Positions 1 through 64,000 of a DNA stretch of 64,000 bases are shown here, piece by piece. Both the position numbers and the translations under genes were made by a program. Position 1 is the first letter of the stretch. Every line of letters starts with the position of its first letter. The stretch lies in assembly GCF_003254565.1 (NCBI RefSeq), contig NZ_QJRI01000171.1:1-64000 (forward strand), given 5' to 3'. The notes beneath the pieces are model-generated. The model was given only the letters and a program-made list of their open reading frames with translations, was not told the DNA's origin and made no database searches. The DNA comes from Flavobacterium nitrogenifigens (GTDB taxonomy: Bacteria; Bacteroidota; Bacteroidia; Flavobacteriales; Flavobacteriaceae).

Positions 1-1330
1 AAAAATTGTAGATGAATTATCGATAACGTCCTGAACTACATTTATATCACTAGAAGTTCCTTCTTCGTTTTTATACGTGTATGATCCCGCTCCATTATTG
101 GTAAGCGTAGTAATAGTTTCGTTTAGCTTAACAATATCATTAATATTGATAACCTTAGTGGTTCCCGTAGCATCAACGTAACTAAACTCATTTGTTGTTG
201 AGTTATACGTCACATTGCCTTCTGCCAACTCTGAAATCTGTTGGATGATAGTCGTTACAGCCGGATTATTGAAAATTGAAGAAGCGTTATTGATAACATC
301 TCCTACCACATCGATAGTTGTTACAGTTGCATCTTCACTTGTGTAAACATACTTGCCATCGTTAGCGGCATCTTTTACTAAAGTTGTGACAGTTTCTTTG
401 CTTTCAACAAGCTTTGTGATTTCGTTTACAACATCGGTGTTAGCAAAAATTGTAGATGAATTATCGATAACGTCCTGAACTACATTAATATCGCTAGAAG
501 CCCCTTCCTCGTTTTTATACGTGTATGATCCCGCTCCATTATTGGTAAGCGTAGTAACAGTTTCGTTTAGCTTAACAATATCATTAATATTGATAACCTT
601 AGTGGTTCCCGTAGCGTCAACGTAACTGAATTCATTTGTTGTTGAGTTGTACGTCACATTGCCTTCTGCCAACTCTGAAATCTGCTGGATGATAGTCGTT
701 ACAGCCGGATTATTGAAAATTGAAGAAGCATTAGTGATAACATCTCCTACCACATCAATAGTCGTTTCAGTTGCATCTTCACTTGTGTAAACATACTTGC
801 CGTTATTGGCTGTATCTTTTACTAAAGTCGTTACTGTCTGTTGGCTTTCAACTAAAGTCGTAATATCTTTTTTAACCTCAGTGTTACTGAAAATTGTAGA
901 TGAATTGTCAATAACATCCTGAACCACATTAATATCGCTAGAAGCTCCTTCTTCGTTTTTATACGTGTATGATCCCGCTCCATTATTGGTAAGCGTGGTA
1001 ATGGTTTCATTTAGCTTAACAATATCATTAATATTGATCACCTTAGTCGTTCCTGTTGCGTCAACGTAACTAAACTCATTTGTTGTTGAGTTATACGTTA
1101 CATTGCCTTCTGCCAACTCTGAAATCTGTTGGATGATAGTCGTTACAGCCGGATTATTGAAAATTGAAGAAGCATTAGTAATAACATCTCCTACCACATC
1201 AATAGTTGTGACCGTTGCATCTTCACTCGTATAAACATACTTGCCGTTATTGGCTGTATCTTTTACTAAAGTCGTTACGACCTCGTTAGCTTTTATAATT
1301 GATTCTATATCAATAACCTGCGTATTTCCT
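1..1330. repeat. 444-bp in-frame tandem repeat array
   Basis: The same sequence block recurs at exactly 444-bp spacing. For example, the motif AATTGTAGATGAATT starts near positions 4, 448 and 892. 444 is divisible by three, so each unit encodes 148 residues. Copies differ by scattered, mostly third-position changes, which suggests fairly recent amplification or gene conversion. About three units are visible and the array continues left of the window. Confidence 0.95.
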
Positions 1331-1692
1331 GCAATATCAATATAAGTAAACTGATTAGTAGTTGGATTAAAAGTAACATTTCCTGTACCATCCGGAACTT
1401 CTCCCGAAATTACAATTCTATTCCACTTGTCCTCATACCAATAGTAGTAACCAGGTTTAACATCGAGCACAGTCGCTGTATTAAAAACTAACAAACTGTT
1501 GATGTTTCCACTTTTAATTGTGGTTGCATCTGTTAAACCTGTTAACGCAACTCTCGGAATCAACATACCTTTGTCTGTAGCAAAAACTTCTAATTGTGCA
1601 GAAGGCGTCACCTCTTTTTTTCCTATTCCTACTTGTGAGTAAGCAGAATAACAACCTAGGACAAAAAGTAAAGGAAGTAATTTATTCTTCAT
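1..1692 (-). CDS. Secreted repeat protein, C-terminal part outside window
   Basis: Open reading frame with an ATG at 1690-1692 that runs off the left edge without a stop. It opens with a short basic and hydrophobic signal peptide ending near CYSAYSQ. Next comes a roughly 90-residue head that includes PGYYYWYEDKWNRI. The rest is a tandem array of 148-residue units, each made of two related halves carrying motifs such as DVITNASSIFNNP and DVIDNSSTIFSNT. The head closely matches the protein at 17610-18053, so the two are paralogues. Such repeats suggest a long surface or adhesin-like protein. No enzyme motif is visible and the full length is unknown. Function is inferred only. Confidence 0.85.
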   Translation of the reverse strand, partial: MKNKLLPLLFVLGCYSAYSQVGIGKKEVTPSAQLEVFATDKGMLIPRVALTGLTDATTIKSGNINSLLVFNTATVLDVKPGYYYWYEDKWNRIVISGEVPDGTGNVTFNPTTNQFTYIDIAGNTQVIDIESIIKANEVVTTLVKDTANNGKYVYTSEDATVTTIDVVGDVITNASSIFNNPAVTTIIQQISELAEGNVTYNSTTNEFSYVDATGTTKVININDIVKLNETITTLTNNGAGSYTYKNEEGASSDINVVQDVIDNSSTIFSNTEVKKDITTLVESQQTVTTLVKDTANNGKYVYTSEDATETTIDVVGDVITNASSIFNNPAVTTIIQQISELAEGNVTYNSTTNEFSYVDATGTTKVININDIVKLNETVTTLTNNGAGSYTYKNEEGASSDINVVQDVIDNSSTIFANTDVVNEITKLVESKETVTTLVKDAANDGKYVYTSEDATVTTIDVVGDVINNASSIFNNPAVTTIIQQISELAEGNVTYNSTTNEFSYVDATGTTKVININDIVKLNETITTLTNNGAGSYTYKNEEGTSSDINVVQDVIDNSSTIF

Positions 1693-2232
1693 AATCATTA
1701 AAACATTAAATTAGGTTATTAAAAAAACATCTAAAAAAAACTCAATATCAACCTGTTACAAAAAAAGAGAGAAACTTACTCTGCAAACAAACTGCTATAG
1801 AATTATTTTAAAATCAAAAGAAAACTTTGACTGATAAAGGTCGCTGATAACAAGATGTTTGACCTGCCTCTAAAAGTTTTTAAACTTATAGATTAAGACA
1901 TTTTTTTCTGTGATAAGAAAAATGATTTTAGAATTCAATTGGGGAAAACAAAAAAAATCTGCTAAAAAAGACTCTTCTAACCCTAATCAAGCAACAATTA
2001 ATTTTTGTTTTACATACATGAACAGAATAGCTCAAGTAAATAGAGCATTAGTAAGGTATACCATAGCAATCTTTAAAATCTTATATTTAAAAATGCACAA
2101 AGCCAATTAAAAGTCAATTTGCTAAAAAACATCTTTTTAGATTTTTTTTTCTTACAAAACCAATTATTATGCTGAACTTTTGTATTTTTATCAATAGCAA
2201 TATTTATATACCTAACTTTAAAAGTAAACTAC
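1693..2232. other. Intergenic region without a convincing gene
   Basis: AT-rich spacer of 540 bp between two divergent genes, so it should hold both promoters. A 66-codon frame at 1910-2110 lies here, but it has lysine- and asparagine-rich, low-information content and no recognisable motif, so I do not call it a gene. No strong hairpin was seen. Confidence 0.5.
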
Positions 2233-2565
2233 ATGGGAAAATTTGTAATCACTACTAGAGCCAACGGAGAGTTCCAATTCAATTTAAAAGCTGGTAATGG
2301 TCAGACCATTCTAATGAGTGAAGGCTATACTACAAAAGCGGCCTGCAATAATGGTATCGAATCTGTAAAGACAAATGCGGAAGATGATAATCGCTATGAC
2401 AGAAAAGAATCTAGTAACGGAAAACCATATTTCAATCTAAAAGCAGGAAATGGTCAGATTATTGGCTCTAGCGAAATGTACGAAAGCGTAGCTGCTAGAG
2501 AAAACGGAATTGAATCTGTAAAGAAAAATGCTCCAGATGCAACAATTGACGATCAGACAGCATAA
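2233..2565 (+). CDS. YegP family (DUF1508) protein
   Basis: A 110-residue protein made of two tandem DUF1508 units, about residues 2-53 and 62-105. Each contains the family pattern F(Q/Y)FNLKAGNGQ(T/I)I followed by a serine/glutamate-rich turn, then NGIESVK. This is the usual size and two-unit form of YegP. The family has a small alpha/beta fold; its biochemical role is unknown, though it is often mentioned in connection with stress. The gene stands alone and ends just before a strong intrinsic terminator. Assignment to the family is firm; function is not known. Confidence 0.93.
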   Translation: MGKFVITTRANGEFQFNLKAGNGQTILMSEGYTTKAACNNGIESVKTNAEDDNRYDRKESSNGKPYFNLKAGNGQIIGSSEMYESVAARENGIESVKKNAPDATIDDQTA

Positions 2566-2584
2566 TCACAATCTATACATTATA

Positions 2585-2622
2585 AAAAAAGCTGTTTCTA
2601 TTTATTTAGAAACAGCTTTTTT
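2585..2622 (+). terminator. Intrinsic terminator after the YegP gene
   Basis: An 11-bp perfect stem (AGCTGTTTCTA with its complement), a 6-nt loop and flanking A and T runs lie 25 bp after the stop codon. The A run on the left means it may also work for the GH27 gene arriving from the other strand. Confidence 0.9.
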
Positions 2623-2669
2623 ATTAAATGATATTCCTTTATCAATTAGAACATCTGCTTGGTGTTGAT

Positions 2670-4040
2670 TTATTTCATAGTTTTTAATTGATATAAAACG
2701 GAACTATGCGGTTTTAAATTGACTGTTAATTCTTTTGAAGTTACTTTTGATTTTTCGTTTGTCCACATATTCAAAACTTGGGCTGTGCCAGAAATTCCTA
2801 CATCAGAAAGATTTACAGAAACTTTTTGCGAAACATTATCCGAAATATTGAATAAAGCTAAATAAACACTGCCGTCTTTTATATTCTTTGATGTAACGGC
2901 AATTTTTCCTTCCTTCTGAAAAAGCTGCTTTACATTGTTGCTTTCGTTATGCATTTTTAGGACCTCTTTATTCGTTAGTAATGATAAAGTAAAAACATCA
3001 TTACTAGGCAAATCGCCTCCAAAAAACAATGGCGATTTGAAGATATTAAAAAATGTAATCAAAGTATATTGTTCGTCTTTGATTAAACGCGTGATTCTAT
3101 CTTCGCCCCTTTCTCCTCTTACCGAAATGCGTCCTAACGGAATCATATCGCAATCTGGCCAAGTTCCTGGCGCGATATATGGATACCATTTTTGTGCTAC
3201 ATCCATTAAATGCGTAATATGTGGCCATGTATCCCAAACATCATCAACCATACGCCACATATTGGCATGAGTGCTTACGTGAGCGGCATCTGAAATTGGC
3301 GTTTCTCCCGGCGAAGTGCTTAATACAATTTTTCGTCCGCATTTGTCAATCGCATTTCTAATTAAGTTGATTTCGCTTTCATGATACGGTCTTGACAAAT
3401 CATCAATTTTAATAAAATCTACTCCCCATTGCGCATATAATTCGAAAATAGAATCATAATATTCCTGCGCTCCGGGTTTGTTGGCCACAACGGTATAGTT
3501 GTCTCTCAGCCATTCGCATTGCAAAGCAGTGGTATAAACCTGATCTGCTGTAATTCCGTTTGCTCCTTTTATGGGCAGTTTATCTTCAACTGCTTTTTTA
3601 GGAATGCCGCGCATGATATGGATTCCGAACTTTAATCCTTTTTTATGAATATAATCTGCTAAAGGTTTAAAACCTTGACCGTCTTTTGCTGAAGGAAATC
3701 GATTAACTGCGGGCAGATATCTTCCGTATTGATCGATTACATAACGCGGATCGGTCTGGTTATAACCTCCTGCTTTATCGTTTTCTACAAACCAGCGAAT
3801 ATCGACTACGATATACTCCCAGCCAAATTTCTTCAGTTCTTTTGCCATATAATCGGCGTTGGCTTTTACTTCGTGTTCTTCAACTGTTGGTCCGTAACAA
3901 TCCCAACTATTCCAACCCATTGGAGGTGTTTGGGCCCATTGTTTGAATTCTTCTTTCTGAAATGCTTTGGTTTGAGCATTTGATACTGTAGACAGAAAAA
4001 GTATTCCCATCGCCATTGTACATAAGTTTTTGATTTTCAT
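2670..4040 (-). CDS. GH27 family glycosidase (alpha-galactosidase type)
   Basis: A 456-residue exported protein, counted from the ATG at 4040, which begins a clear signal peptide (MKIKNLCTM to VSNAQ); a longer frame starting at 4070 lacks that logic. The GH27 barrel opens with TPPMGWNSWDCYG (residues 38-50). The expected nucleophile is the aspartate at about 213 in DFIKIDD, and the acid/base is in WRMVDD at 266-267. A beta-sandwich domain closes the protein. The family hydrolyses alpha-galactosides and some beta-L-arabinopyranosides. Its position next to rhamnose and lactate genes suggests it trims side chains of rhamnogalacturonan or arabinogalactan. Substrate is inferred. Confidence 0.88.
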   Translation of the reverse strand: MKIKNLCTMAMGILFLSTVSNAQTKAFQKEEFKQWAQTPPMGWNSWDCYGPTVEEHEVKANADYMAKELKKFGWEYIVVDIRWFVENDKAGGYNQTDPRYVIDQYGRYLPAVNRFPSAKDGQGFKPLADYIHKKGLKFGIHIMRGIPKKAVEDKLPIKGANGITADQVYTTALQCEWLRDNYTVVANKPGAQEYYDSIFELYAQWGVDFIKIDDLSRPYHESEINLIRNAIDKCGRKIVLSTSPGETPISDAAHVSTHANMWRMVDDVWDTWPHITHLMDVAQKWYPYIAPGTWPDCDMIPLGRISVRGERGEDRITRLIKDEQYTLITFFNIFKSPLFFGGDLPSNDVFTLSLLTNKEVLKMHNESNNVKQLFQKEGKIAVTSKNIKDGSVYLALFNISDNVSQKVSVNLSDVGISGTAQVLNMWTNEKSKVTSKELTVNLKPHSSVLYQLKTMK

Positions 4041-4144
4041 TGCAAGTGTGATTAAGTGTAAGTTATACACTTTAAAAATAATAAAAAAAACGTACTATAC
4101 TGATTTTTTTATTTTCTTATATGATCAATCACTTATAAATGAAA

Positions 4145-4178
4145 ATAAAAAATGCAGAAAAGTTACCCTTTCTGCATT
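4145..4178 (-). terminator. Intrinsic terminator after lutC
   Basis: A perfect 10-bp stem (AATGCAGAAA paired with TTTCTGCATT, loop 8 nt) is followed on the minus strand by a T-rich tract. It lies about 30 bp past the lutC stop, ending the lactate operon and separating it from the GH27 gene. Confidence 0.85.
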
Positions 4179-4206
4179 CATTATTTTATATTTTTTATTT
4201 GTTTTC

Positions 4207-4794
4207 TTAGTCCAATAAAAACACAATCAACCCTCTAGCCCCATGCGCACCAAGAACTAAAGATTGTTCAATATCTGCTGTTTTTGAAGGTCCAGCTATA
4301 AAAGTTCCAAAACCGTATTCCATATTTCCAATTCTTCGATAAGCCTGCTGCATGGTTGGCACAAGATCTTTTTTATGAACTATAATCGCTAAATATTGTG
4401 CTATGAAAGGCGCAACACGCTGTCCTAAAATCTCATCGGTTACCCAAAGTCCGCTGTTTTCTGCCACGCCGAAATGTGCTTTTACAACTGTCAATTCAAC
4501 ATCTTGAAGCGAATGCGGATCTACTGTTTTCCAATCTAAAGAAGCAATTTCTGAAAGTTCTGGAAGTGTTGTAATTAATCGTTTCTCCAAATTATAATTG
4601 GATTTGATGTAATTGATGATTTCGTTATAATCTGCAACTTCAACAGGATCTCCCCCAATTCCTTTTAAAACTGTTTTATAGGTTTCTAATACATCAAATT
4701 GTTCAGAACCTAAAAGATTTAAATCTGGCAGTTCTGAAACCAATTCTGGTTGATTTGCTTTTATTCTTTTTAAAATTTCGCCTTTACTACTCAT
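4207..4794 (-). CDS. lutC: LutC/LldG-type lactate utilization protein (LUD domain)
   Basis: A 195-residue LUD-domain protein. The start ATG at 4794 overlaps the last 8 bases of lutB (ATGAGTAG) and is preceded by AAAAAGGAA. A longer frame starting at 4860 would lie inside lutB and is rejected. Motifs typical of LutC are present near the C-terminus, such as GPSKTADIEQSLVLGAHGAR. Together with LutA and LutB it forms the iron-sulfur L-lactate oxidising complex that makes pyruvate. The tight overlap implies translational coupling. Identification is strong from the domain and operon. Confidence 0.93.
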   Translation of the reverse strand: MSSKGEILKRIKANQPELVSELPDLNLLGSEQFDVLETYKTVLKGIGGDPVEVADYNEIINYIKSNYNLEKRLITTLPELSEIASLDWKTVDPHSLQDVELTVVKAHFGVAENSGLWVTDEILGQRVAPFIAQYLAIIVHKKDLVPTMQQAYRRIGNMEYGFGTFIAGPSKTADIEQSLVLGAHGARGLIVFLLD

Positions 4795-6187
4795 TTCCTT
4801 TTTCTTTAGATTCTCGCGAATTTTTCTTGTACCATTCTCTAAAAGATTCTTCTGGAACATCTGGCATTTCGCGCTGATCGTACCATTTATTCATCTTATT
4901 ATTGACCATTCCTGGAATGTTCTTCATTACAAATCGTCCTGATTTTCCAGCAATATTAAAAACTGTCGGATTGGCTAAAACGGTAGCCATCGTTTTCATT
5001 GCAATAGTTTTAGCTTTTGGCGTATGTCCTTCTTTTACCAAAACCTGACGCCATTTGTATAATTGATCATGAATATCGATTTTTACTGGACAAACATTGG
5101 TACAAGAGCCACAAAGCGTACTGGCAAAAGGTAGATCGGCATTTTTGCTCATATCTAAGTTTGGCGCCAAAATAGAACCAATTGGTCCTGCAACCGCATT
5201 ATGATAACTATGGCCGCCACTTCGTCTATAAACTGGGCAAGTGTTCATACAAGCACCGCAACGAATACATTTTAACGAATTTCTAAAATCTTCTCTTCCT
5301 AATTGTGTACTTCTACCATTGTCTACAATTACGATATGCATTTCTTTTCCGTCTCTTGGTTTCTTGAAATGACTTGAAAAAGTAGTAATAGGCTGACCAG
5401 TTGCACTTCTTGCCAATAATCTCAAGAAAACCCCTAAATGTTCTCTTTTCGGAATCAGTTTCTCGAATCCCATACAGGCAATATGAACGTCTGCTAAATG
5501 CGCACCCATATCAGCGTTTCCTTCATTGGTACAAACCACAAATTCTCCAGTTTCTGCAACAGCAAAATTGACTCCTGTAAGCGCCACTTTTCTAGTCAAA
5601 AAAGTATTTCTCAAACTATGGCGAGCAGATTCTGTCAAATATTGCGGATTGAAATTTCCTTTTTCTGTACCTAAATGTTCGTGAAAAGTTTCGCTTACAT
5701 CTTCTTTCTTTAAGTGAATCGCCGGAAGCACGATATGACTTGGCGGTTCTTTTCGAAGCTGTACGATATATTCTCCTAAATCAGAATCGATTACTTCAAT
5801 TCCTTTTTCGGCTAAATAATCATTTAAATGGCATTCTTCTGTAAGCATCGATTTGGATTTCACCATTTGCTTTACATCATGTTTAGCCATGATCGAATGC
5901 ACGATTTCGTTGTGCTCTTTGGCATCGGCAGCCCAATGCACAGTTATTCCGTTTCGTTGGGCATTAGCCTCAAATTCAACTAAATAATCGTGAATATTAG
6001 AAAGCACATTAAATTTGATTTGAGAAGCAGTTTCACGAAGCAATTCCCAATCTGCTATTTGATGCGCTGATTTGTCTCTTTTAGCGCGAACAAACCAAAG
6101 TGTTTCATCATGCCAATTGACACGCTCTACGTCTTTATTGAACTTTGCTGCGGCTTCGCTGTGCTGTATTATTTTTTCTGATGACAT
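4787..6187 (-). CDS. lutB: LutB/LldF iron-sulfur L-lactate dehydrogenase subunit
   Basis: A 466-residue cytoplasmic protein with an N-terminal LUD domain (about residues 60-290). A ferredoxin-like region follows, with cysteines at 307, 310, 313 and 317 (CIRCGACMNTCP) and a second set at 359, 362 and 366 (CGSCTNVCP). This is the standard LutB layout and length. It is the electron-carrying core of the LutABC complex converting L-lactate to pyruvate. Since L-lactate is the predicted product of the RhaEW enzyme upstream, this operon completes rhamnose catabolism. A palindromic repeat separates it from lutA. Confidence 0.95.
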   Translation of the reverse strand: MSSEKIIQHSEAAAKFNKDVERVNWHDETLWFVRAKRDKSAHQIADWELLRETASQIKFNVLSNIHDYLVEFEANAQRNGITVHWAADAKEHNEIVHSIMAKHDVKQMVKSKSMLTEECHLNDYLAEKGIEVIDSDLGEYIVQLRKEPPSHIVLPAIHLKKEDVSETFHEHLGTEKGNFNPQYLTESARHSLRNTFLTRKVALTGVNFAVAETGEFVVCTNEGNADMGAHLADVHIACMGFEKLIPKREHLGVFLRLLARSATGQPITTFSSHFKKPRDGKEMHIVIVDNGRSTQLGREDFRNSLKCIRCGACMNTCPVYRRSGGHSYHNAVAGPIGSILAPNLDMSKNADLPFASTLCGSCTNVCPVKIDIHDQLYKWRQVLVKEGHTPKAKTIAMKTMATVLANPTVFNIAGKSGRFVMKNIPGMVNNKMNKWYDQREMPDVPEESFREWYKKNSRESKEKGNE

Positions 6188-6233
6188 TTTTAATTATTTA
6201 AAAGTCAATTTTGAAATGTTTATAATGATTTAT

Positions 6234-6333
6234 TTAACCGCAAAGTTCGCAAGGTTTTTACGCAAGGTTCGCAAAGAGATTTTTTACTCTTAGCGTGCTT
6301 TGCGTATTTTTTCTTTGCGAACTTTGCGGTTAA
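6234..6333. repeat. Dispersed palindromic repeat, CCGCAAAG family (copy A)
   Basis: A 100-bp element bounded by TTAACCGCAAAG and its exact inverse CTTTGCGGTTAA, with further internal TTCGCAAAG / CTTTGCGAA pairing. It can form one long hairpin. Related elements lie at about 20.2, 57.4, 58.5 and 60.6 kb. It sits between lutA and lutB and could affect mRNA stability or relative expression there. Confidence 0.9.
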
Positions 6334-6350
6334 AAAAACTACTCATATTT

Positions 6351-7091
6351 TTAGTTTTCGAGTGAATTTAATATTTCGGCAATATGAATGGTTTTAATTC
6401 TGCTTTTTTGTCTTTTTAGAATTCCATCCAAATGCATTAAGCAAGACATATCTCCACCTGTAATATAATCCACATCATGACTTTCGTGATCTTTGATACG
6501 ATCTTGTCCCATTTTTACAGAAACGGCTTCTTCGGTCACGCAAAATGTACCTCCAAAACCACAGCATTCGTCTTTTCTGGTTAAAGCAACCAAATCAAGA
6601 TCTTTAATACCGTGTAATAATTGTTCTGGTTTAGAGAAAAATGGTGCGTTTAATTCAGACATTTGCGAAAGCTTTAATCCACGCTGACCGTGACAGCTTA
6701 CGTGCATTCCGACTTTATATGGAAATCTTCCGTCGATATGATCGATTTTTAAAACGTCTGTAATAAATTCTGTAAGTTCGTAAACTATATTTCGTATTGC
6801 TGTCGCTTTCTCTTCTTGTTTTTCGTCATGCAAATGCTCTTTTACATGCAAAACACAGCTTCCAGAAGGACAAACTATATAATCAAATCCAGAAAAATTG
6901 GCAATAAAATTGGCGTCGCATCCTTTTGTTAAATGCGCATAACCGCTATTTGCCATTGGCTGTCCACAGCAGGTTTGCCCCATCGGAAATTCGACGTCAC
7001 AACCTAATTTTTGTAGTAATTCGTAGGTTGCAATTCCTACTTTTGGATAAAATTGGTCGACATAACAAGGTATAAAAAGTCCAATTTTCAT
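6351..7091 (-). CDS. lutA: LutA/LldE lactate utilization subunit (CCG domains)
   Basis: A 246-residue protein with two cysteine-rich CCG modules, near QTCCGQPMA and DECCGFGGTFC, as in LutA/LldE and heterodisulfide-reductase-like proteins. The start at 7091 gives MKIGLFIPCYVDQF, the usual N-terminus; an upstream extension to 7160 is not family-like. It is part of the LutABC L-lactate oxidase complex. It lies 95 bp downstream of the sugar kinase, on the same strand, which links it to the rhamnose operon. The lutA-lutB spacer of 163 bp is unusually long because of the inserted repeat. Confidence 0.94.
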   Translation of the reverse strand: MKIGLFIPCYVDQFYPKVGIATYELLQKLGCDVEFPMGQTCCGQPMANSGYAHLTKGCDANFIANFSGFDYIVCPSGSCVLHVKEHLHDEKQEEKATAIRNIVYELTEFITDVLKIDHIDGRFPYKVGMHVSCHGQRGLKLSQMSELNAPFFSKPEQLLHGIKDLDLVALTRKDECCGFGGTFCVTEEAVSVKMGQDRIKDHESHDVDYITGGDMSCLMHLDGILKRQKSRIKTIHIAEILNSLEN

Positions 7092-7186
7092 GTTGTAGTA
7101 TTTAGTGTGTTGTTCATTTGGCGTATAGAGTAAAAATGTAAAAAATACGTTTCTAAGCAAATTTACAACATACAGACCGTTTTTAC

Positions 7187-8548
7187 CTAATGTTTATAAA
7201 ATTTCAAGTCAATTAAATCGTTCTGAATTGGTTTCGGATTCCAATTATCATGAATTGCCAACGCTGCACCCAAAGCACTTGCCTGTGCCATCGAAGCGGC
7301 GTACACTTCAACGTCTGGAAAAGCTTCTGCCAATAAATTCATATAAATTGAATTTTTACTGAAACCTCCATCCACAAAAATCTTTTTTACCGGACTATTA
7401 TGAATGACCAAATTGGTAGAAAAAACCTGCTGTTCTACCAAATCCAGCATTAATTGATGATATGCTGTTTCGTAATCTTTATAATGCGAAAGATCTCTAT
7501 CTTGAAATGGGCATTCTTTCAAAATATCAAAATTGTACTTTTTAGGATAAATGATTTGAAAATTGAGAGCTCGCAAATTGGCTACGATTTTCTTATCAAA
7601 ATAAACTTCCTTGTACGTATCAACAGGAACATTAAAATGCTGTGCCAAACGTTTGGTCTGTACTTCATGTTCGTTTCCTGCAAACAATCTTGCCGCTTTT
7701 ACAGGCTTTTCTGTGTACTGCATGTAACATAGACAATCGTTTTGCGATTCGTCAAAAGTCAGCTGTTTGTTGTTGAACGGATTTAAAGAAATACTCCAAG
7801 TTCCCGTAGACAATAATACAAAAGGTTCCGTAAAATTGATTGTATATGGAATAATTGCCGATGAACTATCGTGTAAACCAACTCCAATTGCCAGATTATC
7901 ACGAGTCATAATCACATCTTTACCAAAATGGATTGGCGGTATTTTATCTGAAATACCTTCTTCTTTCAACCATTTATGGTATTTCATTTTTTTGAAATTC
8001 CACAAATTGGTGTGACAGCCAATACTTGTAATATCAGCGTATGCTTCATTCGTTAAAAGAAAACTTAAAAACTGCGGCAAATGCAGACAGTATTTTACTT
8101 TTTCAAATATTTCGGGTTTCTGTTCTTTTATACGGTAAATCTGCATTCCCGAATTTAAACTGCCCAAAACTGGAGAAGCTGTTTTTACAGCAAACTTTTT
8201 TTCTCCTTTATATTTTTCGTAGAAATCTGATTTTAAATCCTCTGGATAATCCTTTAAATAATTATACAGAGGAGTTAAAACTTTTCCATTTTCGTCTATA
8301 TAAACAAAACTGGCGCCGTAAGTGCTAAAATTGATGGCTTTTAAAACATAATCTTTAAGCTCTTTTATTTCAGATAATCGATCTAAAATCCAATTTTTAA
8401 GTACTTCGATATCTTCGCACGGAAATCCATCTTCGTCTGTGGTTTCCTCCAGATTAACCGATTTCTCCCAGACAATTTTATAATTTTCGTTAAATAAAAA
8501 AACCTTTTTGTTTGTTTTACCAATATCAAAAATCGCAACTACATTCAT
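7187..8548 (-). CDS. rhaB: FGGY family carbohydrate kinase, probable rhamnulokinase
   Basis: A 453-residue kinase of the FGGY fold. It shows the N-terminal phosphate motif AIFDIGKTNKK (residues 5-15), a second ATP motif LLSTGTWSISL near 245, and a C-terminal VDGGFSKNSIYMNLLAEAF segment followed by an alanine-rich helix. It would phosphorylate L-rhamnulose to L-rhamnulose 1-phosphate. The family alone does not fix the substrate. Its place between an RhaI-type isomerase and lutABC, with the matching aldolase nearby, makes rhamnulose the best guess. L-fuculose is the alternative. Confidence 0.82.
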   Translation of the reverse strand: MNVVAIFDIGKTNKKVFLFNENYKIVWEKSVNLEETTDEDGFPCEDIEVLKNWILDRLSEIKELKDYVLKAINFSTYGASFVYIDENGKVLTPLYNYLKDYPEDLKSDFYEKYKGEKKFAVKTASPVLGSLNSGMQIYRIKEQKPEIFEKVKYCLHLPQFLSFLLTNEAYADITSIGCHTNLWNFKKMKYHKWLKEEGISDKIPPIHFGKDVIMTRDNLAIGVGLHDSSSAIIPYTINFTEPFVLLSTGTWSISLNPFNNKQLTFDESQNDCLCYMQYTEKPVKAARLFAGNEHEVQTKRLAQHFNVPVDTYKEVYFDKKIVANLRALNFQIIYPKKYNFDILKECPFQDRDLSHYKDYETAYHQLMLDLVEQQVFSTNLVIHNSPVKKIFVDGGFSKNSIYMNLLAEAFPDVEVYAASMAQASALGAALAIHDNWNPKPIQNDLIDLKFYKH

Positions 8549-8612
8549 TTTTTTAATTGTAAATTGTTAATTATCAATTGTCAATTTATAATTAACAATT
8601 AATAATTTATAA

Positions 8613-9887
8613 TTATAATCCCGTTGCCATTGTTTTTAAACCTCTTTCTTCGATAAGATTTTGTCTTACTTGAATCGAACGATATAATGCTACAGGGTTT
8701 AAAGCCGCTCCAGAACGAAGACGAGCTTCTGCAACTAATGCGCGAACGTCTGTACGGAATGCATTCTGAAGAATTTCTTGTGCTTTTACCACGTCATTTT
8801 CTTCTTGCGCTTTTTCTAATGCTTTTCTGTCCACAGAAAGTGCTTGCGCATAAGCAATCATAATCGCTTCAACAGACTGCAATAAATCTTCTAATGGATC
8901 TTTGATGTTATGAGAAGCATCAATCATCCAGCCTAAATCTTTGGCATGATTCATTCCTCTTGCATCCATTCCTTCCACTAATTCATTAAAAATCAAGAAT
9001 AATTGATATGGTTTTAATGCTCCAGCCGTTAAATCATCATCTCCGTATTTTGAATCGTTAAAGTGGAATCCACCTAGTTTGTTTTCCATCAATAATAAAG
9101 AAACAATCTGCTCGATATTGGCATTTGGAAGGTGGTGGCCTAAATCGACTAAAGTCTGCGCTTTGTCGCCTAACTTTTTAACATACGAATAAGACTGCCC
9201 CCAATCTGCTACAGTCGTAGAATAAAAGTTAGGCTCAGCACATTTATACTCTAAAAATAATTTCCAGTTTGACGGTAATGCATCGTAGATTTCCTCTAAA
9301 CTTTCTAATGTATTTTGATACGCTTTTCTAAAGTTTAATTGCCCAGGGAAATTAGATCCGTCTGCCAGCCAAACTGTTAAAGACTCAGATCCTAATTCGA
9401 TTCCGTGTTTAATAACTTCTATGTTGTGAGCGATTGCCTGTTTGCGAACCGCTTTGTTTACGTTTTGTAAAGAACCGTATTTATAAGTATGTTCGGCACT
9501 TGCCTGATCTTGAAATGTATTTGAGTTCATCGCATCAAACTTCAAACCATGCTGATTAGCAAGTGTTTTGATTGCTTTGTAATCAGTCGGGATATCCCAC
9601 GGAATGTGAAGAGAAATAGCTCCCGAAGCATTGTTTAATTTGTGAAGCAATCCAACATCTTCAATTTTTTCTTCTAAAGAACGAGGTTCTCCACCTCCAG
9701 CAAAACGTCCAAATCTTGTTCCCCCTGTTCCTAAAGCCCAAGATGGAATTGCAATTTGAAAGTCGATTAATTTTTGAATAATCGCTTCTGTATCATTTAT
9801 TTCTGATGCTGTAAAAACTAATTTATTTTGGTGTTTTTTTAATAAATCTTCGTTATGAGATTCGATGTGGTTTGATCCGATTAACAT
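8613..9887 (-). CDS. rhaI: L-rhamnose isomerase, RhaI type
   Basis: A 424-residue TIM-barrel sugar isomerase of the RhaI type, which is distinct from the enterobacterial RhaA. Features include RFAGGGEPRSLEEKIEDV, the metal-site regions LFLEYKCAEPNFYS and TLVDLGHHLP, and GGFHFNDSKYGDDDLTAG. It converts L-rhamnose to L-rhamnulose. It lies directly upstream of the kinase with an AT-rich 64-bp spacer. The spacer upstream of the gene carries a terminator and a dispersed repeat, so it may have its own promoter. Confidence 0.92.
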   Translation of the reverse strand: MLIGSNHIESHNEDLLKKHQNKLVFTASEINDTEAIIQKLIDFQIAIPSWALGTGGTRFGRFAGGGEPRSLEEKIEDVGLLHKLNNASGAISLHIPWDIPTDYKAIKTLANQHGLKFDAMNSNTFQDQASAEHTYKYGSLQNVNKAVRKQAIAHNIEVIKHGIELGSESLTVWLADGSNFPGQLNFRKAYQNTLESLEEIYDALPSNWKLFLEYKCAEPNFYSTTVADWGQSYSYVKKLGDKAQTLVDLGHHLPNANIEQIVSLLLMENKLGGFHFNDSKYGDDDLTAGALKPYQLFLIFNELVEGMDARGMNHAKDLGWMIDASHNIKDPLEDLLQSVEAIMIAYAQALSVDRKALEKAQEENDVVKAQEILQNAFRTDVRALVAEARLRSGAALNPVALYRSIQVRQNLIEERGLKTMATGL

Positions 9888-9949
9888 AGTTATTGATATT
9901 TTAATAGAGTTTTACAAGATATAAATTTTATACGTTTAGTATATTTTTT

Positions 9950-10131
9950 TAACACGCAATGCCTAGATTTTAGACGCGGATGACACAGATTCGCTATCGC
10001 GAAAACGCTGATTGACGCAGATTTTTTTATCCTGAGATTTAATCTATTAAATCTGTCTAAATCTGCGTGAAACAAAAAAATCCGTTTTTTCAGCGTCTTC
10101 GCGATAGCGAATCCGTTTTATCTGCGTTCTG
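9950..10131. repeat. Dispersed inverted repeat with CGCTATCGCGA arms
   Basis: Two arms, each containing GATTCGCTATCGCGA or its inverse plus an ACGCAGAT-type block, face each other across an AT-rich centre, forming a long imperfect hairpin. Similar GCAGATT blocks recur at 21671-21815. It occupies most of the rhaEW-rhaI spacer. No coding signal is seen here. Confidence 0.8.
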
Positions 10132-10243
10132 TAATTTTCATATGTTTACTAATTTTCAACTTAAAAATTTAATATCAGTTAAACTCTGGTTGTACTTCAC
10201 TTTTTTGTTAAGTTTTCTTTGTTAAAGCGAATTGTTATATGCT

Positions 10244-10279
10244 AAAAAAATCTAACGTTCGAAAGAATTCGAACGCTAG
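10244..10279 (-). terminator. Intrinsic terminator after rhaEW
   Basis: A 10-bp stem with one mismatch (CTAACGTTCG against CGAACGCTAG, loop 8 nt) is followed on the minus strand by seven T residues. It lies about 55 bp after the rhaEW stop. It suggests that rhaT-rhaEW form one unit and rhaI-rhaB-lut another, or that the cluster has partial readthrough. Confidence 0.75.
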
Positions 10280-10334
10280 ACCACAAAAAACCACTTTTGC
10301 TTAAACAAACTTATATAAAAAACCTAAACAATCT

Positions 10335-12479
10335 TTATCTATAAAAGCCCATGCCTACGCCACCGTCAACGTTTAAGGCGTTTCCTGTAGATTTACCTAG
10401 TAAACCTCCAACAAAAGCATAACAAGCGTTAGCAATATCATCTGGCAATATGATTTCATTTAATAACGTACGTTTTGCATAGTAAGCCGGAAGTTCTTCA
10501 ACTGTGATTCCGTATGCTTTTGCACGACCTTCTGCCCATCCTCCAGACCAAATGTTTGAGTCTGAAATTACAGCATCAGGATTTACTGTATTTACACGAA
10601 TTTTATCTGCTCCAAGCTCTGCAGCCATTAAACGTGTTAAGTGCGCTTGAGCAGCTTTTGCCGAACCATAACCTGGGTTATTTGGACCAGCAACAACAGC
10701 ATTTTTAGAAACGATATTGACAATATCACCTCCAAAACCTTGTTTGCGCATTACCTCGATTCCGGCTTTAGAAACAATAAATTGTCCTTTTACCAAAATA
10801 TCGTATAATCTGTCCCACTCTTCTAAAGTGTGTTCTGCAATAGATTTAGAAATACTAATTCCAGCATTGTTTACAATAATATCTACACCTCCAAAAGCTA
10901 AACAAGCTTCGTCTAATGCTTTTTCTGTGCTTACTTCGTCAGTAACATTCAATAAAGTGCTAGAAACGGCATCTTTACCAAAAGCTTTAATAAACTCATC
11001 AGATGCGCCTTGCAAACGCTCTTCGTTAATATCATTAATTACCACACAAGCACCTTCTTGAGCGAATTTTTTAGCTATAGCTTTACCAATTCCGCCCGCA
11101 GAACCAGTGATTAAAGCTACTCTTCCAGACAATGCTTTTGGTTTTGGCATACGCTGTAATTTTGCTTCTTCTAATAACCAATATTCAATATCAAAAGCTT
11201 CTTGGTGTGGTAAAGAAGTATATTCTGAAACTGCTTCAGCACCTTTCATTACGTTTACGGCATTGATATAATATTCAGATGCCAAGCGAGCCATTGTTTT
11301 ATCTTTAGCAAAAGTGAACATACCAACTCCTGGATATAAAATAACAACCGGGTTTGGGTCACGCATTGCTGGCGAGTTTGATTTTTTGCATGCATTATAA
11401 TACTCTTTGTACATAGCACGGTAAGCCTCAAATGCAGGAGCTAATTTTGCTTTTACTGCAGCAACATCAGATAAATCTTCGTTTGGATCTAATTCTAAAA
11501 CCAATGGACTGATTTTAGTTCTCAAGAAGTGATCTGGACAAGATGTTCCTAATGGAGCTAATTTTGCTAAATCATTAGAATTAATAAATTCCAAAACTCT
11601 TGCATCGTCTGTATAATGACCAATCATTTGACGCTCTGATGAACAGAAACCTCTTAAAATCGGAGCTACTTTTGCTGCTTTTAATTTACGGTCTGCTTCT
11701 GGAAGACTGTCAATTTTCTTTCCTCCAAAAACTGGACGTGTTTTTCCATAATTATCTTCTAAGTAAGTCGCACATTTCTCGATTACTTCCAGCGTATTGA
11801 TATAACTATCAAACGCAGTGTCTCCCCAAGTAAACAAACCATGAGAACCTAACATGATTCCGCGTAGTTTTTTACCATTTTTTTCTGCTTCTTCTAAACA
11901 AGCTCTCAACTGAAGACCAAGATCAAATCCTGGACGCTGCCAACCTACCCAGCCAATTTCTCCGTTGAATAATTCTTCTGTGATTTTCTTTCCATCTTTT
12001 GCAGCAGCGATTGCAATTGCCGCGTCTGGATGTAAGTGATCGATATGTTTGAATGGAAGAAAACCATGTAAAGGTGTATCGATAGAAGGCGCTTTTGAAG
12101 CTAAATCGAAAATACAATGATTGAACAATTCTACCATTTCATCTTCAAACTCAATTCCTCTGTAAACGTTTTCAAGATTACGAAGTCTGTCCAAATACAA
12201 AGCTGCACAACCTGATTTTGTCAACGTTCCAATATCACCGCCAGAACCTTTAATCCACATTACTTCAGAAGATTCTCCAGTAAGAGGATCTTTGTCTGTA
12301 ATTTTTACAGAAGTGTTTCCACCTCCGTAGTTGGTCAATCTTAAATCAGCTCCTAACAAGTTAGAACGATAAATAAAAAGCGCTACTTCATCACCTGCTA
12401 ATGCTGCTGCCTTAGCTTCATCCCAAAGGTAGCTTACATGCTTAAAATTCATATTATTAATTGTGTTTGTATTCGACAT
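10335..12479 (-). CDS. rhaEW: Bifunctional rhamnulose-1-phosphate aldolase / lactaldehyde dehydrogenase
   Basis: A 714-residue two-domain protein. Residues about 15-440 are a class II aldolase region with NYGGGNTSVKI (50-60), the metal-site segment HGFLPFKHIDHLHPD (138-152) and GSHGLFTWGD (211-220). Residues about 451-714 are a short-chain dehydrogenase with TGSAGGIG and the YxxxK pair at 604 and 608. Characterised RhaEW enzymes split rhamnulose 1-phosphate into DHAP and L-lactaldehyde, then oxidise the latter to L-lactate with NAD. The nearby lutABC operon fits that product. An alternative start is Met10. Confidence 0.93.
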   Translation of the reverse strand: MSNTNTINNMNFKHVSYLWDEAKAAALAGDEVALFIYRSNLLGADLRLTNYGGGNTSVKITDKDPLTGESSEVMWIKGSGGDIGTLTKSGCAALYLDRLRNLENVYRGIEFEDEMVELFNHCIFDLASKAPSIDTPLHGFLPFKHIDHLHPDAAIAIAAAKDGKKITEELFNGEIGWVGWQRPGFDLGLQLRACLEEAEKNGKKLRGIMLGSHGLFTWGDTAFDSYINTLEVIEKCATYLEDNYGKTRPVFGGKKIDSLPEADRKLKAAKVAPILRGFCSSERQMIGHYTDDARVLEFINSNDLAKLAPLGTSCPDHFLRTKISPLVLELDPNEDLSDVAAVKAKLAPAFEAYRAMYKEYYNACKKSNSPAMRDPNPVVILYPGVGMFTFAKDKTMARLASEYYINAVNVMKGAEAVSEYTSLPHQEAFDIEYWLLEEAKLQRMPKPKALSGRVALITGSAGGIGKAIAKKFAQEGACVVINDINEERLQGASDEFIKAFGKDAVSSTLLNVTDEVSTEKALDEACLAFGGVDIIVNNAGISISKSIAEHTLEEWDRLYDILVKGQFIVSKAGIEVMRKQGFGGDIVNIVSKNAVVAGPNNPGYGSAKAAQAHLTRLMAAELGADKIRVNTVNPDAVISDSNIWSGGWAEGRAKAYGITVEELPAYYAKRTLLNEIILPDDIANACYAFVGGLLGKSTGNALNVDGGVGMGFYR

Positions 12480-12505
12480 ATACTATTTTAAATTATTTCT
12501 TGTAT

Positions 12506-13555
12506 TTATAATGAGTTACCAATTCCTACCAAAACAATTGCAAGCATGATAAGCCCAATTCCCCAGAAAAAAGTTCTCATTGTTTTTTTAGAAACCCCTG
12601 TCCATTCTTTCAAATAAAATCCCCAAAAGTTAGCTGTTAAAATGATGGTTGCCATATGCAGAATCCAAGAACTTGCACCATTTCCTAATTTGCTTTCTCC
12701 CATTCCATAAAAGAAAAACTGTAAAAACCACATGGTTCCTGCAAGAGCAGAAAACAAAACGTTTTTGGTTATTGGAGTAGATTTATCAGTATAATTTTTA
12801 ATTGATTTATTTTTAAAATTCAAGTAAAGACACCAGATAAAGTTGGTTGTTAATCCTCCCCAAAGTAAAACAACATAAGTTACATTGTTTTGAAACAAAG
12901 GATTAGCTCCATTTACTACAGCTTGCTCAGCCATAGATTTTCCAGCCTCAATTCCGTAATTAAAGAATGAACTTAAAATTCCTGAAATCACCGCTACAAT
13001 CAAACCTTTTACGAGATTGAAGTCTTTGTCTTTATCTTCATGACCAGTTGCAAAATCTTTCTCTTTCAGCATTCCTGCTTTTCCTGAGATTGCAATTCCG
13101 ATCAGATAGACCACCACACCCAATAAAACGATCTGCCCGCCAGTATTAGTAAGCATGTGAGAGAATGAAATTTTCCCTTCTGTTGGAACAATATCATAAT
13201 AAATGGAAGGCACTAAAGCTCCAAATGCAGAGCAGAATCCTAATGTAATTGAATTTCCTAAAGACATTCCTAGGTAACGAACGCCTAAACCATAAGTTAA
13301 ACCGCCAATTCCCCAGATTAACCCCATTGTAAATGTGAAAGTTTTTATTGATGGAGAAGCTGATGCAATAATTTCTGTAAAATTTGGAATCGTTAAGTAC
13401 GCTGCAATTGGCGGAACAATCAGCCAAGAGAAAAATCCTCCCACAAGCCAATAGCTCTCCCAAGCCCAGTCTTTCACTTTTTTGAAAGGCATATAAAAAC
13501 TCCCTGAAGAAAATCCTCCGATAGAGTGAAAAATGATCCCTAATAATGATTCCAT
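12506..13555 (-). CDS. rhaT: L-rhamnose/proton symporter, RhaT family
   Basis: A 349-residue integral membrane protein with about ten hydrophobic segments, matching the usual RhaT length (about 344). The N-terminus MESLLGIIFHSIGGFSSGSFYMPFKKVKDWAWESYWLVGG is characteristic of the family, as is the GLTYGLGVRYLGMSLG segment near residue 90. It imports L-rhamnose across the inner membrane. It is first in the minus-strand rhamnose unit, 26 bp ahead of rhaEW, and faces the divergent GntR-type regulator. Confidence 0.92.
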   Translation of the reverse strand: MESLLGIIFHSIGGFSSGSFYMPFKKVKDWAWESYWLVGGFFSWLIVPPIAAYLTIPNFTEIIASASPSIKTFTFTMGLIWGIGGLTYGLGVRYLGMSLGNSITLGFCSAFGALVPSIYYDIVPTEGKISFSHMLTNTGGQIVLLGVVVYLIGIAISGKAGMLKEKDFATGHEDKDKDFNLVKGLIVAVISGILSSFFNYGIEAGKSMAEQAVVNGANPLFQNNVTYVVLLWGGLTTNFIWCLYLNFKNKSIKNYTDKSTPITKNVLFSALAGTMWFLQFFFYGMGESKLGNGASSWILHMATIILTANFWGFYLKEWTGVSKKTMRTFFWGIGLIMLAIVLVGIGNSL

Positions 13556-13935
13556 ATTATTGTTTTTGGTTTAGGTTAGGTTTGTTAGTAATTTGGTTTT
13601 GTAAAATAAGAGAATGTCAAAAAGAAAACTGTCCTGTACTATCCTTTACGGATTTCATATTTTTTGTTAAAACTAAAGATTATTAGAAATAACAGCTTGC
13701 AATTATTGGGTAAATAAATTTAAAATGGCTATTTTAGCAATCGATTTCGTAATTATTGATTCTTCATTTGGGTTAAAATTCAGAAATCATAAAAAAAATA
13801 TTACAAGCCTTATCGATTTCTCTTTTTCGTTATGAAAATGATTCTGCTTAACAGATTCTTTTTTATAGAAGAGATTTTTTAAAATTATTTAGAATTAAAA
13901 GAGTCTTGTTGAAATACAAGACAGATTTCCTCAAA
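13556..13935. other. Divergent control region between rhaT and the regulator
   Basis: A 380-bp AT-rich spacer that should contain both promoters. A block CTGTCCTGTACTATCC at 13630-13645 has a core (GTACTAT) resembling ACGTACTATAC at 4095-4105, upstream of the GH27 gene, and is a possible operator. No perfect TAnnTTTG element was found for either gene. The regulator frame can also be read from a TTG at 13906. Confidence 0.4.
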
Positions 13936-14982
13936 ATGAACATGATCAAACTTATTAAAATAGACGAAGATTCTCGAGTTCCGAAATACAAACAGATTGT
14001 AGACTCTATTCTTCAGAACATCGCTAACGGAAATTTAAAAATCAATCAAAAAATTCCTTCTATAAATAGTTTCAGCGAAGAATTTTATATGTCTCGTGAT
14101 ACTGTTGAGAAAGCGTATAATATTTTAAAAGAAAGAAAAATCATTTCTTCAATTAGGGGAAAAGGCTACTATATTACCCGAACAAAATTGGAATCTAAAG
14201 TCAATATTTTATTTTTGACCAATAAATTGAGTTCCTACAAAATGAAAACCTATAGTTCATTTATTGATACACTAGGTGCTAATGCTCATGTTGACCTCCA
14301 AATTTACCACTGCGACGAAACTTTATTTTTGAATATTTTAGATAAGTTTGAAGGTGCTTATGATTATTACGTAATAACAACGCACTTTAAAACAGACGAA
14401 TTAAGGCATTTAAGTTTTACTGATGAAGTCGTCAGTGCTATTAAAAAGATCCCGCAAGAAAAACTAGTGGTTTTAGATAATATCAAATTAGGAACAGGCG
14501 ATGACGTAATTAAGATTTATCAAGATTTTGAAAATGATATTTATAATGCTCTAATAGAAGGTCTTTCTAAAATATCAAAATACAAACGTTTAATTCTGGT
14601 TTATCCTGACAAAGCAGTTTATCCTTATCCTAGACGAATTTTGCACGGATTTAGAAAATTCTGTGTCGAACACGAAATCAATTTTGAGATCTTAAGTGAG
14701 GTTTATGATGATATGATTCTTAAAAAAGGAGACCTATTTATCACTATCGAAGAATCTGATTTGGTAAATTTAGTAAAACAGATTCGTGATGAAGAATTTG
14801 TTTTAGGAAAAGATATTGGTGTTATCTCTTATAACGACACTCCTTTAAAAGACTTACTTGGCATTACTGTAATGTCGACCGATTTTAATGTAATGGGAGA
14901 AACTGCTGCGAGAATGATTTTAAACAAAGAAAAAGGTCATGTAAAAGTTCCTTTTAATTTTATTGATAGAAATTCTATTTAG
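13936..14982 (+). CDS. GntR-family regulator with sugar-binding-like domain
   Basis: A 348-residue regulator. Residues about 5-75 are a GntR winged helix (VPKYKQIVDSILQNIANGNLK, then SRDTVEKAYNILKERKIISSIRGKGYYI). The remainder resembles the periplasmic-binding-protein-like effector domain of LacI/GntR hybrids such as Bacteroidota AraR-type proteins. The ATG at 13936 is chosen over an upstream TTG. It is divergent from rhaT, so it is the likely rhamnose regulator, with L-rhamnose or an early intermediate as effector. The effector is inferred from neighbours. Confidence 0.87.
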   Translation: MNMIKLIKIDEDSRVPKYKQIVDSILQNIANGNLKINQKIPSINSFSEEFYMSRDTVEKAYNILKERKIISSIRGKGYYITRTKLESKVNILFLTNKLSSYKMKTYSSFIDTLGANAHVDLQIYHCDETLFLNILDKFEGAYDYYVITTHFKTDELRHLSFTDEVVSAIKKIPQEKLVVLDNIKLGTGDDVIKIYQDFENDIYNALIEGLSKISKYKRLILVYPDKAVYPYPRRILHGFRKFCVEHEINFEILSEVYDDMILKKGDLFITIEESDLVNLVKQIRDEEFVLGKDIGVISYNDTPLKDLLGITVMSTDFNVMGETAARMILNKEKGHVKVPFNFIDRNSI

Positions 14983-15070
14983 TAGGTGCAAAGGTTCTGA
15001 GGTTCTGAGGGACAAAGGTTTCTTCTCTTTGTCTAAAAGTCTACGTCTTTTTGCTGATAATTTATTCTAT

Positions 15071-15096
15071 AAAAAAACCTCGTCTTTTGGACGAGG
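15071..15096 (-). terminator. Intrinsic terminator after the histone H1-like gene
   Basis: A stem CCTCGTC/GACGAGG with a 5-nt loop is followed on the minus strand by seven T residues. It is 12 bp past the stop codon of the small gene at 15108-15284. Confidence 0.9.
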
Positions 15097-15107
15097 TCTT
15101 AGTTGTA

Positions 15108-15284
15108 TTATTTTTTTGATTCTTCGATAGAAACTTTTCTGAACTCTTTTAAAAGTTTTTCAATTTCTAAAGTTGATTTACGTGCTCTTGGTCCAGCAGC
15201 TTTAATTCCTTTTTCAGTCAAAGATTCAGCTTCAGCTTTGAATGTTTCAATTTCGGCGTTGATTTTTACTAATAAATCTTTCAT
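15108..15284 (-). CDS. Small histone H1-like protein
   Basis: A 58-residue, lysine- and glutamate-rich, fully helical-looking protein running MKDLLVKINAEIETFKAEAE through AAGPRARKSTLEIEKLL to a KK end. This matches the short histone H1-like proteins found across Bacteroidota, which are thought to bind DNA. It has a consensus promoter (15310-15339) and an intrinsic terminator, so it is a single-gene unit that is probably well expressed. The stop TAA is at 15108-15110. Family recognition is from sequence pattern only. Confidence 0.88.
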   Translation of the reverse strand: MKDLLVKINAEIETFKAEAESLTEKGIKAAGPRARKSTLEIEKLLKEFRKVSIEESKK

Positions 15285-15309
15285 GCTTATATATTGTTAA
15301 ATTAAGCCA

Positions 15310-15339
15310 CAAAAATAAAAGTTTGTGTGATAGTTACAA
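15310..15339 (-). promoter_or_regulatory. Consensus Bacteroidota promoter of the histone-like gene
   Basis: Read on the minus strand, TTG is followed by 19 bases and then TATTTTTG. This fits TTG-N17-23-TAnnTTTG exactly. It lies about 26 bp upstream of the ATG. Confidence 0.8.
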
Positions 15340-15719
15340 CAATTTTGCTGTTAAATTTAATGCAGTTTTTCATTCAATTTCTTTACAATAAATTGACTTC
15401 TGATTTTTCAAAAACCCCAGCAAATACAATACATTAACAATCAGTAACTTATACATGAATGTGATTTTATAACCACTTTTAGAGCTTTTTATAAAGCATT
15501 TTAAAAAATAACCAATTTTTCTAGAATTAAGTCTAGAAATACTTCAAACAGCGAACTTCTAAGCGGAGAAATTACGCGAAAAAGGAAAATTTTACGCTAT
15601 GAAAGTCTTATTGGGACAAACATTTTTAAGCTATTTTACATTTAAAGAATAAAGAATTATCCATAAGATTCAAACAATCTAAGCCATTTTACTTGCATAA
15701 TAGTTTAGCCATTTCAAAT
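15340..15719. other. Intergenic stretch without a gene
   Basis: Between the histone-like promoter and the end of the DUF4861 gene I see AT-rich sequence without a coding frame, strong hairpin or recognisable repeat. Its right part is simply the 3' flank of the DUF4861 gene. Confidence 0.5.
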
Positions 15720-17009
15720 TTATTTTATTTCCATTTTTACCTTGATGGAAAGCTGTTTGGCCAAATTGGTCACATAATTAGTAAAGAAAACTGGGTCATT
15801 AAAGCCTTTATCTGCGCTCAGTTCCCAGGCCGCAATGGCATAATAGCTTATTTCTTTATTATTCTCTACTTTCAATTTTGCTAAATACGAATCTGTCAGC
15901 TGCCCCGTTTTTGGAGCTTCTATATAACCTTGGTAGATTTTTGCAGGAACTAAAATAGCTGTTCCTAAAATCCATTGGCGTTCATAAGTCAGATAATCAT
16001 GCTGAATTAAACAAATCCAATCGCCAGCTTCTATAACTTGAAGTGGATTTTTATTGTTTAAATTAGAAATTGCTGCCAGAAAAGTTTCATTTCCTTTAAT
16101 ACCATTTATAGAAACAGTGTTTTTATAACCATACATGCCTGGCCAGATAGAAGTGGTTTCCTGCACTTGATATAGATTTCCTCCAGCATTCCAATTTTGA
16201 TAATGGTAGCTTAAAACAGAATTAACAGGGCCTTCAGCAGCAATTTTAAAAGTGGTCTTTTCTACATTATTGATAGTGTCATTGCCTAAAATTCCAAGTC
16301 TATTTATTTTATTATCAATCAACAATGCATAACCTCCTAGGCCCACAGAATTTCCAACAGGAAAAATATCTCTTCCCCAATCGTACATTACATGATAATT
16401 ATCTTCAACTGCACCTTTGCTATTTATCCCCACATTTTCGGGAGTTATTCCTGGAAGTTTTTTCCCGAAAACATCTTTAGAATTTCTTCCGTCCAAATAA
16501 TGTCTAAAACCGACTTTATCATTTTCCCAAGTTGGACCATCTGTCTGGTATTTTTGATAGCCCAATTTTCTATGAACTTGATCTGCCATTAATACTTCCT
16601 GCGTATCAGGATGAACTGGAAGATCCTTCCCTTCTCTTTTTCCAAAACGAACACTTGTTTTTACTGGAAACTTCGGATCTGTTTCAGACCATTTTAATTG
16701 AATATCTTTTTCTTCGTTTGGAAGAAAATCCACAGTAAAAAAAAGTTCATCCCACTTTCCATCATCAGTAAAATCATTTGTTTGCGCAGGAATTGTATCT
16801 GTTTTAGAAAGCAATATCGGAAAAGTTCCCTTTATGTTATTTTCTCCTATATTCTCTCTTTTTATAGAAATTGCCTTTTGCGAAAGTGCCAAAGAACTGC
16901 CGTTCTTTAAAATAATCGTTCTTTCTGATACATTTTTAGAAACTTTACAACCTATCAATAAGACTGTAGCTAAAACAGTTGGAAGATAAAATAATACTCT
17001 TTTTTTCAT
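15720..17009 (-). CDS. DUF4861 family lipoprotein (first copy)
   Basis: A 429-residue predicted lipoprotein: a hydrophobic leader ends in LLIGCK, so the cysteine at about 22 would be lipidated. The C-terminal two thirds resemble the DUF4861 protein at 28363-29328. Shared signatures are GPTWENDKVGFRHYLDGRN, then DVFGKK, then DWGRDIF...GNSVGLGGYAL. The family is common in polysaccharide utilization loci, and no activity is known to me for it. About 110 extra N-terminal residues are absent from the other copy. It is separated from the main locus by 2.2 kb, so co-regulation is uncertain. Confidence 0.82.
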   Translation of the reverse strand: MKKRVLFYLPTVLATVLLIGCKVSKNVSERTIILKNGSSLALSQKAISIKRENIGENNIKGTFPILLSKTDTIPAQTNDFTDDGKWDELFFTVDFLPNEEKDIQLKWSETDPKFPVKTSVRFGKREGKDLPVHPDTQEVLMADQVHRKLGYQKYQTDGPTWENDKVGFRHYLDGRNSKDVFGKKLPGITPENVGINSKGAVEDNYHVMYDWGRDIFPVGNSVGLGGYALLIDNKINRLGILGNDTINNVEKTTFKIAAEGPVNSVLSYHYQNWNAGGNLYQVQETTSIWPGMYGYKNTVSINGIKGNETFLAAISNLNNKNPLQVIEAGDWICLIQHDYLTYERQWILGTAILVPAKIYQGYIEAPKTGQLTDSYLAKLKVENNKEISYYAIAAWELSADKGFNDPVFFTNYVTNLAKQLSIKVKMEIK

Positions 17010-17101
17010 TCTTTCTTATTCTTTATTTTTCAGAACAATTTAGCGGTTTTAATTGTTATAATAACACTTAAAATTAGAAAACTTTGTTTAATGAATGAGC
17101 C

Positions 17102-17143
17102 AAAAATAAAAAGCAGGATAAAGAACAACATTTACCCTGCTTT
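17102..17143 (-). terminator. Intrinsic terminator after the 127-residue protein
   Basis: An 8-bp stem AAAGCAGG/CCTGCTTT with an 18-nt loop is followed on the minus strand by a T-rich tract. It supports the small gene at 17204-17587 as real and as the last gene of its unit. Confidence 0.7.
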
Positions 17144-17203
17144 AAAAGCATCATTTTTTAACCAAAATGTACTCACGAAAAAAATATAAAAAAATAAAAT
17201 AAA

Positions 17204-17587
17204 TTACATCAAAAAGTACATCGCTCTGTAATATTCCTGAAACTTTTTCAGAAAATCTTTTGAAGGTTTAAAAGATTTTTTCTCCTCCTTATATTCAGAT
17301 TTACCGCTAAAAAAAAGTTTCAACTCTTTTAGAATTTCAGTCCTTGTTTTTGACTCATCAAACAAAATTAAATTGTTAGTTACTTCCAAAAATGAAAGGC
17401 TTCTATAAAACTGGATATTAAATAAACAGACCAAAGTATTTGCTCCCCTTTTGCCGTGCGATAAAAAATTAAGCAGTTCACTGTGATTGTATATAACATA
17501 CACTATCCGATCAGATTTTTTTTCAGTTTCCTCAAAAAAAGAATCTTCATAAAAATCGAATTCTTCTTTAAATCTTCTTTTAAACAT
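17204..17587 (-). CDS. Unrecognised small protein downstream of secreted protein
   Basis: A 127-residue protein from ATG 17587 (MFKRRFKEEFDFYEDSFF). An apparent extension to 17800 only runs antisense-like through the preceding gene in another frame. The body has KSDRIVYVIYNHSELLNFLSHGKRGANTLVCLFN, a serine- and leucine-rich middle, SKTRTEILKELKLFF and a basic tail ending YRAMYFLM. There is no signal peptide or catalytic motif. It starts 22 bp after the secreted protein and ends before a terminator, so the two form a pair. I do not recognise the family. Confidence 0.65.
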   Translation of the reverse strand: MFKRRFKEEFDFYEDSFFEETEKKSDRIVYVIYNHSELLNFLSHGKRGANTLVCLFNIQFYRSLSFLEVTNNLILFDESKTRTEILKELKLFFSGKSEYKEEKKSFKPSKDFLKKFQEYYRAMYFLM

Positions 17588-17609
17588 TTTTAAGAAAACG
17601 CCTTTGCTA

Positions 17610-18053
17610 TCATGTGCCGGACATGCCTGCAATTCCAACCTCGCCCTTGTCTCCTTTATCTCCTTTAAGGCTGTTGATAAAATCAGTAACCGGTTTTCCT
17701 TCATTACCAGGAATTTCTGTCCAAACCTCATACGCCGATTTTCCATCTTTTCCTGTAGTACCATCCCCCGCTGCAGCGATTCTATTCCATCTGTTATCAT
17801 ACCAGTAATAGTAACCTGGTGTTATCAAAGAATTATTTGTAGTATTAAATACCAATAAACTTTCTTTAGCATTCTTAATCGTGACATTATCTGTCAGACT
17901 TGTTAAAGGAACATTTGGTATTAAAACACCTTTATTCTGTGCACTAACATCCAATTGAGCAGACGAATGTGGTGTTTTCGTACCAACACCTACTTGTGAA
18001 TAAGCTGAATAAGATGCTAAAACAACAAATAAAGGGAGTAATCTATTTTTCAT
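17610..18053 (-). CDS. Secreted protein with short collagen-like tail
   Basis: A 147-residue protein with a signal peptide (MKNRLLPLFVVLASYSAYSQ) and a head domain ending in PGYYYWYDNRWNRIAAAGDG. The head is close to that of the repeat protein at 1-1692. A linker (WTEIPGNEGKPVTDFINSLK) leads to only four collagen-like triplets (GDKGDKGEVGIA) and an abrupt end GMSGT. Relatives usually carry much longer structural tails, so this may be a degraded or shortened copy, though the frame is intact. A surface or structural role is inferred from the architecture. Confidence 0.75.
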   Translation of the reverse strand: MKNRLLPLFVVLASYSAYSQVGVGTKTPHSSAQLDVSAQNKGVLIPNVPLTSLTDNVTIKNAKESLLVFNTTNNSLITPGYYYWYDNRWNRIAAAGDGTTGKDGKSAYEVWTEIPGNEGKPVTDFINSLKGDKGDKGEVGIAGMSGT

Positions 18054-19255
18054 AACCTTAATTTATTTTGTTTTTTAATTATTTCATTAAGTATTTAAAA
18101 TTCAATCATCTAGATTTGATGATGCAAAGTTCTTTCGAAAATAGATTTCAAAATACCCGTAGAAGTTTTAAAAATTATAAATTAAGGTATATATGAAAAA
18201 ATAAAATCATAACTAACATAAAAACAATACTTTACCAAATAAAAAAAATAAATTCTATCTAAAATTGCTTGTTAGAAGCCCATAAAAAAAAGTGCTCATA
18301 TTATCTTTCTTTTATATCATACAGATATACTTGGAATACAAAAAAATAGTTTTTTAGTTGATTCTTCTGTAGAAGAATAGTTAATCTATACATTACATTT
18401 TACAATAGCAATTTTACTTCTTGAACATAAAAAAAGGAGAGAAGCTAAAGTTCTCTCCTTTTATTAAGGCTTATAAAAAAGTAAAAAGAAATCTGAGAAT
18501 TTCACAACCAGATTATTATTCTACATGTGCAAATATCTTACAAACAAAACATTCACGCTATCACTAAAAGTTTTTAAAATTACATTTTAAGACAAACTCC
18601 ATTTAACTATTATTTTGATATACGAATGATAGATTATAAAATGCTTCTTTTCTTCAATATCGCTTAAATTCAAATTTTCGATTTTAAATTGTGTTTAAAA
18701 ACACCTATTATTTTATCAGTACTCCTAATAATTAAAAGTTGAATTCAAATTATAATCTAATCAGGAAATTAACCAGAAACTATTATGAATGAATAAATAA
18801 ACATACCATTAATGAATGAATCTATTAATCACTAGATCTAGTATCATAAAAAAAAACTAATTAATAGTTGATAGCTTATATAAGGAATAGCATTTTTTTA
18901 CGCCGAACAGCTTAAATTGATATTCTCTAGGGATGAAAATAAAACCTTGAAGGAAAAGCAAACTACTCTAAACTTATATATATACGAAGTACAGCATTAT
19001 CAGAAAATCAAATGGATGCGCAATCAAATGAGATTTTCTTCCTAGATATAAATATTGCCTAGCAGAAGATTTCATTTGTTTTTAAAAGATGGATGAACTC
19101 CACTGGTTGTGGTTAAAATTTAAATCGTGCTGCTTGAGATTTTAGCACATAGAAACATACCCACTAAAACTATAGGAACTGCTTCTGAATGTTGAAAATA
19201 ATTATACGCAAGAGCAAAAAGTGAAATAATTCTCGCTGTTCACTTTTAAAACATT
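18054..19255. other. 1.2-kb region without a recognisable gene
   Basis: AT-rich DNA with stops in all frames. It holds one good hairpin at 18432-18463 (AAAGGAGAGAA paired with TTCTCTCCTTT, flanked by A and T runs) that looks like a terminator with no gene beside it. A fragment near 19144 (GCACATAGAAACATA) resembles the arms of the repeat at 59473-59608. It may be a decayed gene region, but I can identify no remnant. Confidence 0.5.
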
Positions 19256-19999
19256 TTACTTAATTCCGTTTTTAAGATTCTTTAAAGAAACATCTTTTGA
19301 AAGCTTAATTTGGTTAATTACAATTTCAGCAATTTTATTGGCTCCTAATAATGAAAGGTGCGTATCATCAGCTTTATCTTTATCGTAAAAGCCATTCTCT
19401 CCTGCTTTAAAATGAAGATGAAGTTGTTTTGATTTTTCTGGTCCGTAAGATTGCTCCAATAACTCGGTATAATATTCTAAATCTATAAATGGCACATTGT
19501 ATTCTTGTGCCACCAATCGAGTTTCTAGAGGATAATCGCCGTGCGTTGGTACCAAAACGCCTTTTTCGTTAAAGTTGCGTCTTGAAATAGAGGTTAGCAG
19601 TATTGGAATAGCGCCTTTTTCTCTACTTTCTTTTACAAACCGAATAAGATTGTATCTGTAAGCTGTATGCGGATTTGTATAACGTGTTGAGTCTTCTATT
19701 TTCTGGTCATTATGTCCGAATTCTATAAAGACGTAATCTCCTTTTTTAAGTTTGCTGTAAATAGAATCCCATCGTTTTTCGTTGATAAAGCTTCTAGTAC
19801 TTCGTCCGTTGACAGCTTTGTTGATGACTGTTATGTTTTCGTTGAAAAATGGTTGCAATACCTGCGCCCAGCCATGTTCTGGATTTTTGTCGGGATCTTT
19901 TTTATTTGCCATTGTAGAGTCGCCTATACAGTATAGGGATGTTTTTTGTGCAAAACAAGCCGATGTGATTAGTAGTGTTAGGATGATGTATTTTTTCAT
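19256..19999 (-). CDS. SGNH rhamnogalacturonan acetylesterase (CE12-like)
   Basis: A 247-residue exported esterase. ATG 19999 gives a signal peptide (MKKYIILTLLITSACFAQ); a longer frame to 20176 reads through a dispersed repeat and is rejected. The SGNH blocks are CIGDSTMAN (nucleophile Ser), NGRSTRSF (Gly), EFGHNDQK (Asn) and DDTHLS (Asp and His). This pattern is that of rhamnogalacturonan acetylesterases, which remove acetyl groups from pectin backbones so that lyases and hydrolases can act. It lies downstream of a GH28 gene on the same strand, with a repeat-filled gap of about 290 bp. Confidence 0.9.
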   Translation of the reverse strand: MKKYIILTLLITSACFAQKTSLYCIGDSTMANKKDPDKNPEHGWAQVLQPFFNENITVINKAVNGRSTRSFINEKRWDSIYSKLKKGDYVFIEFGHNDQKIEDSTRYTNPHTAYRYNLIRFVKESREKGAIPILLTSISRRNFNEKGVLVPTHGDYPLETRLVAQEYNVPFIDLEYYTELLEQSYGPEKSKQLHLHFKAGENGFYDKDKADDTHLSLLGANKIAEIVINQIKLSKDVSLKNLKNGIK

Positions 20000-20023
20000 T
20001 TTCTTTTGTTGTTTATTTTTTTT

Positions 20024-20286
20024 ACCGCAAAGCACGCTAAGGTTTACGCAAAGTTCGCTAAGTTTATTTTTATATTTTTTGTCAAAGAGAACACAAAGCT
20101 TTGTCGATTCTCTTTGTGTAGACGCACTGCAGTGCGTCTCTACGGAAAAACTTTGCGAACTTTGCCTCCTATACAAAAACTTTGTGCACTTTGCGCATTC
20201 TTTGTGTGCTTTGCGTTAAAAAATTAACCGCAAAGTAGACGCACTGAAGTGCGTCTCTACAGAAAACCTTTATCACTTTGCGGTAA
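20024..20286. repeat. Composite palindromic repeats with nested GACGCACT module
   Basis: Two CCGCAAAG-family elements in tandem: about 20024-20219 and 20225-20286. The inner 26-bp module GTAGACGCACTGCAGTGCG plus TCTCTAC appears in both (20119 and 20235). The same module is found again at 38213, apart from the CCGCAAAG family, so modules move or exchange between repeat families. The region fills the GH28-CE12 gap. Confidence 0.85.
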
Positions 20287-20290
20287 AAAA

Positions 20291-21646
20291 TTAATGTTTA
20301 GAAACTGCTGTAGGCACTGTCGATCGTTGTCCTATAAACACATCTGTCATCAGGACATTTTCAGCATTTTCGTTTGAGAGCGCGTTTTTCGCTTCTTTGA
20401 TTTCTATATTTTTTAATGATATGTTTTTAATTTTTTTGTCTGCGAATCCTTGTATTACAATTCCTGATTCTGATGCTTTGTTACAGGTAATATTCGAGAA
20501 ATATATATTTGATATATCCGATTGATATCCTTTGCCTTCTCCGTGATAATTTGCTGTTATATACAAACAATCTTCTACTTGATCCAATTGAATGTTGTTA
20601 ACAAATATATTTTTAATATAGCCTCCACGATCGGCATTGGTTTTTAAATAAATGCCTCTCTTTAAATATCCTGCTGTTTTACAGTTTTCTACAAAAACAT
20701 TTTGAACTCCGGCCGACATTTCACTACCGATTACTACGCCGTGAAGTCCTTTAAAATTGCAGTTTCGTATTACGATGTTTTCACTTGGCGTTGCTGTATT
20801 GGCTCTTCCTTCATGGTCTCTTCCCGCTTTTATCGCGACATTATCATCTCCGTTATTAAAAGTCACATTTTCAATCAAAACATCTTTTGCATATTCTGGA
20901 TCGATTCCGTCATTGTTGTGATTTAGCGATTTATAGCTTATTCCGCGAATGGTTATGCTTTGCGATTTTAATAAATGAAGACACCAGAATGGCGAATTTT
21001 CGATTCGGATATTCTCAACCAAAATGTTCTTGCAATTCAAAAACTGAATCATCTGTGGTCTTAAAAAATAACCTTCTCCAAATTTTCTTTCTTCAATTGG
21101 ACTATTATTATGATTCATGTCACGGCTTCTATTCTTGCCTTCGTTTTCTTTTGCTTTAAAAGTTTTCCAAGTTTTTCCCCCTTCTCCGTCTATTGTTCCT
21201 TCGTCTGAAATTGCAATATTAGTACAGTTATTGGCATAAATAAGCGGACTGTAATTGTACAGCATTGTGCCTTCCCAACTTGTTAAAACCATTGGAAGAT
21301 AATCTTTTGGATTATCGCTGAATTTTATTTTGGCACCTTTTTCTATCTTCAAATTGACATTGCTTACAAAGTGAATTGGACCGTTTATTTTATAAATCCC
21401 TTTGGGCACAATTATAGTTCCGCCGTTGTTCTTCTTGCACAATGCCATTGCTTTATCAAAAGCTTTTTTATTGTCTGAAACAGAATCTCCCTTTGCTCCT
21501 AGTTTCATCACATTGATTTGAAAAGAAGGAATTTCAGGAAGTTTTATGTTCTTTACAATAGAATCGACTTTTGCTGAAGGAAAATCTCCGCTTTGTGCAA
21601 AACACATACTAGACAGGAGTATTAAGTACAAATACTTTAGATTCAT
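20291..21646 (-). CDS. GH28 polygalacturonase (first copy)
   Basis: A 451-residue exported right-handed beta-helix enzyme. The signal peptide ends near SSMCFAQ. The GH28 active-site motifs are all present: NNDGID (residues 244-249), GDD (266-268), the HG of LHGVVIGSE (302-303) and RGIYLK (330-335). It hydrolyses alpha-1,4 galacturonosyl bonds in homogalacturonan, or alternating bonds in rhamnogalacturonan; the exact specificity cannot be read here. It resembles the second GH28 at 35227. It is probably periplasmic, acting on oligosaccharides imported by the SusC/SusD pair. Confidence 0.93.
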   Translation of the reverse strand: MNLKYLYLILLSSMCFAQSGDFPSAKVDSIVKNIKLPEIPSFQINVMKLGAKGDSVSDNKKAFDKAMALCKKNNGGTIIVPKGIYKINGPIHFVSNVNLKIEKGAKIKFSDNPKDYLPMVLTSWEGTMLYNYSPLIYANNCTNIAISDEGTIDGEGGKTWKTFKAKENEGKNRSRDMNHNNSPIEERKFGEGYFLRPQMIQFLNCKNILVENIRIENSPFWCLHLLKSQSITIRGISYKSLNHNNDGIDPEYAKDVLIENVTFNNGDDNVAIKAGRDHEGRANTATPSENIVIRNCNFKGLHGVVIGSEMSAGVQNVFVENCKTAGYLKRGIYLKTNADRGGYIKNIFVNNIQLDQVEDCLYITANYHGEGKGYQSDISNIYFSNITCNKASESGIVIQGFADKKIKNISLKNIEIKEAKNALSNENAENVLMTDVFIGQRSTVPTAVSKH

Positions 21647-21670
21647 TTTTTTAAATATTGAGTTTTTTTT

Positions 21671-21815
21671 GATTTCACGCAGATTATGCTGATTTTAGTT
21701 GATTTGCGCAGATTTAATTCTAAAAAAATCTTTTTAATCTGCTTTGATCTTTTTATCCCGATAGCCATCGGGAGCCTGAAAATTTTACTCTCGCAGATTT
21801 AACAGATTATGCAGA
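21671..21815. repeat. Dispersed GCAGATT-type repeat with inner CCCGATAG module
   Basis: Multiple CGCAGATT and AGATTATGC blocks in both orientations surround an inner hairpin CCCGATAGCCATCGGGA (21757-21773). The same inner hairpin, with one base change, occurs inside two CCGCAAAG-family elements at 58553 and 60596. Confidence 0.75.
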
Positions 21816-21866
21816 TTTTTTTTTTCATTTGTTTTTGTATGCCGTCATTTTTAGCTTTTAGTCGTA

Positions 21867-21912
21867 GTCGCAGTATTCAGTACAAACTGTGACAGTGACT
21901 GAATACCGCGAC
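21867..21912. repeat. Hairpin immediately after the PL10-CE8 stop
   Basis: GTCGCAGTATTCAGT (21867-21881) faces ACTGAATACCGCGAC (21898-21912) with one mismatch. There is no T run on the minus strand, so it is not a classic terminator; it could protect the 3' end of the mRNA. Confidence 0.6.
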
Positions 21913-23913
21913 TTACTTCAAGTACCAATTTGCGATTTTATCTTTAAGAATATTTTCTATCGAATATTGTGCTGCTTCTTTCTTTGAAAGCTGATACGAC
22001 CATTTTACTCTTTTTGCTGGCTGAAATCCTTCGCCTGTGCAATTGTATTCGGCATAAAGGGCATTTTTTTCTGCTTCGGGTTTTGACCAGTTTTCCCAAC
22101 CTTCTGGTTTAATCTGTGCTCCCATTTCGCAGTTAATAAAAACGGTTTTGGCATAAATACGCCACGGTCTTCCTAAATATACTTCTTTTGCTTCTGGATT
22201 TGCTGTGAGTTTACAGTTTTTAAAAACGAATCCAAACTGGGTTCCTTCTGAAGTGGAAGCTGCTGTGATATAGGAACTTTTGATGCTGTGAATAGTGCAG
22301 TTCTCAAATAAAGCTGTTGCACCACCAAATATAAAATCGGTTGTTCCTTCTATGTAACAATCTTTAAAATATTGTTTGGCTTCTTTTCCAGATAAATATA
22401 ATGTATCCTGATTTCCTAAAAGATTACAGTTTGTTATTTTGGCTCGATTTGCTGTAACTGACAATGCAATAGCCTGTCCGCGTTCTCCAGAAGTATTTTT
22501 AATGGTTAAATTGGATGCCGAAAAATCATCTCCTTCAACCAAAAGCGTATAGGTATAAAAGGTGCTGTTTCTTCCCAGAGCAATTTTCGAAAAACTATCA
22601 TCAAAGGTAATGATGGTGTTTTCCTTGCTTTCTCCCTGTAAAACTACATGAGTGTTCCATTCGGGAATTCTAACTTTTTCGTTATAAATTCCGTTCTTAA
22701 CAAATATGATTACTTTCTCGTACGGAAAGGCTGGAGTTGCATATACGGCATCTTGAATTTTGGTATAATCTCCCGAACCATCTTGTGCTACGGTAATATA
22801 ATTGACATTTTTCTTTTCGGCGGCACCTACTTTCGTTCCATTTTTAACCGCCCAGTCTGGAAATTTTTTCAAAACTTCTTGTGGTGCATCCGAATACCAA
22901 GAATAGCCATTTCTTCTTTCTGATCCAATTTGGTCTAATGATTTTTTTCTAATTCCATCACGGTCACAAAAGAAAGGCTCATTGGTTTCTAAATCCATAA
23001 ATCTTGCCCAAATTGGTTTAGCATTTGCTGTTGGAATCATTTTTTTATCGACAATTTTCCCAGCATCATTTAAAACTCTTTTTTCTTCTAAATTGGTGAT
23101 TTTTGTTTTTTCAAACCAAGTTACAGCGCTTTTTACAGCTGTTACAATTTCTCTTGAAGGCTTATCAATAGACATTAAAAGCAATACTATTTTTGCCGAT
23201 TCGTAACCGCTTAGCGAAGCCAATTCAAAAGCTCTTGCATTTGCAGGAGCCAGCGTAACTTCATCATGCTGTGCGCACCATGCGGTCAAAACTCCATTTT
23301 GTTTGTATTGTGTTTTTAAGATGCAGTCAATTCCTTTGTCAAATGACTTTTTGCATTTTTCTACAGTTTCTTTTGATGCTTTAATGCTAAAATAATCCGA
23401 TTCGTCTGCTACGGCTTTTATGACATTCATAATATTCACCATCGAATCGTCATTGTAGGTAATGTGCGTATAATAGCCTTTTTTTAACGGATAAAACTGC
23501 GGCCAACCGCCATTTGCATATTGCGCTTCTAGTAGATAATTTAAACCTTTTAAGAAAGATTCTCGATAACGCTCGTCTTTTACCTGCGCATACATTCTAG
23601 ACATAAACAGCATTTCCTGACACGTTGCTCCGTTGTCTGTTGTCGTTTCTACGGCAGTTTTTTTGAGTGCAATTAAATCTTTTTTCTGCTTTTCAGTCAA
23701 CTCATCTTGCATCTGAATATTTTTTGGCCAGCCTCCAATGTCTCTTTGGTAGAGCAGTACATTTTCGGCTATTCTTTTTGCATCTGCTGTTGTAAACCAA
23801 GCGGCATCACTCTTACGAATAATGTCAGGCCATCTTTTATAAGTGGTTTGAGCATGAATTCCAATGCTTAAAAATAGAATAAGCATTAAAGCTGTTTTTT
23901 TTAATTGCATCAT
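21913..23913 (-). CDS. Pectate lyase (PL10) fused to pectin methylesterase (CE8)
   Basis: A 666-residue exported two-domain enzyme. Residues about 25-345 form a PL10 alpha/alpha barrel (TTDNGATCQEMLFM near 91-104, YANGGWPQFYPL near 132-143, YNDDSMVNIM near 153-162). Residues about 370-640 form a CE8 beta-helix with GNQDTLY (500-506), TDFIFG (525-530) and YLGRPWR (579-585). The esterase removes methyl groups and the lyase then cuts the demethylated homogalacturonan by beta-elimination. This gives unsaturated oligogalacturonides for GH105 and KduI/KduD. Fusing the two steps couples them on one chain. Confidence 0.95.
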   Translation of the reverse strand: MMQLKKTALMLILFLSIGIHAQTTYKRWPDIIRKSDAAWFTTADAKRIAENVLLYQRDIGGWPKNIQMQDELTEKQKKDLIALKKTAVETTTDNGATCQEMLFMSRMYAQVKDERYRESFLKGLNYLLEAQYANGGWPQFYPLKKGYYTHITYNDDSMVNIMNVIKAVADESDYFSIKASKETVEKCKKSFDKGIDCILKTQYKQNGVLTAWCAQHDEVTLAPANARAFELASLSGYESAKIVLLLMSIDKPSREIVTAVKSAVTWFEKTKITNLEEKRVLNDAGKIVDKKMIPTANAKPIWARFMDLETNEPFFCDRDGIRKKSLDQIGSERRNGYSWYSDAPQEVLKKFPDWAVKNGTKVGAAEKKNVNYITVAQDGSGDYTKIQDAVYATPAFPYEKVIIFVKNGIYNEKVRIPEWNTHVVLQGESKENTIITFDDSFSKIALGRNSTFYTYTLLVEGDDFSASNLTIKNTSGERGQAIALSVTANRAKITNCNLLGNQDTLYLSGKEAKQYFKDCYIEGTTDFIFGGATALFENCTIHSIKSSYITAASTSEGTQFGFVFKNCKLTANPEAKEVYLGRPWRIYAKTVFINCEMGAQIKPEGWENWSKPEAEKNALYAEYNCTGEGFQPAKRVKWSYQLSKKEAAQYSIENILKDKIANWYLK

Positions 23914-24152
23914 TTAATCGTTTTTTAATGCTTTTATTGTAAGGAACTATTTTTGTCTTCTAAAAGTGAAAAATTAGCTCATTTTCAACCATACTGTAAG
24001 AAAAATCATTTGAACACATATTTAAGAAATCTTTTTCTTATAAAATATGCTTGATATTGCTTTTTAAATTTAATACAGCACAATCAAATTATAGAAGCCA
24101 CTTTTTTGAAAAAAAATAAAAAATTTCCTTTTTTCTCCTTTTTTGCACTTTT

Positions 24153-25742
24153 TTATTTCGTGATTCTAAACCAATCTACCTCTACATTTCCAGAATCATT
24201 TTTTATTTCTTCGCCCAAAGCGAAAAGTCCAACTTTGGCACCAATCCATCTTCCTTCTCTAGATTTGAACTCATTTCCGATTGACTGATAATTTTTATCA
24301 TCTAAGCTGTAAAAGAAACTGCACATTCCGTCTTTCTTAATTTGAACTCTCAGATAAATGGTATTGTTTTCAATTAAAACTGGTTTTGTTCCTGTTTCCG
24401 AAACGGTTTTATCAAAAGTTCCCGTTTTCTGATTCAAGTATAGTTTTCCATCAACATTTTTAAAACACAGAAAACTATAATCTAATCCCATTATAATCAA
24501 ACCTGTGGATTCGCCTTTTAGCCTCGAATTAAAAGTCAGTTTTGTTGTAGCGGTAAATTCTTCTGCGGGAAATTTTTGCAACAATAAATTTGGTGCATTA
24601 AAAATACTGGTTGTACTCGTGTTGCAAAATAAATTCAAGTATCCTAAACTCGTTGGAAATCCAAAATTGATTTGTTTATTGGCTTGCCATTGCCATTGCA
24701 GTCCCAGTTTAGGTTCATTAAACTCATCTGAAGTTGCTGGAACTTCTATCTGATATTTTTTAACGACATTTGGCTTTCTGTAAGTTGTTACTGGCTCACC
24801 AATTCCGTTTTTATCAAAATCTTCTCCCATAACTGGCCAATCGTTTACCCATTTCATTGGCTGGAGATGAACAATGCGTCCATAGGCTTCTTTATCTTGA
24901 AAATGAAAAAACCAGTCTTCTCCTGTCTGTGTCGTAACCCAAACACCTTGATGCGGACCATTTATTTTGGTCGAACCTTGTTCTAGAACCTTCTTTTTTT
25001 CATAAGGCCCGAAAACATTTTTCGATCTTAAAACCGTCTGCCATCCTGTTGGAACTCCGCCAGCTGGAGCAAAAATGTAGTAATATCCATTTCGCTTGTA
25101 AAATTTTGGCCCCTCAATGGTTTCTTCGCCCTTATGTCCGTCAATAACCATAACTTCGTCATTGTTCACAACTGTTCCTTCTGGATTCATCGTACATACG
25201 ACTAACAGACTTTTAATCTGCGCGCGACTTCCTGCAAAAGCATGAGTCAAATAAGCTTTCCCATCGGTATCCCAAAGCGGACTAGGATCGATCAATCCTT
25301 TTCCTGCTTTAACCAAAAGCGGTTCAGACCAAGGGCCTTCTGCTTTTTTTGCTTTTATCATATAAATTCCGAAATCGGGATCTGGATAATAAATATAAAA
25401 TTCGTTTTTATTAAACGTAATGCTTGGCGCCCAAACTCCGTTTCCGTGCTGTACTCTATCGTACGTTTCAAACGGTGGCTGTTTTACCAAAGCATGTCCG
25501 ATAATTTTCCAGTTTACCAAGTCTTTTGAATGTAAGATTGGCAAACCCGGAATACAGTTAAAAGATGAAGCTGTCATATAATAATCATCGCCTACGCGAA
25601 CAACATCTGGATCTGAATAATCGGCATGAATAACCGGATTGGTGTATGTTCCGTCTCCATTATCTGGCGTCCAGACTTGTGCGGTATTCTTTTGAAAAGG
25701 AATAATACAGAAGAGGAAAAGGATGATTCTTATATTTTTCAT
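24153..25742 (-). CDS. GH43 glycosidase with C-terminal beta-sandwich
   Basis: A 529-residue exported protein. The signal peptide ends near KNTAQ. The five-bladed propeller starts at YTNPVIHADYSDPDVV (catalytic base Asp), has LIDPSPLWDTDGKAYL in the middle (pKa-modulating Asp) and EETIEGPKFYKRNGYYY (general acid Glu). A concanavalin-like domain follows, about residues 335-529. The family includes alpha-L-arabinofuranosidases, beta-xylosidases and galactan-active enzymes. Here arabinan or galactan side chains of rhamnogalacturonan are the likely target. The subfamily cannot be fixed by eye. Confidence 0.92.
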   Translation of the reverse strand: MKNIRIILFLFCIIPFQKNTAQVWTPDNGDGTYTNPVIHADYSDPDVVRVGDDYYMTASSFNCIPGLPILHSKDLVNWKIIGHALVKQPPFETYDRVQHGNGVWAPSITFNKNEFYIYYPDPDFGIYMIKAKKAEGPWSEPLLVKAGKGLIDPSPLWDTDGKAYLTHAFAGSRAQIKSLLVVCTMNPEGTVVNNDEVMVIDGHKGEETIEGPKFYKRNGYYYIFAPAGGVPTGWQTVLRSKNVFGPYEKKKVLEQGSTKINGPHQGVWVTTQTGEDWFFHFQDKEAYGRIVHLQPMKWVNDWPVMGEDFDKNGIGEPVTTYRKPNVVKKYQIEVPATSDEFNEPKLGLQWQWQANKQINFGFPTSLGYLNLFCNTSTTSIFNAPNLLLQKFPAEEFTATTKLTFNSRLKGESTGLIIMGLDYSFLCFKNVDGKLYLNQKTGTFDKTVSETGTKPVLIENNTIYLRVQIKKDGMCSFFYSLDDKNYQSIGNEFKSREGRWIGAKVGLFALGEEIKNDSGNVEVDWFRITK

Positions 25743-25767
25743 TTTTAAACTATACTTTTTATTTAAA

Positions 25768-25794
25768 CCCGACAGGTTTTAAAAACCTGTCGGG
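25768..25794. repeat. Perfect CCCGACAGG palindrome between GH105 and GH43
   Basis: CCCGACAGGTTTT and its inverse form a stem of at least 12 bp with almost no loop. It lies in the spacer upstream of GH43 and is followed on the minus strand by an A/T-rich tract. It may be a weak terminator, an mRNA processing element or another dispersed repeat. A TTCGACTCCGCTCAG fragment of another repeat family lies next to it, near 25840. Confidence 0.7.
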
Positions 25795-25890
25795 TCTTAA
25801 ATTTGCTTTTCTTTGTGGAGTTTCTTTGCGATGCTTCGACTCCGCTCAGCAAGACAAAGCAGAACATTCATAACTCATAACTTCTAAAAA

Positions 25891-27114
25891 TTATCTGTTT
25901 AACTCAATAGCTGCCAAAATAAAAGGCCCTGTTGCTTTAGGATCGTTGTCTTTTTTTCTTTCGTTTACGTAATATTCGTAAGAACCATCACGGTATGGGT
26001 TTCCACCTAAACCTGCTACTTGACAGCAGTTTGTTAAAGTAATTCCGCCATCTTCATCCACTTTTTTGATTAAAATCGTTGTTAATCCGTCAAAAGCTTT
26101 GTTGGCTGCTTTTTTAAATTTAGCTGGCAAATAGCCTTTGTTTGCTCCTTTTGCATAAGCATACGCAAACATTGCAGATCCAGAAGCTTCTAAATAATTG
26201 TCTTTTTCTCCGCCTTTATCTGTAACCTGATACCATAAACCAGATTTGCTATCTTGAAATTTAAGTATCGCTTCAGAAGCATTGTTTAAATATTTAATCA
26301 ATTCTTTTCTTTTTGGATGATCTTTTGGCATATAATCTAAAACATCAACCAAAGCCATTACATACCAGCCTAAAGATCTAGACCAGAAGTTTGGAGAGTT
26401 TCCTGTTTCTTTATTTGCCCAAGGCATTTGCTTGCTTTCGTCCCAACCATGGTACAATAATCCAGTTTTAGGATCTGTTGCTTTAAGCTGAATCACTTCA
26501 AATTGTTTTGCGATATCGTCAAAACTTTTTCCATTTTCAAATCTAGCAGTGTATTCTGCATAGAATGGTTCGCCCATATATAAACCATCTAACCACATTT
26601 GGTTTGGATAGATTTGTTTGTGCCAGAATCCACCGCTTTGCGTTCTTGGCTGTTCTGTAAGTTGTTTGCGAATTAATTGTAACGCTTTTAAATATTTATC
26701 TTCTTTTGAATAATCATATACATTAAAAAGCAGACGACCTGGCAATACTAAATCAATATTGTATTTATCGAATTCGTATGTATTAATGCTTCCGTCAGCT
26801 TGAACTAAATTATCTACATAACCTCTGATGTAAGCTTTATATCTCGGATCTGGATTTTTTTTGTATAATTCTTCGATCGAATGCAATACTAAAGCATGAA
26901 CATAATCCCACTTTGGCTTTTTGGCATCGTCAATCATGTATGCTTCTGGATGACGTTTCATCAACGTTAAGGCCATTTTATCAGACCATTTCGCATTTTT
27001 ACCAATCACGATATCTTTTGCAGGTTCCTGCGAGGTTACTTTACAGCTCGTAATTGTCATAACAAAGACCATCAGAATCGACATGAAGTAACTATGCTTT
27101 CTATTATTTTTCAT
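25891..27114 (-). CDS. GH105 unsaturated rhamnogalacturonyl hydrolase, lipoprotein
   Basis: A 407-residue protein with a lipoprotein signal (TITSCK, Cys24). The alpha/alpha barrel carries the GH105 active-site Asp in NQMWLDGLYMGEPF (Asp176) and the FWHKQIYP lead-in. It removes the unsaturated uronic acid from oligosaccharides left by pectate or rhamnogalacturonan lyases. The product feeds KduI and KduD. It is a tandem paralogue of the gene at 27137-28357, sharing most motifs, but here the protein is membrane-anchored whereas the neighbour has an ordinary signal peptide. Confidence 0.93.
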   Translation of the reverse strand: MKNNRKHSYFMSILMVFVMTITSCKVTSQEPAKDIVIGKNAKWSDKMALTLMKRHPEAYMIDDAKKPKWDYVHALVLHSIEELYKKNPDPRYKAYIRGYVDNLVQADGSINTYEFDKYNIDLVLPGRLLFNVYDYSKEDKYLKALQLIRKQLTEQPRTQSGGFWHKQIYPNQMWLDGLYMGEPFYAEYTARFENGKSFDDIAKQFEVIQLKATDPKTGLLYHGWDESKQMPWANKETGNSPNFWSRSLGWYVMALVDVLDYMPKDHPKRKELIKYLNNASEAILKFQDSKSGLWYQVTDKGGEKDNYLEASGSAMFAYAYAKGANKGYLPAKFKKAANKAFDGLTTILIKKVDEDGGITLTNCCQVAGLGGNPYRDGSYEYYVNERKKDNDPKATGPFILAAIELNR

Positions 27115-27136
27115 TTCAACATATATTTAAATTCAA

Positions 27137-28357
27137 CTATTTTTCTAATTCAATTGATGCTAATAAAAATGCTCCAAGGCCTATTGCACCGTTTTCTTTT
27201 GTTTTGGAAGTCAGATAATAACTGTTTGTTCCGTCACGGAATGGCTTTCCGCCCAAACCTACATTTGATGAAACATTCAATATATTGACTTCTCCTTTTT
27301 TATCTACTTTCACAAATTCTTTTACAAAGCTGTCAAATGATTTTTTGGCTTTTGACTTGTAGCTTGATGCTAAATAGCCTTTATTCGCTCCTTTTGCAAA
27401 AGCATAAATAATCATTCCAGAAGCAGAGGGTTCTACGTAATTTCCATACAATTCTGGTTTATCAGCTACTTGATACCATAACCCATTTTCACTTTTATAC
27501 TGATTCACATTTTTTGCAATCTGATTCAAGTATCCAACCAAAACCTCATATTTTGGATGCGATTTTGGAAAATAATCCAATGTTTCAACCAACGCCACCA
27601 TGTACCAGCCAATTCCCCTGCCCCAAATGGTTGGCGAAGTTCCCGTCTGCTTATCTGCCCACGCGATTTCTTTACTTTCGTCCCAAGCTTGATAAACCAA
27701 ACCTGTTTTTGGGTCTACAATATGTTTTTGAACCAATTCAAACTGCTTAGCAATATCATCTAAGCTTTTTCCTTTTTCGTACTTAACCGTAAACTGCGCA
27801 TAAAAAGGTTCTGCCATATACAAACCGTCAATCCACATTTGGTTTGGATAAATCTGTTTGTGCCAAAATCCTCCGCTTGGTGTTCTTGGCTGACTTTCTA
27901 ACTGATTTCTAAGTTTTCCGATAATCTGCAAATAGCGAGAATCTTTTGTGACATCATAAAGATTAAACAACAGTTTTCCGGGATTCAAACAATCGATATT
28001 GTATTCTTTAATATCATATTTTTTAATATTTCCTGTACTGTCAATCATTCCATCAACATATTCTTGAATATAGTTTAGGTATTTTTTATTGTTAGTCTTC
28101 TGATACAATTTTTCAAAACCGGATAATACAAAACCCATTTTATAATCCCATTTTGGTTTGTCATTTCCATCTAGCTGCCATGCATTCGGATACTTGCTTA
28201 AAATAGAGAGTGCTGTTCGTTCTGACCATTTTAAATTGTACGGAATGACATTATCTGATACTTCAGCTTGATTTTGAGCAGTAATTTTATTTCCAAAAAT
28301 CAGCATTAAAACCAGAATGTTTCCGAGAATGAATTTTGTTGAAAGAGATTTATACAT
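27137..28357 (-). CDS. GH105 unsaturated rhamnogalacturonyl hydrolase, secreted
   Basis: A 406-residue paralogue of the preceding gene product, with a classical signal peptide (to NKITAQ). The catalytic Asp is at 177 in NQMWIDGLYMAEPF. The FWHKQIYP and GRGIGWYMVALVETLDYFPK segments also align with its neighbour. Tandem GH105 copies often divide the work between galacturonan-derived and rhamnogalacturonan-derived ends; that split is inferred. It sits 5 bp downstream of the DUF4861 gene and 22 bp upstream of the second GH105, so the three are clearly co-transcribed. Confidence 0.93.
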   Translation of the reverse strand: MYKSLSTKFILGNILVLMLIFGNKITAQNQAEVSDNVIPYNLKWSERTALSILSKYPNAWQLDGNDKPKWDYKMGFVLSGFEKLYQKTNNKKYLNYIQEYVDGMIDSTGNIKKYDIKEYNIDCLNPGKLLFNLYDVTKDSRYLQIIGKLRNQLESQPRTPSGGFWHKQIYPNQMWIDGLYMAEPFYAQFTVKYEKGKSLDDIAKQFELVQKHIVDPKTGLVYQAWDESKEIAWADKQTGTSPTIWGRGIGWYMVALVETLDYFPKSHPKYEVLVGYLNQIAKNVNQYKSENGLWYQVADKPELYGNYVEPSASGMIIYAFAKGANKGYLASSYKSKAKKSFDSFVKEFVKVDKKGEVNILNVSSNVGLGGKPFRDGTNSYYLTSKTKENGAIGLGAFLLASIELEK

Positions 28358-28362
28358 AAAAA

Positions 28363-29328
28363 TTACATTTTGCCTTTTTTATTCAGTACTTCTAATTGCT
28401 TATCTAAATATTGCGCAAATTCTTCTTTCGTTTTGATTCCGTTTACTTCTTGTTCCCAAGCACCTAAAAGGTAAAAAGTCACCGCTTTTGTTGTTGGTTT
28501 AAAAACTAAAAGATAATCTAAATCTGTATCTGCAATATTTTCGATAGTACTAATTTCATAAAAAATTGCCATTCCTAACTTATCTGGAACCAAAGATTGC
28601 TCTCCATAAGTTGCCAGATACGCCCATTTTTTGTTTTTGCTTTCTTTTTTAAGCAATTCAGCTGTTTTCTGTTTTACAATTCCAGTACAGATCCCTTTGA
28701 TTGCTTGTGATGCTTTAATCGTATGCTGCGTATATAACTGATCTGGTTTAATAGTCAATTCTGAAATAAAATCAATTTTATCCGAAGCTGTTTTCCATCC
28801 ATAATAATTTACTTTTACCACAGATTCATTAGCTTTATTTGCAACTGTTGCAATGGTTGAATCAACTTCACGGAAGTGTAATTTTTCATTATTTAAATAA
28901 CGGTCAATAGAACCAATTCCGATTCCTTTTCCAGCTTTTAAAATATCAGCTCCCCAATCGCTCATTTCATGGTATGAATCGAAACCGTCCTGCCCTACTT
29001 TTGGCAAAATATTTTCTGATGTCTTTTTCCCGAAGATATCAATAGCATTTCTCCAATCTAAATACAAACGATATCCAATTCTGTTGTTTTCCCAGCCTGG
29101 ACCTTCGTAACGAATATCAAAAGAGTGGTCAGTATGTTCTGGCGCCAGTTTTAATCGATCCACATTTTTAAATACAGTACCGCCCTTATATTTTCTTCCT
29201 TCCCATTTTCCGTCTGTTTTTGCAGAAATTTCGGCATACGTTTTATTGGTTTTGATATCATATTTCTGCGCATTTATGGCTGTTAGACCTGCGAAAAATA
29301 AAACTGCTGTGGTGATTTTTGCTTTCAT
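28363..29328 (-). CDS. DUF4861 family secreted protein (second copy)
   Basis: A 321-residue exported protein (signal peptide to LTAINAQ) made almost entirely of the DUF4861 domain. Shared with the copy at 15720 are GPGWENNRIGYRLYLDWRN, DIFGKK, HEMSDWGADILKAGKGIGIGS and a C-terminal YYL/FYLLGAWE segment. It is packed 5 bp from a GH105 gene and 12 bp from an esterase gene inside the pectin operon, so a role in pectin oligosaccharide breakdown is likely. Conserved Trp, Asp and His residues could form an active site. No catalytic activity is known to me. Confidence 0.85.
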   Translation of the reverse strand: MKAKITTAVLFFAGLTAINAQKYDIKTNKTYAEISAKTDGKWEGRKYKGGTVFKNVDRLKLAPEHTDHSFDIRYEGPGWENNRIGYRLYLDWRNAIDIFGKKTSENILPKVGQDGFDSYHEMSDWGADILKAGKGIGIGSIDRYLNNEKLHFREVDSTIATVANKANESVVKVNYYGWKTASDKIDFISELTIKPDQLYTQHTIKASQAIKGICTGIVKQKTAELLKKESKNKKWAYLATYGEQSLVPDKLGMAIFYEISTIENIADTDLDYLLVFKPTTKAVTFYLLGAWEQEVNGIKTKEEFAQYLDKQLEVLNKKGKM

Positions 29329-29340
29329 TTGTATTCTAAA

Positions 29341-30279
29341 TTATTTAAAAATTGTATCTAAAAATCGTACGCTGTACGAGATTGTCTGTGTAAACCAAGG
29401 TTCGTAAAACCAAAATGAATGTGGCGAATCTGGAATGGTCTGCACTTCATTATAGATTTTATATTTGTTTAAAATCTGAATCATATCGTCTCTTCCTGCA
29501 TGAAATCTCGGAATACTGCTGCAGATGTATAATACGGGTGGTGTATTTTTGTCTGTATGACTCAATGCCGAAGCGTTTTTCCAGTTTTCAGGAATCTCAA
29601 CTGATTTTCCTCCTAACCAAAATGCCGCCATATCTCCTTCTGAAGATTCTGGATGCTTGAATGCTAAAACACCGTCTACATCTATTATGGCATGAACTTT
29701 TGACGAAGAACGGCTTTTAAAATTTTTATCTTCAAAAAACGGATCATTATTTGTTGTACCAATCAAAGCTGCCATTTGCCCTCCCGAAGAACAGCCTAAA
29801 ACCGCAATTTTGTTTGGATCTACATTGAGTTTTACCGCATTCTCTTTAATATATTTTATTGCATTTTTAACATCAATAACTCCTGTTGGATATTTTGCTT
29901 CCAATGATAATCTGTATTCAATAGCAAAACAAGAATAGCCTTTTGCTGCAATTGCTGCACCTAAAAACTGCATCTGGTTTTTATTGCCCGATCTCCATCC
30001 TCCGCCATGAATCATAATTACGGCAGGATTTTTTTTCTTCTTAGTATTGATAAAAGCATCAAAATGCAAAACGCGATCTTGCTCTTTATTGTAAACCAAA
30101 TCAAACGTCTCTTTAACATCTGGATTTGCCTTTATTTCTGGAATGGTAATAAATGGATATTTCTTAATTAATTTAACGTAAGTGCTCTTAATGGTATACG
30201 AAGTGTCTACCTTGTACTGCTGGCTTTGCATTACAATTACATTAAAAAACAACGCTAAGATTAATTTAAATTTTCGCAT
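29341..30279 (-). CDS. Exported alpha/beta-hydrolase, probable carbohydrate esterase
   Basis: A 312-residue exported hydrolase. The oxyanion-hole motif IHGGGWRSG, the nucleophile elbow GCSSGGQ and a C-terminal PHSFW histidine are in the expected order, as in the BD-FAE/acetylesterase group. It would remove acetyl or similar ester groups from pectin oligosaccharides. It is embedded between SusD and a DUF4861 gene in the pectin operon, which supports that role. It differs from the esterase at 48584, to which it is related only at family level. Exact ester specificity is unknown. Confidence 0.88.
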   Translation of the reverse strand: MRKFKLILALFFNVIVMQSQQYKVDTSYTIKSTYVKLIKKYPFITIPEIKANPDVKETFDLVYNKEQDRVLHFDAFINTKKKKNPAVIMIHGGGWRSGNKNQMQFLGAAIAAKGYSCFAIEYRLSLEAKYPTGVIDVKNAIKYIKENAVKLNVDPNKIAVLGCSSGGQMAALIGTTNNDPFFEDKNFKSRSSSKVHAIIDVDGVLAFKHPESSEGDMAAFWLGGKSVEIPENWKNASALSHTDKNTPPVLYICSSIPRFHAGRDDMIQILNKYKIYNEVQTIPDSPHSFWFYEPWFTQTISYSVRFLDTIFK

Positions 30280-30305
30280 TTCTAATCTTCACTATTTAGT
30301 TAAGA

Positions 30306-30334
30306 AAGGAGTTCGACCTATAGTCAAACTCCTT
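30306..30334. other. Hairpin between susD and the esterase gene
   Basis: AAGGAGTTCGA against TCAAACTCCTT (one mismatch, 7-nt loop) lies just after the susD stop. The T run is on the plus strand, so on the transcribed strand it is at best a weak terminator. Such hairpins often keep SusC/SusD transcript levels above those of downstream enzymes. Confidence 0.5.
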
Positions 30335-30379
30335 TTTAACTACTTCAAAAAACATAGTTCTCAAAAAACTAACAAATTA

Positions 30380-32053
30380 CTAATAACCAGGATTTTGAGG
30401 AAAATCTTTATTTTGGTTTAAATCCAAAGCAGATTGCGGTATTGGTCTTAAAATTTTAAGCTTTCCGTCAACACCAACAAAATTTGCTTCTTTAATTTTA
30501 TAATTATGAGCTGAAGCTCTGGCTACCAATGTTCCCGTACGTTTTAAATCGAACCAGCGTTTGTATTCGCCTAATAGTTCTCTTCCTCTTTCGTCAAGGA
30601 TATAATCGATATTAAACTGAGCTAAAGTCGCATTGGCAACTCCTGCTCTTCTGCGCACCTCATTTAAACGAGTTAAACCCGTTCCAGGATTCCCTGCTTT
30701 TAAATACGCTTCTGCCGCAATTAAATAAGTTTCTCCAAGTCTCGAAACAATAATATCTCTTGTACTTACAGGCCCTGTACTTGATGGCGTAGTTGGATCT
30801 GGATCATCAAACTTCTTAACTGGAATAGTATAACAGTCTAAGTTTTTAATTAACGTATGAGCTGCAGAATATTCTCCCCATGGGTGGTATACAAATGTTG
30901 CCGATAATCTTGAAGCATTAGCTGTCATCCAAGCTGCTTTATCATCAGCTGTAAACCATTTTGGCTCATAAAAATGTCTCACTTTTAACGAAGCAGGATT
31001 TGAACTTCTGTAGTATGGATAATATAAAATAGTTTTTGTAACTCCATTTGTAGTTTCTGGCCCTTCTACAATTTCAGTCATAAAAGTCGCATTCCACCTT
31101 GTATCACCTTTTTCGTACAAACCTAAAGCATAATCTGTCGGACACAAATTGTAACTTCTTAAGGGTGCTCCTGTTTCTGCCCCCCCTAAATAAGAACTGA
31201 AATAGTAAAACTGGTTATTACCTAATTTTGTTGGATCAGTACTTGTTGAAGCCTTATCATATTGTACAGAAAAAATCGTTTCTGCATTTAAATCGTTCCC
31301 TGGTTTAAACAATTGATCAAAAGCAAGTCCTAAACTCTGTCCAGCAATTGCAGCATCTGCATAAGCCGCCGCTTTTGAAAAATCATCCGCTTTACCAAAA
31401 GTTTCGTATCCTCGTGTTAAATATACTTTTGCCAACAAATCGTTTACAGCTCTTTTGTTTACTTTTCCTGCTGTGCTGTAAGCAGCTGTTCCTACATTTG
31501 CTAAAGCAAAATCTAGATCTGCAATAATTTGTGCGTACACTTCTTCTGCACTGTTTCTTGTAAAAGATAAAACTGGAGTTGTTATATTATCTAAAACAAT
31601 CGGAACTCCGCCATAAGTCTGAACTAATAAGAAATAAGCGTTTGCTCTTAAATAACGTGCTTCACCAACAAGCGTGTTTATATTTGGAGTCTGTTCTGTT
31701 ACTGTAGAATAGTATACTGTTTTATTTACTGCCTGAATCTGCTGGTAGCAAGAATTGTATAAATCTGCAACATTGTCTGAAGATGGAATTAAAAGTGCAT
31801 ACTGACTTAAACCAGCTGGTTCTGGAGTTCTTCCTTCTGCATACATGTCGGTTCCTGCTTCAAAAAGCCATGGATTTCCGCCATAAATTCCTTTCAACCA
31901 AGCATAGTTTGTATTCACCAATAACTGAAATCCTGTTGCAGTTTTGTATGTTGCATCTGCTGGTACAAACGAGCGGCTATCTTCTTCAATATAATCACTG
32001 CAAGAACTTACAGCTGCAGCGATTATTCCTATCATTACTAATATTTTTTTCAT
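30380..32053 (-). CDS. susD: SusD/RagB family surface glycan-binding lipoprotein
   Basis: A 557-residue lipoprotein from the ATG at 32053 (MKKILVMIGIIAAAVSSCSD, lipidated Cys). SusD features are seen: an early YLRANAYFLLVQTYGGVPIV helix pair, RAVNDLLAKVYLTRGYE, and the C-terminal RLGETYLIAAEAYLKAG...LLDERGRELLGEYKRWFDLKR. It is the outer-membrane lid that captures oligosaccharide for the SusC channel 13 bp upstream. The glycan is most likely a pectin fragment, given the surrounding enzymes. The extension to 32080 overlaps the susC end and lacks a signal. Confidence 0.95.
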   Translation of the reverse strand: MKKILVMIGIIAAAVSSCSDYIEEDSRSFVPADATYKTATGFQLLVNTNYAWLKGIYGGNPWLFEAGTDMYAEGRTPEPAGLSQYALLIPSSDNVADLYNSCYQQIQAVNKTVYYSTVTEQTPNINTLVGEARYLRANAYFLLVQTYGGVPIVLDNITTPVLSFTRNSAEEVYAQIIADLDFALANVGTAAYSTAGKVNKRAVNDLLAKVYLTRGYETFGKADDFSKAAAYADAAIAGQSLGLAFDQLFKPGNDLNAETIFSVQYDKASTSTDPTKLGNNQFYYFSSYLGGAETGAPLRSYNLCPTDYALGLYEKGDTRWNATFMTEIVEGPETTNGVTKTILYYPYYRSSNPASLKVRHFYEPKWFTADDKAAWMTANASRLSATFVYHPWGEYSAAHTLIKNLDCYTIPVKKFDDPDPTTPSSTGPVSTRDIIVSRLGETYLIAAEAYLKAGNPGTGLTRLNEVRRRAGVANATLAQFNIDYILDERGRELLGEYKRWFDLKRTGTLVARASAHNYKIKEANFVGVDGKLKILRPIPQSALDLNQNKDFPQNPGY

Positions 32054-32066
32054 TTGAATATCTTTA

Positions 32067-35000
32067 TTAAAATTTAACACTTAATCCCAATTGTGTAGTT
32101 ACTGCAGCTGGACGGTTTACTCCAAAAGAAGAAGCTGCCCATTCTGGATCATAACCATCAAAATCTGTAAACACAAATGGATCTAGAACGTTCACGTAAA
32201 TTCTGAAATTAGAAATTTTTAGTTTTTTCAATAGTTCAGAATCTAAAGTGTAACCTAAAGATATATTTTTGATTTTCACGTAAGAAACGTCTCTGTAATA
32301 CCCAAATAGAGAAGTCCAATATGCTCCTGCACCTGTTGCAACAGGTCCTGGTCTTGGGTTGGTATTATTTGCATTAGCTTCAATTCCTGCACCGTTGGTT
32401 GGAATAAAATAATCCATTGCTAATTTCTGGCGTCCACGGTCACTTACATCTGCAAAGTTTTGGTGGAAAGTACTTAAAACTGTTTGCCCTTGGCTTGTTA
32501 AAACTGAGAAATTAAAATCAAATTGTCCCACAACTAGCTTTGAATACAAACTTCCCTGCCACTCTGGATTTGGATTTCCGATTACTGTTCTGTCATCCTG
32601 ATTAAATTTTCCGTCTCCGTTTAAATCTTTTGGTCTTGCTTGTCCAGGAGCCATTCCGTAAGATGCTGCCTGCGTTGCTTCACTTTCTTGCCAAACACCG
32701 TCATACACATAATTGTAGTTTGGGTTTAATGGAGCACCAAGAATTAATTTGTTTCCAATATCACTAACTTTATCCTGATTGTAAATTGATTCTAACTTAT
32801 TTACGTTTTTAGTAAAAGTAAAAGTCGTTTCCCAAGTTACTTTTCCAGATTTAATGTTTTTTGTAGTCAATAAAGCTTCTATACCTTTATTGCTAACAGA
32901 TCCAACATTTGCAAATGTATTTTTCCATCCTGACTCAGCTGGCAATTGCTGTTTGTAAATTAGATTGTCTGATAATCTATCATACACATCTACAGTACCT
33001 GTAATTCTATTTTTTAAGAATCCGAAATCAACACCTAAGTTGTATTCTCTAGTTTTCTCCCAAGTTAAATTTGGATTTGCCAAATTCTCCGATTGCCATC
33101 CTGGTAAAACATTTGAACCTGCTGCATAAAATGTCTGCTGGTTTAAAAGTGCTTGAGAAGTATATGGTGCTACGTTATCATTTCCTGTATAACCAATACT
33201 AGCACGCAATTTTAAATCTGAAACAACAGAACTATTTACTAAAAATGATTCTTTGCTAAGTTTCCATCCTAAAGCCAATGAAGGAAAACTTTCCCATTTA
33301 TTCCCTTCAGATAAAACAGACGAACCATCCCATCTAGTAGATGCTGTAACTAAATATTTATCTTTAAATGCATAATTTAAACGTACTGCATAAGAATTTA
33401 ATGTGTTTTTTGCATAAGCCGATTTGATTACATAACTCGTTTGCGCACCAGAGCCCATATTATCAGTTCCAACATTAAAAGGCTGATTATTAGAATACAT
33501 GTATGAGCTTTCGTCAACATTTGAATACAAACTCTGTAATAATAACACACTGACATCATGCACTTCATTAAAGGTATGTTTTAAATCGATTTGATTGTCC
33601 CATGTATAATTGAAGTTGTCTGAACTTTCTAACGTTGCAGAATTCTTTCCGTTTAATGTAACACCTGCATTAGTTTGTGCTGTGTAAGAAGACGAATCTT
33701 TACTATTCATAATTCCTGCAGCAAATGTGGTTTTAAACGAAAGCCATTTTAAAGGCTGATACTGGAAATACGCATTTCCAACGGTCTGCCAAGTGTCCTC
33801 TTTCTGAGAAGAATTAGCAATCTCCATTAATGGATTAACTGTTGAAGTTTTATTGATAGCCCACGAACCATCAGGATATGTCAGCTTTCCCGGAAGGAAA
33901 AATAAAGTTCCTACTTTTTCATTTCCTTCATCATCAATAGCCCAAGGTGACATAAGCGGACTTAATCTGAAAGCATCTTGCATTGCTAAATCACTTCCTA
34001 ATTGATTGTTTAATCTAGCAATTGTTACATTTACGCCCGTTGAAAATTTGTCATTGATTTTATGATTCAATCCTAATTTAAAAGAATATTTATCTGTTGC
34101 ATCATTTTCTATAAGACCGCGATCACTCTGAATTCCGAATCCTAAATTGTAGCTTAATCCAGAATCTGAACGGCCTGAGATGTTTAAATAATTATTCTCT
34201 GTCATTCCTGATTGAAGTACGGCATCGTACCAGTCAAAATTGTATCCGCTGTTGGCACGAGAAACTAATAATGGGCTCTGATTTCCTGCTAAAGCAGCTA
34301 ATTGCGCTGGAGTTTGTGTTAGAGGTTTGGCACTCATATAAGCAACTTGGTGAAATTTCCACCACTCTTCTCCAGACATCATTTTTGGTAATCTAGTCGC
34401 AATTTTATTTCCGTACGAAGTGTCAAAAGTTACACTGATTCCTGCTTTTGCACTAGTTCCGCTTTTTGTTGTTACAATGATAACTCCATTTGAACCTCTA
34501 GAGCCATAAATAGCGGCAGAAGAAGCATCTTTTAAAACATCCATTCTCGCAATATCCTGCGGATTTAAAAAATCAATTCCATCCATCGGAACGCCATCTA
34601 CAACGTATAATGGTGAAGATCCTACCATACTTGGATTACTTGAATCTCCGATAAGGGAATTGTTTCCTCTAATTACTACCTTAAATCCATCTCCCGCACG
34701 TCCAGATGAAGATGAAATCTGAACTCCAGGCGTACTACCCTGAATAGCTTCTAAAGGATTAATTGTATTTCTTTCTGTGATAGTTGCTGCACTGATTGTA
34801 CTAACAGACCCTGTTAGATCAGTCTTTTTTACAGAACCGTATCCAACTACAACCACTTCGTTTAATGAATTGGATTGTTCAGCAAGAGTTACATTGATTT
34901 TTGATTTTCCAGCAACACTTACTTCTTGTGTCTGAAAGCCTAAATAGCTAATTACTAAAGTAGCTTTACTGTTTGATACATTAATTTTAAAACTTCCTTC

Positions 35001-35195
35001 AAAATCTGTCGAAGTTCCGTTTTTAGTGCCCTTTTCATTAATGTTTACCCCTGGCAGTGACATACCAGTTGCGTCGGTAATCTTCCCTTCAACTGTGGTT
35101 GACTGTGCATATATAGAACTGCACAGCAAAAAATTCAGGAAAAAGAAAAATACAAAGTACTTATCTTTTTTCTTAGATAATTGTTTAATACTCAT
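32067..35195 (-). CDS. susC: SusC/RagA family TonB-linked outer membrane transporter
   Basis: A 1042-residue protein. The signal peptide (to SSIYAQ) is followed by a carboxypeptidase-regulatory-like domain (TTVEGKITDATGMSLPGV), a TonB-box/plug region with LNEVVVVGYGSVKKTDLTGSVS, PLYVVDGVPMDGIDFLNP and RMDVLKDASSAAIYGSRGSNGVIIVTTKSG, and then the 22-strand barrel. It imports glycan fragments with its SusD partner, powered by TonB. It is second in an operon headed by a GH28 enzyme and governed by a LacI-type operator at 36709. Confidence 0.96.
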   Translation of the reverse strand: MSIKQLSKKKDKYFVFFFFLNFLLCSSIYAQSTTVEGKITDATGMSLPGVNINEKGTKNGTSTDFEGSFKINVSNSKATLVISYLGFQTQEVSVAGKSKINVTLAEQSNSLNEVVVVGYGSVKKTDLTGSVSTISAATITERNTINPLEAIQGSTPGVQISSSSGRAGDGFKVVIRGNNSLIGDSSNPSMVGSSPLYVVDGVPMDGIDFLNPQDIARMDVLKDASSAAIYGSRGSNGVIIVTTKSGTSAKAGISVTFDTSYGNKIATRLPKMMSGEEWWKFHQVAYMSAKPLTQTPAQLAALAGNQSPLLVSRANSGYNFDWYDAVLQSGMTENNYLNISGRSDSGLSYNLGFGIQSDRGLIENDATDKYSFKLGLNHKINDKFSTGVNVTIARLNNQLGSDLAMQDAFRLSPLMSPWAIDDEGNEKVGTLFFLPGKLTYPDGSWAINKTSTVNPLMEIANSSQKEDTWQTVGNAYFQYQPLKWLSFKTTFAAGIMNSKDSSSYTAQTNAGVTLNGKNSATLESSDNFNYTWDNQIDLKHTFNEVHDVSVLLLQSLYSNVDESSYMYSNNQPFNVGTDNMGSGAQTSYVIKSAYAKNTLNSYAVRLNYAFKDKYLVTASTRWDGSSVLSEGNKWESFPSLALGWKLSKESFLVNSSVVSDLKLRASIGYTGNDNVAPYTSQALLNQQTFYAAGSNVLPGWQSENLANPNLTWEKTREYNLGVDFGFLKNRITGTVDVYDRLSDNLIYKQQLPAESGWKNTFANVGSVSNKGIEALLTTKNIKSGKVTWETTFTFTKNVNKLESIYNQDKVSDIGNKLILGAPLNPNYNYVYDGVWQESEATQAASYGMAPGQARPKDLNGDGKFNQDDRTVIGNPNPEWQGSLYSKLVVGQFDFNFSVLTSQGQTVLSTFHQNFADVSDRGRQKLAMDYFIPTNGAGIEANANNTNPRPGPVATGAGAYWTSLFGYYRDVSYVKIKNISLGYTLDSELLKKLKISNFRIYVNVLDPFVFTDFDGYDPEWAASSFGVNRPAAVTTQLGLSVKF

Positions 35196-35226
35196 GTGGT
35201 TTAATGTTTGGTTAATTGATAGTGTT

Positions 35227-36663
35227 TTAGTTGTTAATAGATTCTACTTTTTTCTCATTGATATAGGTGTTTATAAAATTTATGTTTTTTACGTTTTTTA
35301 ATAAATAGATGGAATCGACCTTCTGGATTTTTACATTCTTCAGCGTAATGTTCTCAACTGGCGATTCTTTGTAACCTTCTGCCCAAACGCTGTATTTGCC
35401 ACCGTTTTTTACCGTTACATTCTCTAAACTTACATTTCTGATTGTTGGCATAAAGTTTCCTGTCTGAGATCCGTAGACATTGTAAAACATATTCAATTTT
35501 AGAACACATTCTTTTACGGTTCCAACCTCAAGATTTCTTACATAGATGTTTTCAATGATTCCGCCTCTTTTTGAATTGGTTTTGATTCGAATGGCACGAT
35601 CCAGATTTGGACTGTCCATGATGCAATTTTCAACAAAAACATTATTTACTCCTGCCGAAATTTCGCTTCCAATTACAACGCCTCCGTGACCATCAATCAT
35701 TTTGCAGTTTTGCACAATGATATTTTTACTTGGTATTGCCACTCTTCTTCCGTCACCATCACGTCCTGCTTTAATTGCAATACAATCATCTCCAGTATTG
35801 AAAGTGCAGTTTCTAATTATGATATTTTGCGAATATTCAGGATCACAGCCATCATTGTTTGGACCATGGCTGTTAACCGTTACTCCGTCAATAATCATAT
35901 TGTTTGTTTTTATTGGATGCAAAATCCAAAAAGGAGAATTGATGATTTTTACATCTTTTATTAAAGCAGTATTGCATTCAAAAAATTCAATAAAATTTGG
36001 TCTTAAGTAACGTCCTTCGCCAAAAACTCTTTCAGAAACTGGAATTCCTTTTTCGGCCATATCGGCCAAAACTTCACGATTTGTCGGGTCATTTTGAGAC
36101 GGAATGCCTTTCTTCCATCCATAATTTTTTCCGCCAGACCAAATCCACCAGTTCGTGCTATCGGCTTGTCCATTTAATATACCTTTTCCTGTAACGGCAA
36201 TGTTGGTTTTATTCTTTGCATAAATAAGCGGAGAATAATTCATCACTTCTGTACCTTCCCAAGAAGTATGAACAATAGGATAATCTTTTGGGTCTAAACT
36301 AAAAAGAATCTCAGCATGATCCTCTAAATGCAGATTAACATTACTTTCCAAATGAATGGCTCCTGTTAAATATTTTCCGTTCGGAACTAAAACCTGTCCT
36401 CCACCATTTGCCGCACACTCTTTTATAGCTTTCTGAAATGCTAAAGTGTTTAACGTTTTTCCATCAGCAACAGCACCAAAATCATTTATGTTATAAACTT
36501 TATCTGAAAAATGTACTTGCGGAATGCTTTTTATAACCAAATCCATTGTTTTCCATGGATCTGAAGAAACAGAAGAAGATTTTCTTGCACATGATGACAC
36601 TAAAAGCCCTAAAAAGGCTAAAAAAAGAATCTTTTTTATTGCGACTATCTTATTTGTAATCAT
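35227..36663 (-). CDS. GH28 polygalacturonase (second copy), lipoprotein
   Basis: A 478-residue protein from ATG 36663 (MITNKIVAIKKILFLAFLGLLVSSCAR, lipoprotein signal). A start at 36702 would lie only 6 bp from the operator and within the presumed leader, so it is less likely. GH28 motifs are complete: NNDGCDPE, TGDDCIAIKAGRD, GHGGVVIGSE and RAIRIKT. It acts on polygalacturonan or rhamnogalacturonan. It is the first gene of the pectin operon, followed by susC after 31 bp. A lipid anchor plus first position suggests the enzyme faces the outside or the outer membrane. Confidence 0.93.
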   Translation of the reverse strand: MITNKIVAIKKILFLAFLGLLVSSCARKSSSVSSDPWKTMDLVIKSIPQVHFSDKVYNINDFGAVADGKTLNTLAFQKAIKECAANGGGQVLVPNGKYLTGAIHLESNVNLHLEDHAEILFSLDPKDYPIVHTSWEGTEVMNYSPLIYAKNKTNIAVTGKGILNGQADSTNWWIWSGGKNYGWKKGIPSQNDPTNREVLADMAEKGIPVSERVFGEGRYLRPNFIEFFECNTALIKDVKIINSPFWILHPIKTNNMIIDGVTVNSHGPNNDGCDPEYSQNIIIRNCTFNTGDDCIAIKAGRDGDGRRVAIPSKNIIVQNCKMIDGHGGVVIGSEISAGVNNVFVENCIMDSPNLDRAIRIKTNSKRGGIIENIYVRNLEVGTVKECVLKLNMFYNVYGSQTGNFMPTIRNVSLENVTVKNGGKYSVWAEGYKESPVENITLKNVKIQKVDSIYLLKNVKNINFINTYINEKKVESINN

Positions 36664-36708
36664 TTGCACAGATTTTTCTTGTTTTACTATCGAAAACATC
36701 ATGTTTTA

Positions 36709-36722
36709 TGTAATCGATTACA
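36709..36722. promoter_or_regulatory. LacI-type operator, pectin operon
   Basis: Perfect palindrome TGTAATCGATTACA with the central CG typical of LacI-family sites. It starts directly after the -7 element of the GH28-susCD promoter, so bound repressor would cover the transcription start. Near-identical sites lie at 46625 and 48286. Confidence 0.88.
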
Positions 36723-36754
36723 CGAAAGTAGAAAAATAGTTCTGAGACACCAAA
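36723..36754 (-). promoter_or_regulatory. Promoter of the GH28-susC-susD operon
   Basis: On the minus strand TTTG is followed by 20 bases and then TACTTTCG, one mismatch from TAnnTTTG. The LacI-type operator follows immediately. Confidence 0.7.
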
Positions 36755-36871
36755 TTAATTTAGAAAAAAATTATATATTTAATTTTTATTACAAATTTTA
36801 ATTACATTTAATGCAAAAATTTAGATAATTTATTATCATTGTAAAACCTAAAACGTTTGAATTTTAAATTA

Positions 36872-36886
36872 TGGTAATCGATAACA
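36872..36886. promoter_or_regulatory. Degenerate operator upstream of the LacI-family gene
   Basis: TGGTAATCGATAACA keeps the AATCGAT core of the pectin operators but has changed flanks. It lies just upstream of the regulator's -7 element and may give weak autoregulation. Confidence 0.5.
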
Positions 36887-36913
36887 ATATTTATTGCGTA
36901 ATGAAAAAAAATG

Positions 36914-36921
36914 TACTTTTG
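36914..36921 (+). promoter_or_regulatory. -7 element of the LacI-family regulator gene
   Basis: TACTTTTG matches TAnnTTTG exactly and lies 30 bp upstream of the ATG. No clear -33 TTTG is seen at the expected spacing, though the region is T-rich. Confidence 0.6.
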
Positions 36922-36951
36922 TTTAAAAATAATTCGATAAACTTTTTTTGA

Positions 36952-37980
36952 ATGAGTGAAAAAGTAACTATTTACGATATTGCTGAAAAACTAAATATCA
37001 CAGCTGCAACCGTTTCCAGAGCGTTAAACAATAATCCTAAAATTAAGGAAGCTACGCGCGAGTTGGTTATTAAAACTGCTGCTGCGATGAACTACAAGCA
37101 AAATAAACTGGCGCTAGCTTTAAAGAGTGGCCGAAGTAATAATATCGGAGTTATTGTGCCGCGTATTGACAGCAATTTTTTCGCCTCGGTTATTCGAGGA
37201 ATCGAAGAAGAGCTTTATCCGCACGGTTATCAGGTTATTATCTGTCAGACTCACGAAAGCATTAAAAGGGAAAACGAAAATCTTCATACCCTTGTAGATG
37301 CTCAAGTTGACGGAATCATGATGTCGGTTACCGGCATTTCAGATGAGAATGATAGCGCGTTCAGAAATGTACTGGAAAAAAATGTTCCACTGATTTTTTT
37401 TGATAGAAGCAAGCACATTGACGGCGTAAGTTCTGTAACCATTAATGACTTTAAAGGCGGTTATTTAGCCACAAAACATTTAATTGATGAAGGTTGCCGA
37501 AATATTGCCCATTTCTCTGGAGATCAATCGTTAGATATTTTCAAGAACAGGTTTTTAGGATACAAACAAGCTTTATTGGATAACGGACTTTCTTTTAATG
37601 AAGAATACGTCATTTTTACAAAAAGTAGCGTAGATGCAGGTAAAGATGCTGTTGATAAACTTTTGCAATTACAAACTCCGCCTGATGCTATTTTTTCTTC
37701 GAGTGATTTTGCCGCGTTAGGAGCTATTCAAGAGTTAAAAGAGCGAAATATCAGTATTCCAAGTGAGTTTTGCGTTGCTGGTTTCAGTAACGAACCTTTT
37801 ACTAAGTTTATGGAATTATCTATAACTTCAGTAGATCAGTCGCCGCTTGAAATGGGAAGAATGTCAGCTCGTGTTTTCTTAGAACAGGTAGATAAAACAG
37901 ATACTATTAAAATTGAAAAAAAGGTTGTCCTTGCACCAGAATTACATATTCGTAAATCTTCTACGAGAACAAATTTTTAA
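36952..37980 (+). CDS. LacI-family regulator of pectin/uronate genes
   Basis: A 342-residue regulator. The N-terminal helix-turn-helix VTIYDIAEKLNITAATVSRALNNNPKI (residues 4-30) and hinge helix (NKLALALKSGRS) are typical LacI. The rest is a periplasmic-binding-like effector domain. It is divergent from the pectin operon and sits between it and the uronate catabolic genes, with operators of LacI form in front of three target promoters. Functionally it would resemble KdgR, probably responding to KDG or a galacturonate pathway intermediate; the effector is inferred. Start chosen for the family-like MSEKVTIYDIA. Confidence 0.92.
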   Translation: MSEKVTIYDIAEKLNITAATVSRALNNNPKIKEATRELVIKTAAAMNYKQNKLALALKSGRSNNIGVIVPRIDSNFFASVIRGIEEELYPHGYQVIICQTHESIKRENENLHTLVDAQVDGIMMSVTGISDENDSAFRNVLEKNVPLIFFDRSKHIDGVSSVTINDFKGGYLATKHLIDEGCRNIAHFSGDQSLDIFKNRFLGYKQALLDNGLSFNEEYVIFTKSSVDAGKDAVDKLLQLQTPPDAIFSSSDFAALGAIQELKERNISIPSEFCVAGFSNEPFTKFMELSITSVDQSPLEMGRMSARVFLEQVDKTDTIKIEKKVVLAPELHIRKSSTRTNF

Positions 37981-38034
37981 TTTTTTTTCACCATATAAGT
38001 TATATAAGCTCATTTTAGAATGGGCTTTTTTATG

Positions 38035-38198
38035 CAAGCTTCGGAGAAGCGAAATATTTATAGATAAAAATTATTCATCAAGAATAAAGCTCCAGAGGAG
38101 CGACATATTTTTGTAATCTAAATATATGTCGCTCCTCTGGAGCTTTATGTTGTAACCGGCCAATCTTTTGCTATAAATATTTTGCTCCTCCGGAGCTT
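38035..38198. repeat. Nested GCTCC-AGAGGAGC inverted repeat
   Basis: Outer arms AAGCTTCGGAGAAGCGAAAT (38035 on) and TTTGCTCCTCCGGAGCTT (to 38198) enclose inner arms of about 25 bp with ATAAAGCTCCAGAGGAGCG and its exact inverse (38083-38148). The whole can fold into one long stem. It lies between the convergent LacI-family and uxaA genes, so it may act as a bidirectional transcription barrier. Confidence 0.85.
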
Positions 38199-38212
38199 TC
38201 TCTAGAAAAATA

Positions 38213-38283
38213 AAGACGCACTGCAGTGCGTCTCTACGTATAAACCTAACACAAAAAAAGACGCACCATATTGTGCGTCTCTA
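38213..38283. repeat. Two GACGCAC palindromic modules
   Basis: AAGACGCACTGCAGTGCGTC plus TCTAC at 38213-38237 and a variant AAGACGCACCATATTGTGCG at 38258. The first matches the modules nested in the composite repeats at 20119 and 20235. Together with the preceding element they fill most of the 350-bp convergent spacer, which holds no gene. Confidence 0.8.
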
Positions 38284-38330
38284 TATAAACCTTTGTCACT
38301 TTGCTCCTTAGAACCTTAGCGCCTAAAAAA

Positions 38331-39953
38331 CTACAATGAAACCCCTCTTTTCCAAGGAATAAAATCGTTCTGATTTAAAATAGCAGCTTTTGTTTTAATG
38401 TTACCGCTGGCAACATCAATAATAAACTCAAGCATTTCGTCAGCCATTTCGTCAATTGATTTTTCACCCGTGATAATTCCACCAGTATCAATATCGATAA
38501 TATCAGACATTTTGTTTGCCAATTGTGTGTTAGATGAAATCTTTACAACTGGCGCAATCGGATTTCCTGTTGGAGTTCCTAAACCTGTTGTAAACAATAC
38601 CATATTGGCTCCAGAACCAACCATAGCCGTTGTACATTCTACGTCATTTCCTGGCGTACATAACAATGTAAAACCTGGTTCGCTAATATATTCTCCATAA
38701 TCGTAAACACCTGTAATTGGAGATGTTCCACCTTTTTTAGCAGCACCAGCCGATTTCATAGCATCAGTAATCAAACCGTCTTTGATGTTACCTGGTGAAG
38801 GATTCATATCGAATCCTGAACCTGCATCAACAACTGTTTTTTCGTACCATTTCATTAAGTCTAAGAAACGTTTTCCATCCTTATCATCTATACAACGATT
38901 TACTAATTCTTGTTCTACTCCACATAATTCAGGGAATTCAGAAAGAATTGTAGTTCCACCTAAAGCAACTAAATGATCCGATAACACTCCCAATGTTGGG
39001 TTTGCAGAAATTCCAGAGAATCCGTCAGATCCACCGCACTCTAAACCAATTCTTAATTTAGATAATGGAGCTGGTTCTCTCTTAATTTCGTTTGCTTTTT
39101 TAATTGCTTCAAAAGTGTCTTTTACCACACTGCTCAACATCGTTTCAATTGTTCCGATAGATTGCTGATCGTAGATTAAAACAGGCTTTTTACTGTTTGG
39201 ATTAATCGCATCTAAAGCTTCTTTGAAAATTGAAATCTGAAGATTCTGGCATCCTAAACTCAAAACCGTTGCTCCAGCCACGTTTGGATTATTTACATAA
39301 CCAGCCAAAAGCTTAGCCAAACTATGAGAATCCTGACGAATACCACCGCAACCACCTTGGTGTGTGATGAATTTTACTTCGATATTATTGAATAAGTTAG
39401 CATCGTTTGAAGCTTCTTGATTTCCTGCTCCACCCGTTTCTGATTTCACTAAAGAACGCAACAATAACTGATAATCGTTCTCTTTTGGTTTCATCAATTC
39501 TTTCTCAAAAATATCTTTTAAGATCTCGATGTTTCTGTTTTCACAAAAAACCAATGGAAAAAATAACCATACATTTTCTGTTCCAACCTGTCCATCTTCT
39601 CTATGATAGCCCTGCCACGTTCTATCTTTCCATTTATCAACATTTGGAGCGTTCCAGCCAATCGTTTCTGTTTTACCAGTAACTTTATCACTTTCGTGTT
39701 TTACGTTTGCTGTAGAAAGCAAACCGCCTTTTTCGATTCTAGCGCTTGCTTTTCCAACCAAAACACCATACATAATGATTCTGTCCCCTACATTAAAAGG
39801 AACCATTGCAATCTTATGTTTCATTTTTACATCAGACTCTACGGTAATTGATTGTCCTTCAAAATCAATCACTTCGCCTGCAGTAAGATCCACCAAAGCA
39901 ACCGCAACATTGTCGGTTGGGTGTACTTTTATTAATTTTTTCTGCGTTGCCAT
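38331..39953 (-). CDS. uxaA: Altronate dehydratase UxaA
   Basis: A 540-residue cytoplasmic enzyme with both usual parts: a SAF-type N-terminal domain (about residues 1-100, VHPTDNVAVALVDLTAGEVI) and the large catalytic part. The latter contains GYHREDGQVGTENVWLFFP, THQGGCGGIRQDS, GLECGGSDGFSGISANPT and TTGLGTPTGNPIAPVVK. It dehydrates D-altronate to 2-keto-3-deoxygluconate (KDG). It is last in the galacturonate operon, 38 bp downstream of uxaB. Length and motifs match the family fully. Confidence 0.96.
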   Translation of the reverse strand: MATQKKLIKVHPTDNVAVALVDLTAGEVIDFEGQSITVESDVKMKHKIAMVPFNVGDRIIMYGVLVGKASARIEKGGLLSTANVKHESDKVTGKTETIGWNAPNVDKWKDRTWQGYHREDGQVGTENVWLFFPLVFCENRNIEILKDIFEKELMKPKENDYQLLLRSLVKSETGGAGNQEASNDANLFNNIEVKFITHQGGCGGIRQDSHSLAKLLAGYVNNPNVAGATVLSLGCQNLQISIFKEALDAINPNSKKPVLIYDQQSIGTIETMLSSVVKDTFEAIKKANEIKREPAPLSKLRIGLECGGSDGFSGISANPTLGVLSDHLVALGGTTILSEFPELCGVEQELVNRCIDDKDGKRFLDLMKWYEKTVVDAGSGFDMNPSPGNIKDGLITDAMKSAGAAKKGGTSPITGVYDYGEYISEPGFTLLCTPGNDVECTTAMVGSGANMVLFTTGLGTPTGNPIAPVVKISSNTQLANKMSDIIDIDTGGIITGEKSIDEMADEMLEFIIDVASGNIKTKAAILNQNDFIPWKRGVSL

Positions 39954-39991
39954 AATTAACCTTTGTTCTTTGTTCTTTTTGTTGTGTTTTT

Positions 39992-41437
39992 TTATTTTAT
40001 TCTTTCTTGAAACTTAGCAAAACCAGCTTCAATTCCGTTTGAATCTATTTCTTCCAAAGCAATTGTAATTGCTCTTGTTAAACCTGGAATTTCCGTTAAA
40101 TCTTGATCCCAGAAACCTTTGTTTTGCAATGTTAAACGAGCAATTTTTTCGTAATCATCAGACTTCCAAAGTCCGTTAAAGAAAGTTGTAATATCTTCAC
40201 CATCTTTAACCGGCAAACTTTGACCATTCCATGTTCCTTTGTAGAAACGAATTAAGCTCGCTAATGAAAAAGTCAAATTAACAGGCAATTCTTTGTTAGC
40301 ATTATAATATCCTAATAAACTAGGCAAAACTCTTACTTTGAATTTCGATACAGAATTTAATGCAATATCAGCAAGTGCATGTTTGATAAATGGATTTTTA
40401 AATCGGTCCATTACTTCCTCAGAATAGGCCGTAATTTCATTTTTGTCCATATCAAGAGTTTCACTAATTTCACTAATAACGCTGTTTACAAATTTTCCAG
40501 TAAAATCTCCGTCAACAGTTTCCATTACTAATTTATTACCATGCAAAAGTGAAAAAGGAACCATTGCCGTATGCGCACCGTTTAAAATACGAACTTTAAT
40601 CATTTTAAAAGGACGTATATCATCAACGATTTTTACATTCAAATCTGTTTTATGGAAAGGCAATTTTGCTTTTAGATCATCTCCACCTTCAATAGCCCAA
40701 AGGAAAAAAGGTTCAGCCGCAACAATTAAATTGTCCTCATAATCTAATTTATTATTGTATTCTTCGATTTCAGCTCTTGGATATCCAGGGACAATTCTGT
40801 CAACCAAAGTACTATGGTATGTACAAGCATCTGATACCCAAGTTTTAAATGCATCTTCTAACTTCCATAAATCAACATATTGTAAAATATATTTTTTAAG
40901 CGTCTCAGAGTTATAATCAATTAATTCGCAAGGAATTATTGTAACTCCTTTAGAAGCATCTCCATTAAAATGTTTAAATCTTTCATATAACAAAACCGTC
41001 AATTTTGCAGGAAATGACACTGGCGGCTGCATGTCTAGAGTATCACTTTCAATAAATTCAATTCCAGCTTCTGTAGTATTAGAAACAATAAACTGAAGTT
41101 CTTCTTCTTTGGCTAAAGCCAAATAATTTGCAAATTCAGTATATGGGTTTATCGTTTTTACAATATTATTAATCAAGACAATATCTTGTATCTTTTCACC
41201 TTTTTTAATTCCGTTCATAAACAAGGTATAAAGACCGTCCTGATCATTAATCATATTTACCATACCGTCTTTCAAAGGCTGAACTACTGCAATACCGGCA
41301 TTAAAATCAACTTCTTTATTTAATTTGTCAAAAGCATAATCAACAAAGGCTCTTAAAAAATTACCTTCTCCAAACTGAACTACTTTAATTGGCTGTAACT
41401 TTTCTAATCCTGTATTTACTCTATTTAATTTTTTCAT
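39992..41437 (-). CDS. uxaB: Tagaturonate reductase (altronate oxidoreductase) UxaB
   Basis: A 481-residue NAD-dependent enzyme of the mannitol dehydrogenase family. The N-terminal Rossmann segment is VVQFGEGNFLRAFVDYAFDKLN. The substrate-site segments VRILNGAHTAMVPFSLLHG and FKNPFIKHALADIALNSVSKFKVRVLPSL carry the conserved Lys/Asn/His set. It reduces D-tagaturonate to D-altronate, between UxaC and UxaA. A 220-bp spacer separates it from eda upstream, with no clear promoter motif or LacI-type operator, so readthrough or a separate start are both possible. Confidence 0.95.
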   Translation of the reverse strand: MKKLNRVNTGLEKLQPIKVVQFGEGNFLRAFVDYAFDKLNKEVDFNAGIAVVQPLKDGMVNMINDQDGLYTLFMNGIKKGEKIQDIVLINNIVKTINPYTEFANYLALAKEEELQFIVSNTTEAGIEFIESDTLDMQPPVSFPAKLTVLLYERFKHFNGDASKGVTIIPCELIDYNSETLKKYILQYVDLWKLEDAFKTWVSDACTYHSTLVDRIVPGYPRAEIEEYNNKLDYEDNLIVAAEPFFLWAIEGGDDLKAKLPFHKTDLNVKIVDDIRPFKMIKVRILNGAHTAMVPFSLLHGNKLVMETVDGDFTGKFVNSVISEISETLDMDKNEITAYSEEVMDRFKNPFIKHALADIALNSVSKFKVRVLPSLLGYYNANKELPVNLTFSLASLIRFYKGTWNGQSLPVKDGEDITTFFNGLWKSDDYEKIARLTLQNKGFWDQDLTEIPGLTRAITIALEEIDSNGIEAGFAKFQERIK

Positions 41438-41657
41438 TTTGAATTTTCTTTAATGCGTTATAAATAACCATTTATAAACCCTATTTCATTATTTCTGCCT
41501 TTAAAATTGTAAATGAAACATTACACCCGATTGAGTAAAATAAAGCCGGCTGTGAGGAATGGCTAGCTAAATTTTTCAAGCGTAATGTTCAATTACAATC
41601 TCTAAAAATCTAAAAAAAACTTATAAAATAAGGAGTTAGGCATGATTACCCCTTAAT

Positions 41658-42326
41658 CTATTTTCTAATATCTTTTATAATGTCAAGAACCTGTTTCACT
41701 TTTGCAGTAAGTCCGTCGAAGTCTTTATTGTCAAGTATGTCTTTAGAAATTAACTGAGAACCCAAACCAACGCAGGTTGCCCCCGCATTTAACCATGAAC
41801 TCAAGCTTTCTTTTGTTGGATAAACACCGCCTGTAGGCATAATGTTTGTCCACGGACATGGGCCTTTTATTGCTTTTATGAATTCTGGCCCGTACGTATC
41901 AGCTGGAAATAATTTTACGATTTCACAACCTAATTCTTCTGCTCTAGCAATTTCTGTCAAAGTACCGCAACCTGGCGACCAAAGTACTTTTCTGCGATTA
42001 CATGCTATAGCTATATCTTCTCTAAAAACTGGTGTTACAATAAAATTTGCTCCCAAACTCATGTATAAAGAAGCCGAAGCCGCATCTGTAATAGAACCAA
42101 CTCCTAGAATCATTCCTGGTAGTTCTGCCAAAGCATATTTATTTAAAGCTCCGAAAACTTCGTGAGCAAAATCGCCTCTGCTGGTAAATTCCATTAATCT
42201 GGAACCTCCATCATAACAGGCTTTTAAAACCTTTTTGCTTAGTTCAATATCAGAATGAAAAAACAACGGAACCATACCGTTCTCTTTCATGGTCTGAACT
42301 ACTTCAATTCTTGAATATTTTGCCAT
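41658..42326 (-). CDS. eda: KDPG aldolase (bifunctional KDPG/KHG type)
   Basis: A 222-residue TIM barrel. The Schiff-base lysine lies in EIVKLFPADTYGPEFIKAIKGP, followed by the phosphate-binding TGGVYP and GLGSQLI loops. The base Glu lies in an early helix and the VGSITDAASASLYMSLGANFIVTPVF segment is typical. It cleaves 2-keto-3-deoxy-6-phosphogluconate into pyruvate and glyceraldehyde 3-phosphate, the last step of both uronate routes. It lies 12 bp after the kinase reading frame end, so they are coupled. Confidence 0.95.
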   Translation of the reverse strand: MAKYSRIEVVQTMKENGMVPLFFHSDIELSKKVLKACYDGGSRLMEFTSRGDFAHEVFGALNKYALAELPGMILGVGSITDAASASLYMSLGANFIVTPVFREDIAIACNRRKVLWSPGCGTLTEIARAEELGCEIVKLFPADTYGPEFIKAIKGPCPWTNIMPTGGVYPTKESLSSWLNAGATCVGLGSQLISKDILDNKDFDGLTAKVKQVLDIIKDIRK

Positions 42327-42338
42327 TTTTATTTTAAA

Positions 42339-43358
42339 TTATCTTGATACCAATGCAGAACCATCACCATCAATCATATTTTCAACTTCTTTTAAAGTAA
42401 CCAAGTTGTAATCTCCTGCAATTGTATGTTTCAAACAACAAGCCGCAACTGCAAAATCTAAAGCTCTCTGGTTGTTATTGTATTCCAACAAACCGTAGAT
42501 TAATCCGCCCATAAAAGCATCACCGCTTCCTACACGGTCTACAACCGGAGTAACTTCTTTTACGGCTGCGCTGTAAATTGCTTTTCCGTCGTATAAAATT
42601 CCGCCAATTCTTTGGTGTGATGCACTAATAGAATAACGAAGCGTCGTTGCAGCAATTTTCAAGCTCGGAATCAATTCAAATAATTTATCATATACCGCTG
42701 GAAGTGATTTTTCGTCCTGATAATTCGGATTTACTTTCGGAATTCCTAACATGAAATAAGCCGTATCAATATCTCCTAAAATCACATTGCTGTACTTTAG
42801 CATTTCTGGCATAACCTCACTCGGAGTTTTTCCGTATTGCCAAAGTTTTGACCTATAGTTTAAATCGCATGAAATTTTAATTCCTTTTTTATGAGCGACT
42901 TTAATCGCTTCTAAACAAGCTTCTGCTGCACTTTCTGAAATCGCTGGTGTAATACCGCTCCAGTGAAACCATTCAGCTCCTTCCAACACTTTTTCCCAAT
43001 CAACTTGTCCTTTTTGGATAGTCGACATGGCGCTGTGAGCACGATCGTAAACCACATTGCTTCCGCGAGTTCCTGCTCCAGTTTCTAAGAAATAAATTCC
43101 TAAACGCTCTCCTCCGTAAACAATGCTTTTAGATTCGACATTCATTTTTCTGATTTCTTTTAAAGCAGAAAAACCAATTTCATTTTCAGGGAGTCTGGTA
43201 ACAAATTCAGCGTTTACACCATAATTTGCCAAAGAAACACATACATTAAATTCACCGCCACCATACGTAGCACCAAATGCTGTAGATTGCGAAAAACGCA
43301 AATGTCTTTCTGTCGATAAACGCAGCATAATTTCTCCAAATGCAACTACTCTACTCAT
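42339..43358 (-). CDS. kdgK: 2-Keto-3-deoxygluconate kinase, PfkB family
   Basis: A 339-residue ribokinase-like enzyme from ATG 43358 (MSRVVAFGEIMLRLSTERH), a better start than one 24 bp upstream. The GGGEFNVCVSLANYG substrate loop and the PfkB signature DRVGSGDAFMGGLIYGLLEY, with the catalytic Asp, are present. It phosphorylates KDG to KDPG for the aldolase immediately downstream. KDG arrives from both UxaA and KduD, so this is the convergence point of the two branches. Substrate choice rests on operon context; the PfkB fold itself is certain. Confidence 0.93.
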   Translation of the reverse strand: MSRVVAFGEIMLRLSTERHLRFSQSTAFGATYGGGEFNVCVSLANYGVNAEFVTRLPENEIGFSALKEIRKMNVESKSIVYGGERLGIYFLETGAGTRGSNVVYDRAHSAMSTIQKGQVDWEKVLEGAEWFHWSGITPAISESAAEACLEAIKVAHKKGIKISCDLNYRSKLWQYGKTPSEVMPEMLKYSNVILGDIDTAYFMLGIPKVNPNYQDEKSLPAVYDKLFELIPSLKIAATTLRYSISASHQRIGGILYDGKAIYSAAVKEVTPVVDRVGSGDAFMGGLIYGLLEYNNNQRALDFAVAACCLKHTIAGDYNLVTLKEVENMIDGDGSALVSR

Positions 43359-43400
43359 ATTATCTTTTTTAAATTTTACCATTAAGGCATTTTTATTTTT

Positions 43401-43545
43401 ACCATTAAGAGATTAAGAAAATTAAGCTTAACTGCATGCTTTCTTTACTATTAAAGATTAAGTTTATTAAGCCCACTCGCTTCTTTATTATTATAAGTAA
43501 CTACTTATTAGAACATAAACTTAATTTTCTTAATCTCTTAATGGT
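43401..43545. repeat. 145-bp element with perfect 26-bp terminal inverted repeats
   Basis: The left arm at 43401-43426 (ACCATTAAGAGATTAAG...) and the right arm at 43520-43545 are exact inverses. A 93-bp centre also contains related GATTAAG blocks. No gene is inside. It lies in the kdgK-uxaC spacer and looks like a small non-autonomous element or an RNA hairpin repeat. Confidence 0.88.
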
Positions 43546-43554
43546 TCAAAAAAA

Positions 43555-44955
43555 TTAAAATTTGAAATATTCTTTAGCGTTATTGTATGAGATATCAGAA
43601 ACTAATTTCCCGATCCATTCCATATCGTTTGGAAGTTCACCACGTTTGATTTCGTCTCCCAAAAGATTACATAAAATACGTCTGAAATATTCGTGTCTTG
43701 GGAACGATAAGAAACTTCTTGAATCTGTAAGCATTCCAACAAAACAGCTAATTAAGCCCATGTTTGAAAGCGCATTCAATTGTTTTGTCATTCCATCTTT
43801 TTGATCTAAGAACCACCATCCAGAACCAAATTGTACTTTTCCGCGAACGCTTCCGTCGTTGAAGTTTCCAATCATCGTTGCCATAACTTCGTTATCAGCA
43901 GGATTCAAGTTATAAATAATAGTTTTAGTCAATTTGTCTTTGCTGTCTAAAGCGTTTAAGAAAGCTGATAATTTTTGTGCCTGCGGATAATCTCCAATAG
44001 AATCCCATCCAGTATCTGGCCCTAAAATTCTGTGCATACGTGCATTGTTATTACGCAATGCACCTAAGTGAAATTGCTGTACCCATCCAAACTCATGATA
44101 AGTTTCTGATAAGAAAACTAAAATAGCACTATGGAATTTTAAAACCTCTTCTGGAGACAATTCGCCATTTTCTCTTTTCTTTTTGAAAATAGCATTTACT
44201 TCACTTTCCGTATAGTTCTCAAAATCAATTTGATTCAATCCGTGATCACTTAATTTACATCCGTTTGCATTAAAGAATTCGATTCTTTTTCTTAAAGCAG
44301 ACTGTAAATCAGCATACGTGTTAATTGCAATACCGGACACATCCCCTAATGTGTCCAGATATGCATTATATCCATCATTAGCAATTAAGATGGCTTTATC
44401 AGGTCTGAAAGCCGTACTCATCTTGATTCCAGTCGAATTATTTGCGAATTTTTGGTGAAATTCTAAAGAGTCGATTGGATCTTCTGTAGTACAAACTAAT
44501 TCAGCGTTTACTTTTTTAAGAAGGTTTTGCGTGCTGTACGCCTGAGAATTTATTTTCTCAGAAGTTTCGATATAAATTTTCTCAGCCGACTTTTCATTCA
44601 ATAAATCATAAATATCAAAATAACGAGCCAATTCTAAATGTGTCCAGTGATACAACGGATTACGCATTGTATACGGAACAGTTTTTCCCCAGTTTAAAAA
44701 CTTATCTTTATCTGAACCATTTCCAGTTACAAACTGCTCGTTGATTCCCAAAGTACGCATTGCACGCCATTTATAATGGTCACCATTAATCCAAACCTGT
44801 GTAATGTTATCGAAGATTTTATCCTCTGCAATAAACTGCGGATTTAAGTGATTGTGGTAATCAATAATGGGCTGATTTTTAGAGTAATTATGGTATAACT
44901 CTTCAGCATATTTATTTTCTAATAAAAAATTATCGTGTATGAATGTCTGGCTCAT
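43555..44955 (-). CDS. uxaC: Uronate isomerase UxaC
   Basis: A 466-residue amidohydrolase-like enzyme of usual length. The metal-site segment IIDYHNHLNPQFIAEDKIF is near residue 30, and later segments include YHWTHLELARYF, VCTTEDPIDSLEFH, LRNNNARMHRILGPDTGWDSIGDYPQ and GMLTDSRSFLSFPRHEYFRRILCN. It isomerises D-galacturonate to D-tagaturonate (and glucuronate to fructuronate). It starts the saturated branch of uronate catabolism. It lies 24 bp downstream of kduD and upstream of a palindromic repeat. Confidence 0.96.
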   Translation of the reverse strand: MSQTFIHDNFLLENKYAEELYHNYSKNQPIIDYHNHLNPQFIAEDKIFDNITQVWINGDHYKWRAMRTLGINEQFVTGNGSDKDKFLNWGKTVPYTMRNPLYHWTHLELARYFDIYDLLNEKSAEKIYIETSEKINSQAYSTQNLLKKVNAELVCTTEDPIDSLEFHQKFANNSTGIKMSTAFRPDKAILIANDGYNAYLDTLGDVSGIAINTYADLQSALRKRIEFFNANGCKLSDHGLNQIDFENYTESEVNAIFKKKRENGELSPEEVLKFHSAILVFLSETYHEFGWVQQFHLGALRNNNARMHRILGPDTGWDSIGDYPQAQKLSAFLNALDSKDKLTKTIIYNLNPADNEVMATMIGNFNDGSVRGKVQFGSGWWFLDQKDGMTKQLNALSNMGLISCFVGMLTDSRSFLSFPRHEYFRRILCNLLGDEIKRGELPNDMEWIGKLVSDISYNNAKEYFKF

Positions 44956-44979
44956 GTCTTTTAAAATATAATTTGAAAA

Positions 44980-45771
44980 TTATTCTTCGTTTGAAGGTTT
45001 TCCGATTGTCGCAAGGATTCCGCCATCAACATATAAAATGTGACCGTTTACAAAATCACTCGCTTTTGATGATAAAAATATCGCTGCTCCAGCCAAATCG
45101 CTCGGGTCTCCCCATTTTGCAGCTGGCGTTCTGCTAATGATAAAATCGTTAAACGGATGCCCGTCAACTCTTATTGGTTTGGTTTGTTCTGTTGCAAAAT
45201 ATCCAGGCCCGATTCCGTTGATCTGAACATTGTATTTTGCCCATTCTGTTGCCATATTTTTAGTTAGCATTTTCAAACCACCTTTGGCAGCAGCATAAGC
45301 AGAAACTGTATTTCGTCCCAATTCACTCATCATAGAACAGATGTTGATGATTTTTCCTTGTCTTCTTTCAATCATTCCTTTTGCAACATGCTTAGAAACG
45401 ATAAACGGACTTACCAAATCGATATCAACTACTTCTCTAAAGTCTGAAACTTCCATATCAAGCAACGGAATTCTTTTGATAATTCCAGCATTATTGATCA
45501 AGATATCGATTGACCCAACTTCGCTTTCAATTTTTGCAACAGCAGCTTTTACTTCTTGCTCTTCTGTTACATTAAATTTGTATCCTACTGCATTGATTCC
45601 TTCGCTTTTTAATTCGGCTACAGCATGATCAATTTTTTCCTGAGAAGAATTTCCGTTCACCACAATTGTAGCACCCGCCTGACCTAATCCTTTTGCCATT
45701 GCCATTCCCAGTCCGTGTGTACTTCCTGTGATAAGGGCAACTTTTCCTTTTATATCAAATAAATTTGTCAT
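44980..45771 (-). CDS. kduD: 2-Dehydro-3-deoxygluconate 5-dehydrogenase KduD-type SDR
   Basis: A 263-residue short-chain dehydrogenase: TGSTHGLG nucleotide motif at residues 15-22, LINNAG at 91-96, catalytic Tyr159 and Lys163 (SAYAAAKGG). The C-terminal HPFNDFIISRTPAAKWGDPSDLAGAAIFLSS segment is characteristic of KduD. It reduces 3-deoxy-D-glycero-2,5-hexodiulosonate to KDG with NADH. It starts 1 bp after the kduI stop, so translation is coupled. Together with KduI it processes the unsaturated uronate released by GH105. Confidence 0.93.
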   Translation of the reverse strand: MTNLFDIKGKVALITGSTHGLGMAMAKGLGQAGATIVVNGNSSQEKIDHAVAELKSEGINAVGYKFNVTEEQEVKAAVAKIESEVGSIDILINNAGIIKRIPLLDMEVSDFREVVDIDLVSPFIVSKHVAKGMIERRQGKIINICSMMSELGRNTVSAYAAAKGGLKMLTKNMATEWAKYNVQINGIGPGYFATEQTKPIRVDGHPFNDFIISRTPAAKWGDPSDLAGAAIFLSSKASDFVNGHILYVDGGILATIGKPSNEE

Positions 45772-45772
45772 C

Positions 45773-46612
45773 TTATCTTAAATCAGTGATTTTACAAACA
45801 TCCATATCTCCGTAATCTAAGTTTTCACCCGCCATTCCCCAGATAAAAGTATAATTGCTAGTTCCAGAACCTGAGTGAATAGACCAAGGCGGAGAAATTA
45901 CTGCCTGATGATTATTCATCCAAATATGTCTTGTTTCCTGCGGCTGTCCCATGAAGTGACAAACTGCCTGATCTTGTGGAATATCCAAATAGAAATAAAC
46001 CTCCATTCTACGATCGTGAACGTGTGCTGGCATGGTATTCCAAACACTTCCTGGTTTCAATTCTGTCATTCCCATTTGCAATTGGCAAGTTGTTACCACA
46101 CTTCCAATAATCATTTGGTTTACCGTACGGTGATTTGCCGTTTCCATTGTTCCCAATTGTAATTTATTAGCTTCAGCTAAACTTACTTTTTTAGTTGGGT
46201 AAGTCGTATGCGCTGGAGCAGAGTTTAAATAGAATTTAGCAGGATTGTTTTTGTCATCACTTTTAAAAACTACCTCTTTATTTCCAGCTCCGATGTACAA
46301 AGCATCTTTAAAACCTAACTCATAAGTTGTTCCTTCTACGACAACAGAACCGCTTCCTCCAACATTGATAATTCCTAATTCTCTACGCTCTAAAAAATAA
46401 GGCGCTTTTAAAGGATCGATCGTTTCTAAAGCTAAATCACCTTTTACAGGAACTGCAGAACCTGCAATGTATCTGTCGTAGTGTGAATAAACCAAAACCA
46501 CTTCATCTTCCTGCATTAAGTCATCAATTAAGAATTCTTCTCTCAATTGCTGTGTGTCATATTTTTTTACAGCTTCTGGGCTTGACGCGTATCTTGAACT
46601 ATATTTTGTCAT
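45773..46612 (-). CDS. kduI: 5-Keto-4-deoxyuronate isomerase KduI
   Basis: A 279-residue cupin-like isomerase. The zinc ligands expected in the family are all present: His197 and His199 (MPAHVHDRR), Glu204 and His246 (WSIHSGSG). It converts 5-keto-4-deoxyuronate, which forms spontaneously from the unsaturated uronate, into 3-deoxy-D-glycero-2,5-hexodiulosonate. As first gene of the long operon kduI-kduD-uxaC-kdgK-eda-(uxaB-uxaA), it directly follows a TAATTTTG promoter and a LacI-type operator. Confidence 0.96.
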   Translation of the reverse strand: MTKYSSRYASSPEAVKKYDTQQLREEFLIDDLMQEDEVVLVYSHYDRYIAGSAVPVKGDLALETIDPLKAPYFLERRELGIINVGGSGSVVVEGTTYELGFKDALYIGAGNKEVVFKSDDKNNPAKFYLNSAPAHTTYPTKKVSLAEANKLQLGTMETANHRTVNQMIIGSVVTTCQLQMGMTELKPGSVWNTMPAHVHDRRMEVYFYLDIPQDQAVCHFMGQPQETRHIWMNNHQAVISPPWSIHSGSGTSNYTFIWGMAGENLDYGDMDVCKITDLR

Positions 46613-46624
46613 AATTTAAATAAA

Positions 46625-46646
46625 TGTAATCGATTGCACAAAATTA
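46625..46646 (-). promoter_or_regulatory. kduI promoter -7 element and LacI-type operator
   Basis: On the minus strand TAATTTTG (46639-46646, exact TAnnTTTG) is followed without gap by the operator TGCAATCGATTACA (46625-46638). The layout is the same as at the pectin operon and at exuT. No clear -33 TTG at ideal spacing. Confidence 0.82.
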
Positions 46647-46709
46647 ATTTTTTAAATGGAATAACCATAATTGAAATGAAAAAAATATTTCAATTATGTG
46701 TATTTTTCT

Positions 46710-48176
46710 TTATAAATCGGTTATTGGGCTGTATTTAGGAACCAATGTTTTCATTACAATCCAGCCTGTTAAATAACAAACTGCGCAAATAGAAAATATG
46801 ATAAAATATCCAGCCTCAATTCCTTTGAATCCCATAAAAGCCATATTGGTATCTTTTGCATAATCAAACAATACTCCAGAACCTTTATTGATTAATGTTG
46901 AACCAACTCCACCTGCTAAACCTCCAATTCCTGTAATGGTTGCAATTGCCTTTTTTGGAAACATATCTCCTACTGTTGTAAAGATATTTGCAGACCAAGA
47001 TTGGTGAGCCGCACCTGCAATTCCGATGATAATTACGGGAACCCAGTAACTAATATATCCTAAAGGTTGTGCGATTAAGGCTAACAATGGAAAAAATGCA
47101 AAAATCAGCATTGCTCTCATTCTTCCTTCATACGGATTCATTCCTTTTTTCTCTACGAAATATGTTGGCAACCATCCTCCAATAATGGACAATAAGGTAA
47201 TCATATAAAGTACAAATAATGGCAATGCAGCTTCTGTAGAATCCATTCCATAAACCGAACTTAAATATGCTGGAGTCCAGAATAAGAAGAACCACCAAAC
47301 TCCGTCTGTCATGAATTTACCAAATGCAAAAGCCCAAGTTTGTTTGTATTTGAAGCAATCTGCTAAAGACACTTTTCCTCCAGCTTCAGGCTTAAAACCT
47401 ATTTTACTATCTTCAATATCATCTTGCTGAATATAAGCCAATTCTTCTGGCGTAACTCTTGAGTGTTTTTCTGGTTTATCGTACATAAACATCCAAAATC
47501 CCATCCAAACAAAACCTAAAGCTCCGATGATGATAAAAGACATTTCCCATCCAAAAGATTTTGCGATAAACGGAATTGTAATTGGCGCTGCCAAGGCTCC
47601 AACTGTCGCTCCAGCGTTGAAAATACTAGTTGCAAAAGCTCTGTCTTTTTTAGGAAAATATTCTGCTGTAGTTTTAATTGCCGCAGGGAAGTTTCCTGCC
47701 TCTCCAACTGCTAGAACGAAACGAGCAAAAATAAATAAAGCAACACTCACATTGATTACCAATGCTGTATCGCTTATTGTACTGATTATTTCTTTTGAAC
47801 CATGAAAGCCCACAAACCATTCTCCTGCAATAATTCCTGAAGTTGCAATACCGCAGAAAGCGTGAAGACAGGCTCCAACTGACCAAATTCCGATTGCCCA
47901 AAGGAATCCTTTTTTAGTGTCCAACCAATCTACAAATCTACCTGCAAACAATAGTGAAACTGCGTAAAATATAGAAAATAAAGCCGTTATGTTTCCATAA
48001 TCATTATTTGTCCAGTGAAATTCTGGCGCGATAAAATCACTCCAAGTTAAGGAAAGCACTTGTCGATCCAGATAATTGATTGTAGTTGCAAAAAACAGCA
48101 ATGCGCAAATACTCCAACGGTATTTTCCTGTGGTTTTGACACTCTGATTTACTGCAACGGTTTCGGTTTGATTCAT
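46710..48176 (-). CDS. exuT: MFS hexuronate transporter, ExuT-like
   Basis: A 488-residue membrane protein with about twelve hydrophobic segments. It has MFS anion:cation-symporter features (YRWSICALLFFATTINYLDRQVLSLTW near residue 20, GEAGNFPAAIKTTAEYFPKKDRAFATSIFNAGATVGALAAP near 155). The family carries galacturonate and glucuronate. It has its own promoter and a LacI-type operator, and stands directly upstream of the kduI operon on the same strand. It is the likely inner-membrane entry for galacturonate produced in the periplasm. A longer loop near residue 110 is unusual. Confidence 0.9.
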   Translation of the reverse strand: MNQTETVAVNQSVKTTGKYRWSICALLFFATTINYLDRQVLSLTWSDFIAPEFHWTNNDYGNITALFSIFYAVSLLFAGRFVDWLDTKKGFLWAIGIWSVGACLHAFCGIATSGIIAGEWFVGFHGSKEIISTISDTALVINVSVALFIFARFVLAVGEAGNFPAAIKTTAEYFPKKDRAFATSIFNAGATVGALAAPITIPFIAKSFGWEMSFIIIGALGFVWMGFWMFMYDKPEKHSRVTPEELAYIQQDDIEDSKIGFKPEAGGKVSLADCFKYKQTWAFAFGKFMTDGVWWFFLFWTPAYLSSVYGMDSTEAALPLFVLYMITLLSIIGGWLPTYFVEKKGMNPYEGRMRAMLIFAFFPLLALIAQPLGYISYWVPVIIIGIAGAAHQSWSANIFTTVGDMFPKKAIATITGIGGLAGGVGSTLINKGSGVLFDYAKDTNMAFMGFKGIEAGYFIIFSICAVCYLTGWIVMKTLVPKYSPITDL

Positions 48177-48285
48177 AGTAAGTGGGTATTATAGTTTTTG
48201 TAATTTTTGGTAATCTTAAAAGACTATGTTTACTGCTTTCTAAAAATAGTATAATCAATAAATTAACACCTTGAAAGAAAAATAA

Positions 48286-48330
48286 TGTAATCGATTGCAC
48301 AAATATAGTTTTTAATCTGTACAATCCAAA
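48286..48330 (-). promoter_or_regulatory. exuT promoter and LacI-type operator
   Basis: On the minus strand TTTG (48327-48330), 19 bases, then TATATTTG (48300-48307), an ideal Bacteroidota promoter. The operator TGCAATCGATTACA (48286-48299) follows immediately. The leader to the ATG is about 110 bp. Confidence 0.87.
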
Positions 48331-48583
48331 TAATATTGTGCAAAAAATTATTTTAGCCAGCTAAATAAACATATTACTTAAAAAAAAGAATTCAAAATTA
48401 CACATTAAACAATATATTTGTTAAAAGCCAATGGGTGAAATTCATCCTTTTTTGGGGTAAAATTGTCCTGAAATTTAAGATTAAAAAGAGTATTCTTTGT
48501 CAGCGCTGATTAATTTAGGCCATCGGCTGTATTTTTGAACCAAAAAACATATACTATTACAAACCAAATAATTATAAATTAAA
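48302..48583. other. Upstream region of the divergent esterase gene
   Basis: AT-rich spacer. A plus-strand TATTTTTG at 48530-48537 is a plausible -7 element for the esterase, but no TTG lies at the right distance. No second LacI-type site is seen on this side, so shared control with exuT is uncertain. Confidence 0.45.
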
Positions 48584-49522
48584 TTGAAAACTACAAAAAC
48601 ACCATTTTCAAGAGGAATTACATTGAGTTTTCTTCTTTTTTCAGGACTATTTTCTATGAGTGCGCAAAATCAAGTAATCCCGTTATGGGATAAAATTCCA
48701 GATGAAGTAAAAGCTACCAATTATAAAGAAAAACCAGAGTTAAAAGATGGGAAGATGCAAAGTACAAGTCAGGTTTCTGTACCTACTTTAAGTATTTTTA
48801 TTCCAAAAGAATCAAAACCAAATCAAACAGCTGTTGTAATTTGTCCAGGAGGCGGTTATACACATTTGGCATTTGACAAAGAAGGAACTAAAGTGGCAGA
48901 ATGGTTTAATAGTTTAGGAATTACGGCTTTTGTATTGAAATACCGTATGCCAACCGATTTAACCATGAAAAACAAAAATGTTGGCCCTTTGCAAGATGCA
49001 CAAGAAGCTATTCGCTATGTACGACAAAATGCTTCAAAATGGAATGTTGATCCTAGTAAAATAGGAATTTTAGGTTTTTCTGCTGGTGGTCATTTGGCTT
49101 CGACCGCTTCAACACATTATGATGATAAAGTGTATGACTCGGCATACAAAGTAAGTGCACGTCCTGATTTTTCGTTGTTGATTTATCCTGTAATTTCTAT
49201 GGAAAACGATATTACTCATAAAGGTTCGCAAACCAATTTGCTTGGAGAAAATCCGTCAAAAGAGCTAATAAACAATTACTCAAACGAAAAGAGGGTGACT
49301 TCTAAAACACCTCCTACTTTCTTGATTCATGCTACAGATGATACTGTAGTTATTCCAGAAAACAGTATCAATTACTATTTAGCTTTAAAGAAAAACGGAG
49401 TTACAGCAGAGTTACACATATATGAAAAAGGAGGCCACGGATTTGGATTAGGTGTTGCTGACACCAGTAAATATTGGACTAGAGATTGTGCTGAATGGCT
49501 AAAATCAAACGGTTATAACTAG
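48584..49522 (+). CDS. Exported alpha/beta-hydrolase, BD-FAE-like carbohydrate esterase
   Basis: A 312-residue hydrolase with a signal peptide (FLLFSGLFSMSAQ). The oxyanion motif CPGGGYTHLAFDKEG, the nucleophile elbow GFSAGGHLAST, an Asp in HATDDTVV and the His of GGHGFGLG complete the triad. Members of this group remove acetyl or feruloyl esters from plant glycans. The start appears to be a TTG at 48584: the only in-frame option before the signal peptide, with a stop nine bases upstream. It diverges from exuT, supporting a role in pectin or xylan use. Confidence 0.87.
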   Translation: MKTTKTPFSRGITLSFLLFSGLFSMSAQNQVIPLWDKIPDEVKATNYKEKPELKDGKMQSTSQVSVPTLSIFIPKESKPNQTAVVICPGGGYTHLAFDKEGTKVAEWFNSLGITAFVLKYRMPTDLTMKNKNVGPLQDAQEAIRYVRQNASKWNVDPSKIGILGFSAGGHLASTASTHYDDKVYDSAYKVSARPDFSLLIYPVISMENDITHKGSQTNLLGENPSKELINNYSNEKRVTSKTPPTFLIHATDDTVVIPENSINYYLALKKNGVTAELHIYEKGGHGFGLGVADTSKYWTRDCAEWLKSNGYN

Positions 49523-49530
49523 AAAAAAAG

Positions 49531-49562
49531 AAAGGCAAAACTTTTACAAGTTTTGCCTTTTA
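49531..49562 (+). terminator. Intrinsic terminator after the esterase gene
   Basis: Perfect 13-bp stem AAAGGCAAAACTT with its inverse and a 4-nt loop, 8 bp past the stop. It is followed by TATA and a long A run on the plus strand; the T-rich half of the stem provides the U tract. The A runs allow it to serve the opposite strand as well. Confidence 0.75.
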
Positions 49563-49611
49563 TAAAAAAAAAAAAAAACAAAAAGGAATTATAAAAACCA
49601 ATTTTATATGT

Positions 49612-51018
49612 TTAAGCAGTAACTTCTTGCTCTGCTGTATTTTTCAATTTAGAAACAGGAATTGCTTTAGTTGCCACTTTTGGTTTTGCTACAGGTTTCT
49701 TTTTACCAAATTTCTGTTTTCCCCACCAGATAATAAATCCAGTAATAGGCAAACTGGCAGAAATTAAGCTCGCCAAAAACGCAATAATTTTCCCTGTAAG
49801 TCCGAGAACACTTCCTACGTGAATATCATAATTCATACGTCTGATTTTGTCTGGAATATTGGCTTCAATGTATTTTCCTGAAAATGGTGTTTTAATCGAG
49901 ATTTCTTTCAAAGTCTGCTGATCAAAACTGTAGCGATCCATATTATAAAAAGTGTGTTTTTGTTTGTATACAAAAGCACCAATCGGGTCTGCAGGTTTCG
50001 CAGGAATACTGATTAAAATTCCCGCCGCCTGAGGATTTTCTTTTCTTAAATTCAATAAAACTTTATCTGCTGTTGTAATATTAAACTCTTTTACATGAGT
50101 TGTGTCAGATTTTGGAGATTCGCGGTTTTCAACCAATGGTTTCCCTCCAGAAGTCACCCAATACAAAGATTTGCTCCACCATCCAAAACTCCATACTAAG
50201 CCTGTTACGGCAATAAAAAACAGGAAAATGCAGCTGTAAAAACCAAATACATTGTGCATGTCATAATTGACACGCTTAAAGCTGGCATCCCATTTTATTT
50301 TAAAACTTTTATCAATAATAGATTTTATCCATTTTGTAGGCCACCATAAAACGATGCCTGAAATTAATAAGACGACGAATATTAAAACTGCAACACCAAC
50401 AATTGGTCTTCCAATATCATACGGAAGCCATAATGCACGATGCCCGTTTAAAATCCATCTGAAAAAATCTGGAGAATCTCCTCTTGAGAAAGTTTTTACG
50501 TTTAATATATCTCCCGTATACGGATTCATATAAACGCTAATAAATGTTCCTTGACGTCTTCCGCCCTTACGTTTTTCGTCCTTTCCTTTTCCTTTTTCAC
50601 TAGGTTTTCCTTGAGATTTCAGTTCAGATTTTGCCTTTTCATTATTTTGGGCTAGATCTTTTTTTCTTTCTCCTCTTCCTCCTTCTTCTTTCTTCTCCAC
50701 AAAATAACCGACAATTGCCGCTTCATCTTTTGCGCCAAAAGTCACACTGGTTGCTTTTTTGTCTTTCATTCTTTTATCTGCAATCGAAACCAATTGAGAC
50801 GGCAGTAAAAATGCTTTTTCCTGAGGTTTTACAAAACGCCAGTCTTCAATAAAATCTTTTATTTCATTTTCGAAAACATAAATACAGCCTGTAAGACTGA
50901 CAATGACCACAATGATTCCAGATGCCAAACCAAGCCACAAATGCAGCCAGGCCATGATGCGCTTAAAAAGCGACTTTTTACTTTTTTTCTTATTATTTGG
51001 TTTTGAAGAAGAAAACAT
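49612..51018 (-). CDS. PepSY-associated TM protein, iron-uptake linked
   Basis: A 468-residue inner-membrane protein with an N-terminal helix (MAWLHLWLGLASGIIVVIVSLTGCIYVFENEIKDF), a periplasmic PepSY part, and three more helices including the FFRWILNGHRALWLP and NYDMHNVFGFYSCIFLFFIAVTGLVWSF segments. Conserved His residues may bind heme or act in ferric-siderophore reduction. A 45-residue stretch near residues 112-157 is almost pure Lys/Glu/Arg/Gly and is not part of the family core. Lies downstream of DUF4374 and TonB receptor genes, an arrangement linked to siderophore use. Confidence 0.83.
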   Translation of the reverse strand: MFSSSKPNNKKKSKKSLFKRIMAWLHLWLGLASGIIVVIVSLTGCIYVFENEIKDFIEDWRFVKPQEKAFLLPSQLVSIADKRMKDKKATSVTFGAKDEAAIVGYFVEKKEEGGRGERKKDLAQNNEKAKSELKSQGKPSEKGKGKDEKRKGGRRQGTFISVYMNPYTGDILNVKTFSRGDSPDFFRWILNGHRALWLPYDIGRPIVGVAVLIFVVLLISGIVLWWPTKWIKSIIDKSFKIKWDASFKRVNYDMHNVFGFYSCIFLFFIAVTGLVWSFGWWSKSLYWVTSGGKPLVENRESPKSDTTHVKEFNITTADKVLLNLRKENPQAAGILISIPAKPADPIGAFVYKQKHTFYNMDRYSFDQQTLKEISIKTPFSGKYIEANIPDKIRRMNYDIHVGSVLGLTGKIIAFLASLISASLPITGFIIWWGKQKFGKKKPVAKPKVATKAIPVSKLKNTAEQEVTA

Positions 51019-51042
51019 AATTGGATAGATAAATAGGATAAA

Positions 51043-51080
51043 TAAAAAAACCGCAAGTCCCTCTGAAAAAGGACTTACGG
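51043..51080 (-). terminator. Hairpin terminator between DUF4374 and PepSY genes
   Basis: CCGCAAGTCC pairs with GGACTTACGG (one mismatch, 10-nt loop) and is followed on the minus strand by seven T residues. It starts 10 bp after the DUF4374 stop. Partial readthrough would set a lower level for the PepSY gene. Confidence 0.85.
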
Positions 51081-51090
51081 CAAAAAAATA

Positions 51091-52323
51091 TTAGTATTTT
51101 AATTTTTGAATTGCAGTAATTTGTCCGCCTTCCACTTTCATACCTTTTGTTGCAACAGCAGTTGTGCCGTTGATTGAGTAAATCCAGTTTCCATCAGGAG
51201 TATTGATACCTACAATTGCAGAACTTCCATCTTCTGAAGTAATATTGTAACGGCTAGTTACAGAAGTTAATGTTTCTGGAGCATTTGTTACCCATGTAAA
51301 TGTTTGGTTGTAAACATCGGCAATAGCCATTTTTACTGCACCGTTGTTTTTACCTGCATTTCCGTACATTAACAATAAGAATTTACCTTTTGAAATGTAA
51401 GTAGTAGACGAAATTTTATAGCCTCCAGATTTTTCCTGAACATTAAAGAAATAAGATTTGTCAAATTCTGTAGTTCCTTTTTTGATTTTTACAATCGCAG
51501 AAGGTTTTGTAGAAGTCATTACAGAGTTGCTAGTAGCAATTGCTCCAGAGAAACCATAAGCATCTCCATTTTCATCTTGAAATAATCCGTTTGTAAAATA
51601 AGCACCTAAATAACTTGTACGGTTATCTTTGATCACTTTTTCTAATTTCAATTCTGGATAGTTGTAAACCGCAACCCAAGTACTATCTGGATTAGCAGTA
51701 CCAAAGTTGTCTACTCCATCTCCTTTAATACTCATATAAGGCATATACACTTTATCTCCAACCTGAGTTGCCCAAGTATAGAAAGCTCTTTCTCCGTTTC
51801 CAGCCAATTTCTTAGTATCTTGCTGAGCTTCACCAACAATAAGTGATTTTTCTGCGTCAATTTTATACATAGAAGCAATAGAAGCACCACTTCTTGGAAC
51901 TTTAACTGTTAAGATATCTTTATTGATTGCAGCAAATACGTGTACAGTTTCTGCTTGAAAATCTGATTTCTTAACCAATTTTCCTTCAGCATTTAAGTTG
52001 TAAGTGGTTACTGCTCCAGGATTTCCTTGTCCGTAAAGCAAACTGAAGAAGTTATTCTGTGCTGTAATGTAGTAGCGATACGTTCCATCCTGCTCCAATC
52101 CGTTTCCTATAGTGGTTATAGATCCTGTAGAAATATCATCTGCAGTTAACAAATAATCTGCAATTCCAGCTGCTCCGGTAGTAGCGGTAATAATATATTT
52201 AGTTTTTCCTGTATCTGTTCCGCCGCCAGTTTCTCCTCCTGATTTATCTGAATCACTGCTGCAAGAAAAAGCTGTAAAAGCTAATACAGCTGATAATAAC
52301 GCTAATGTTGTACTTTTTTTCAT
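51091..52323 (-). CDS. DUF4374 family lipoprotein
   Basis: A 410-residue lipoprotein (AVLAFTAFSCSSDSDKSGG, lipidated Cys) with repeated beta-propeller-like segments (KYIITATTGAAGIADYLLTADDISTGS, PYMSIKGDGVDNFG, WVAVYNYPELKLEKVIKDNRTS). The family is usually found next to TonB-dependent receptors and PepSY proteins in iron-acquisition loci, exactly as here. It probably sits at the outer membrane and may help bind or release a siderophore. Molecular function is not known to me; family assignment is good. Confidence 0.83.
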   Translation of the reverse strand: MKKSTTLALLSAVLAFTAFSCSSDSDKSGGETGGGTDTGKTKYIITATTGAAGIADYLLTADDISTGSITTIGNGLEQDGTYRYYITAQNNFFSLLYGQGNPGAVTTYNLNAEGKLVKKSDFQAETVHVFAAINKDILTVKVPRSGASIASMYKIDAEKSLIVGEAQQDTKKLAGNGERAFYTWATQVGDKVYMPYMSIKGDGVDNFGTANPDSTWVAVYNYPELKLEKVIKDNRTSYLGAYFTNGLFQDENGDAYGFSGAIATSNSVMTSTKPSAIVKIKKGTTEFDKSYFFNVQEKSGGYKISSTTYISKGKFLLLMYGNAGKNNGAVKMAIADVYNQTFTWVTNAPETLTSVTSRYNITSEDGSSAIVGINTPDGNWIYSINGTTAVATKGMKVEGGQITAIQKLKY

Positions 52324-52348
52324 TGTATTATAGTGTTTGTATTAAAAT

Positions 52349-54739
52349 TTAATTATTTGATTTACTGAAGTAATATCTCAACTTGATGTAAAAAGCTCTA
52401 CTTGGTTTTTGTAATGAGAAATTGTCGTAAAGCTTGTTGTCTAAAAGGTTTTTACACTCAAATGCTATATTATATTTTCCGTTTGCCATTGTATAAACAG
52501 CATTTAAATCATGGCTAAACTGCTGCGGAATTTCTAATTTGCTATCCTTGCTTCCCATACTTGGCCATGACAAATAGTAAGTATGAACATATAGCAGATT
52601 ATAGCCTACAGACAGATTATTTCCTTTTTTCCAAACATTATTAAAGAACATTGTTGCATCTGCGTTCCCGAACAGATAAGGCATATTTGGAATTCTGTCA
52701 TTATAAAAAGGAGATACATAATTTTGATTTGGCTCGTACATTGTTTTGTTTCTAATATTCTGGTAAGTTGTATTGATACCTGCTGTAAAACGATTGCTGT
52801 ACGAATACCTAATCTCGCCATCAATACCATAATTGGTCACTTTTCCTTGATTGACATTGGTAGTCATGGTTTGATTATTATTTAATGTCGGACGAATAAA
52901 GTCTACTGCATTTCTATGCAAAAGATTTACATCAAAAGACAAAGCATTTTTTTCACGGAAACTGGTCTGAAAACTTGCTCCTAAATTGTAATTGTTGCTG
53001 GATTCAGGTTTTAAAGAAAGGTTTCCTTCTAAATTATCATTCACATTACCAAAGATTTCCTCTGGAGTTGGCAGTCTATATGTCTTTTCGTAAGAAGCTT
53101 TTATCTGTAAATTATGTCTCAAATAATAACTCGTAGCAGCACCGTATCCCGTTGTAGAAGTATGATCTACATATTTCTGATACGCAATATCTCCAGTAGC
53201 TCCCGACGGATTATAACTTCTTGAATAAGTAGTTTTTAATGAATAATCTTTTAAGAATACAGAAGTGCTCCATTTATCGTTATAATCTAATTTATACCCT
53301 AATCCTAACACATTTTTTTGTGTTTTTTTAGGCTGTTTATACACCAAAGATTCCGGAACCAATTCGTCACTTTCTTTACGATCAAACGTATTAAACGTGT
53401 TATTGACCATAAAAGAGTGCCTATCGTTTAGTGTATAAGTCGCATTGGCTGTTGCTATACCATTGTTATTATAGAACTTACGAAGCGTTCGGCTTCTTTC
53501 TCCTCCTGCTCCTTCATATTGTTTGTAATCGCCAAACCAATTGTATCTTCTAAAAACGGTGTCAATATTCTGTTCGTAACCAAAATTGTAATTCCCCGTA
53601 ACATTCACATTCAGCCCTTTTGTAAATAAATCTTTAACTTGATATTTTAAAGTTGGCATTACAATACTTCCTTTTCTATAAATCTGTCCAAATACGCTAA
53701 CCATTCTGGCACCAGTTTGTATGTCTGCTTGATTTTCTCCGCCAGTAAAACCGATCATCAATTTATCCGCATACTTTTTACCAGTAATACCCACATTCAA
53801 AATCACGGTTTCATTGCGGTATTTATCGTGAAAACGTCGTACTCTCTGATTTGGAAAATAAGCACCCGTATTTAAGTCGGCTACATCGACATTTACCCAA
53901 TAATTATTATCTGAATAGTTTTGAAAAGCATTGATTTCGGTTGTAAAACCGCTTTTTGCCGTATAACCCGCATTTATGCTTGAGCGATGTGTATTAAAAG
54001 ATCCGAACGAATACGAAGCATCTACATAAGTTCTCGGCTTGCTATTGGTTACAATATTTATGGCACCACCCAAAGCATCGCCTCCAAGCCAGATTGGCAC
54101 TACGCCTTTGTAAACTTCTACACGATCAGCAAGATTGATTGGAATATTATTCATTTGAAAAGAAGAACCAAAATTATCCATTGGCACTCCGTCTATAAAA
54201 ACCTTAATCTGATTTCCTGAGAATCCGTTGATTGAAAGTTCAGATCTTGATCCTACTCCACCCGCTTCACGGTTACGAACACCAGAAACACGGTCTAAAG
54301 CATGCGATAAATCTAGAGTCGAGTTGTGCAGTTTTTTAGCATCAATTGCCGTAACGCTATAGGCTTGCTTGTTTACTTTATCGGTTTGCGATCTTCCAAG
54401 AACTGTAACACTTTCTAATTCCTGCAATTCGCTTTCCATTTTAATTGAAACCTCTAAATTGCCTGAAACTTCAATCTGTTTTTTCTGAACTGCAAAACCC
54501 AATGCAGAAATTTTTAATGTATGTTTTCCAGTCGGTACATTTTTTAAAATATAATTCCCGTTTTCATCCGACATAGCGCTTAAACCTGTTTTTTCGACAA
54601 CAACAGTCGCGAACGGAATTGTTTCTCCAGAATTTTCAACAACCTTTCCGGAAACTGAAAACCCCTGATTTTGCTGGGAAAATGATAAGAACGTAGTTAG
54701 AAAAAATAAACTGGCAAATAAAAATTTTTGAGCTGACAT
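52349..54739 (-). CDS. TonB-dependent receptor, probable siderophore uptake
   Basis: A 796-residue outer membrane receptor. Signal peptide (to LSFSQQ), carboxypeptidase-regulatory-like domain (FSVSGKVVENSGETIPFATVVV), plug with SVTVLGRSQTDKVNKQAYSVTAIDAKKL, GVRNREAGGVGSRSELSINGFSGNQIKVFIDGVPMDNFGSSFQMNNIPINLADRVEVYKGVVPIWLGGDALGGAINIV-type segments, then the 22-strand barrel ending in an aromatic residue region. Its shorter length and single-gene form differ from SusC. With the DUF4374 and PepSY genes it forms an iron-uptake unit. Substrate is inferred. Confidence 0.9.
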   Translation of the reverse strand: MSAQKFLFASLFFLTTFLSFSQQNQGFSVSGKVVENSGETIPFATVVVEKTGLSAMSDENGNYILKNVPTGKHTLKISALGFAVQKKQIEVSGNLEVSIKMESELQELESVTVLGRSQTDKVNKQAYSVTAIDAKKLHNSTLDLSHALDRVSGVRNREAGGVGSRSELSINGFSGNQIKVFIDGVPMDNFGSSFQMNNIPINLADRVEVYKGVVPIWLGGDALGGAINIVTNSKPRTYVDASYSFGSFNTHRSSINAGYTAKSGFTTEINAFQNYSDNNYWVNVDVADLNTGAYFPNQRVRRFHDKYRNETVILNVGITGKKYADKLMIGFTGGENQADIQTGARMVSVFGQIYRKGSIVMPTLKYQVKDLFTKGLNVNVTGNYNFGYEQNIDTVFRRYNWFGDYKQYEGAGGERSRTLRKFYNNNGIATANATYTLNDRHSFMVNNTFNTFDRKESDELVPESLVYKQPKKTQKNVLGLGYKLDYNDKWSTSVFLKDYSLKTTYSRSYNPSGATGDIAYQKYVDHTSTTGYGAATSYYLRHNLQIKASYEKTYRLPTPEEIFGNVNDNLEGNLSLKPESSNNYNLGASFQTSFREKNALSFDVNLLHRNAVDFIRPTLNNNQTMTTNVNQGKVTNYGIDGEIRYSYSNRFTAGINTTYQNIRNKTMYEPNQNYVSPFYNDRIPNMPYLFGNADATMFFNNVWKKGNNLSVGYNLLYVHTYYLSWPSMGSKDSKLEIPQQFSHDLNAVYTMANGKYNIAFECKNLLDNKLYDNFSLQKPSRAFYIKLRYYFSKSNN

Positions 54740-54743
54740 ATCT

Positions 54744-54766
54744 TTAATTAGACTAATTATAAATAA
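54744..54766. promoter_or_regulatory. AT-rich imperfect palindrome upstream of TonB receptor
   Basis: AATTAGACTAATT with flanking TAAATAA lies just upstream of the receptor ATG on the minus strand. This kind of AT-rich dyad could be a Fur-type site, which would fit an iron gene, but I cannot confirm it from sequence alone. Confidence 0.35.
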
Positions 54767-54809
54767 CTTTGCTGCAAAAGTACCATCAACGTCTTTAAAA
54801 AAGATAGGG

Positions 54810-54849
54810 AAAAACGGATTATTATTTTGTAAAAACGGATTATATTTTG
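54810..54849. promoter_or_regulatory. 21-bp-spaced direct repeats in divergent control region
   Basis: AAAAACGGATTAT followed by an ATTTTG tail occurs twice, starting at 54810 and 54831, exactly two helical turns apart. AraC-family proteins often bind such direct repeats. The second copy overlaps the presumed TTG start of the AraC gene, suggesting autoregulation as well as control of the receptor. Confidence 0.6.
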
Positions 54850-55878
54850 AAAATCAACGCCACACTTTTAACGTCAGAAACGCCTATAATTAAAATTCAA
54901 ATTGGAGATAAATATTATCCAAAAAGTATTTTAACCGAAGAAAATGTCAACATTCAAAATGGCGATTCCGAAAAAATTGTAAGCCGTCATCTCATCACCG
55001 AAGGATTGGTTCTACTTGATACTCAGATGTATTATTCCACTCCAAGAACAGTCAGTTTTGAAATTGATGAAGAATCGGTTGTGATGAATTTTATTTATAG
55101 CAGCAATGTCGAAACCTACATTGACCAATTGGAAAGTGAAAAATATTCAAGGAAAAACACACATAATATTTTTTATACGAACAATTTTAAAGCGACTTTC
55201 AACATTCCGCCATTTACGGAGATCAACTATTTGTCAATTATTCTTTCTAAGGAGTTTTATTATAACATTATCAATGAAGACTGGCAGTTGCACGAAAAAT
55301 TTTCAAAAAAAATTCTCGAAAAGCAATCCAGTTATTTGACCTCAAAATACCTTCCTTTTACACCTGCCATTCAGTGGGTAACGTCTGAAATTAAAAACTG
55401 CACTCGCGAAGGCGTTTTAAAAAGAATTTATATCGAAAGTAAAATTAAAGAACTTCTTATTCATCAGCTCGAAACATTAATTATCAAACCTTTAGAAACA
55501 GATAAAATCAATCAAGAAGATTATGATAAACTTTTAGAAGCCAAAAAAATATTAGAAAACGATTATAGAAACACACCTACTCTACCCGAACTTTCGAGAC
55601 TTATTTCGCTAAACGAGTTCAAACTAAAAAAAGGTTTTAAAGCTTGTTTTGGCACCACTGTCAAAAGCTATATCATTAAGCTGAGAATGGAACATGCCAA
55701 AGAATTGTTTCAAAACAAAAAAGCTACAGTAAGCGAAGCGGCTTATAAATGCGGTTACAAAGATGTCTCACATTTTTCTGCAGCATTTAAAAACTATTAC
55801 GGATTCTCGCCTCAAAAGTTTAAAATCAATACAGATATTATTCAGTTTTGGCTAATTGGTTTTTCATTATTGTGGTAA
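54847..55878 (+). CDS. AraC-family transcription regulator (iron cluster)
   Basis: A 343-residue regulator. The C-terminal AraC domain (about residues 235-330) has both helix-turn-helix units: TLPELSRLISLNEFKLKKGFKACFGTTVKSYI and VSEAAYKCGYKDVSHFSAAFKNYYGFSPQKFK. The N-terminal region has no clear cupin motif. The start appears to be TTG at 54847 because no ATG lies between it and an upstream stop; the next internal Met is about 55 residues in. It faces the TonB receptor, so it probably controls siderophore uptake like other AraC regulators beside such receptors. Confidence 0.87.
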   Translation: MKINATLLTSETPIIKIQIGDKYYPKSILTEENVNIQNGDSEKIVSRHLITEGLVLLDTQMYYSTPRTVSFEIDEESVVMNFIYSSNVETYIDQLESEKYSRKNTHNIFYTNNFKATFNIPPFTEINYLSIILSKEFYYNIINEDWQLHEKFSKKILEKQSSYLTSKYLPFTPAIQWVTSEIKNCTREGVLKRIYIESKIKELLIHQLETLIIKPLETDKINQEDYDKLLEAKKILENDYRNTPTLPELSRLISLNEFKLKKGFKACFGTTVKSYIIKLRMEHAKELFQNKKATVSEAAYKCGYKDVSHFSAAFKNYYGFSPQKFKINTDIIQFWLIGFSLLW

Positions 55879-56435
55879 AAAAAGGGTTTTAAAATTACGT
55901 CCGTCGACTTAATCTTAAAACCCTAAAAAAATTAGACATTAATGTATATTGCAAACTTATATACAAGTACCCACGATCAAATGAATATGTCAAATTCAAT
56001 GTAAAACGTTTCTCCAAAAACAGTTTTTCTATAGAAATTAAATAATAACCAAAAAGGTAAAGGCTATCATTGTTTTTAAATTTCTATAGGCCAAAATTAA
56101 AATTCACAAAATAGATAACCTTACGGTTTTCCTCATTGTGTGAAAAAATTAACATTCTTAACTTTAATTTAAAACCTTAAGTAATTGTATCGCAAAACAT
56201 TGTAAAAATCTTCTTTAACGTAAATTTGTGAAAGGAAATACTAGATTCTTCTTCATGTATATCCAAAAAAGACTCGAAAAAGCTCATTTCTTGTCCTAGA
56301 TTAAGCCGTTTTTCTTAAAACCCTCCCTACATTTGTCAATGATTTTAATTAGAAAATGAGATAATCTGGACAATTAGATAATTAAATGAGGAACCAATAA
56401 ACTTAGTATCTTAGAACCTTAGAAGCTTTAAAAAA
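55879..56435. other. 557-bp intergenic region
   Basis: No gene seen. It holds a hairpin AGGGTTTTAA/TTAAAACCCT (55883-55924) after the AraC gene, a loose inverted repeat around TTTCTATAGAAATTAAA (near 56027-56090) and a plus-strand TACATTTG at 56328-56335 that may be the -7 element for the following gene. The rest is AT-rich. Confidence 0.5.
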
Positions 56436-56750
56436 ATGAAACAGTTGCAATTTTTATTACTCGGAAAAAATGAAGCCATTCTAGCTATTTTACTACGTCT
56501 GGTTAATGCAGATGAAAACTGGAATGCGATTGCTTTTAATAATGAAAAGGAAGCGCAAGAATACTTTCAAAACAACAAAATTGATATTGTCCTTTTAAGT
56601 TCTGCAATCGAAGATCTTGTGGAGAAAGAATTCACTTCTTTCTGCTTAAAACATAATCCAGATGTTGAAGTCATTGAACATTTTGGTGGTGGAAGCGGAC
56701 TATTAAAATCTGAAATCCTGCACCGATTGCATTTGAAAGGAAAGCTTTAA
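56436..56750 (+). CDS. Small receiver-like protein, unrecognised
   Basis: A 104-residue protein with an alternating beta/alpha pattern like a response-regulator receiver: FLLLGKNEAILAILLRLVN at the start, then NKIDIVLLSSAIEDLVE where the phospho-acceptor Asp would be expected (SSAIED). It lacks the paired acidic residues after the first strand and the conserved Lys, so it is unlikely to be a working phospho-receiver. It lies 24 bp upstream of the 2H phosphoesterase gene and is probably co-transcribed. Function unknown. Confidence 0.65.
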   Translation: MKQLQFLLLGKNEAILAILLRLVNADENWNAIAFNNEKEAQEYFQNNKIDIVLLSSAIEDLVEKEFTSFCLKHNPDVEVIEHFGGGSGLLKSEILHRLHLKGKL

Positions 56751-56774
56751 ATTTGTCATTCAAAGCTTCAAAAA

Positions 56775-57335
56775 ATGGAAAAAACATATTCGGTTGTATT
56801 TTATTCTAAAACACTAGTTGAGCCCGTTAAAAAGTTGAAAGATTCTTTAAAAAGCAAAATCAATTGGTACAACAGCTGTAATTCTGAAGCACACATTACG
56901 ATTTGTGAATTTACAATCGATGAATCTGAATTCGATTCTATCAAAAAAAAGCTTTCTAAAATTTCGAATACTTTTACTCCCTTCCCAGTATCATTAGATC
57001 ATTTTGACTCTTTCCAAAATAGCGGTGCTTTTTTTATTGGCGTAACCAAAGATTCAGAAAACAATCTGGTACCTATCATGAAAAAGATTCATGAAACCTT
57101 CAAGTTTTTAAAACTTAAAAAAAGTGATAATCCGCATATGTCGATTGGGCGAAGATTAACACCAGAGAATCTCAAAATTGCTTCTGAACTTTTTACCGCA
57201 ATTAATCTTGAATTTGAATGTAATGAAATTGTTTTAAGGGAATTTGATCCCAAAGTAAAACAGTTTTTTGTAATTGATGCTTTTGCTTTCGGAAGTAATC
57301 CAGAACCGGAGTTTGTTCAAGGGAGCTTGTTTTAA
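56775..57335 (+). CDS. 2H phosphoesterase (2'-5' RNA ligase-like) family protein
   Basis: A 186-residue protein with the two HxTx-type motifs of 2H phosphoesterases: HITI in EAHITICEFTI (about residue 41) and HMSI in NPHMSIGRRL (about residue 121). The size and spacing fit the family, which acts on 2',5' or cyclic phosphate ends of RNA or small nucleotides. The actual substrate cannot be predicted. The stop codon TAA is itself part of the start of a CCGCAAAG-family repeat. Confidence 0.85.
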   Translation: MEKTYSVVFYSKTLVEPVKKLKDSLKSKINWYNSCNSEAHITICEFTIDESEFDSIKKKLSKISNTFTPFPVSLDHFDSFQNSGAFFIGVTKDSENNLVPIMKKIHETFKFLKLKKSDNPHMSIGRRLTPENLKIASELFTAINLEFECNEIVLREFDPKVKQFFVIDAFAFGSNPEPEFVQGSLF

Positions 57336-57450
57336 CCGCAAAGAACGCTAGGGATTACGCAAGGTTCGCAAAGATTTTATACAAAGCTTTGCGAACTTTG
57401 CGTTTTTATAGATTGTCTAAATCAAAAAACCTTGCGCTCTTTGCGGTTAA
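57332..57450. repeat. Dispersed palindromic repeat, CCGCAAAG family (copy C)
   Basis: 119-bp element bounded by TTAACCGCAAAG and CTTTGCGGTTAA, with an inner CGCAAGGTTCGCAAAG / CTTTGCGAACTTTGCG hairpin. It begins within the stop codon of the phosphoesterase gene. Confidence 0.9.
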
Positions 57451-57472
57451 ACTCACAAAGCTTATTTTTTCG

Positions 57473-57480
57473 TATATTTG
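57473..57480 (+). promoter_or_regulatory. -7 element of second AraC gene
   Basis: TATATTTG matches TAnnTTTG and lies 22 bp upstream of the ATG at 57502. This argues against a TTG start at 57478, which would fall inside the promoter. Confidence 0.6.
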
Positions 57481-57501
57481 AATTTTGCAATTCATCACGA
57501 T

Positions 57502-58425
57502 ATGAAATCCCTAGATTCATTTTACAAAGAAATTACCGAAGGCTCAACTGTTGATCCAACTTCCTTATTGCCAAATGACATTCAGAAAGAAATCGGGCAT
57601 TTTAATGTTTTCGATATAAAAGAACTTTTGGAGCGCATGAAAGGAAAACCCGGAATGCCTTACGACAGAAGAGCTTATTACAAAATAAGTTTAATTAGAG
57701 GCCATAACAAAGCAGAATACGCCGATAAAGTAATTGAAATAGAAAAACAGGGATTACTATTTGCAACACCAAAAATTCCGTACAATTATTTACCGCAAGA
57801 CACCAATCAAGGAGGGCAATTTTGCGTTTTTACCAGCGAATTTTTATCGAAAAGTAAAAGCGGAATCGATCTGGACGAACTTCCAATTTTTGCATCAGAC
57901 GGCTATCCCATTTTTCAGCTTTCTGATGAAGAAGTTTTAGAAGTAGAATTGATTTTCAATAAAATACAAAAAGAAATTAATTCTGATTATATTTATAAGT
58001 ATGATTTAATCCGAAACTATGTGGCTGAATTAATTCACTTTGGACAAAAATTACAGCCTATTACAGCATTATATTCTAAACACAATTCCGCAGCAAGAGT
58101 TTCTTCTTTATTTGCGGAATTATTAGAAAGACAATTTCCTATTGAATCGCCAAATCAAAGATTGGAATTGAGAACGGCAAAAGATTTTGCAGAGAGATTA
58201 TCTGTTCATGTGAATCATTTAAATAAAGTTTTAAAGGAAAACACCGGAAAAACCACAACAGAATTAATCAGTAACCGATTAACAAACGAAGCTAAAATAC
58301 TTTTAAAACAAACCGATTGGAATATATCTGAAATAGCCTATTCACTTGGTTTTGAAGAATTAGCGCATTTTTCTAATTTCTTTAAAAAACAAACTTCTTA
58401 CACGCCGATTGCTTTTAGGAGTTAG
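57502..58425 (+). CDS. AraC-family transcription regulator (SDR cluster)
   Basis: A 307-residue regulator starting MKSLDSFYKEITEG. The N-terminal half is of the cupin-like AraC type (YYKISLIRGHNKAEYADKVIEIEKQGLLFATPKIPYNY). The C-terminal domain has the two helix-turn-helix units (TAKDFAERLSVHVNHLNKVLKENTGKTTTELI and WNISEIAYSLGFEELAHFSNFFKKQTSYTPIAF). Followed by two short-chain dehydrogenase genes on the same strand, a common pairing in flavobacteria, suggesting it controls them. Its ligand is unknown. Confidence 0.87.
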   Translation: MKSLDSFYKEITEGSTVDPTSLLPNDIQKEIGHFNVFDIKELLERMKGKPGMPYDRRAYYKISLIRGHNKAEYADKVIEIEKQGLLFATPKIPYNYLPQDTNQGGQFCVFTSEFLSKSKSGIDLDELPIFASDGYPIFQLSDEEVLEVELIFNKIQKEINSDYIYKYDLIRNYVAELIHFGQKLQPITALYSKHNSAARVSSLFAELLERQFPIESPNQRLELRTAKDFAERLSVHVNHLNKVLKENTGKTTTELISNRLTNEAKILLKQTDWNISEIAYSLGFEELAHFSNFFKKQTSYTPIAFRS

Positions 58426-58467
58426 ATTGTTTTGTTTCAGGTTTCAAATTGATATTCTTTGTGTGTT

Positions 58468-58600
58468 TTAACCGCAAAGATCGCAAGGTTTTTTCTCAGC
58501 TTTGTGTTATATAAATATAAAGTTCGCAAAGCTTTACGTAAAAAACTTTGCTCCCGATAGCTATCGGGATTGCGTAATCCCTAGCGTTCTTTGCGGTTAA
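58468..58600. repeat. Dispersed palindromic repeat, CCGCAAAG family (copy D)
   Basis: 133-bp element with TTAACCGCAAAG and CTTTGCGGTTAA ends. It carries an inner CCCGATAGCTATCGGGA hairpin at 58553-58569, the same module as in copy E and at 21757. Confidence 0.9.
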
Positions 58601-58710
58601 ACCTGAAGCTTGGAAATTGGAACTTCTAAAAATTTGGAATTTCACTATTGTGATTTGAATTTCGCAAACATCGGTTTGATATTTACAACTCCCCAACTCT
58701 ACTTCGCTCC

Positions 58711-58718
58711 TATCTTTG
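58711..58718 (+). promoter_or_regulatory. -7 element of first SDR gene
   Basis: TATCTTTG fits TAnnTTTG and lies 26 bp upstream of the ATG. No TTG at the right distance is evident. Confidence 0.5.
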
Positions 58719-58744
58719 TCTCATCAAATTAAAAGAACGAAAAG

Positions 58745-59467
58745 ATGAATTTATCAGACAACAAAATTTTAATAACTGGCGGTGCAAGCGGTATCGGACT
58801 TGGACTTGCAGAACGATTCATTCAAGAAAGCAATACAGTGATTATTTGCGGAAGAAGAGCTTCTCTTTTGGAAGAAGTAAAAGCTAAATTTCCTTCGATT
58901 ATTACTAAGGCATGTGACTTGTCTTTAGAAGAAGAACGCATTGCCCTTTATGAATGGATTGCTGCAAATCATCCTGACTTAACTGTTTTAGTCAACAATG
59001 CAGGAATTCAAAACTGGATGAACATAACAGATGCTGATTTTTATGCTAACATGAAAAATGAGCTTGCAACAAATATAGAAGCTCCTTTGCATTTAACTTC
59101 ATTATTCATTCAGTTGCCATCTCTTAAAACCGTAATGAATACAACTTCTGGACTGGCATTCTCTCCTTTTGCAAAAGTTCCGGTTTATTCGGCTACAAAA
59201 GCCTTTTTCAGATCGTTTACGCTTTCTCTTCGTCATTTATTAAAAGAGAAAAATATTGAAGTAATCGAAATTATTCCACCAGCGCTAAACACAGATTTAG
59301 GAGGAATCGGTCTTCACGACGCACATCCAAGCGTAAGCAGTTTTATCGAATCGATTTTTGAACAATTAAAAGAGAGCAAACAAGAACTGACTTTCGGCAC
59401 AAGTGAAACCAGATTAAACGCAAGCGCAGAAGAGTTGAGAAATCATTTTAAACTGATGCATTCTTAA
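58745..59467 (+). CDS. Short-chain dehydrogenase, DltE-like
   Basis: A 240-residue SDR: glycine motif TGGASGIGLG (residues 11-20), LVNNAG near 90, and YSATKAFF with the catalytic Tyr/Lys near residue 148. The C-terminus IIPPALNTDLGGIGLHDAHPS resembles the DltE-type short-chain oxidoreductases found beside AraC regulators. The substrate cannot be told. Lies between repeats D and K. Confidence 0.85.
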   Translation: MNLSDNKILITGGASGIGLGLAERFIQESNTVIICGRRASLLEEVKAKFPSIITKACDLSLEEERIALYEWIAANHPDLTVLVNNAGIQNWMNITDADFYANMKNELATNIEAPLHLTSLFIQLPSLKTVMNTTSGLAFSPFAKVPVYSATKAFFRSFTLSLRHLLKEKNIEVIEIIPPALNTDLGGIGLHDAHPSVSSFIESIFEQLKESKQELTFGTSETRLNASAEELRNHFKLMHS

Positions 59468-59472
59468 ATTTT

Positions 59473-59608
59473 AAACACATAGAAACATAGATTTTTGGAG
59501 TGAATTAAAGGCGTTTCACTTTTAATAAAACACATAACTATGTGTTAGAAACTAGTTTCTTTTTGTAGTCTTTTAAAAGAAAACTAAAATCTATGTTTCT
59601 ATGTGTTT
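59473..59608. repeat. Dispersed ACACATAGAAACATAG inverted repeat
   Basis: AAACACATAGAAACATAGAT and its exact inverse bound a 136-bp element with an inner ACACATAACTATGTGT hairpin. A fragment of the arm also occurs near 19144. It lies between the two SDR genes. Confidence 0.88.
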
Positions 59609-59630
59609 AAAAGATAAATTCAACATTTGT

Positions 59631-59694
59631 CTTCCTGAGCGTAGTCGAAGGACACTCTCACTACGAAGGTCTTCGACTCCGCTCAGACTGACAA
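59631..59694. repeat. Dispersed GCGTAGTCGAAGG / CTTCGACTCCGCTC repeat
   Basis: CTGAGCGTAGTCGAAGG faces TCTTCGACTCCGCTCAG across a short centre. A half copy (TTCGACTCCGCTCAG) is at about 25840. Confidence 0.75.
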
Positions 59695-59747
59695 CAAAAA
59701 ACATCAAATAATTCACAATTAACCATTCATAATTCACAATTAAAAAT

Positions 59748-60512
59748 ATGGCAGTAAATACAAAAATAGCTCTCGTTACAGGCGGTAGCAGAGGTTTAGG
59801 AAAAAACATGGCAATTGCGATTGCAAAAAAAGGACTTGACGTAATTATTACATACAACAGCAAAAAAGAAGAAGCTGATGCTGTAGTTTCAGAAATTGAA
59901 AGTTTGGGTCAAAAAGCAGCTTCATTACAATTAAACGTAGCTGATTCGTCAACTTTTGATTCTTTTTTTGAAAACGTAAAAACCGTTTTAAAAAACACAT
60001 TCAAAACAGACAGATTTGATTTTTTAGTAAATAATGCAGGAATCGGAATTCACAACTCATTTGTTGGAACAACTGAAGCAGAATTTGACCAATTGACTAA
60101 TATTCAATTCAAAGGACCATTTTTCTTAACACAAAAAGGACTTAACGTAATGAATGACGGCGGCGGAATCGTAAATATTTCAACAGGTTTAGCTAGATTT
60201 TCATTTCCAGGTTATGCGGCTTATGCTTCTATGAAAGGCGCAATGGAAACTTTAACAAAGTATCAGGCTAAAGAATTGGGTGCAAGAAAAATTAGAGCCA
60301 ATATAGTGGCGCCTGGTGCCATCGAAACCGATTTTGGAGGCGGTGTAGTTCGCGATAATGAACAAATGAATCAGCAGATTGCTTCTGTAACCGCTTTAGG
60401 AAGAGTCGGTCTTCCTGATGATATTGGCGGTGTTGTTGCCTTTTTATGTACCGAAGATGCAAAATGGGTAAATGCACAACGAATTGAAGTTTCTGGCGGA
60501 ATGATGCTATAA
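59748..60512 (+). CDS. Short-chain dehydrogenase/reductase
   Basis: A 254-residue classical SDR of about usual length: TGGSRGLGKN (residues 11-20), LVNNAG near 95, catalytic YASMK near 162, and the C-terminal ALGRVGLPDDIGGVVAFLCTEDAKWVNAQRIEVSGGMML, typical of 3-oxoacyl reductase-like members. It is distinct from the SDR at 58745. It probably belongs to the same AraC-controlled group but is separated from it by two repeats. Substrate unknown. Confidence 0.88.
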   Translation: MAVNTKIALVTGGSRGLGKNMAIAIAKKGLDVIITYNSKKEEADAVVSEIESLGQKAASLQLNVADSSTFDSFFENVKTVLKNTFKTDRFDFLVNNAGIGIHNSFVGTTEAEFDQLTNIQFKGPFFLTQKGLNVMNDGGGIVNISTGLARFSFPGYAAYASMKGAMETLTKYQAKELGARKIRANIVAPGAIETDFGGGVVRDNEQMNQQIASVTALGRVGLPDDIGGVVAFLCTEDAKWVNAQRIEVSGGMML

Positions 60513-60515
60513 AGA

Positions 60516-60729
60516 GGTTTCAAGTTTCAGGTTTCAGGTTTCAGGTTTCGAGTTTAACCGCAAAGAGCTCAAAGGTTTACGCAATCCCGATAGCTATCGG
60601 GAGCAAGGTTTTTTTACGCAAAGCTTTGCGAACTTTGCGTTTATATAACCATAAAGATTAGAAAAAACCTTGCGACCTTTGCGGTTAAAATAGATAACGA
60701 ATATTAACTTGAAACTTGAAACCTGAAAC
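60516..60729. repeat. Nested repeat: TTTCAGG arms around CCGCAAAG element (copy E)
   Basis: Short TTTCAGG-type repeats (60516-60553) and their inverse (60706-60729) flank a CCGCAAAG element at 60554-60688. The latter contains CCCGATAGCTATCGGGA at 60596-60612. Three repeat modules are thus nested one in another. Confidence 0.85.
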
Positions 60730-60740
60730 AAAAAAACTAT

Positions 60741-60782
60741 AAAAAAACAAAACCCGATAAGTAACCAAAAACTTATCGGGTT
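60741..60782 (-). terminator. Intrinsic terminator after the PepSY-like gene
   Basis: AACCCGATAAGT/ACTTATCGGGTT, 12-bp stem, 8-nt loop, followed on the minus strand by TTGTTTTTTT. It lies 36 bp beyond the stop at 60818. Confidence 0.88.
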
Positions 60783-60817
60783 TGTCATTTCAAATAATAT
60801 TTGAATTAGTAAAAGTT

Positions 60818-61291
60818 TTAATTTTTTTCAACAGAGACATCAAAACCTCCCTCTGCATCAAAAACAATATCGTAAAATTTAGAATCTTTTTCTATACCAA
60901 CTTCGTATGTTGTTTTTTTCTTATCGTCTACCACCATTGCAATTTCTCGAATGGCTTTTGCCTTATAATTCTTTTTCAGGTAAGACTGCGCCTTTATTGG
61001 CAATTGTTTAAACGGAATCTGGAGCTCATAAGCTTTCATGTTTCCTAGATTATCGTAAATCGCAACCGCTTTGGTTCTGTCATCTACATTGTATCTTGCT
61101 TCAAATCGAATCTCATCTGCATCGTCTCCAACATATTCTTCAGACCAGACCGGTACTTTTCCTGGATATTCTCTCTCAAAAGCAAATCGAACCTTTTCTG
61201 GAGGCGTGATTTCCTTTTTCATATTGGTTCCCTCCTGGGCTATTAAAAAACTACTGCATAAAAAAGTAAAAGATAAAAACACGTTTTTCAT
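60818..61291 (-). CDS. Secreted PepSY-like domain protein
   Basis: A 157-residue exported protein (signal peptide to SSFLIAQ) with two PepSY-like/BLIP-type repeats: PEKVRFAFEREYPGKVPVWSEE and LPIKAQSYLKKNYKAKAIREIAMV, each followed by a YEV/FEA beta segment. The family is small and periplasmic, and its role is unclear. It is a single-gene unit with its own terminator. The LytTR pair downstream on the same strand is separate. Confidence 0.8.
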   Translation of the reverse strand: MKNVFLSFTFLCSSFLIAQEGTNMKKEITPPEKVRFAFEREYPGKVPVWSEEYVGDDADEIRFEARYNVDDRTKAVAIYDNLGNMKAYELQIPFKQLPIKAQSYLKKNYKAKAIREIAMVVDDKKKTTYEVGIEKDSKFYDIVFDAEGGFDVSVEKN

Positions 61292-61415
61292 AGTTTCATT
61301 TTTTAAAATTAAACTTTAGTAACGTATTAAAATTAATAATTTTTCTCTTACGATAAGATGAAGAAATTAACATTTTTTATCCGCAGAAAAAACTCCTTTA
61401 AAATCAAGTATTCAA

Positions 61416-62120
61416 TTATAATTCGAGTTTTTTTAATCTATCTGTTAGTTCTCTTTTGTATGTAATTCCGATTGGGATTCTTTCATTTTTAATCACCACA
61501 AAATCTTTTTCAGTTGCATCAATTTTATCCAGCGCCACGATATATGATTTATGAATACGCATAAAACTCTTTTCTGGTAGACACTTTTCAAATTCTGTCG
61601 TAGTTATCGAAGCCAAATAAGTTCTTTTTGTCGTGTGAAGTTTCACATAATTGCCAAAACTCTGCGCGTATAAAAGCTGATCCAATTCAATATCCATCAA
61701 ATAGCCATCTACTTTTACACTTACTGAATTTACGGTTTCTTCCGCTTTTTGTTTTACGCTTTCGGTTGCAAAAAAACGATCAATTGCTTTTAGAAATCTT
61801 GGAAAATAAATGGGTTTCAGCAAATAATCAATTACACCATAATCATAGCTTTCAAGAGCAAATTCAGAATACGCTGTTGTCAAAATAGTCTTAGGATGTG
61901 TTGGAAGAATTTTAAGCAGTTCCATTCCAGAAATTTCAGGCATATTGATGTCCAAAAACATTAAATCGACTGGATTTTCTCTGAGATAATTCATCGCTTC
62001 AATGCCGTTATATCCTTGAAAAACCAATTCCAATTGCGGATTCTGTTTGATATAATTGGCCAAAACATAATGCGCAGCGGGTTCGTCATCTACAATAATG
62101 CATCTTTTTGTTTCTCTCAT
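61416..62120 (-). CDS. LytTR-family response regulator
   Basis: A 234-residue regulator. The receiver domain (residues 5-120) has Asp11/Asp12, phospho-acceptor Asp57 (LMFLDINMP) and Lys102 (LLKP). The LytTR DNA-binding domain follows (residues about 135-232, with LDQLLYAQSFGNYVKLHTTKRTYLAS and FMRIHKSYIVALDKIDA). It overlaps the kinase gene by 4 bp (ATGA), so they are one unit. The pair points away from an efflux gene at 63329 that it may control. Confidence 0.94.
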   Translation of the reverse strand: MRETKRCIIVDDEPAAHYVLANYIKQNPQLELVFQGYNGIEAMNYLRENPVDLMFLDINMPEISGMELLKILPTHPKTILTTAYSEFALESYDYGVIDYLLKPIYFPRFLKAIDRFFATESVKQKAEETVNSVSVKVDGYLMDIELDQLLYAQSFGNYVKLHTTKRTYLASITTTEFEKCLPEKSFMRIHKSYIVALDKIDATEKDFVVIKNERIPIGITYKRELTDRLKKLEL

Positions 62121-63154
62121 CCTACAAACTTTTTTAGCTGTATTTCTAAATCTACAATATAAGTCTGTTTATCGTCTTGAACATCTAATTTATAATCTTT
62201 CCCATAAATTAAATTCAAACGTTCGATAGTGTTTTTTAAGCCAATTTTGGTCGAAATCACATCATTCTTCTTCGGAATTGAATTGGCTACATGAAGATGC
62301 AGCAATCCTTTTTCGACAGAAATTGTAATTTTCACAAAACACTTTTCAATAGCGCAAGTTCCGTGTTTAAAAGCATTTTCTATGAATGCAATTAAAAGCA
62401 TTGGCGAAATTTTATAGGCATTTTCGTTGTCAACATTGCTTTCAAAAGTAATATCGCATCGATAGCCAACACGCTCTTTTTCTAGCTGCACATAACTGTT
62501 TATAAACTCTAGTTCGTCTTCTAAAGATACGCATTGTTTGCTATTGCTTTCTAACTGATAACGCATTAACTGCGAAACCTTCATAATCAAATCGGGTGTT
62601 CTGTCTGGAAACTGAAGACTGATTCCGTAAAGTGTATTAAAGGTATTGAACAAAAAATGCGGATTTAATTGTCCTTTCAATGAATTTAATTGCATTTGAT
62701 TGAACAATAAAGCCGCATCGGTTTGTTTTCTGTGAATACGATAAAACTTAAAAACAATTATCGGACTCAGAATGCAGACCAAAGTTCCTAAAACGCTGGC
62801 CAATTGGTACGCATAACTTCTCTGATGCGAGTTTTGGTATAAATGGCAATTGGCAAACATATCCATTTTTGTGATTTCATACAAAATGACAGAAAATACA
62901 AAAACTCCAAAAAGCGTTAAAATTATATAGGTAAAAGGTTTGTTTGCTTTGAATAAAATCGGAAGGATAAAAAAACGATTAAATTGGGCATGCATGTATA
63001 AAATGCAATAAAAAAATACACCCATTGCAATAGAAACGAAGGAACTAAAGAGCATCCAGTCGTTTTTTAGGGTATATATTGTAAAGGAGAAAAGGACAAC
63101 GGCAACCTCCTGCCACCATTTGTTATCCAATATGTTATCAATTCTTTTGTTCAT
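62117..63154 (-). CDS. Sensor histidine kinase, LytS/YehU type
   Basis: A 345-residue kinase with four hydrophobic segments in the first 135 residues, then the His-kinase domain with the phospho-acceptor His166 in LNPHFLFNTFNTLYGIS. The ATP-binding part includes PMLLIAFIENAFKHG and the GLKNTIERLNLIYG glycine region. It partners the overlapping LytTR regulator. No extracellular sensor domain beyond the membrane segments is seen, so the signal is probably sensed in the membrane. Confidence 0.93.
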   Translation of the reverse strand: MNKRIDNILDNKWWQEVAVVLFSFTIYTLKNDWMLFSSFVSIAMGVFFYCILYMHAQFNRFFILPILFKANKPFTYIILTLFGVFVFSVILYEITKMDMFANCHLYQNSHQRSYAYQLASVLGTLVCILSPIIVFKFYRIHRKQTDAALLFNQMQLNSLKGQLNPHFLFNTFNTLYGISLQFPDRTPDLIMKVSQLMRYQLESNSKQCVSLEDELEFINSYVQLEKERVGYRCDITFESNVDNENAYKISPMLLIAFIENAFKHGTCAIEKCFVKITISVEKGLLHLHVANSIPKKNDVISTKIGLKNTIERLNLIYGKDYKLDVQDDKQTYIVDLEIQLKKFVG

Positions 63155-63284
63155 TCTTAATTGTGAAATAGTTTACAAAGTACGAACAAATATTTAATTA
63201 TTTTTTTCAAAAAATGACCAATTCAATTCGTCATTTACTAGTGCAGTACATCACTTAACCTGACTTTTATCAGTATAAGAGAAA

Positions 63285-63292
63285 TAAATTTG
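63285..63292 (+). promoter_or_regulatory. -7 element of the TolC-type gene
   Basis: TAAATTTG fits TAnnTTTG and lies 36 bp upstream of the ATG. The spacing to a -33 TTG is not clear. Confidence 0.5.
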
Positions 63293-63328
63293 TTTCATCA
63301 AAAACATATTTATATCACACTTGAGTTT

Positions 63329-64000
63329 ATGTATTTCAAAAAAATTACCTTATTATTTTTATTGATTTTTGCCTCAATCGGTTATGCTCAAACCCTGTCT
63401 TTAAAAGAAGCATTAAAGATAGGTCTTGAAAACTACGGTTCTATCCGAGCAAAAAACAATTACACCAATGCATCAAAAGAGACTCTAAAACAATCTCGCC
63501 GTGATTATCTGCCCAACTTGAATTTATCGGCACAGCAGGATTACGGAACCGTAAACGGACAAAACGGACCGCTTTATGGTTTTGGAGGTTTAGGAGTCGC
63601 ATCATCAGGACTTCCGTTACCAGAGCAAAACTGGAACTCGGCATTTGGTGCGCTTTATTTAGTCAACATGAACTGGGATTTTTTCACTTTCGGAAAAACA
63701 CAGGAAAAAATCAATTTATCTAAAATTGATGTTCAGGCTAAAGAAAAAGATTTACAGCAGGAAAAATTCCAGCAGGAAATCAAAATTTCGGCTGCTTATT
63801 TGAATTTATTGGCTAGCCAAAGATTGCTGATTTCGCAGCAAAAAAACTTAGACCGCGCAGAAGTCTTCAAAAAGACAGCCGTTGCGAGAGTTAAAAACGG
63901 CTTATTGGCCGGAGTCGATTCTACATTGGCTACAGCCGAAGTTTCTAAAGCAAAAATCGCTTTAAACTTAGCTAGAAACTTTGTTAAGGAACAAAACAAC
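63329..64000 (+). CDS. TolC-family outer membrane efflux protein, N-terminal part
   Basis: 224 residues are visible before the window ends. Signal peptide MYFKKITLLFLLIFASIGYAQ, then TLSLKEALKIGLENYGSIRAKNN and the helical hairpin TAVARVKNGLLAGVDSTLATAEVSKAKIALNLARN. This is the outer-membrane channel protein of an RND- or ABC-type efflux system. It diverges from the histidine kinase gene, so it may be under control of that two-component system. Full length and downstream partners are outside the window. Confidence 0.9.
   Translation, partial: MYFKKITLLFLLIFASIGYAQTLSLKEALKIGLENYGSIRAKNNYTNASKETLKQSRRDYLPNLNLSAQQDYGTVNGQNGPLYGFGGLGVASSGLPLPEQNWNSAFGALYLVNMNWDFFTFGKTQEKINLSKIDVQAKEKDLQQEKFQQEIKISAAYLNLLASQRLLISQQKNLDRAEVFKKTAVARVKNGLLAGVDSTLATAEVSKAKIALNLARNFVKEQNN

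Follow-up and report, generated by a model that had tools for sequence, protein, structure and literature searches.

Several described enzyme systems lie close, in fold or in pathway, to DUF4861 (PF16153), a domain of unknown function. PL26 exo-rhamnogalacturonan lyases (PcRGLX-like) possess a C-terminal alpha/alpha toroid, and the conserved residues of the GalM-type aldose 1-epimerases (PF01263) occur in a spread-out order. KdgF, a cupin, acts on 4,5-unsaturated monouronates by ring opening, and NanM is an anomer-converting enzyme of acidic-sugar catabolism. Escherichia coli YhcH, which belongs to the DUF386/YhcH family, is reported as an anomerase (PMC8141875). Our literature search for DUF4861, PF16153, BT_3233, and IPR032342 found no paper on the DUF4861 family itself.

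The window analysed here, a 64,000-nucleotide stretch of the Flavobacterium nitrogenifigens genome, contains two DUF4861 genes, as the first-pass annotation had claimed, and both lie on the minus strand. Copy a (15720-17009), which had been correctly described as the longer, lipoprotein copy, encodes a 429-amino acid protein of clade II with a lipobox (LIGC, identified by eye), an N-terminal domain, and a supersandwich domain. Copy b (28363-29328) encodes a 321-amino acid protein of clade I with a signal peptide that looks ordinary by eye and the core supersandwich domain; its match begins at position 58 of the PF16153 profile, and it therefore lacks the N-terminal domain. Both copies score well over the curated PF16153 cut-off of 22.3 bits (287.4 bits, E 2e-85 for copy a; 209.4 bits, E 1e-61 for copy b). 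Judging from their sequences, the two copies are clearly related, with 25% identity across 346 alignment positions (pairwise E 5e-19), and the blocks that they had been said to share, WENDKVG/WENNRIG and DWG, are indeed present in both. They score 77.6 and 45.1 bits against the BT_3233 family of polysaccharide utilization proteins (NCBIfam NF058564, equivalog cut-off 320), and are therefore related to this family but outside the equivalog. A third copy, absent from the first-pass annotation, is present in the same genome (G000:C63:118385-119464).

Copy b is tightly embedded in a pectin locus on the minus strand, with the short gaps that had been noted previously: 5 bp separate it from the downstream gene for an exported GH88/GH105-family (PF07470) unsaturated uronyl hydrolase (27137-28357), and 12 bp from the upstream gene for a BD-FAE/alpha-beta hydrolase esterase (29341-30279; Pfam BD-FAE). 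A second GH88/GH105-family gene (PF07470; 25891-27114, minus strand) encodes a protein with a lipoprotein-like N-terminus; the name GH105 is the choice of the first-pass annotation and ourselves, as PF07470 does not split GH88 from GH105. The same strand carries genes for a GDSL esterase, a GH28 enzyme, a pectate lyase (PF09492)-pectinesterase fusion (PL10-CE8), and a GH43 enzyme (19256-25742), the SusD and SusC pair of the locus (30380-35195), and another GH28 gene (35227-36702). A LacI-type regulator gene on the plus strand (36952-37980) separates this polysaccharide part from a uronate part on the minus strand, which comprises UxaA, a UxaB-type dehydrogenase, KDPG aldolase, a PfkB kinase (KdgK-like), and UxaC (38331-44955), a KduD-like short-chain dehydrogenase (44980-45771; Pfam adh_short, named KduD from its position beside KduI), KduI (45773-46612; PF04962), and an MFS transporter that is ExuT-like by position (46710-48176). 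No export signal was seen in the KduI and KduD-like proteins of the window. L-Rhamnose genes (FGGY kinase, sugar isomerase-like protein, RhaD-type aldolase-dehydrogenase, and RhaT; 7187-13555, minus strand) adjoin copy a in the window and in some Flavobacterium loci only.

From the operon placement, the first-pass annotation had proposed a step in pectin oligosaccharide breakdown, and it had regarded DUF4861 genes found equally outside glycan loci as evidence against this proposal. Such an equal distribution was not seen: a pectin or uronate gene is present within 8 kb at 88 of the 98 placed loci (80 DUF4861 loci being the best 80 of a longer list of matches), versus 4 of 40 control 20-kb regions with hand-chosen round coordinates, not randomly drawn, in the same genomes. 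The concentration in glycan loci, together with the apparent export and the conserved polar residues described below, is consistent with the proposal, but its pectin specificity did not hold. Pectin markers are present inside 8 kb at 53 of the 98 loci, 32 of the loci having pectin but no uronate genes within this distance and 10 having neither, whereas 35 contain uronate-catabolism genes and no pectin-degradation marker. The latter type accounts for 27 of the 39 loci of clade III, where clades I-IV represent a by-eye reading of a midpoint-rooted FastTree tree with branch support left aside, group IV is a basal group of mixed composition, and the counts cover 98 of the 99 loci (L091, on a 3 kb contig, being left out). 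A few DUF4861 relatives are located with heparinase II/III or sulfatase genes, and 11 of the 60 genomes containing DUF4861 have no GH28 gene at E 1e-10.

The genes found within 8 kb of DUF4861 at the 99 loci include those of a KduD-like cluster (45), GH88/GH105 (42), KDPG aldolase (26), KduI (25), UxuA (19), and TRAP DctP (17), as compared with 2 for KduD-like and 0 for each of the others in the 40 control regions; neighbours were labelled by the best BLAST match to the window's own genes (E <=1e-10) or the Pfam of one cluster representative, and the labels 'KduD', 'LacI', 'GDSL', and 'GH43' span broad families. GH88/GH105 is also the commonest direct same-strand neighbour (24 of 99 loci, gap <200 bp). 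KduI, KduD, and DUF4861 stand in exactly this order on one strand at 14 of the 98 placed loci, with examples from each of clades I, II, and III; such gene sets occur both within pectin loci and where uronate genes alone are present. KdgF-like genes were found in five examined loci, their products showing no signal peptide by eye. One protein, L128, is a Pfam-confirmed fusion of DUF4861 to CE8 (pectinesterase), and a GH2-DUF4861 fusion also exists. L124 and L129 have ORFs of almost equal length, candidate fusions of the L128 type.

KduI was chosen for a phylogenetic profile test after it had been noticed in these neighbourhoods. Within a 296-genome sample of the phylum, DUF4861 occurs in 60 genomes and KduI in 88; KduI is present in all 60 of the DUF4861 genomes versus 28 of the 236 without DUF4861 (the Fisher p-values take no account of relatedness). 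Although 49 of the 60 DUF4861 genomes contain GH28 (E 1e-10), the association persists in GH28-negative genomes, where KduI is found in 11 of 11 with DUF4861 versus 12 of 213 without it; among genomes with GH28, 65 of 72 have KduI. KduI is also present in all 20 genomes examined from a set of 21 further DUF4861 loci; two of these have KduI coordinates identical to those of sample genomes, which leaves 18 new ones, and records of KSB1, Neomarinimicrobiota, and Chromatiales are among the new genomes. At the family level, the 17 with DUF4861 form a subset of the 24 with KduI. The two genes are frequently close to each other: of the 84 DUF4861 genes, 45 have KduI within 20 kb, versus approximately 0.8 expected at random placement, and 16 of the 60 genomes have no DUF4861 gene within this distance of KduI. 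One genome, G160, has DUF4861 and KduI but lacks any GH88/GH105 match, and six more DUF4861 genomes have weak ones only, such weak matches being included in our GH88 counts. KduI is thus the constant genomic partner of DUF4861. This partnership suggests that the relevant chemical feature is the unsaturated or 4-deoxy-5-keto uronate unit and not a linkage of pectin. KdgF, called at 130 bits or more (the next score being 84), is present in 33 of the 60 DUF4861 genomes versus 10 of the 28 KduI-only genomes (Fisher p 0.11, relatedness ignored). Replacement of KdgF by DUF4861 through mutual exclusion was rejected as a simple rule, because both occur in those 33 genomes.

The shared blocks had been characterized earlier as rich in Trp, Asp, and His. 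Conservation in the family is not simply a matter of these three and is strongest at Glu, Arg, Tyr, Asp, a Tyr-His pair, and Trp. Of the 85 members of clades I-III, all have Tyr205 and 81 have His206 (copy a, P0001 numbering). In the mixed group IV, uronate genes are nearby for four of the five members that keep the pair and for none of the eight in which it is missing. The conserved polar residues are bunched in a single stretch, residues 79-139 of copy b (P0002). A hydrophobic N-terminal segment was detected in 96 of 98 DUF4861 proteins by a simple hydropathy test, and a lipobox is present in 26 of the 46 placed members of clades I and II.

Structure prediction and fold comparison, which the first-pass annotation had called for, gave confident models of both copies (copy a, pLDDT 92.4 and pTM 0.89; copy b, AlphaFold2, pLDDT 91.4 and pTM 0.87) with a galactose-mutarotase-like supersandwich fold. 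In both models, the sandwich strands and a single C-terminal helix region are the last elements, and neither has a C-terminal alpha/alpha toroid. The folds of NanM and YhcH are different from this one. Matches include GalM of Bacillus subtilis (4bze; Z 12.3, rmsd 3.5, 199 aligned), the putative aldose 1-epimerase 3ty1 (Z 11.7, Foldseek E 3.7e-5), PL4 for copy b (1nkg; Z 12.2, rmsd 3.4, 184 aligned), the PL26 exo-rhamnogalacturonan lyase 5xqo for copy a at full length (residues 25-429; Z 13.7, rmsd 3.7, 286 aligned), and a non-enzyme, the periplasmic domain of the YidC insertase (5y82; Z 12.6), where the Z-scores come from a second comparison of the Foldseek matches and cover families among those matches only. 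Because the supersandwich is common to many other enzymes and some non-enzymes, the modelled fold is weak evidence of function.

Sequence searches of solved structures gave chance-level best matches for copy a (E 1.3) and copy b (E 0.025, a 'surface anchored protein'), and a 64-sequence profile found no relative among them. A Pfam scan of eight DUF4861 proteins, including both window copies, at E up to 10 returned no match to PcRGLX, PF01263 (aldose 1-epimerase), cupin domains, or PF07470. In hhalign comparisons, PL26 reached 83% among 10 profiles when signal peptides were included; with signal peptides trimmed and 16 profiles compared, it reached 22% for the whole protein, 56% for the N-terminal domain, and 0.4% for the core domain alone, the other 15 profiles remaining at <=1.9%. 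The PL26 profile is of low diversity (Neff 2.4), and the DUF4861 motif region has no counterpart in PL26, falling into gaps of the alignment; this profile signal may be taken as a lead, not as proof. Homology to GalM by sequence was rejected, as the aldose-epimerase profiles gave <=0.2%.

We tentatively favour the reading that DUF4861 is an exported accessory enzyme of the KduI-KduD route that performs a ring-form conversion of the unsaturated or 4-deoxy-5-keto uronate. Lyases and GH88/GH105 hydrolases outside the inner membrane would generate a 4,5-unsaturated or 4-deoxy-5-keto uronate unit, and the DUF4861 supersandwich domain, periplasmic or membrane-anchored, would act on this unit in its free or terminal state, most likely by ring opening or ring-form interconversion of the mutarotase or linearase type. 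An ExuT-like or TRAP transporter would then import the open 5-keto-4-deoxyuronate, which would pass to cytosolic KduI and KduD. Copy b may serve the pectin locus of the window together with its two GH88/GH105-family enzymes, and copy a may serve a related pectin or rhamnogalacturonan product. More doubtful is a fuller version, in which DUF4861 would be an unrecognised exported family interconverting, before uptake, the ring forms of the L-threo-series unsaturated or 4-deoxy-5-keto uronate that is common to pectin and glycosaminoglycans, and would thus be an extracytoplasmic counterpart of KdgF with a mutarotase-like fold, a new active site, and an obligate partnership with KduI across phyla. 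In favour of the ring-form reading are the co-occurrence and proximity of DUF4861 and KduI, the loci with uronate but not pectin genes, the hydrophobic N-termini, the galactose-mutarotase-like fold, and the conserved Tyr-His pair. Ring-form conversion is also in keeping with the anomer-converting enzymes that share some DUF4861 loci, namely L-rhamnose mutarotase near two relatives of copy a and DUF386/YhcH in Flavobacterium loci of clade III. Several observations argue against it: PL26-type lyases alone give a profile signal, with no sequence match of the aldose-epimerase profiles; the conserved residues are bunched, unlike the GalM order; the known linearase KdgF co-occurs with DUF4861; a non-enzyme is among the fold matches; and there are the loci with pectin but no uronate genes or with neither, as well as the genomes in which DUF4861 is distant from KduI. 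In addition, according to a published passage, the 5-keto product is already released by GH88 enzymes, and it is therefore not evident why ring opening would require an enzyme of its own.

The main rival is a lyase-type activity, which is plausible without being probable: DUF4861 would act on pectin- or glycosaminoglycan-type oligosaccharides, making or removing the unsaturated uronate at their non-reducing end in the manner of PL26/PL4 rhamnogalacturonan lyases, which have a similar sandwich domain. That PL26 is the sole profile standing out and that copies a and b match PL26 and PL4 structures, respectively, would fit such an enzyme, as would the L128 fusion (and the similarly long L124 and L129 ORFs), which resembles the lyase-esterase fusions of pectin degraders, and the genomes with KduI but absent or weak GH88/GH105 matches. 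However, the DUF4861 motif is opposite gaps in the alignment, the core domain alone reaches 0.4%, a PcRGLX match and the toroid are both missing, and DUF4861 accompanies loci for different polysaccharides, the constant being KduI.

A non-catalytic role, in which DUF4861 would bind carbohydrate or help uptake by passing unsaturated or 4-deoxy-5-keto uronates to transporters, is unlikely. The lipoboxes of clades I and II, the TRAP transporter genes within 8 kb of 17 of the 98 loci, the GH2 fusion, and the YidC domain of the same fold are compatible with such a role, but TRAP loci already have their own binding protein, DctP, and the near-invariant Glu, Arg, Tyr, Asp, and Tyr-His across divergent clades are more suggestive of an active site than of a binding surface, although binding sites can also be conserved. 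Quite unlikely is an ordinary member of pectin loci that acts on another pectin substituent or on rhamnose, with the KduI link reflecting a shared habit of degrading uronate polysaccharides. While copy a adjoins rhamnose genes in the window and several Flavobacterium loci, and pectin markers and GH28 are frequent, rhamnose genes are found within 8 kb at only 4 of the 98 loci, the KduI link extends to GH28-negative genomes, and many loci have uronate genes without pectin markers.

Every genome checked that contains this domain of unknown function thus also contains KduI, which puts the domain in one short pathway common to degraders of pectin and probably of glycosaminoglycans. Its function is directly testable by existing coupled assays, such as the KduI-KduD assay described in a passage of PMC12269599. 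Should DUF4861 prove to be a ring-form converter, current maps of uronate use lack an extracytoplasmic step; should it prove to be a lyase, it represents a polysaccharide-lyase-like family that is new and built on a PL26-like scaffold.

Among known systems, the PL26 enzymes appear to resemble the predicted full-length copy a in their two-domain layout (N-terminal domain and supersandwich) and provide the sole profile-profile signal, but DUF4861 differs in lacking the toroid domain, a Pfam PcRGLX match, and a PL26 counterpart of its motif. GalM-type epimerases share the supersandwich, and copy b is likewise small and single-domain, yet sequence and profile similarity are absent and the conserved residues are clustered differently. 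KdgF would act at the same pathway point under the ring-form reading, whereas it has a cupin fold, appears to lack a signal peptide, and co-occurs with DUF4861. GH88/GH105 hydrolases are frequent adjoining partners, but their profiles do not match DUF4861 (hhalign <=0.2%; no PF07470 match). NanM and YhcH, the sialic-acid mutarotase and anomerase, act on other substrates and offer an analogy only, as anomer-converting enzymes of acidic-sugar catabolism.

Both DUF4861 genes in the window, copy a (15720-17009, minus strand; 429 aa) and copy b (28363-29328, minus strand; 321 aa), encode genuine members of the family by Pfam (PF16153) and are sub-threshold relatives of the BT_3233 family in NCBIfam. 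Sequence identity between them is 25% (346 alignment positions), and they fall into clades II and I, respectively, of three clades and a mixed basal group (IV) read by eye from a midpoint-rooted tree; a third copy in this genome, on a different contig, belongs to clade III. Among the matches listed, the loci closest to copy a are named Flavobacterium records. The first-pass annotation correctly described the blocks common to both copies (WEN...DWG) and the 5- and 12-bp gaps around copy b, whose operon-like placement is real. Literature searches on DUF4861 (PF16153, BT_3233, IPR032342) found no relevant paper, and sequence and profile searches found no convincingly related solved structure.

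The two copies lie in a pectin/uronate locus spanning 7 to 48 kb of the window. Rhamnose genes and copy a are followed by GDSL, GH28, PL10-CE8, GH43 and two GH88/GH105-family genes, then by copy b, an esterase gene, SusD/SusC, GH28 and a LacI regulator; beyond the regulator lie UxaA, a UxaB-type dehydrogenase, KDPG aldolase, a KdgK-like kinase, UxaC, a KduD-like dehydrogenase, KduI (a 5-keto-4-deoxyuronate enzyme) and an MFS transporter. A regulator adjoining the rhamnose genes (13906-14982, plus strand) combines a GntR DNA-binding domain with a LacI-type ligand domain. Two ORFs in different frames of the minus strand overlap: one of 198 aa (17204-17800) and one of 147 aa (17610-18053), the latter encoding a signal peptide and GxxGxx collagen-like repeats. 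Together they resemble a gene that is frameshifted or degenerate. Related ORFs occur immediately upstream of the orthologs of copy a in several loci from Flavobacterium. Consecutive genes for a PepSY_TM protein, a DUF4374 protein and a TonB-dependent receptor (49612-54739, minus strand) perhaps form an iron or haem uptake set. The sole KdgF match in this genome at E 1e-12 (C140:143183-143512) is on a different contig from the pectin locus.

We scored 99 DUF4861 loci within 8 kb (17 from this genome and its genus, 2 from other families of the order and 80 from a phylum sample) and 40 control regions over their whole 20 kb. KduD-like genes were found in 45 of the 99 loci and 2 of the 40 controls, and SusC in 22 and 4, respectively. 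GH88/GH105 (42), GH28 (30), LacI (27), KDPG aldolase (26), KduI (25), GDSL (24), UxuA (19), DctP (17) and DctM (16) were each absent from all 40 controls. Pectin markers were present in 53/98 loci and uronate-catabolism markers in 56/98 (controls, 1/40 and 3/40), in agreement with the enrichment in glycan loci noted earlier. However, the proposed tie to pectin was too narrow, because 35/98 loci contain uronate without pectin markers (pectin without uronate, 32/98; neither, 10/98); DUF4861 is linked to the catabolism of unsaturated uronates rather than only to pectin. The exact same-strand order KduI-KduD-DUF4861 occurs in 14/98 loci, distributed over clades I (1), II (5) and III (8). Of the 39 clade III loci, 29 contain KduI or KduD-like genes, and 27 carry uronate genes but no pectin markers. 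One clade III locus (L097) carries heparinase II/III and a sulfatase; L100 contains members of the same heparinase and sulfatase gene clusters, and L161 a member of the heparinase one. Also in this clade are loci with sulfatases (L135) and with a PF05426 lyase (L146).

Several loci have additional features. An L-rhamnose mutarotase gene lies directly upstream of a copy-a relative in one locus (L142:11046-11369, the gene for which the structure-library match was made) and one ORF away in another (L132:11836-12150), both with a GH88/GH105-family gene downstream; DUF386/YhcH is also present in some loci. DUF4861 is fused to a CE8 pectinesterase domain at L128:8359-10596, and L124 and L129 have ORFs of almost equal length. 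It also forms the C-terminal domain of a GH2 enzyme at L186:9566-12853, accompanied there by KduD-like, UxuA and TRAP genes.

The association with KduI was also evident among the 296 genomes of the phylum sample (cut-offs: GH28, E at most 1e-10; KdgF, at least 130 bits), of which 60 contain DUF4861, 88 KduI, 101 GH88/GH105, 72 GH28 and 53 KdgF. KduI is present in all 60 DUF4861 genomes versus 28 of the 236 others; the other partners in these 60 are GH88/GH105 (59, six weakly), GH28 (49) and KdgF (33). KduI occurs in 65 of the 72 GH28 genomes, and among GH28-negative genomes in 11/11 with DUF4861 versus 12/213 without it. It was found in 20 of 20 further DUF4861-locus genomes; two have KduI coordinates identical to those of sample genomes, and therefore 18 are new, including, by record titles (small metagenome-bin contigs can be misplaced), KSB1, Neomarinimicrobiota and Chromatiales. 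KduI lies within 20 kb of 45 of the 84 DUF4861 genes, and 16 of the 60 genomes have no such close pair.

Polymers of galacturonate and of glucuronate/iduronate have one beta-elimination product in common, the L-threo unsaturated uronate, which feeds into the KduI step; alginate yields the L-erythro form, handled by a different reductase. DUF4861 accompanies KduI in pectin loci and heparinase/sulfatase loci alike, a distribution best explained by action on the common unsaturated uronate unit rather than on a pectin linkage. The protein very probably works somewhere in the KduI route.

A simple hydropathy test detected a hydrophobic N-terminal segment in 96 of the 98 placed members; the two exceptions are both at contig edges. 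Positions +3 to +5 contain at least two acidic residues in only 3 of the 40 members with a lipobox. Bacteroidota use an acidic signal for surface export, and most DUF4861 lipoproteins therefore look periplasmic rather than surface-exposed. In the window, N-terminal export signals were recognized by eye in copy b, both GH88/GH105-family proteins and the esterase, and none in KduI and KduD.

Across 120 aligned sequences (P0001 numbering), Glu162, Arg169, Tyr171 and Asp214 are 98-100% conserved, followed by Tyr205 (93%), Trp161 (91%) and His206 (89%). In clades I-III, Tyr205 is retained in 85/85 members and His206 in 81/85. In group IV, a small sample clumped by descent, the Tyr-His pair is kept in 5/13, four of which have uronate genes within 8 kb, versus 0/8 of those without the pair (one with His only). 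The pair is absent in one subgroup (L086, L087, L088, L187, L188 and L189), all of which except L187 adjoin genes of a GH92 cluster; its role may therefore differ. One TAG was counted in the matches behind L185, L187, L188 and L189.

AlphaFold2 models built with homologous sequences (64 and 38) were confident, with pLDDT 91.4 and pTM 0.87 for copy b, and 92.4 and 0.89 for copy a; each model matches the galactose-mutarotase-like supersandwich. The matches listed for copy b, which consists of the core only, include GH65 (7fe3, Z 14.6), GalM of B. subtilis (4bze, Z 12.3), a rhamnogalacturonan lyase of PL4 (1nkg, Z 12.2) and a putative aldose epimerase (3ty1, Z 11.7; Foldseek E 3.7e-5), but also the periplasmic domain of YidC, which is not an enzyme (5y82, Z 12.6). 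Full-length copy a matches GH38 mannosidase sandwich regions (Z up to 17.1) and the PL26 exo-rhamnogalacturonan lyase 5xqo (Z 13.7, 286 aligned). This fold is common to mutarotases, lyases and accessory domains, and is thus insufficient on its own to assign a function to DUF4861.

The first-pass annotation was right to propose a candidate uncharacterised activity, but the step in oligosaccharide breakdown that it envisaged goes too far, as the evidence does not require bond breaking. Our first choice, held tentatively, is that exported DUF4861 would open the ring of the common uronate unit or convert its ring form; we prefer it because of the export, the mutarotase-like core and the presence of other anomer-converting enzymes (L-rhamnose mutarotase and DUF386/YhcH) in some loci. 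Ranked next, as a somewhat less probable possibility, is a lyase-type activity on a PL26-like scaffold, to which the DUF4861-CE8 fusion and the PL26 profile signal point. In profile-profile comparison, DUF4861 scored 22% against PL26 when trimmed whole and 56% with the trimmed N-terminal domain, versus at most 1.9% for each of 15 other families (including aldose epimerases, GH88/GH105, GH28, KduI, KduD, GH92, GH2 and heparinase), so that PL26 stands apart from all those tried. However, the core domain alone scored 0.4%, and in the PL26 alignment the WEN...DWG region lines up with gaps. DUF4861 resembles PL26 in profile signal and scaffold, but differs from it in lacking the toroid and in having a motif unmatched in PL26, both of which argue against a lyase.
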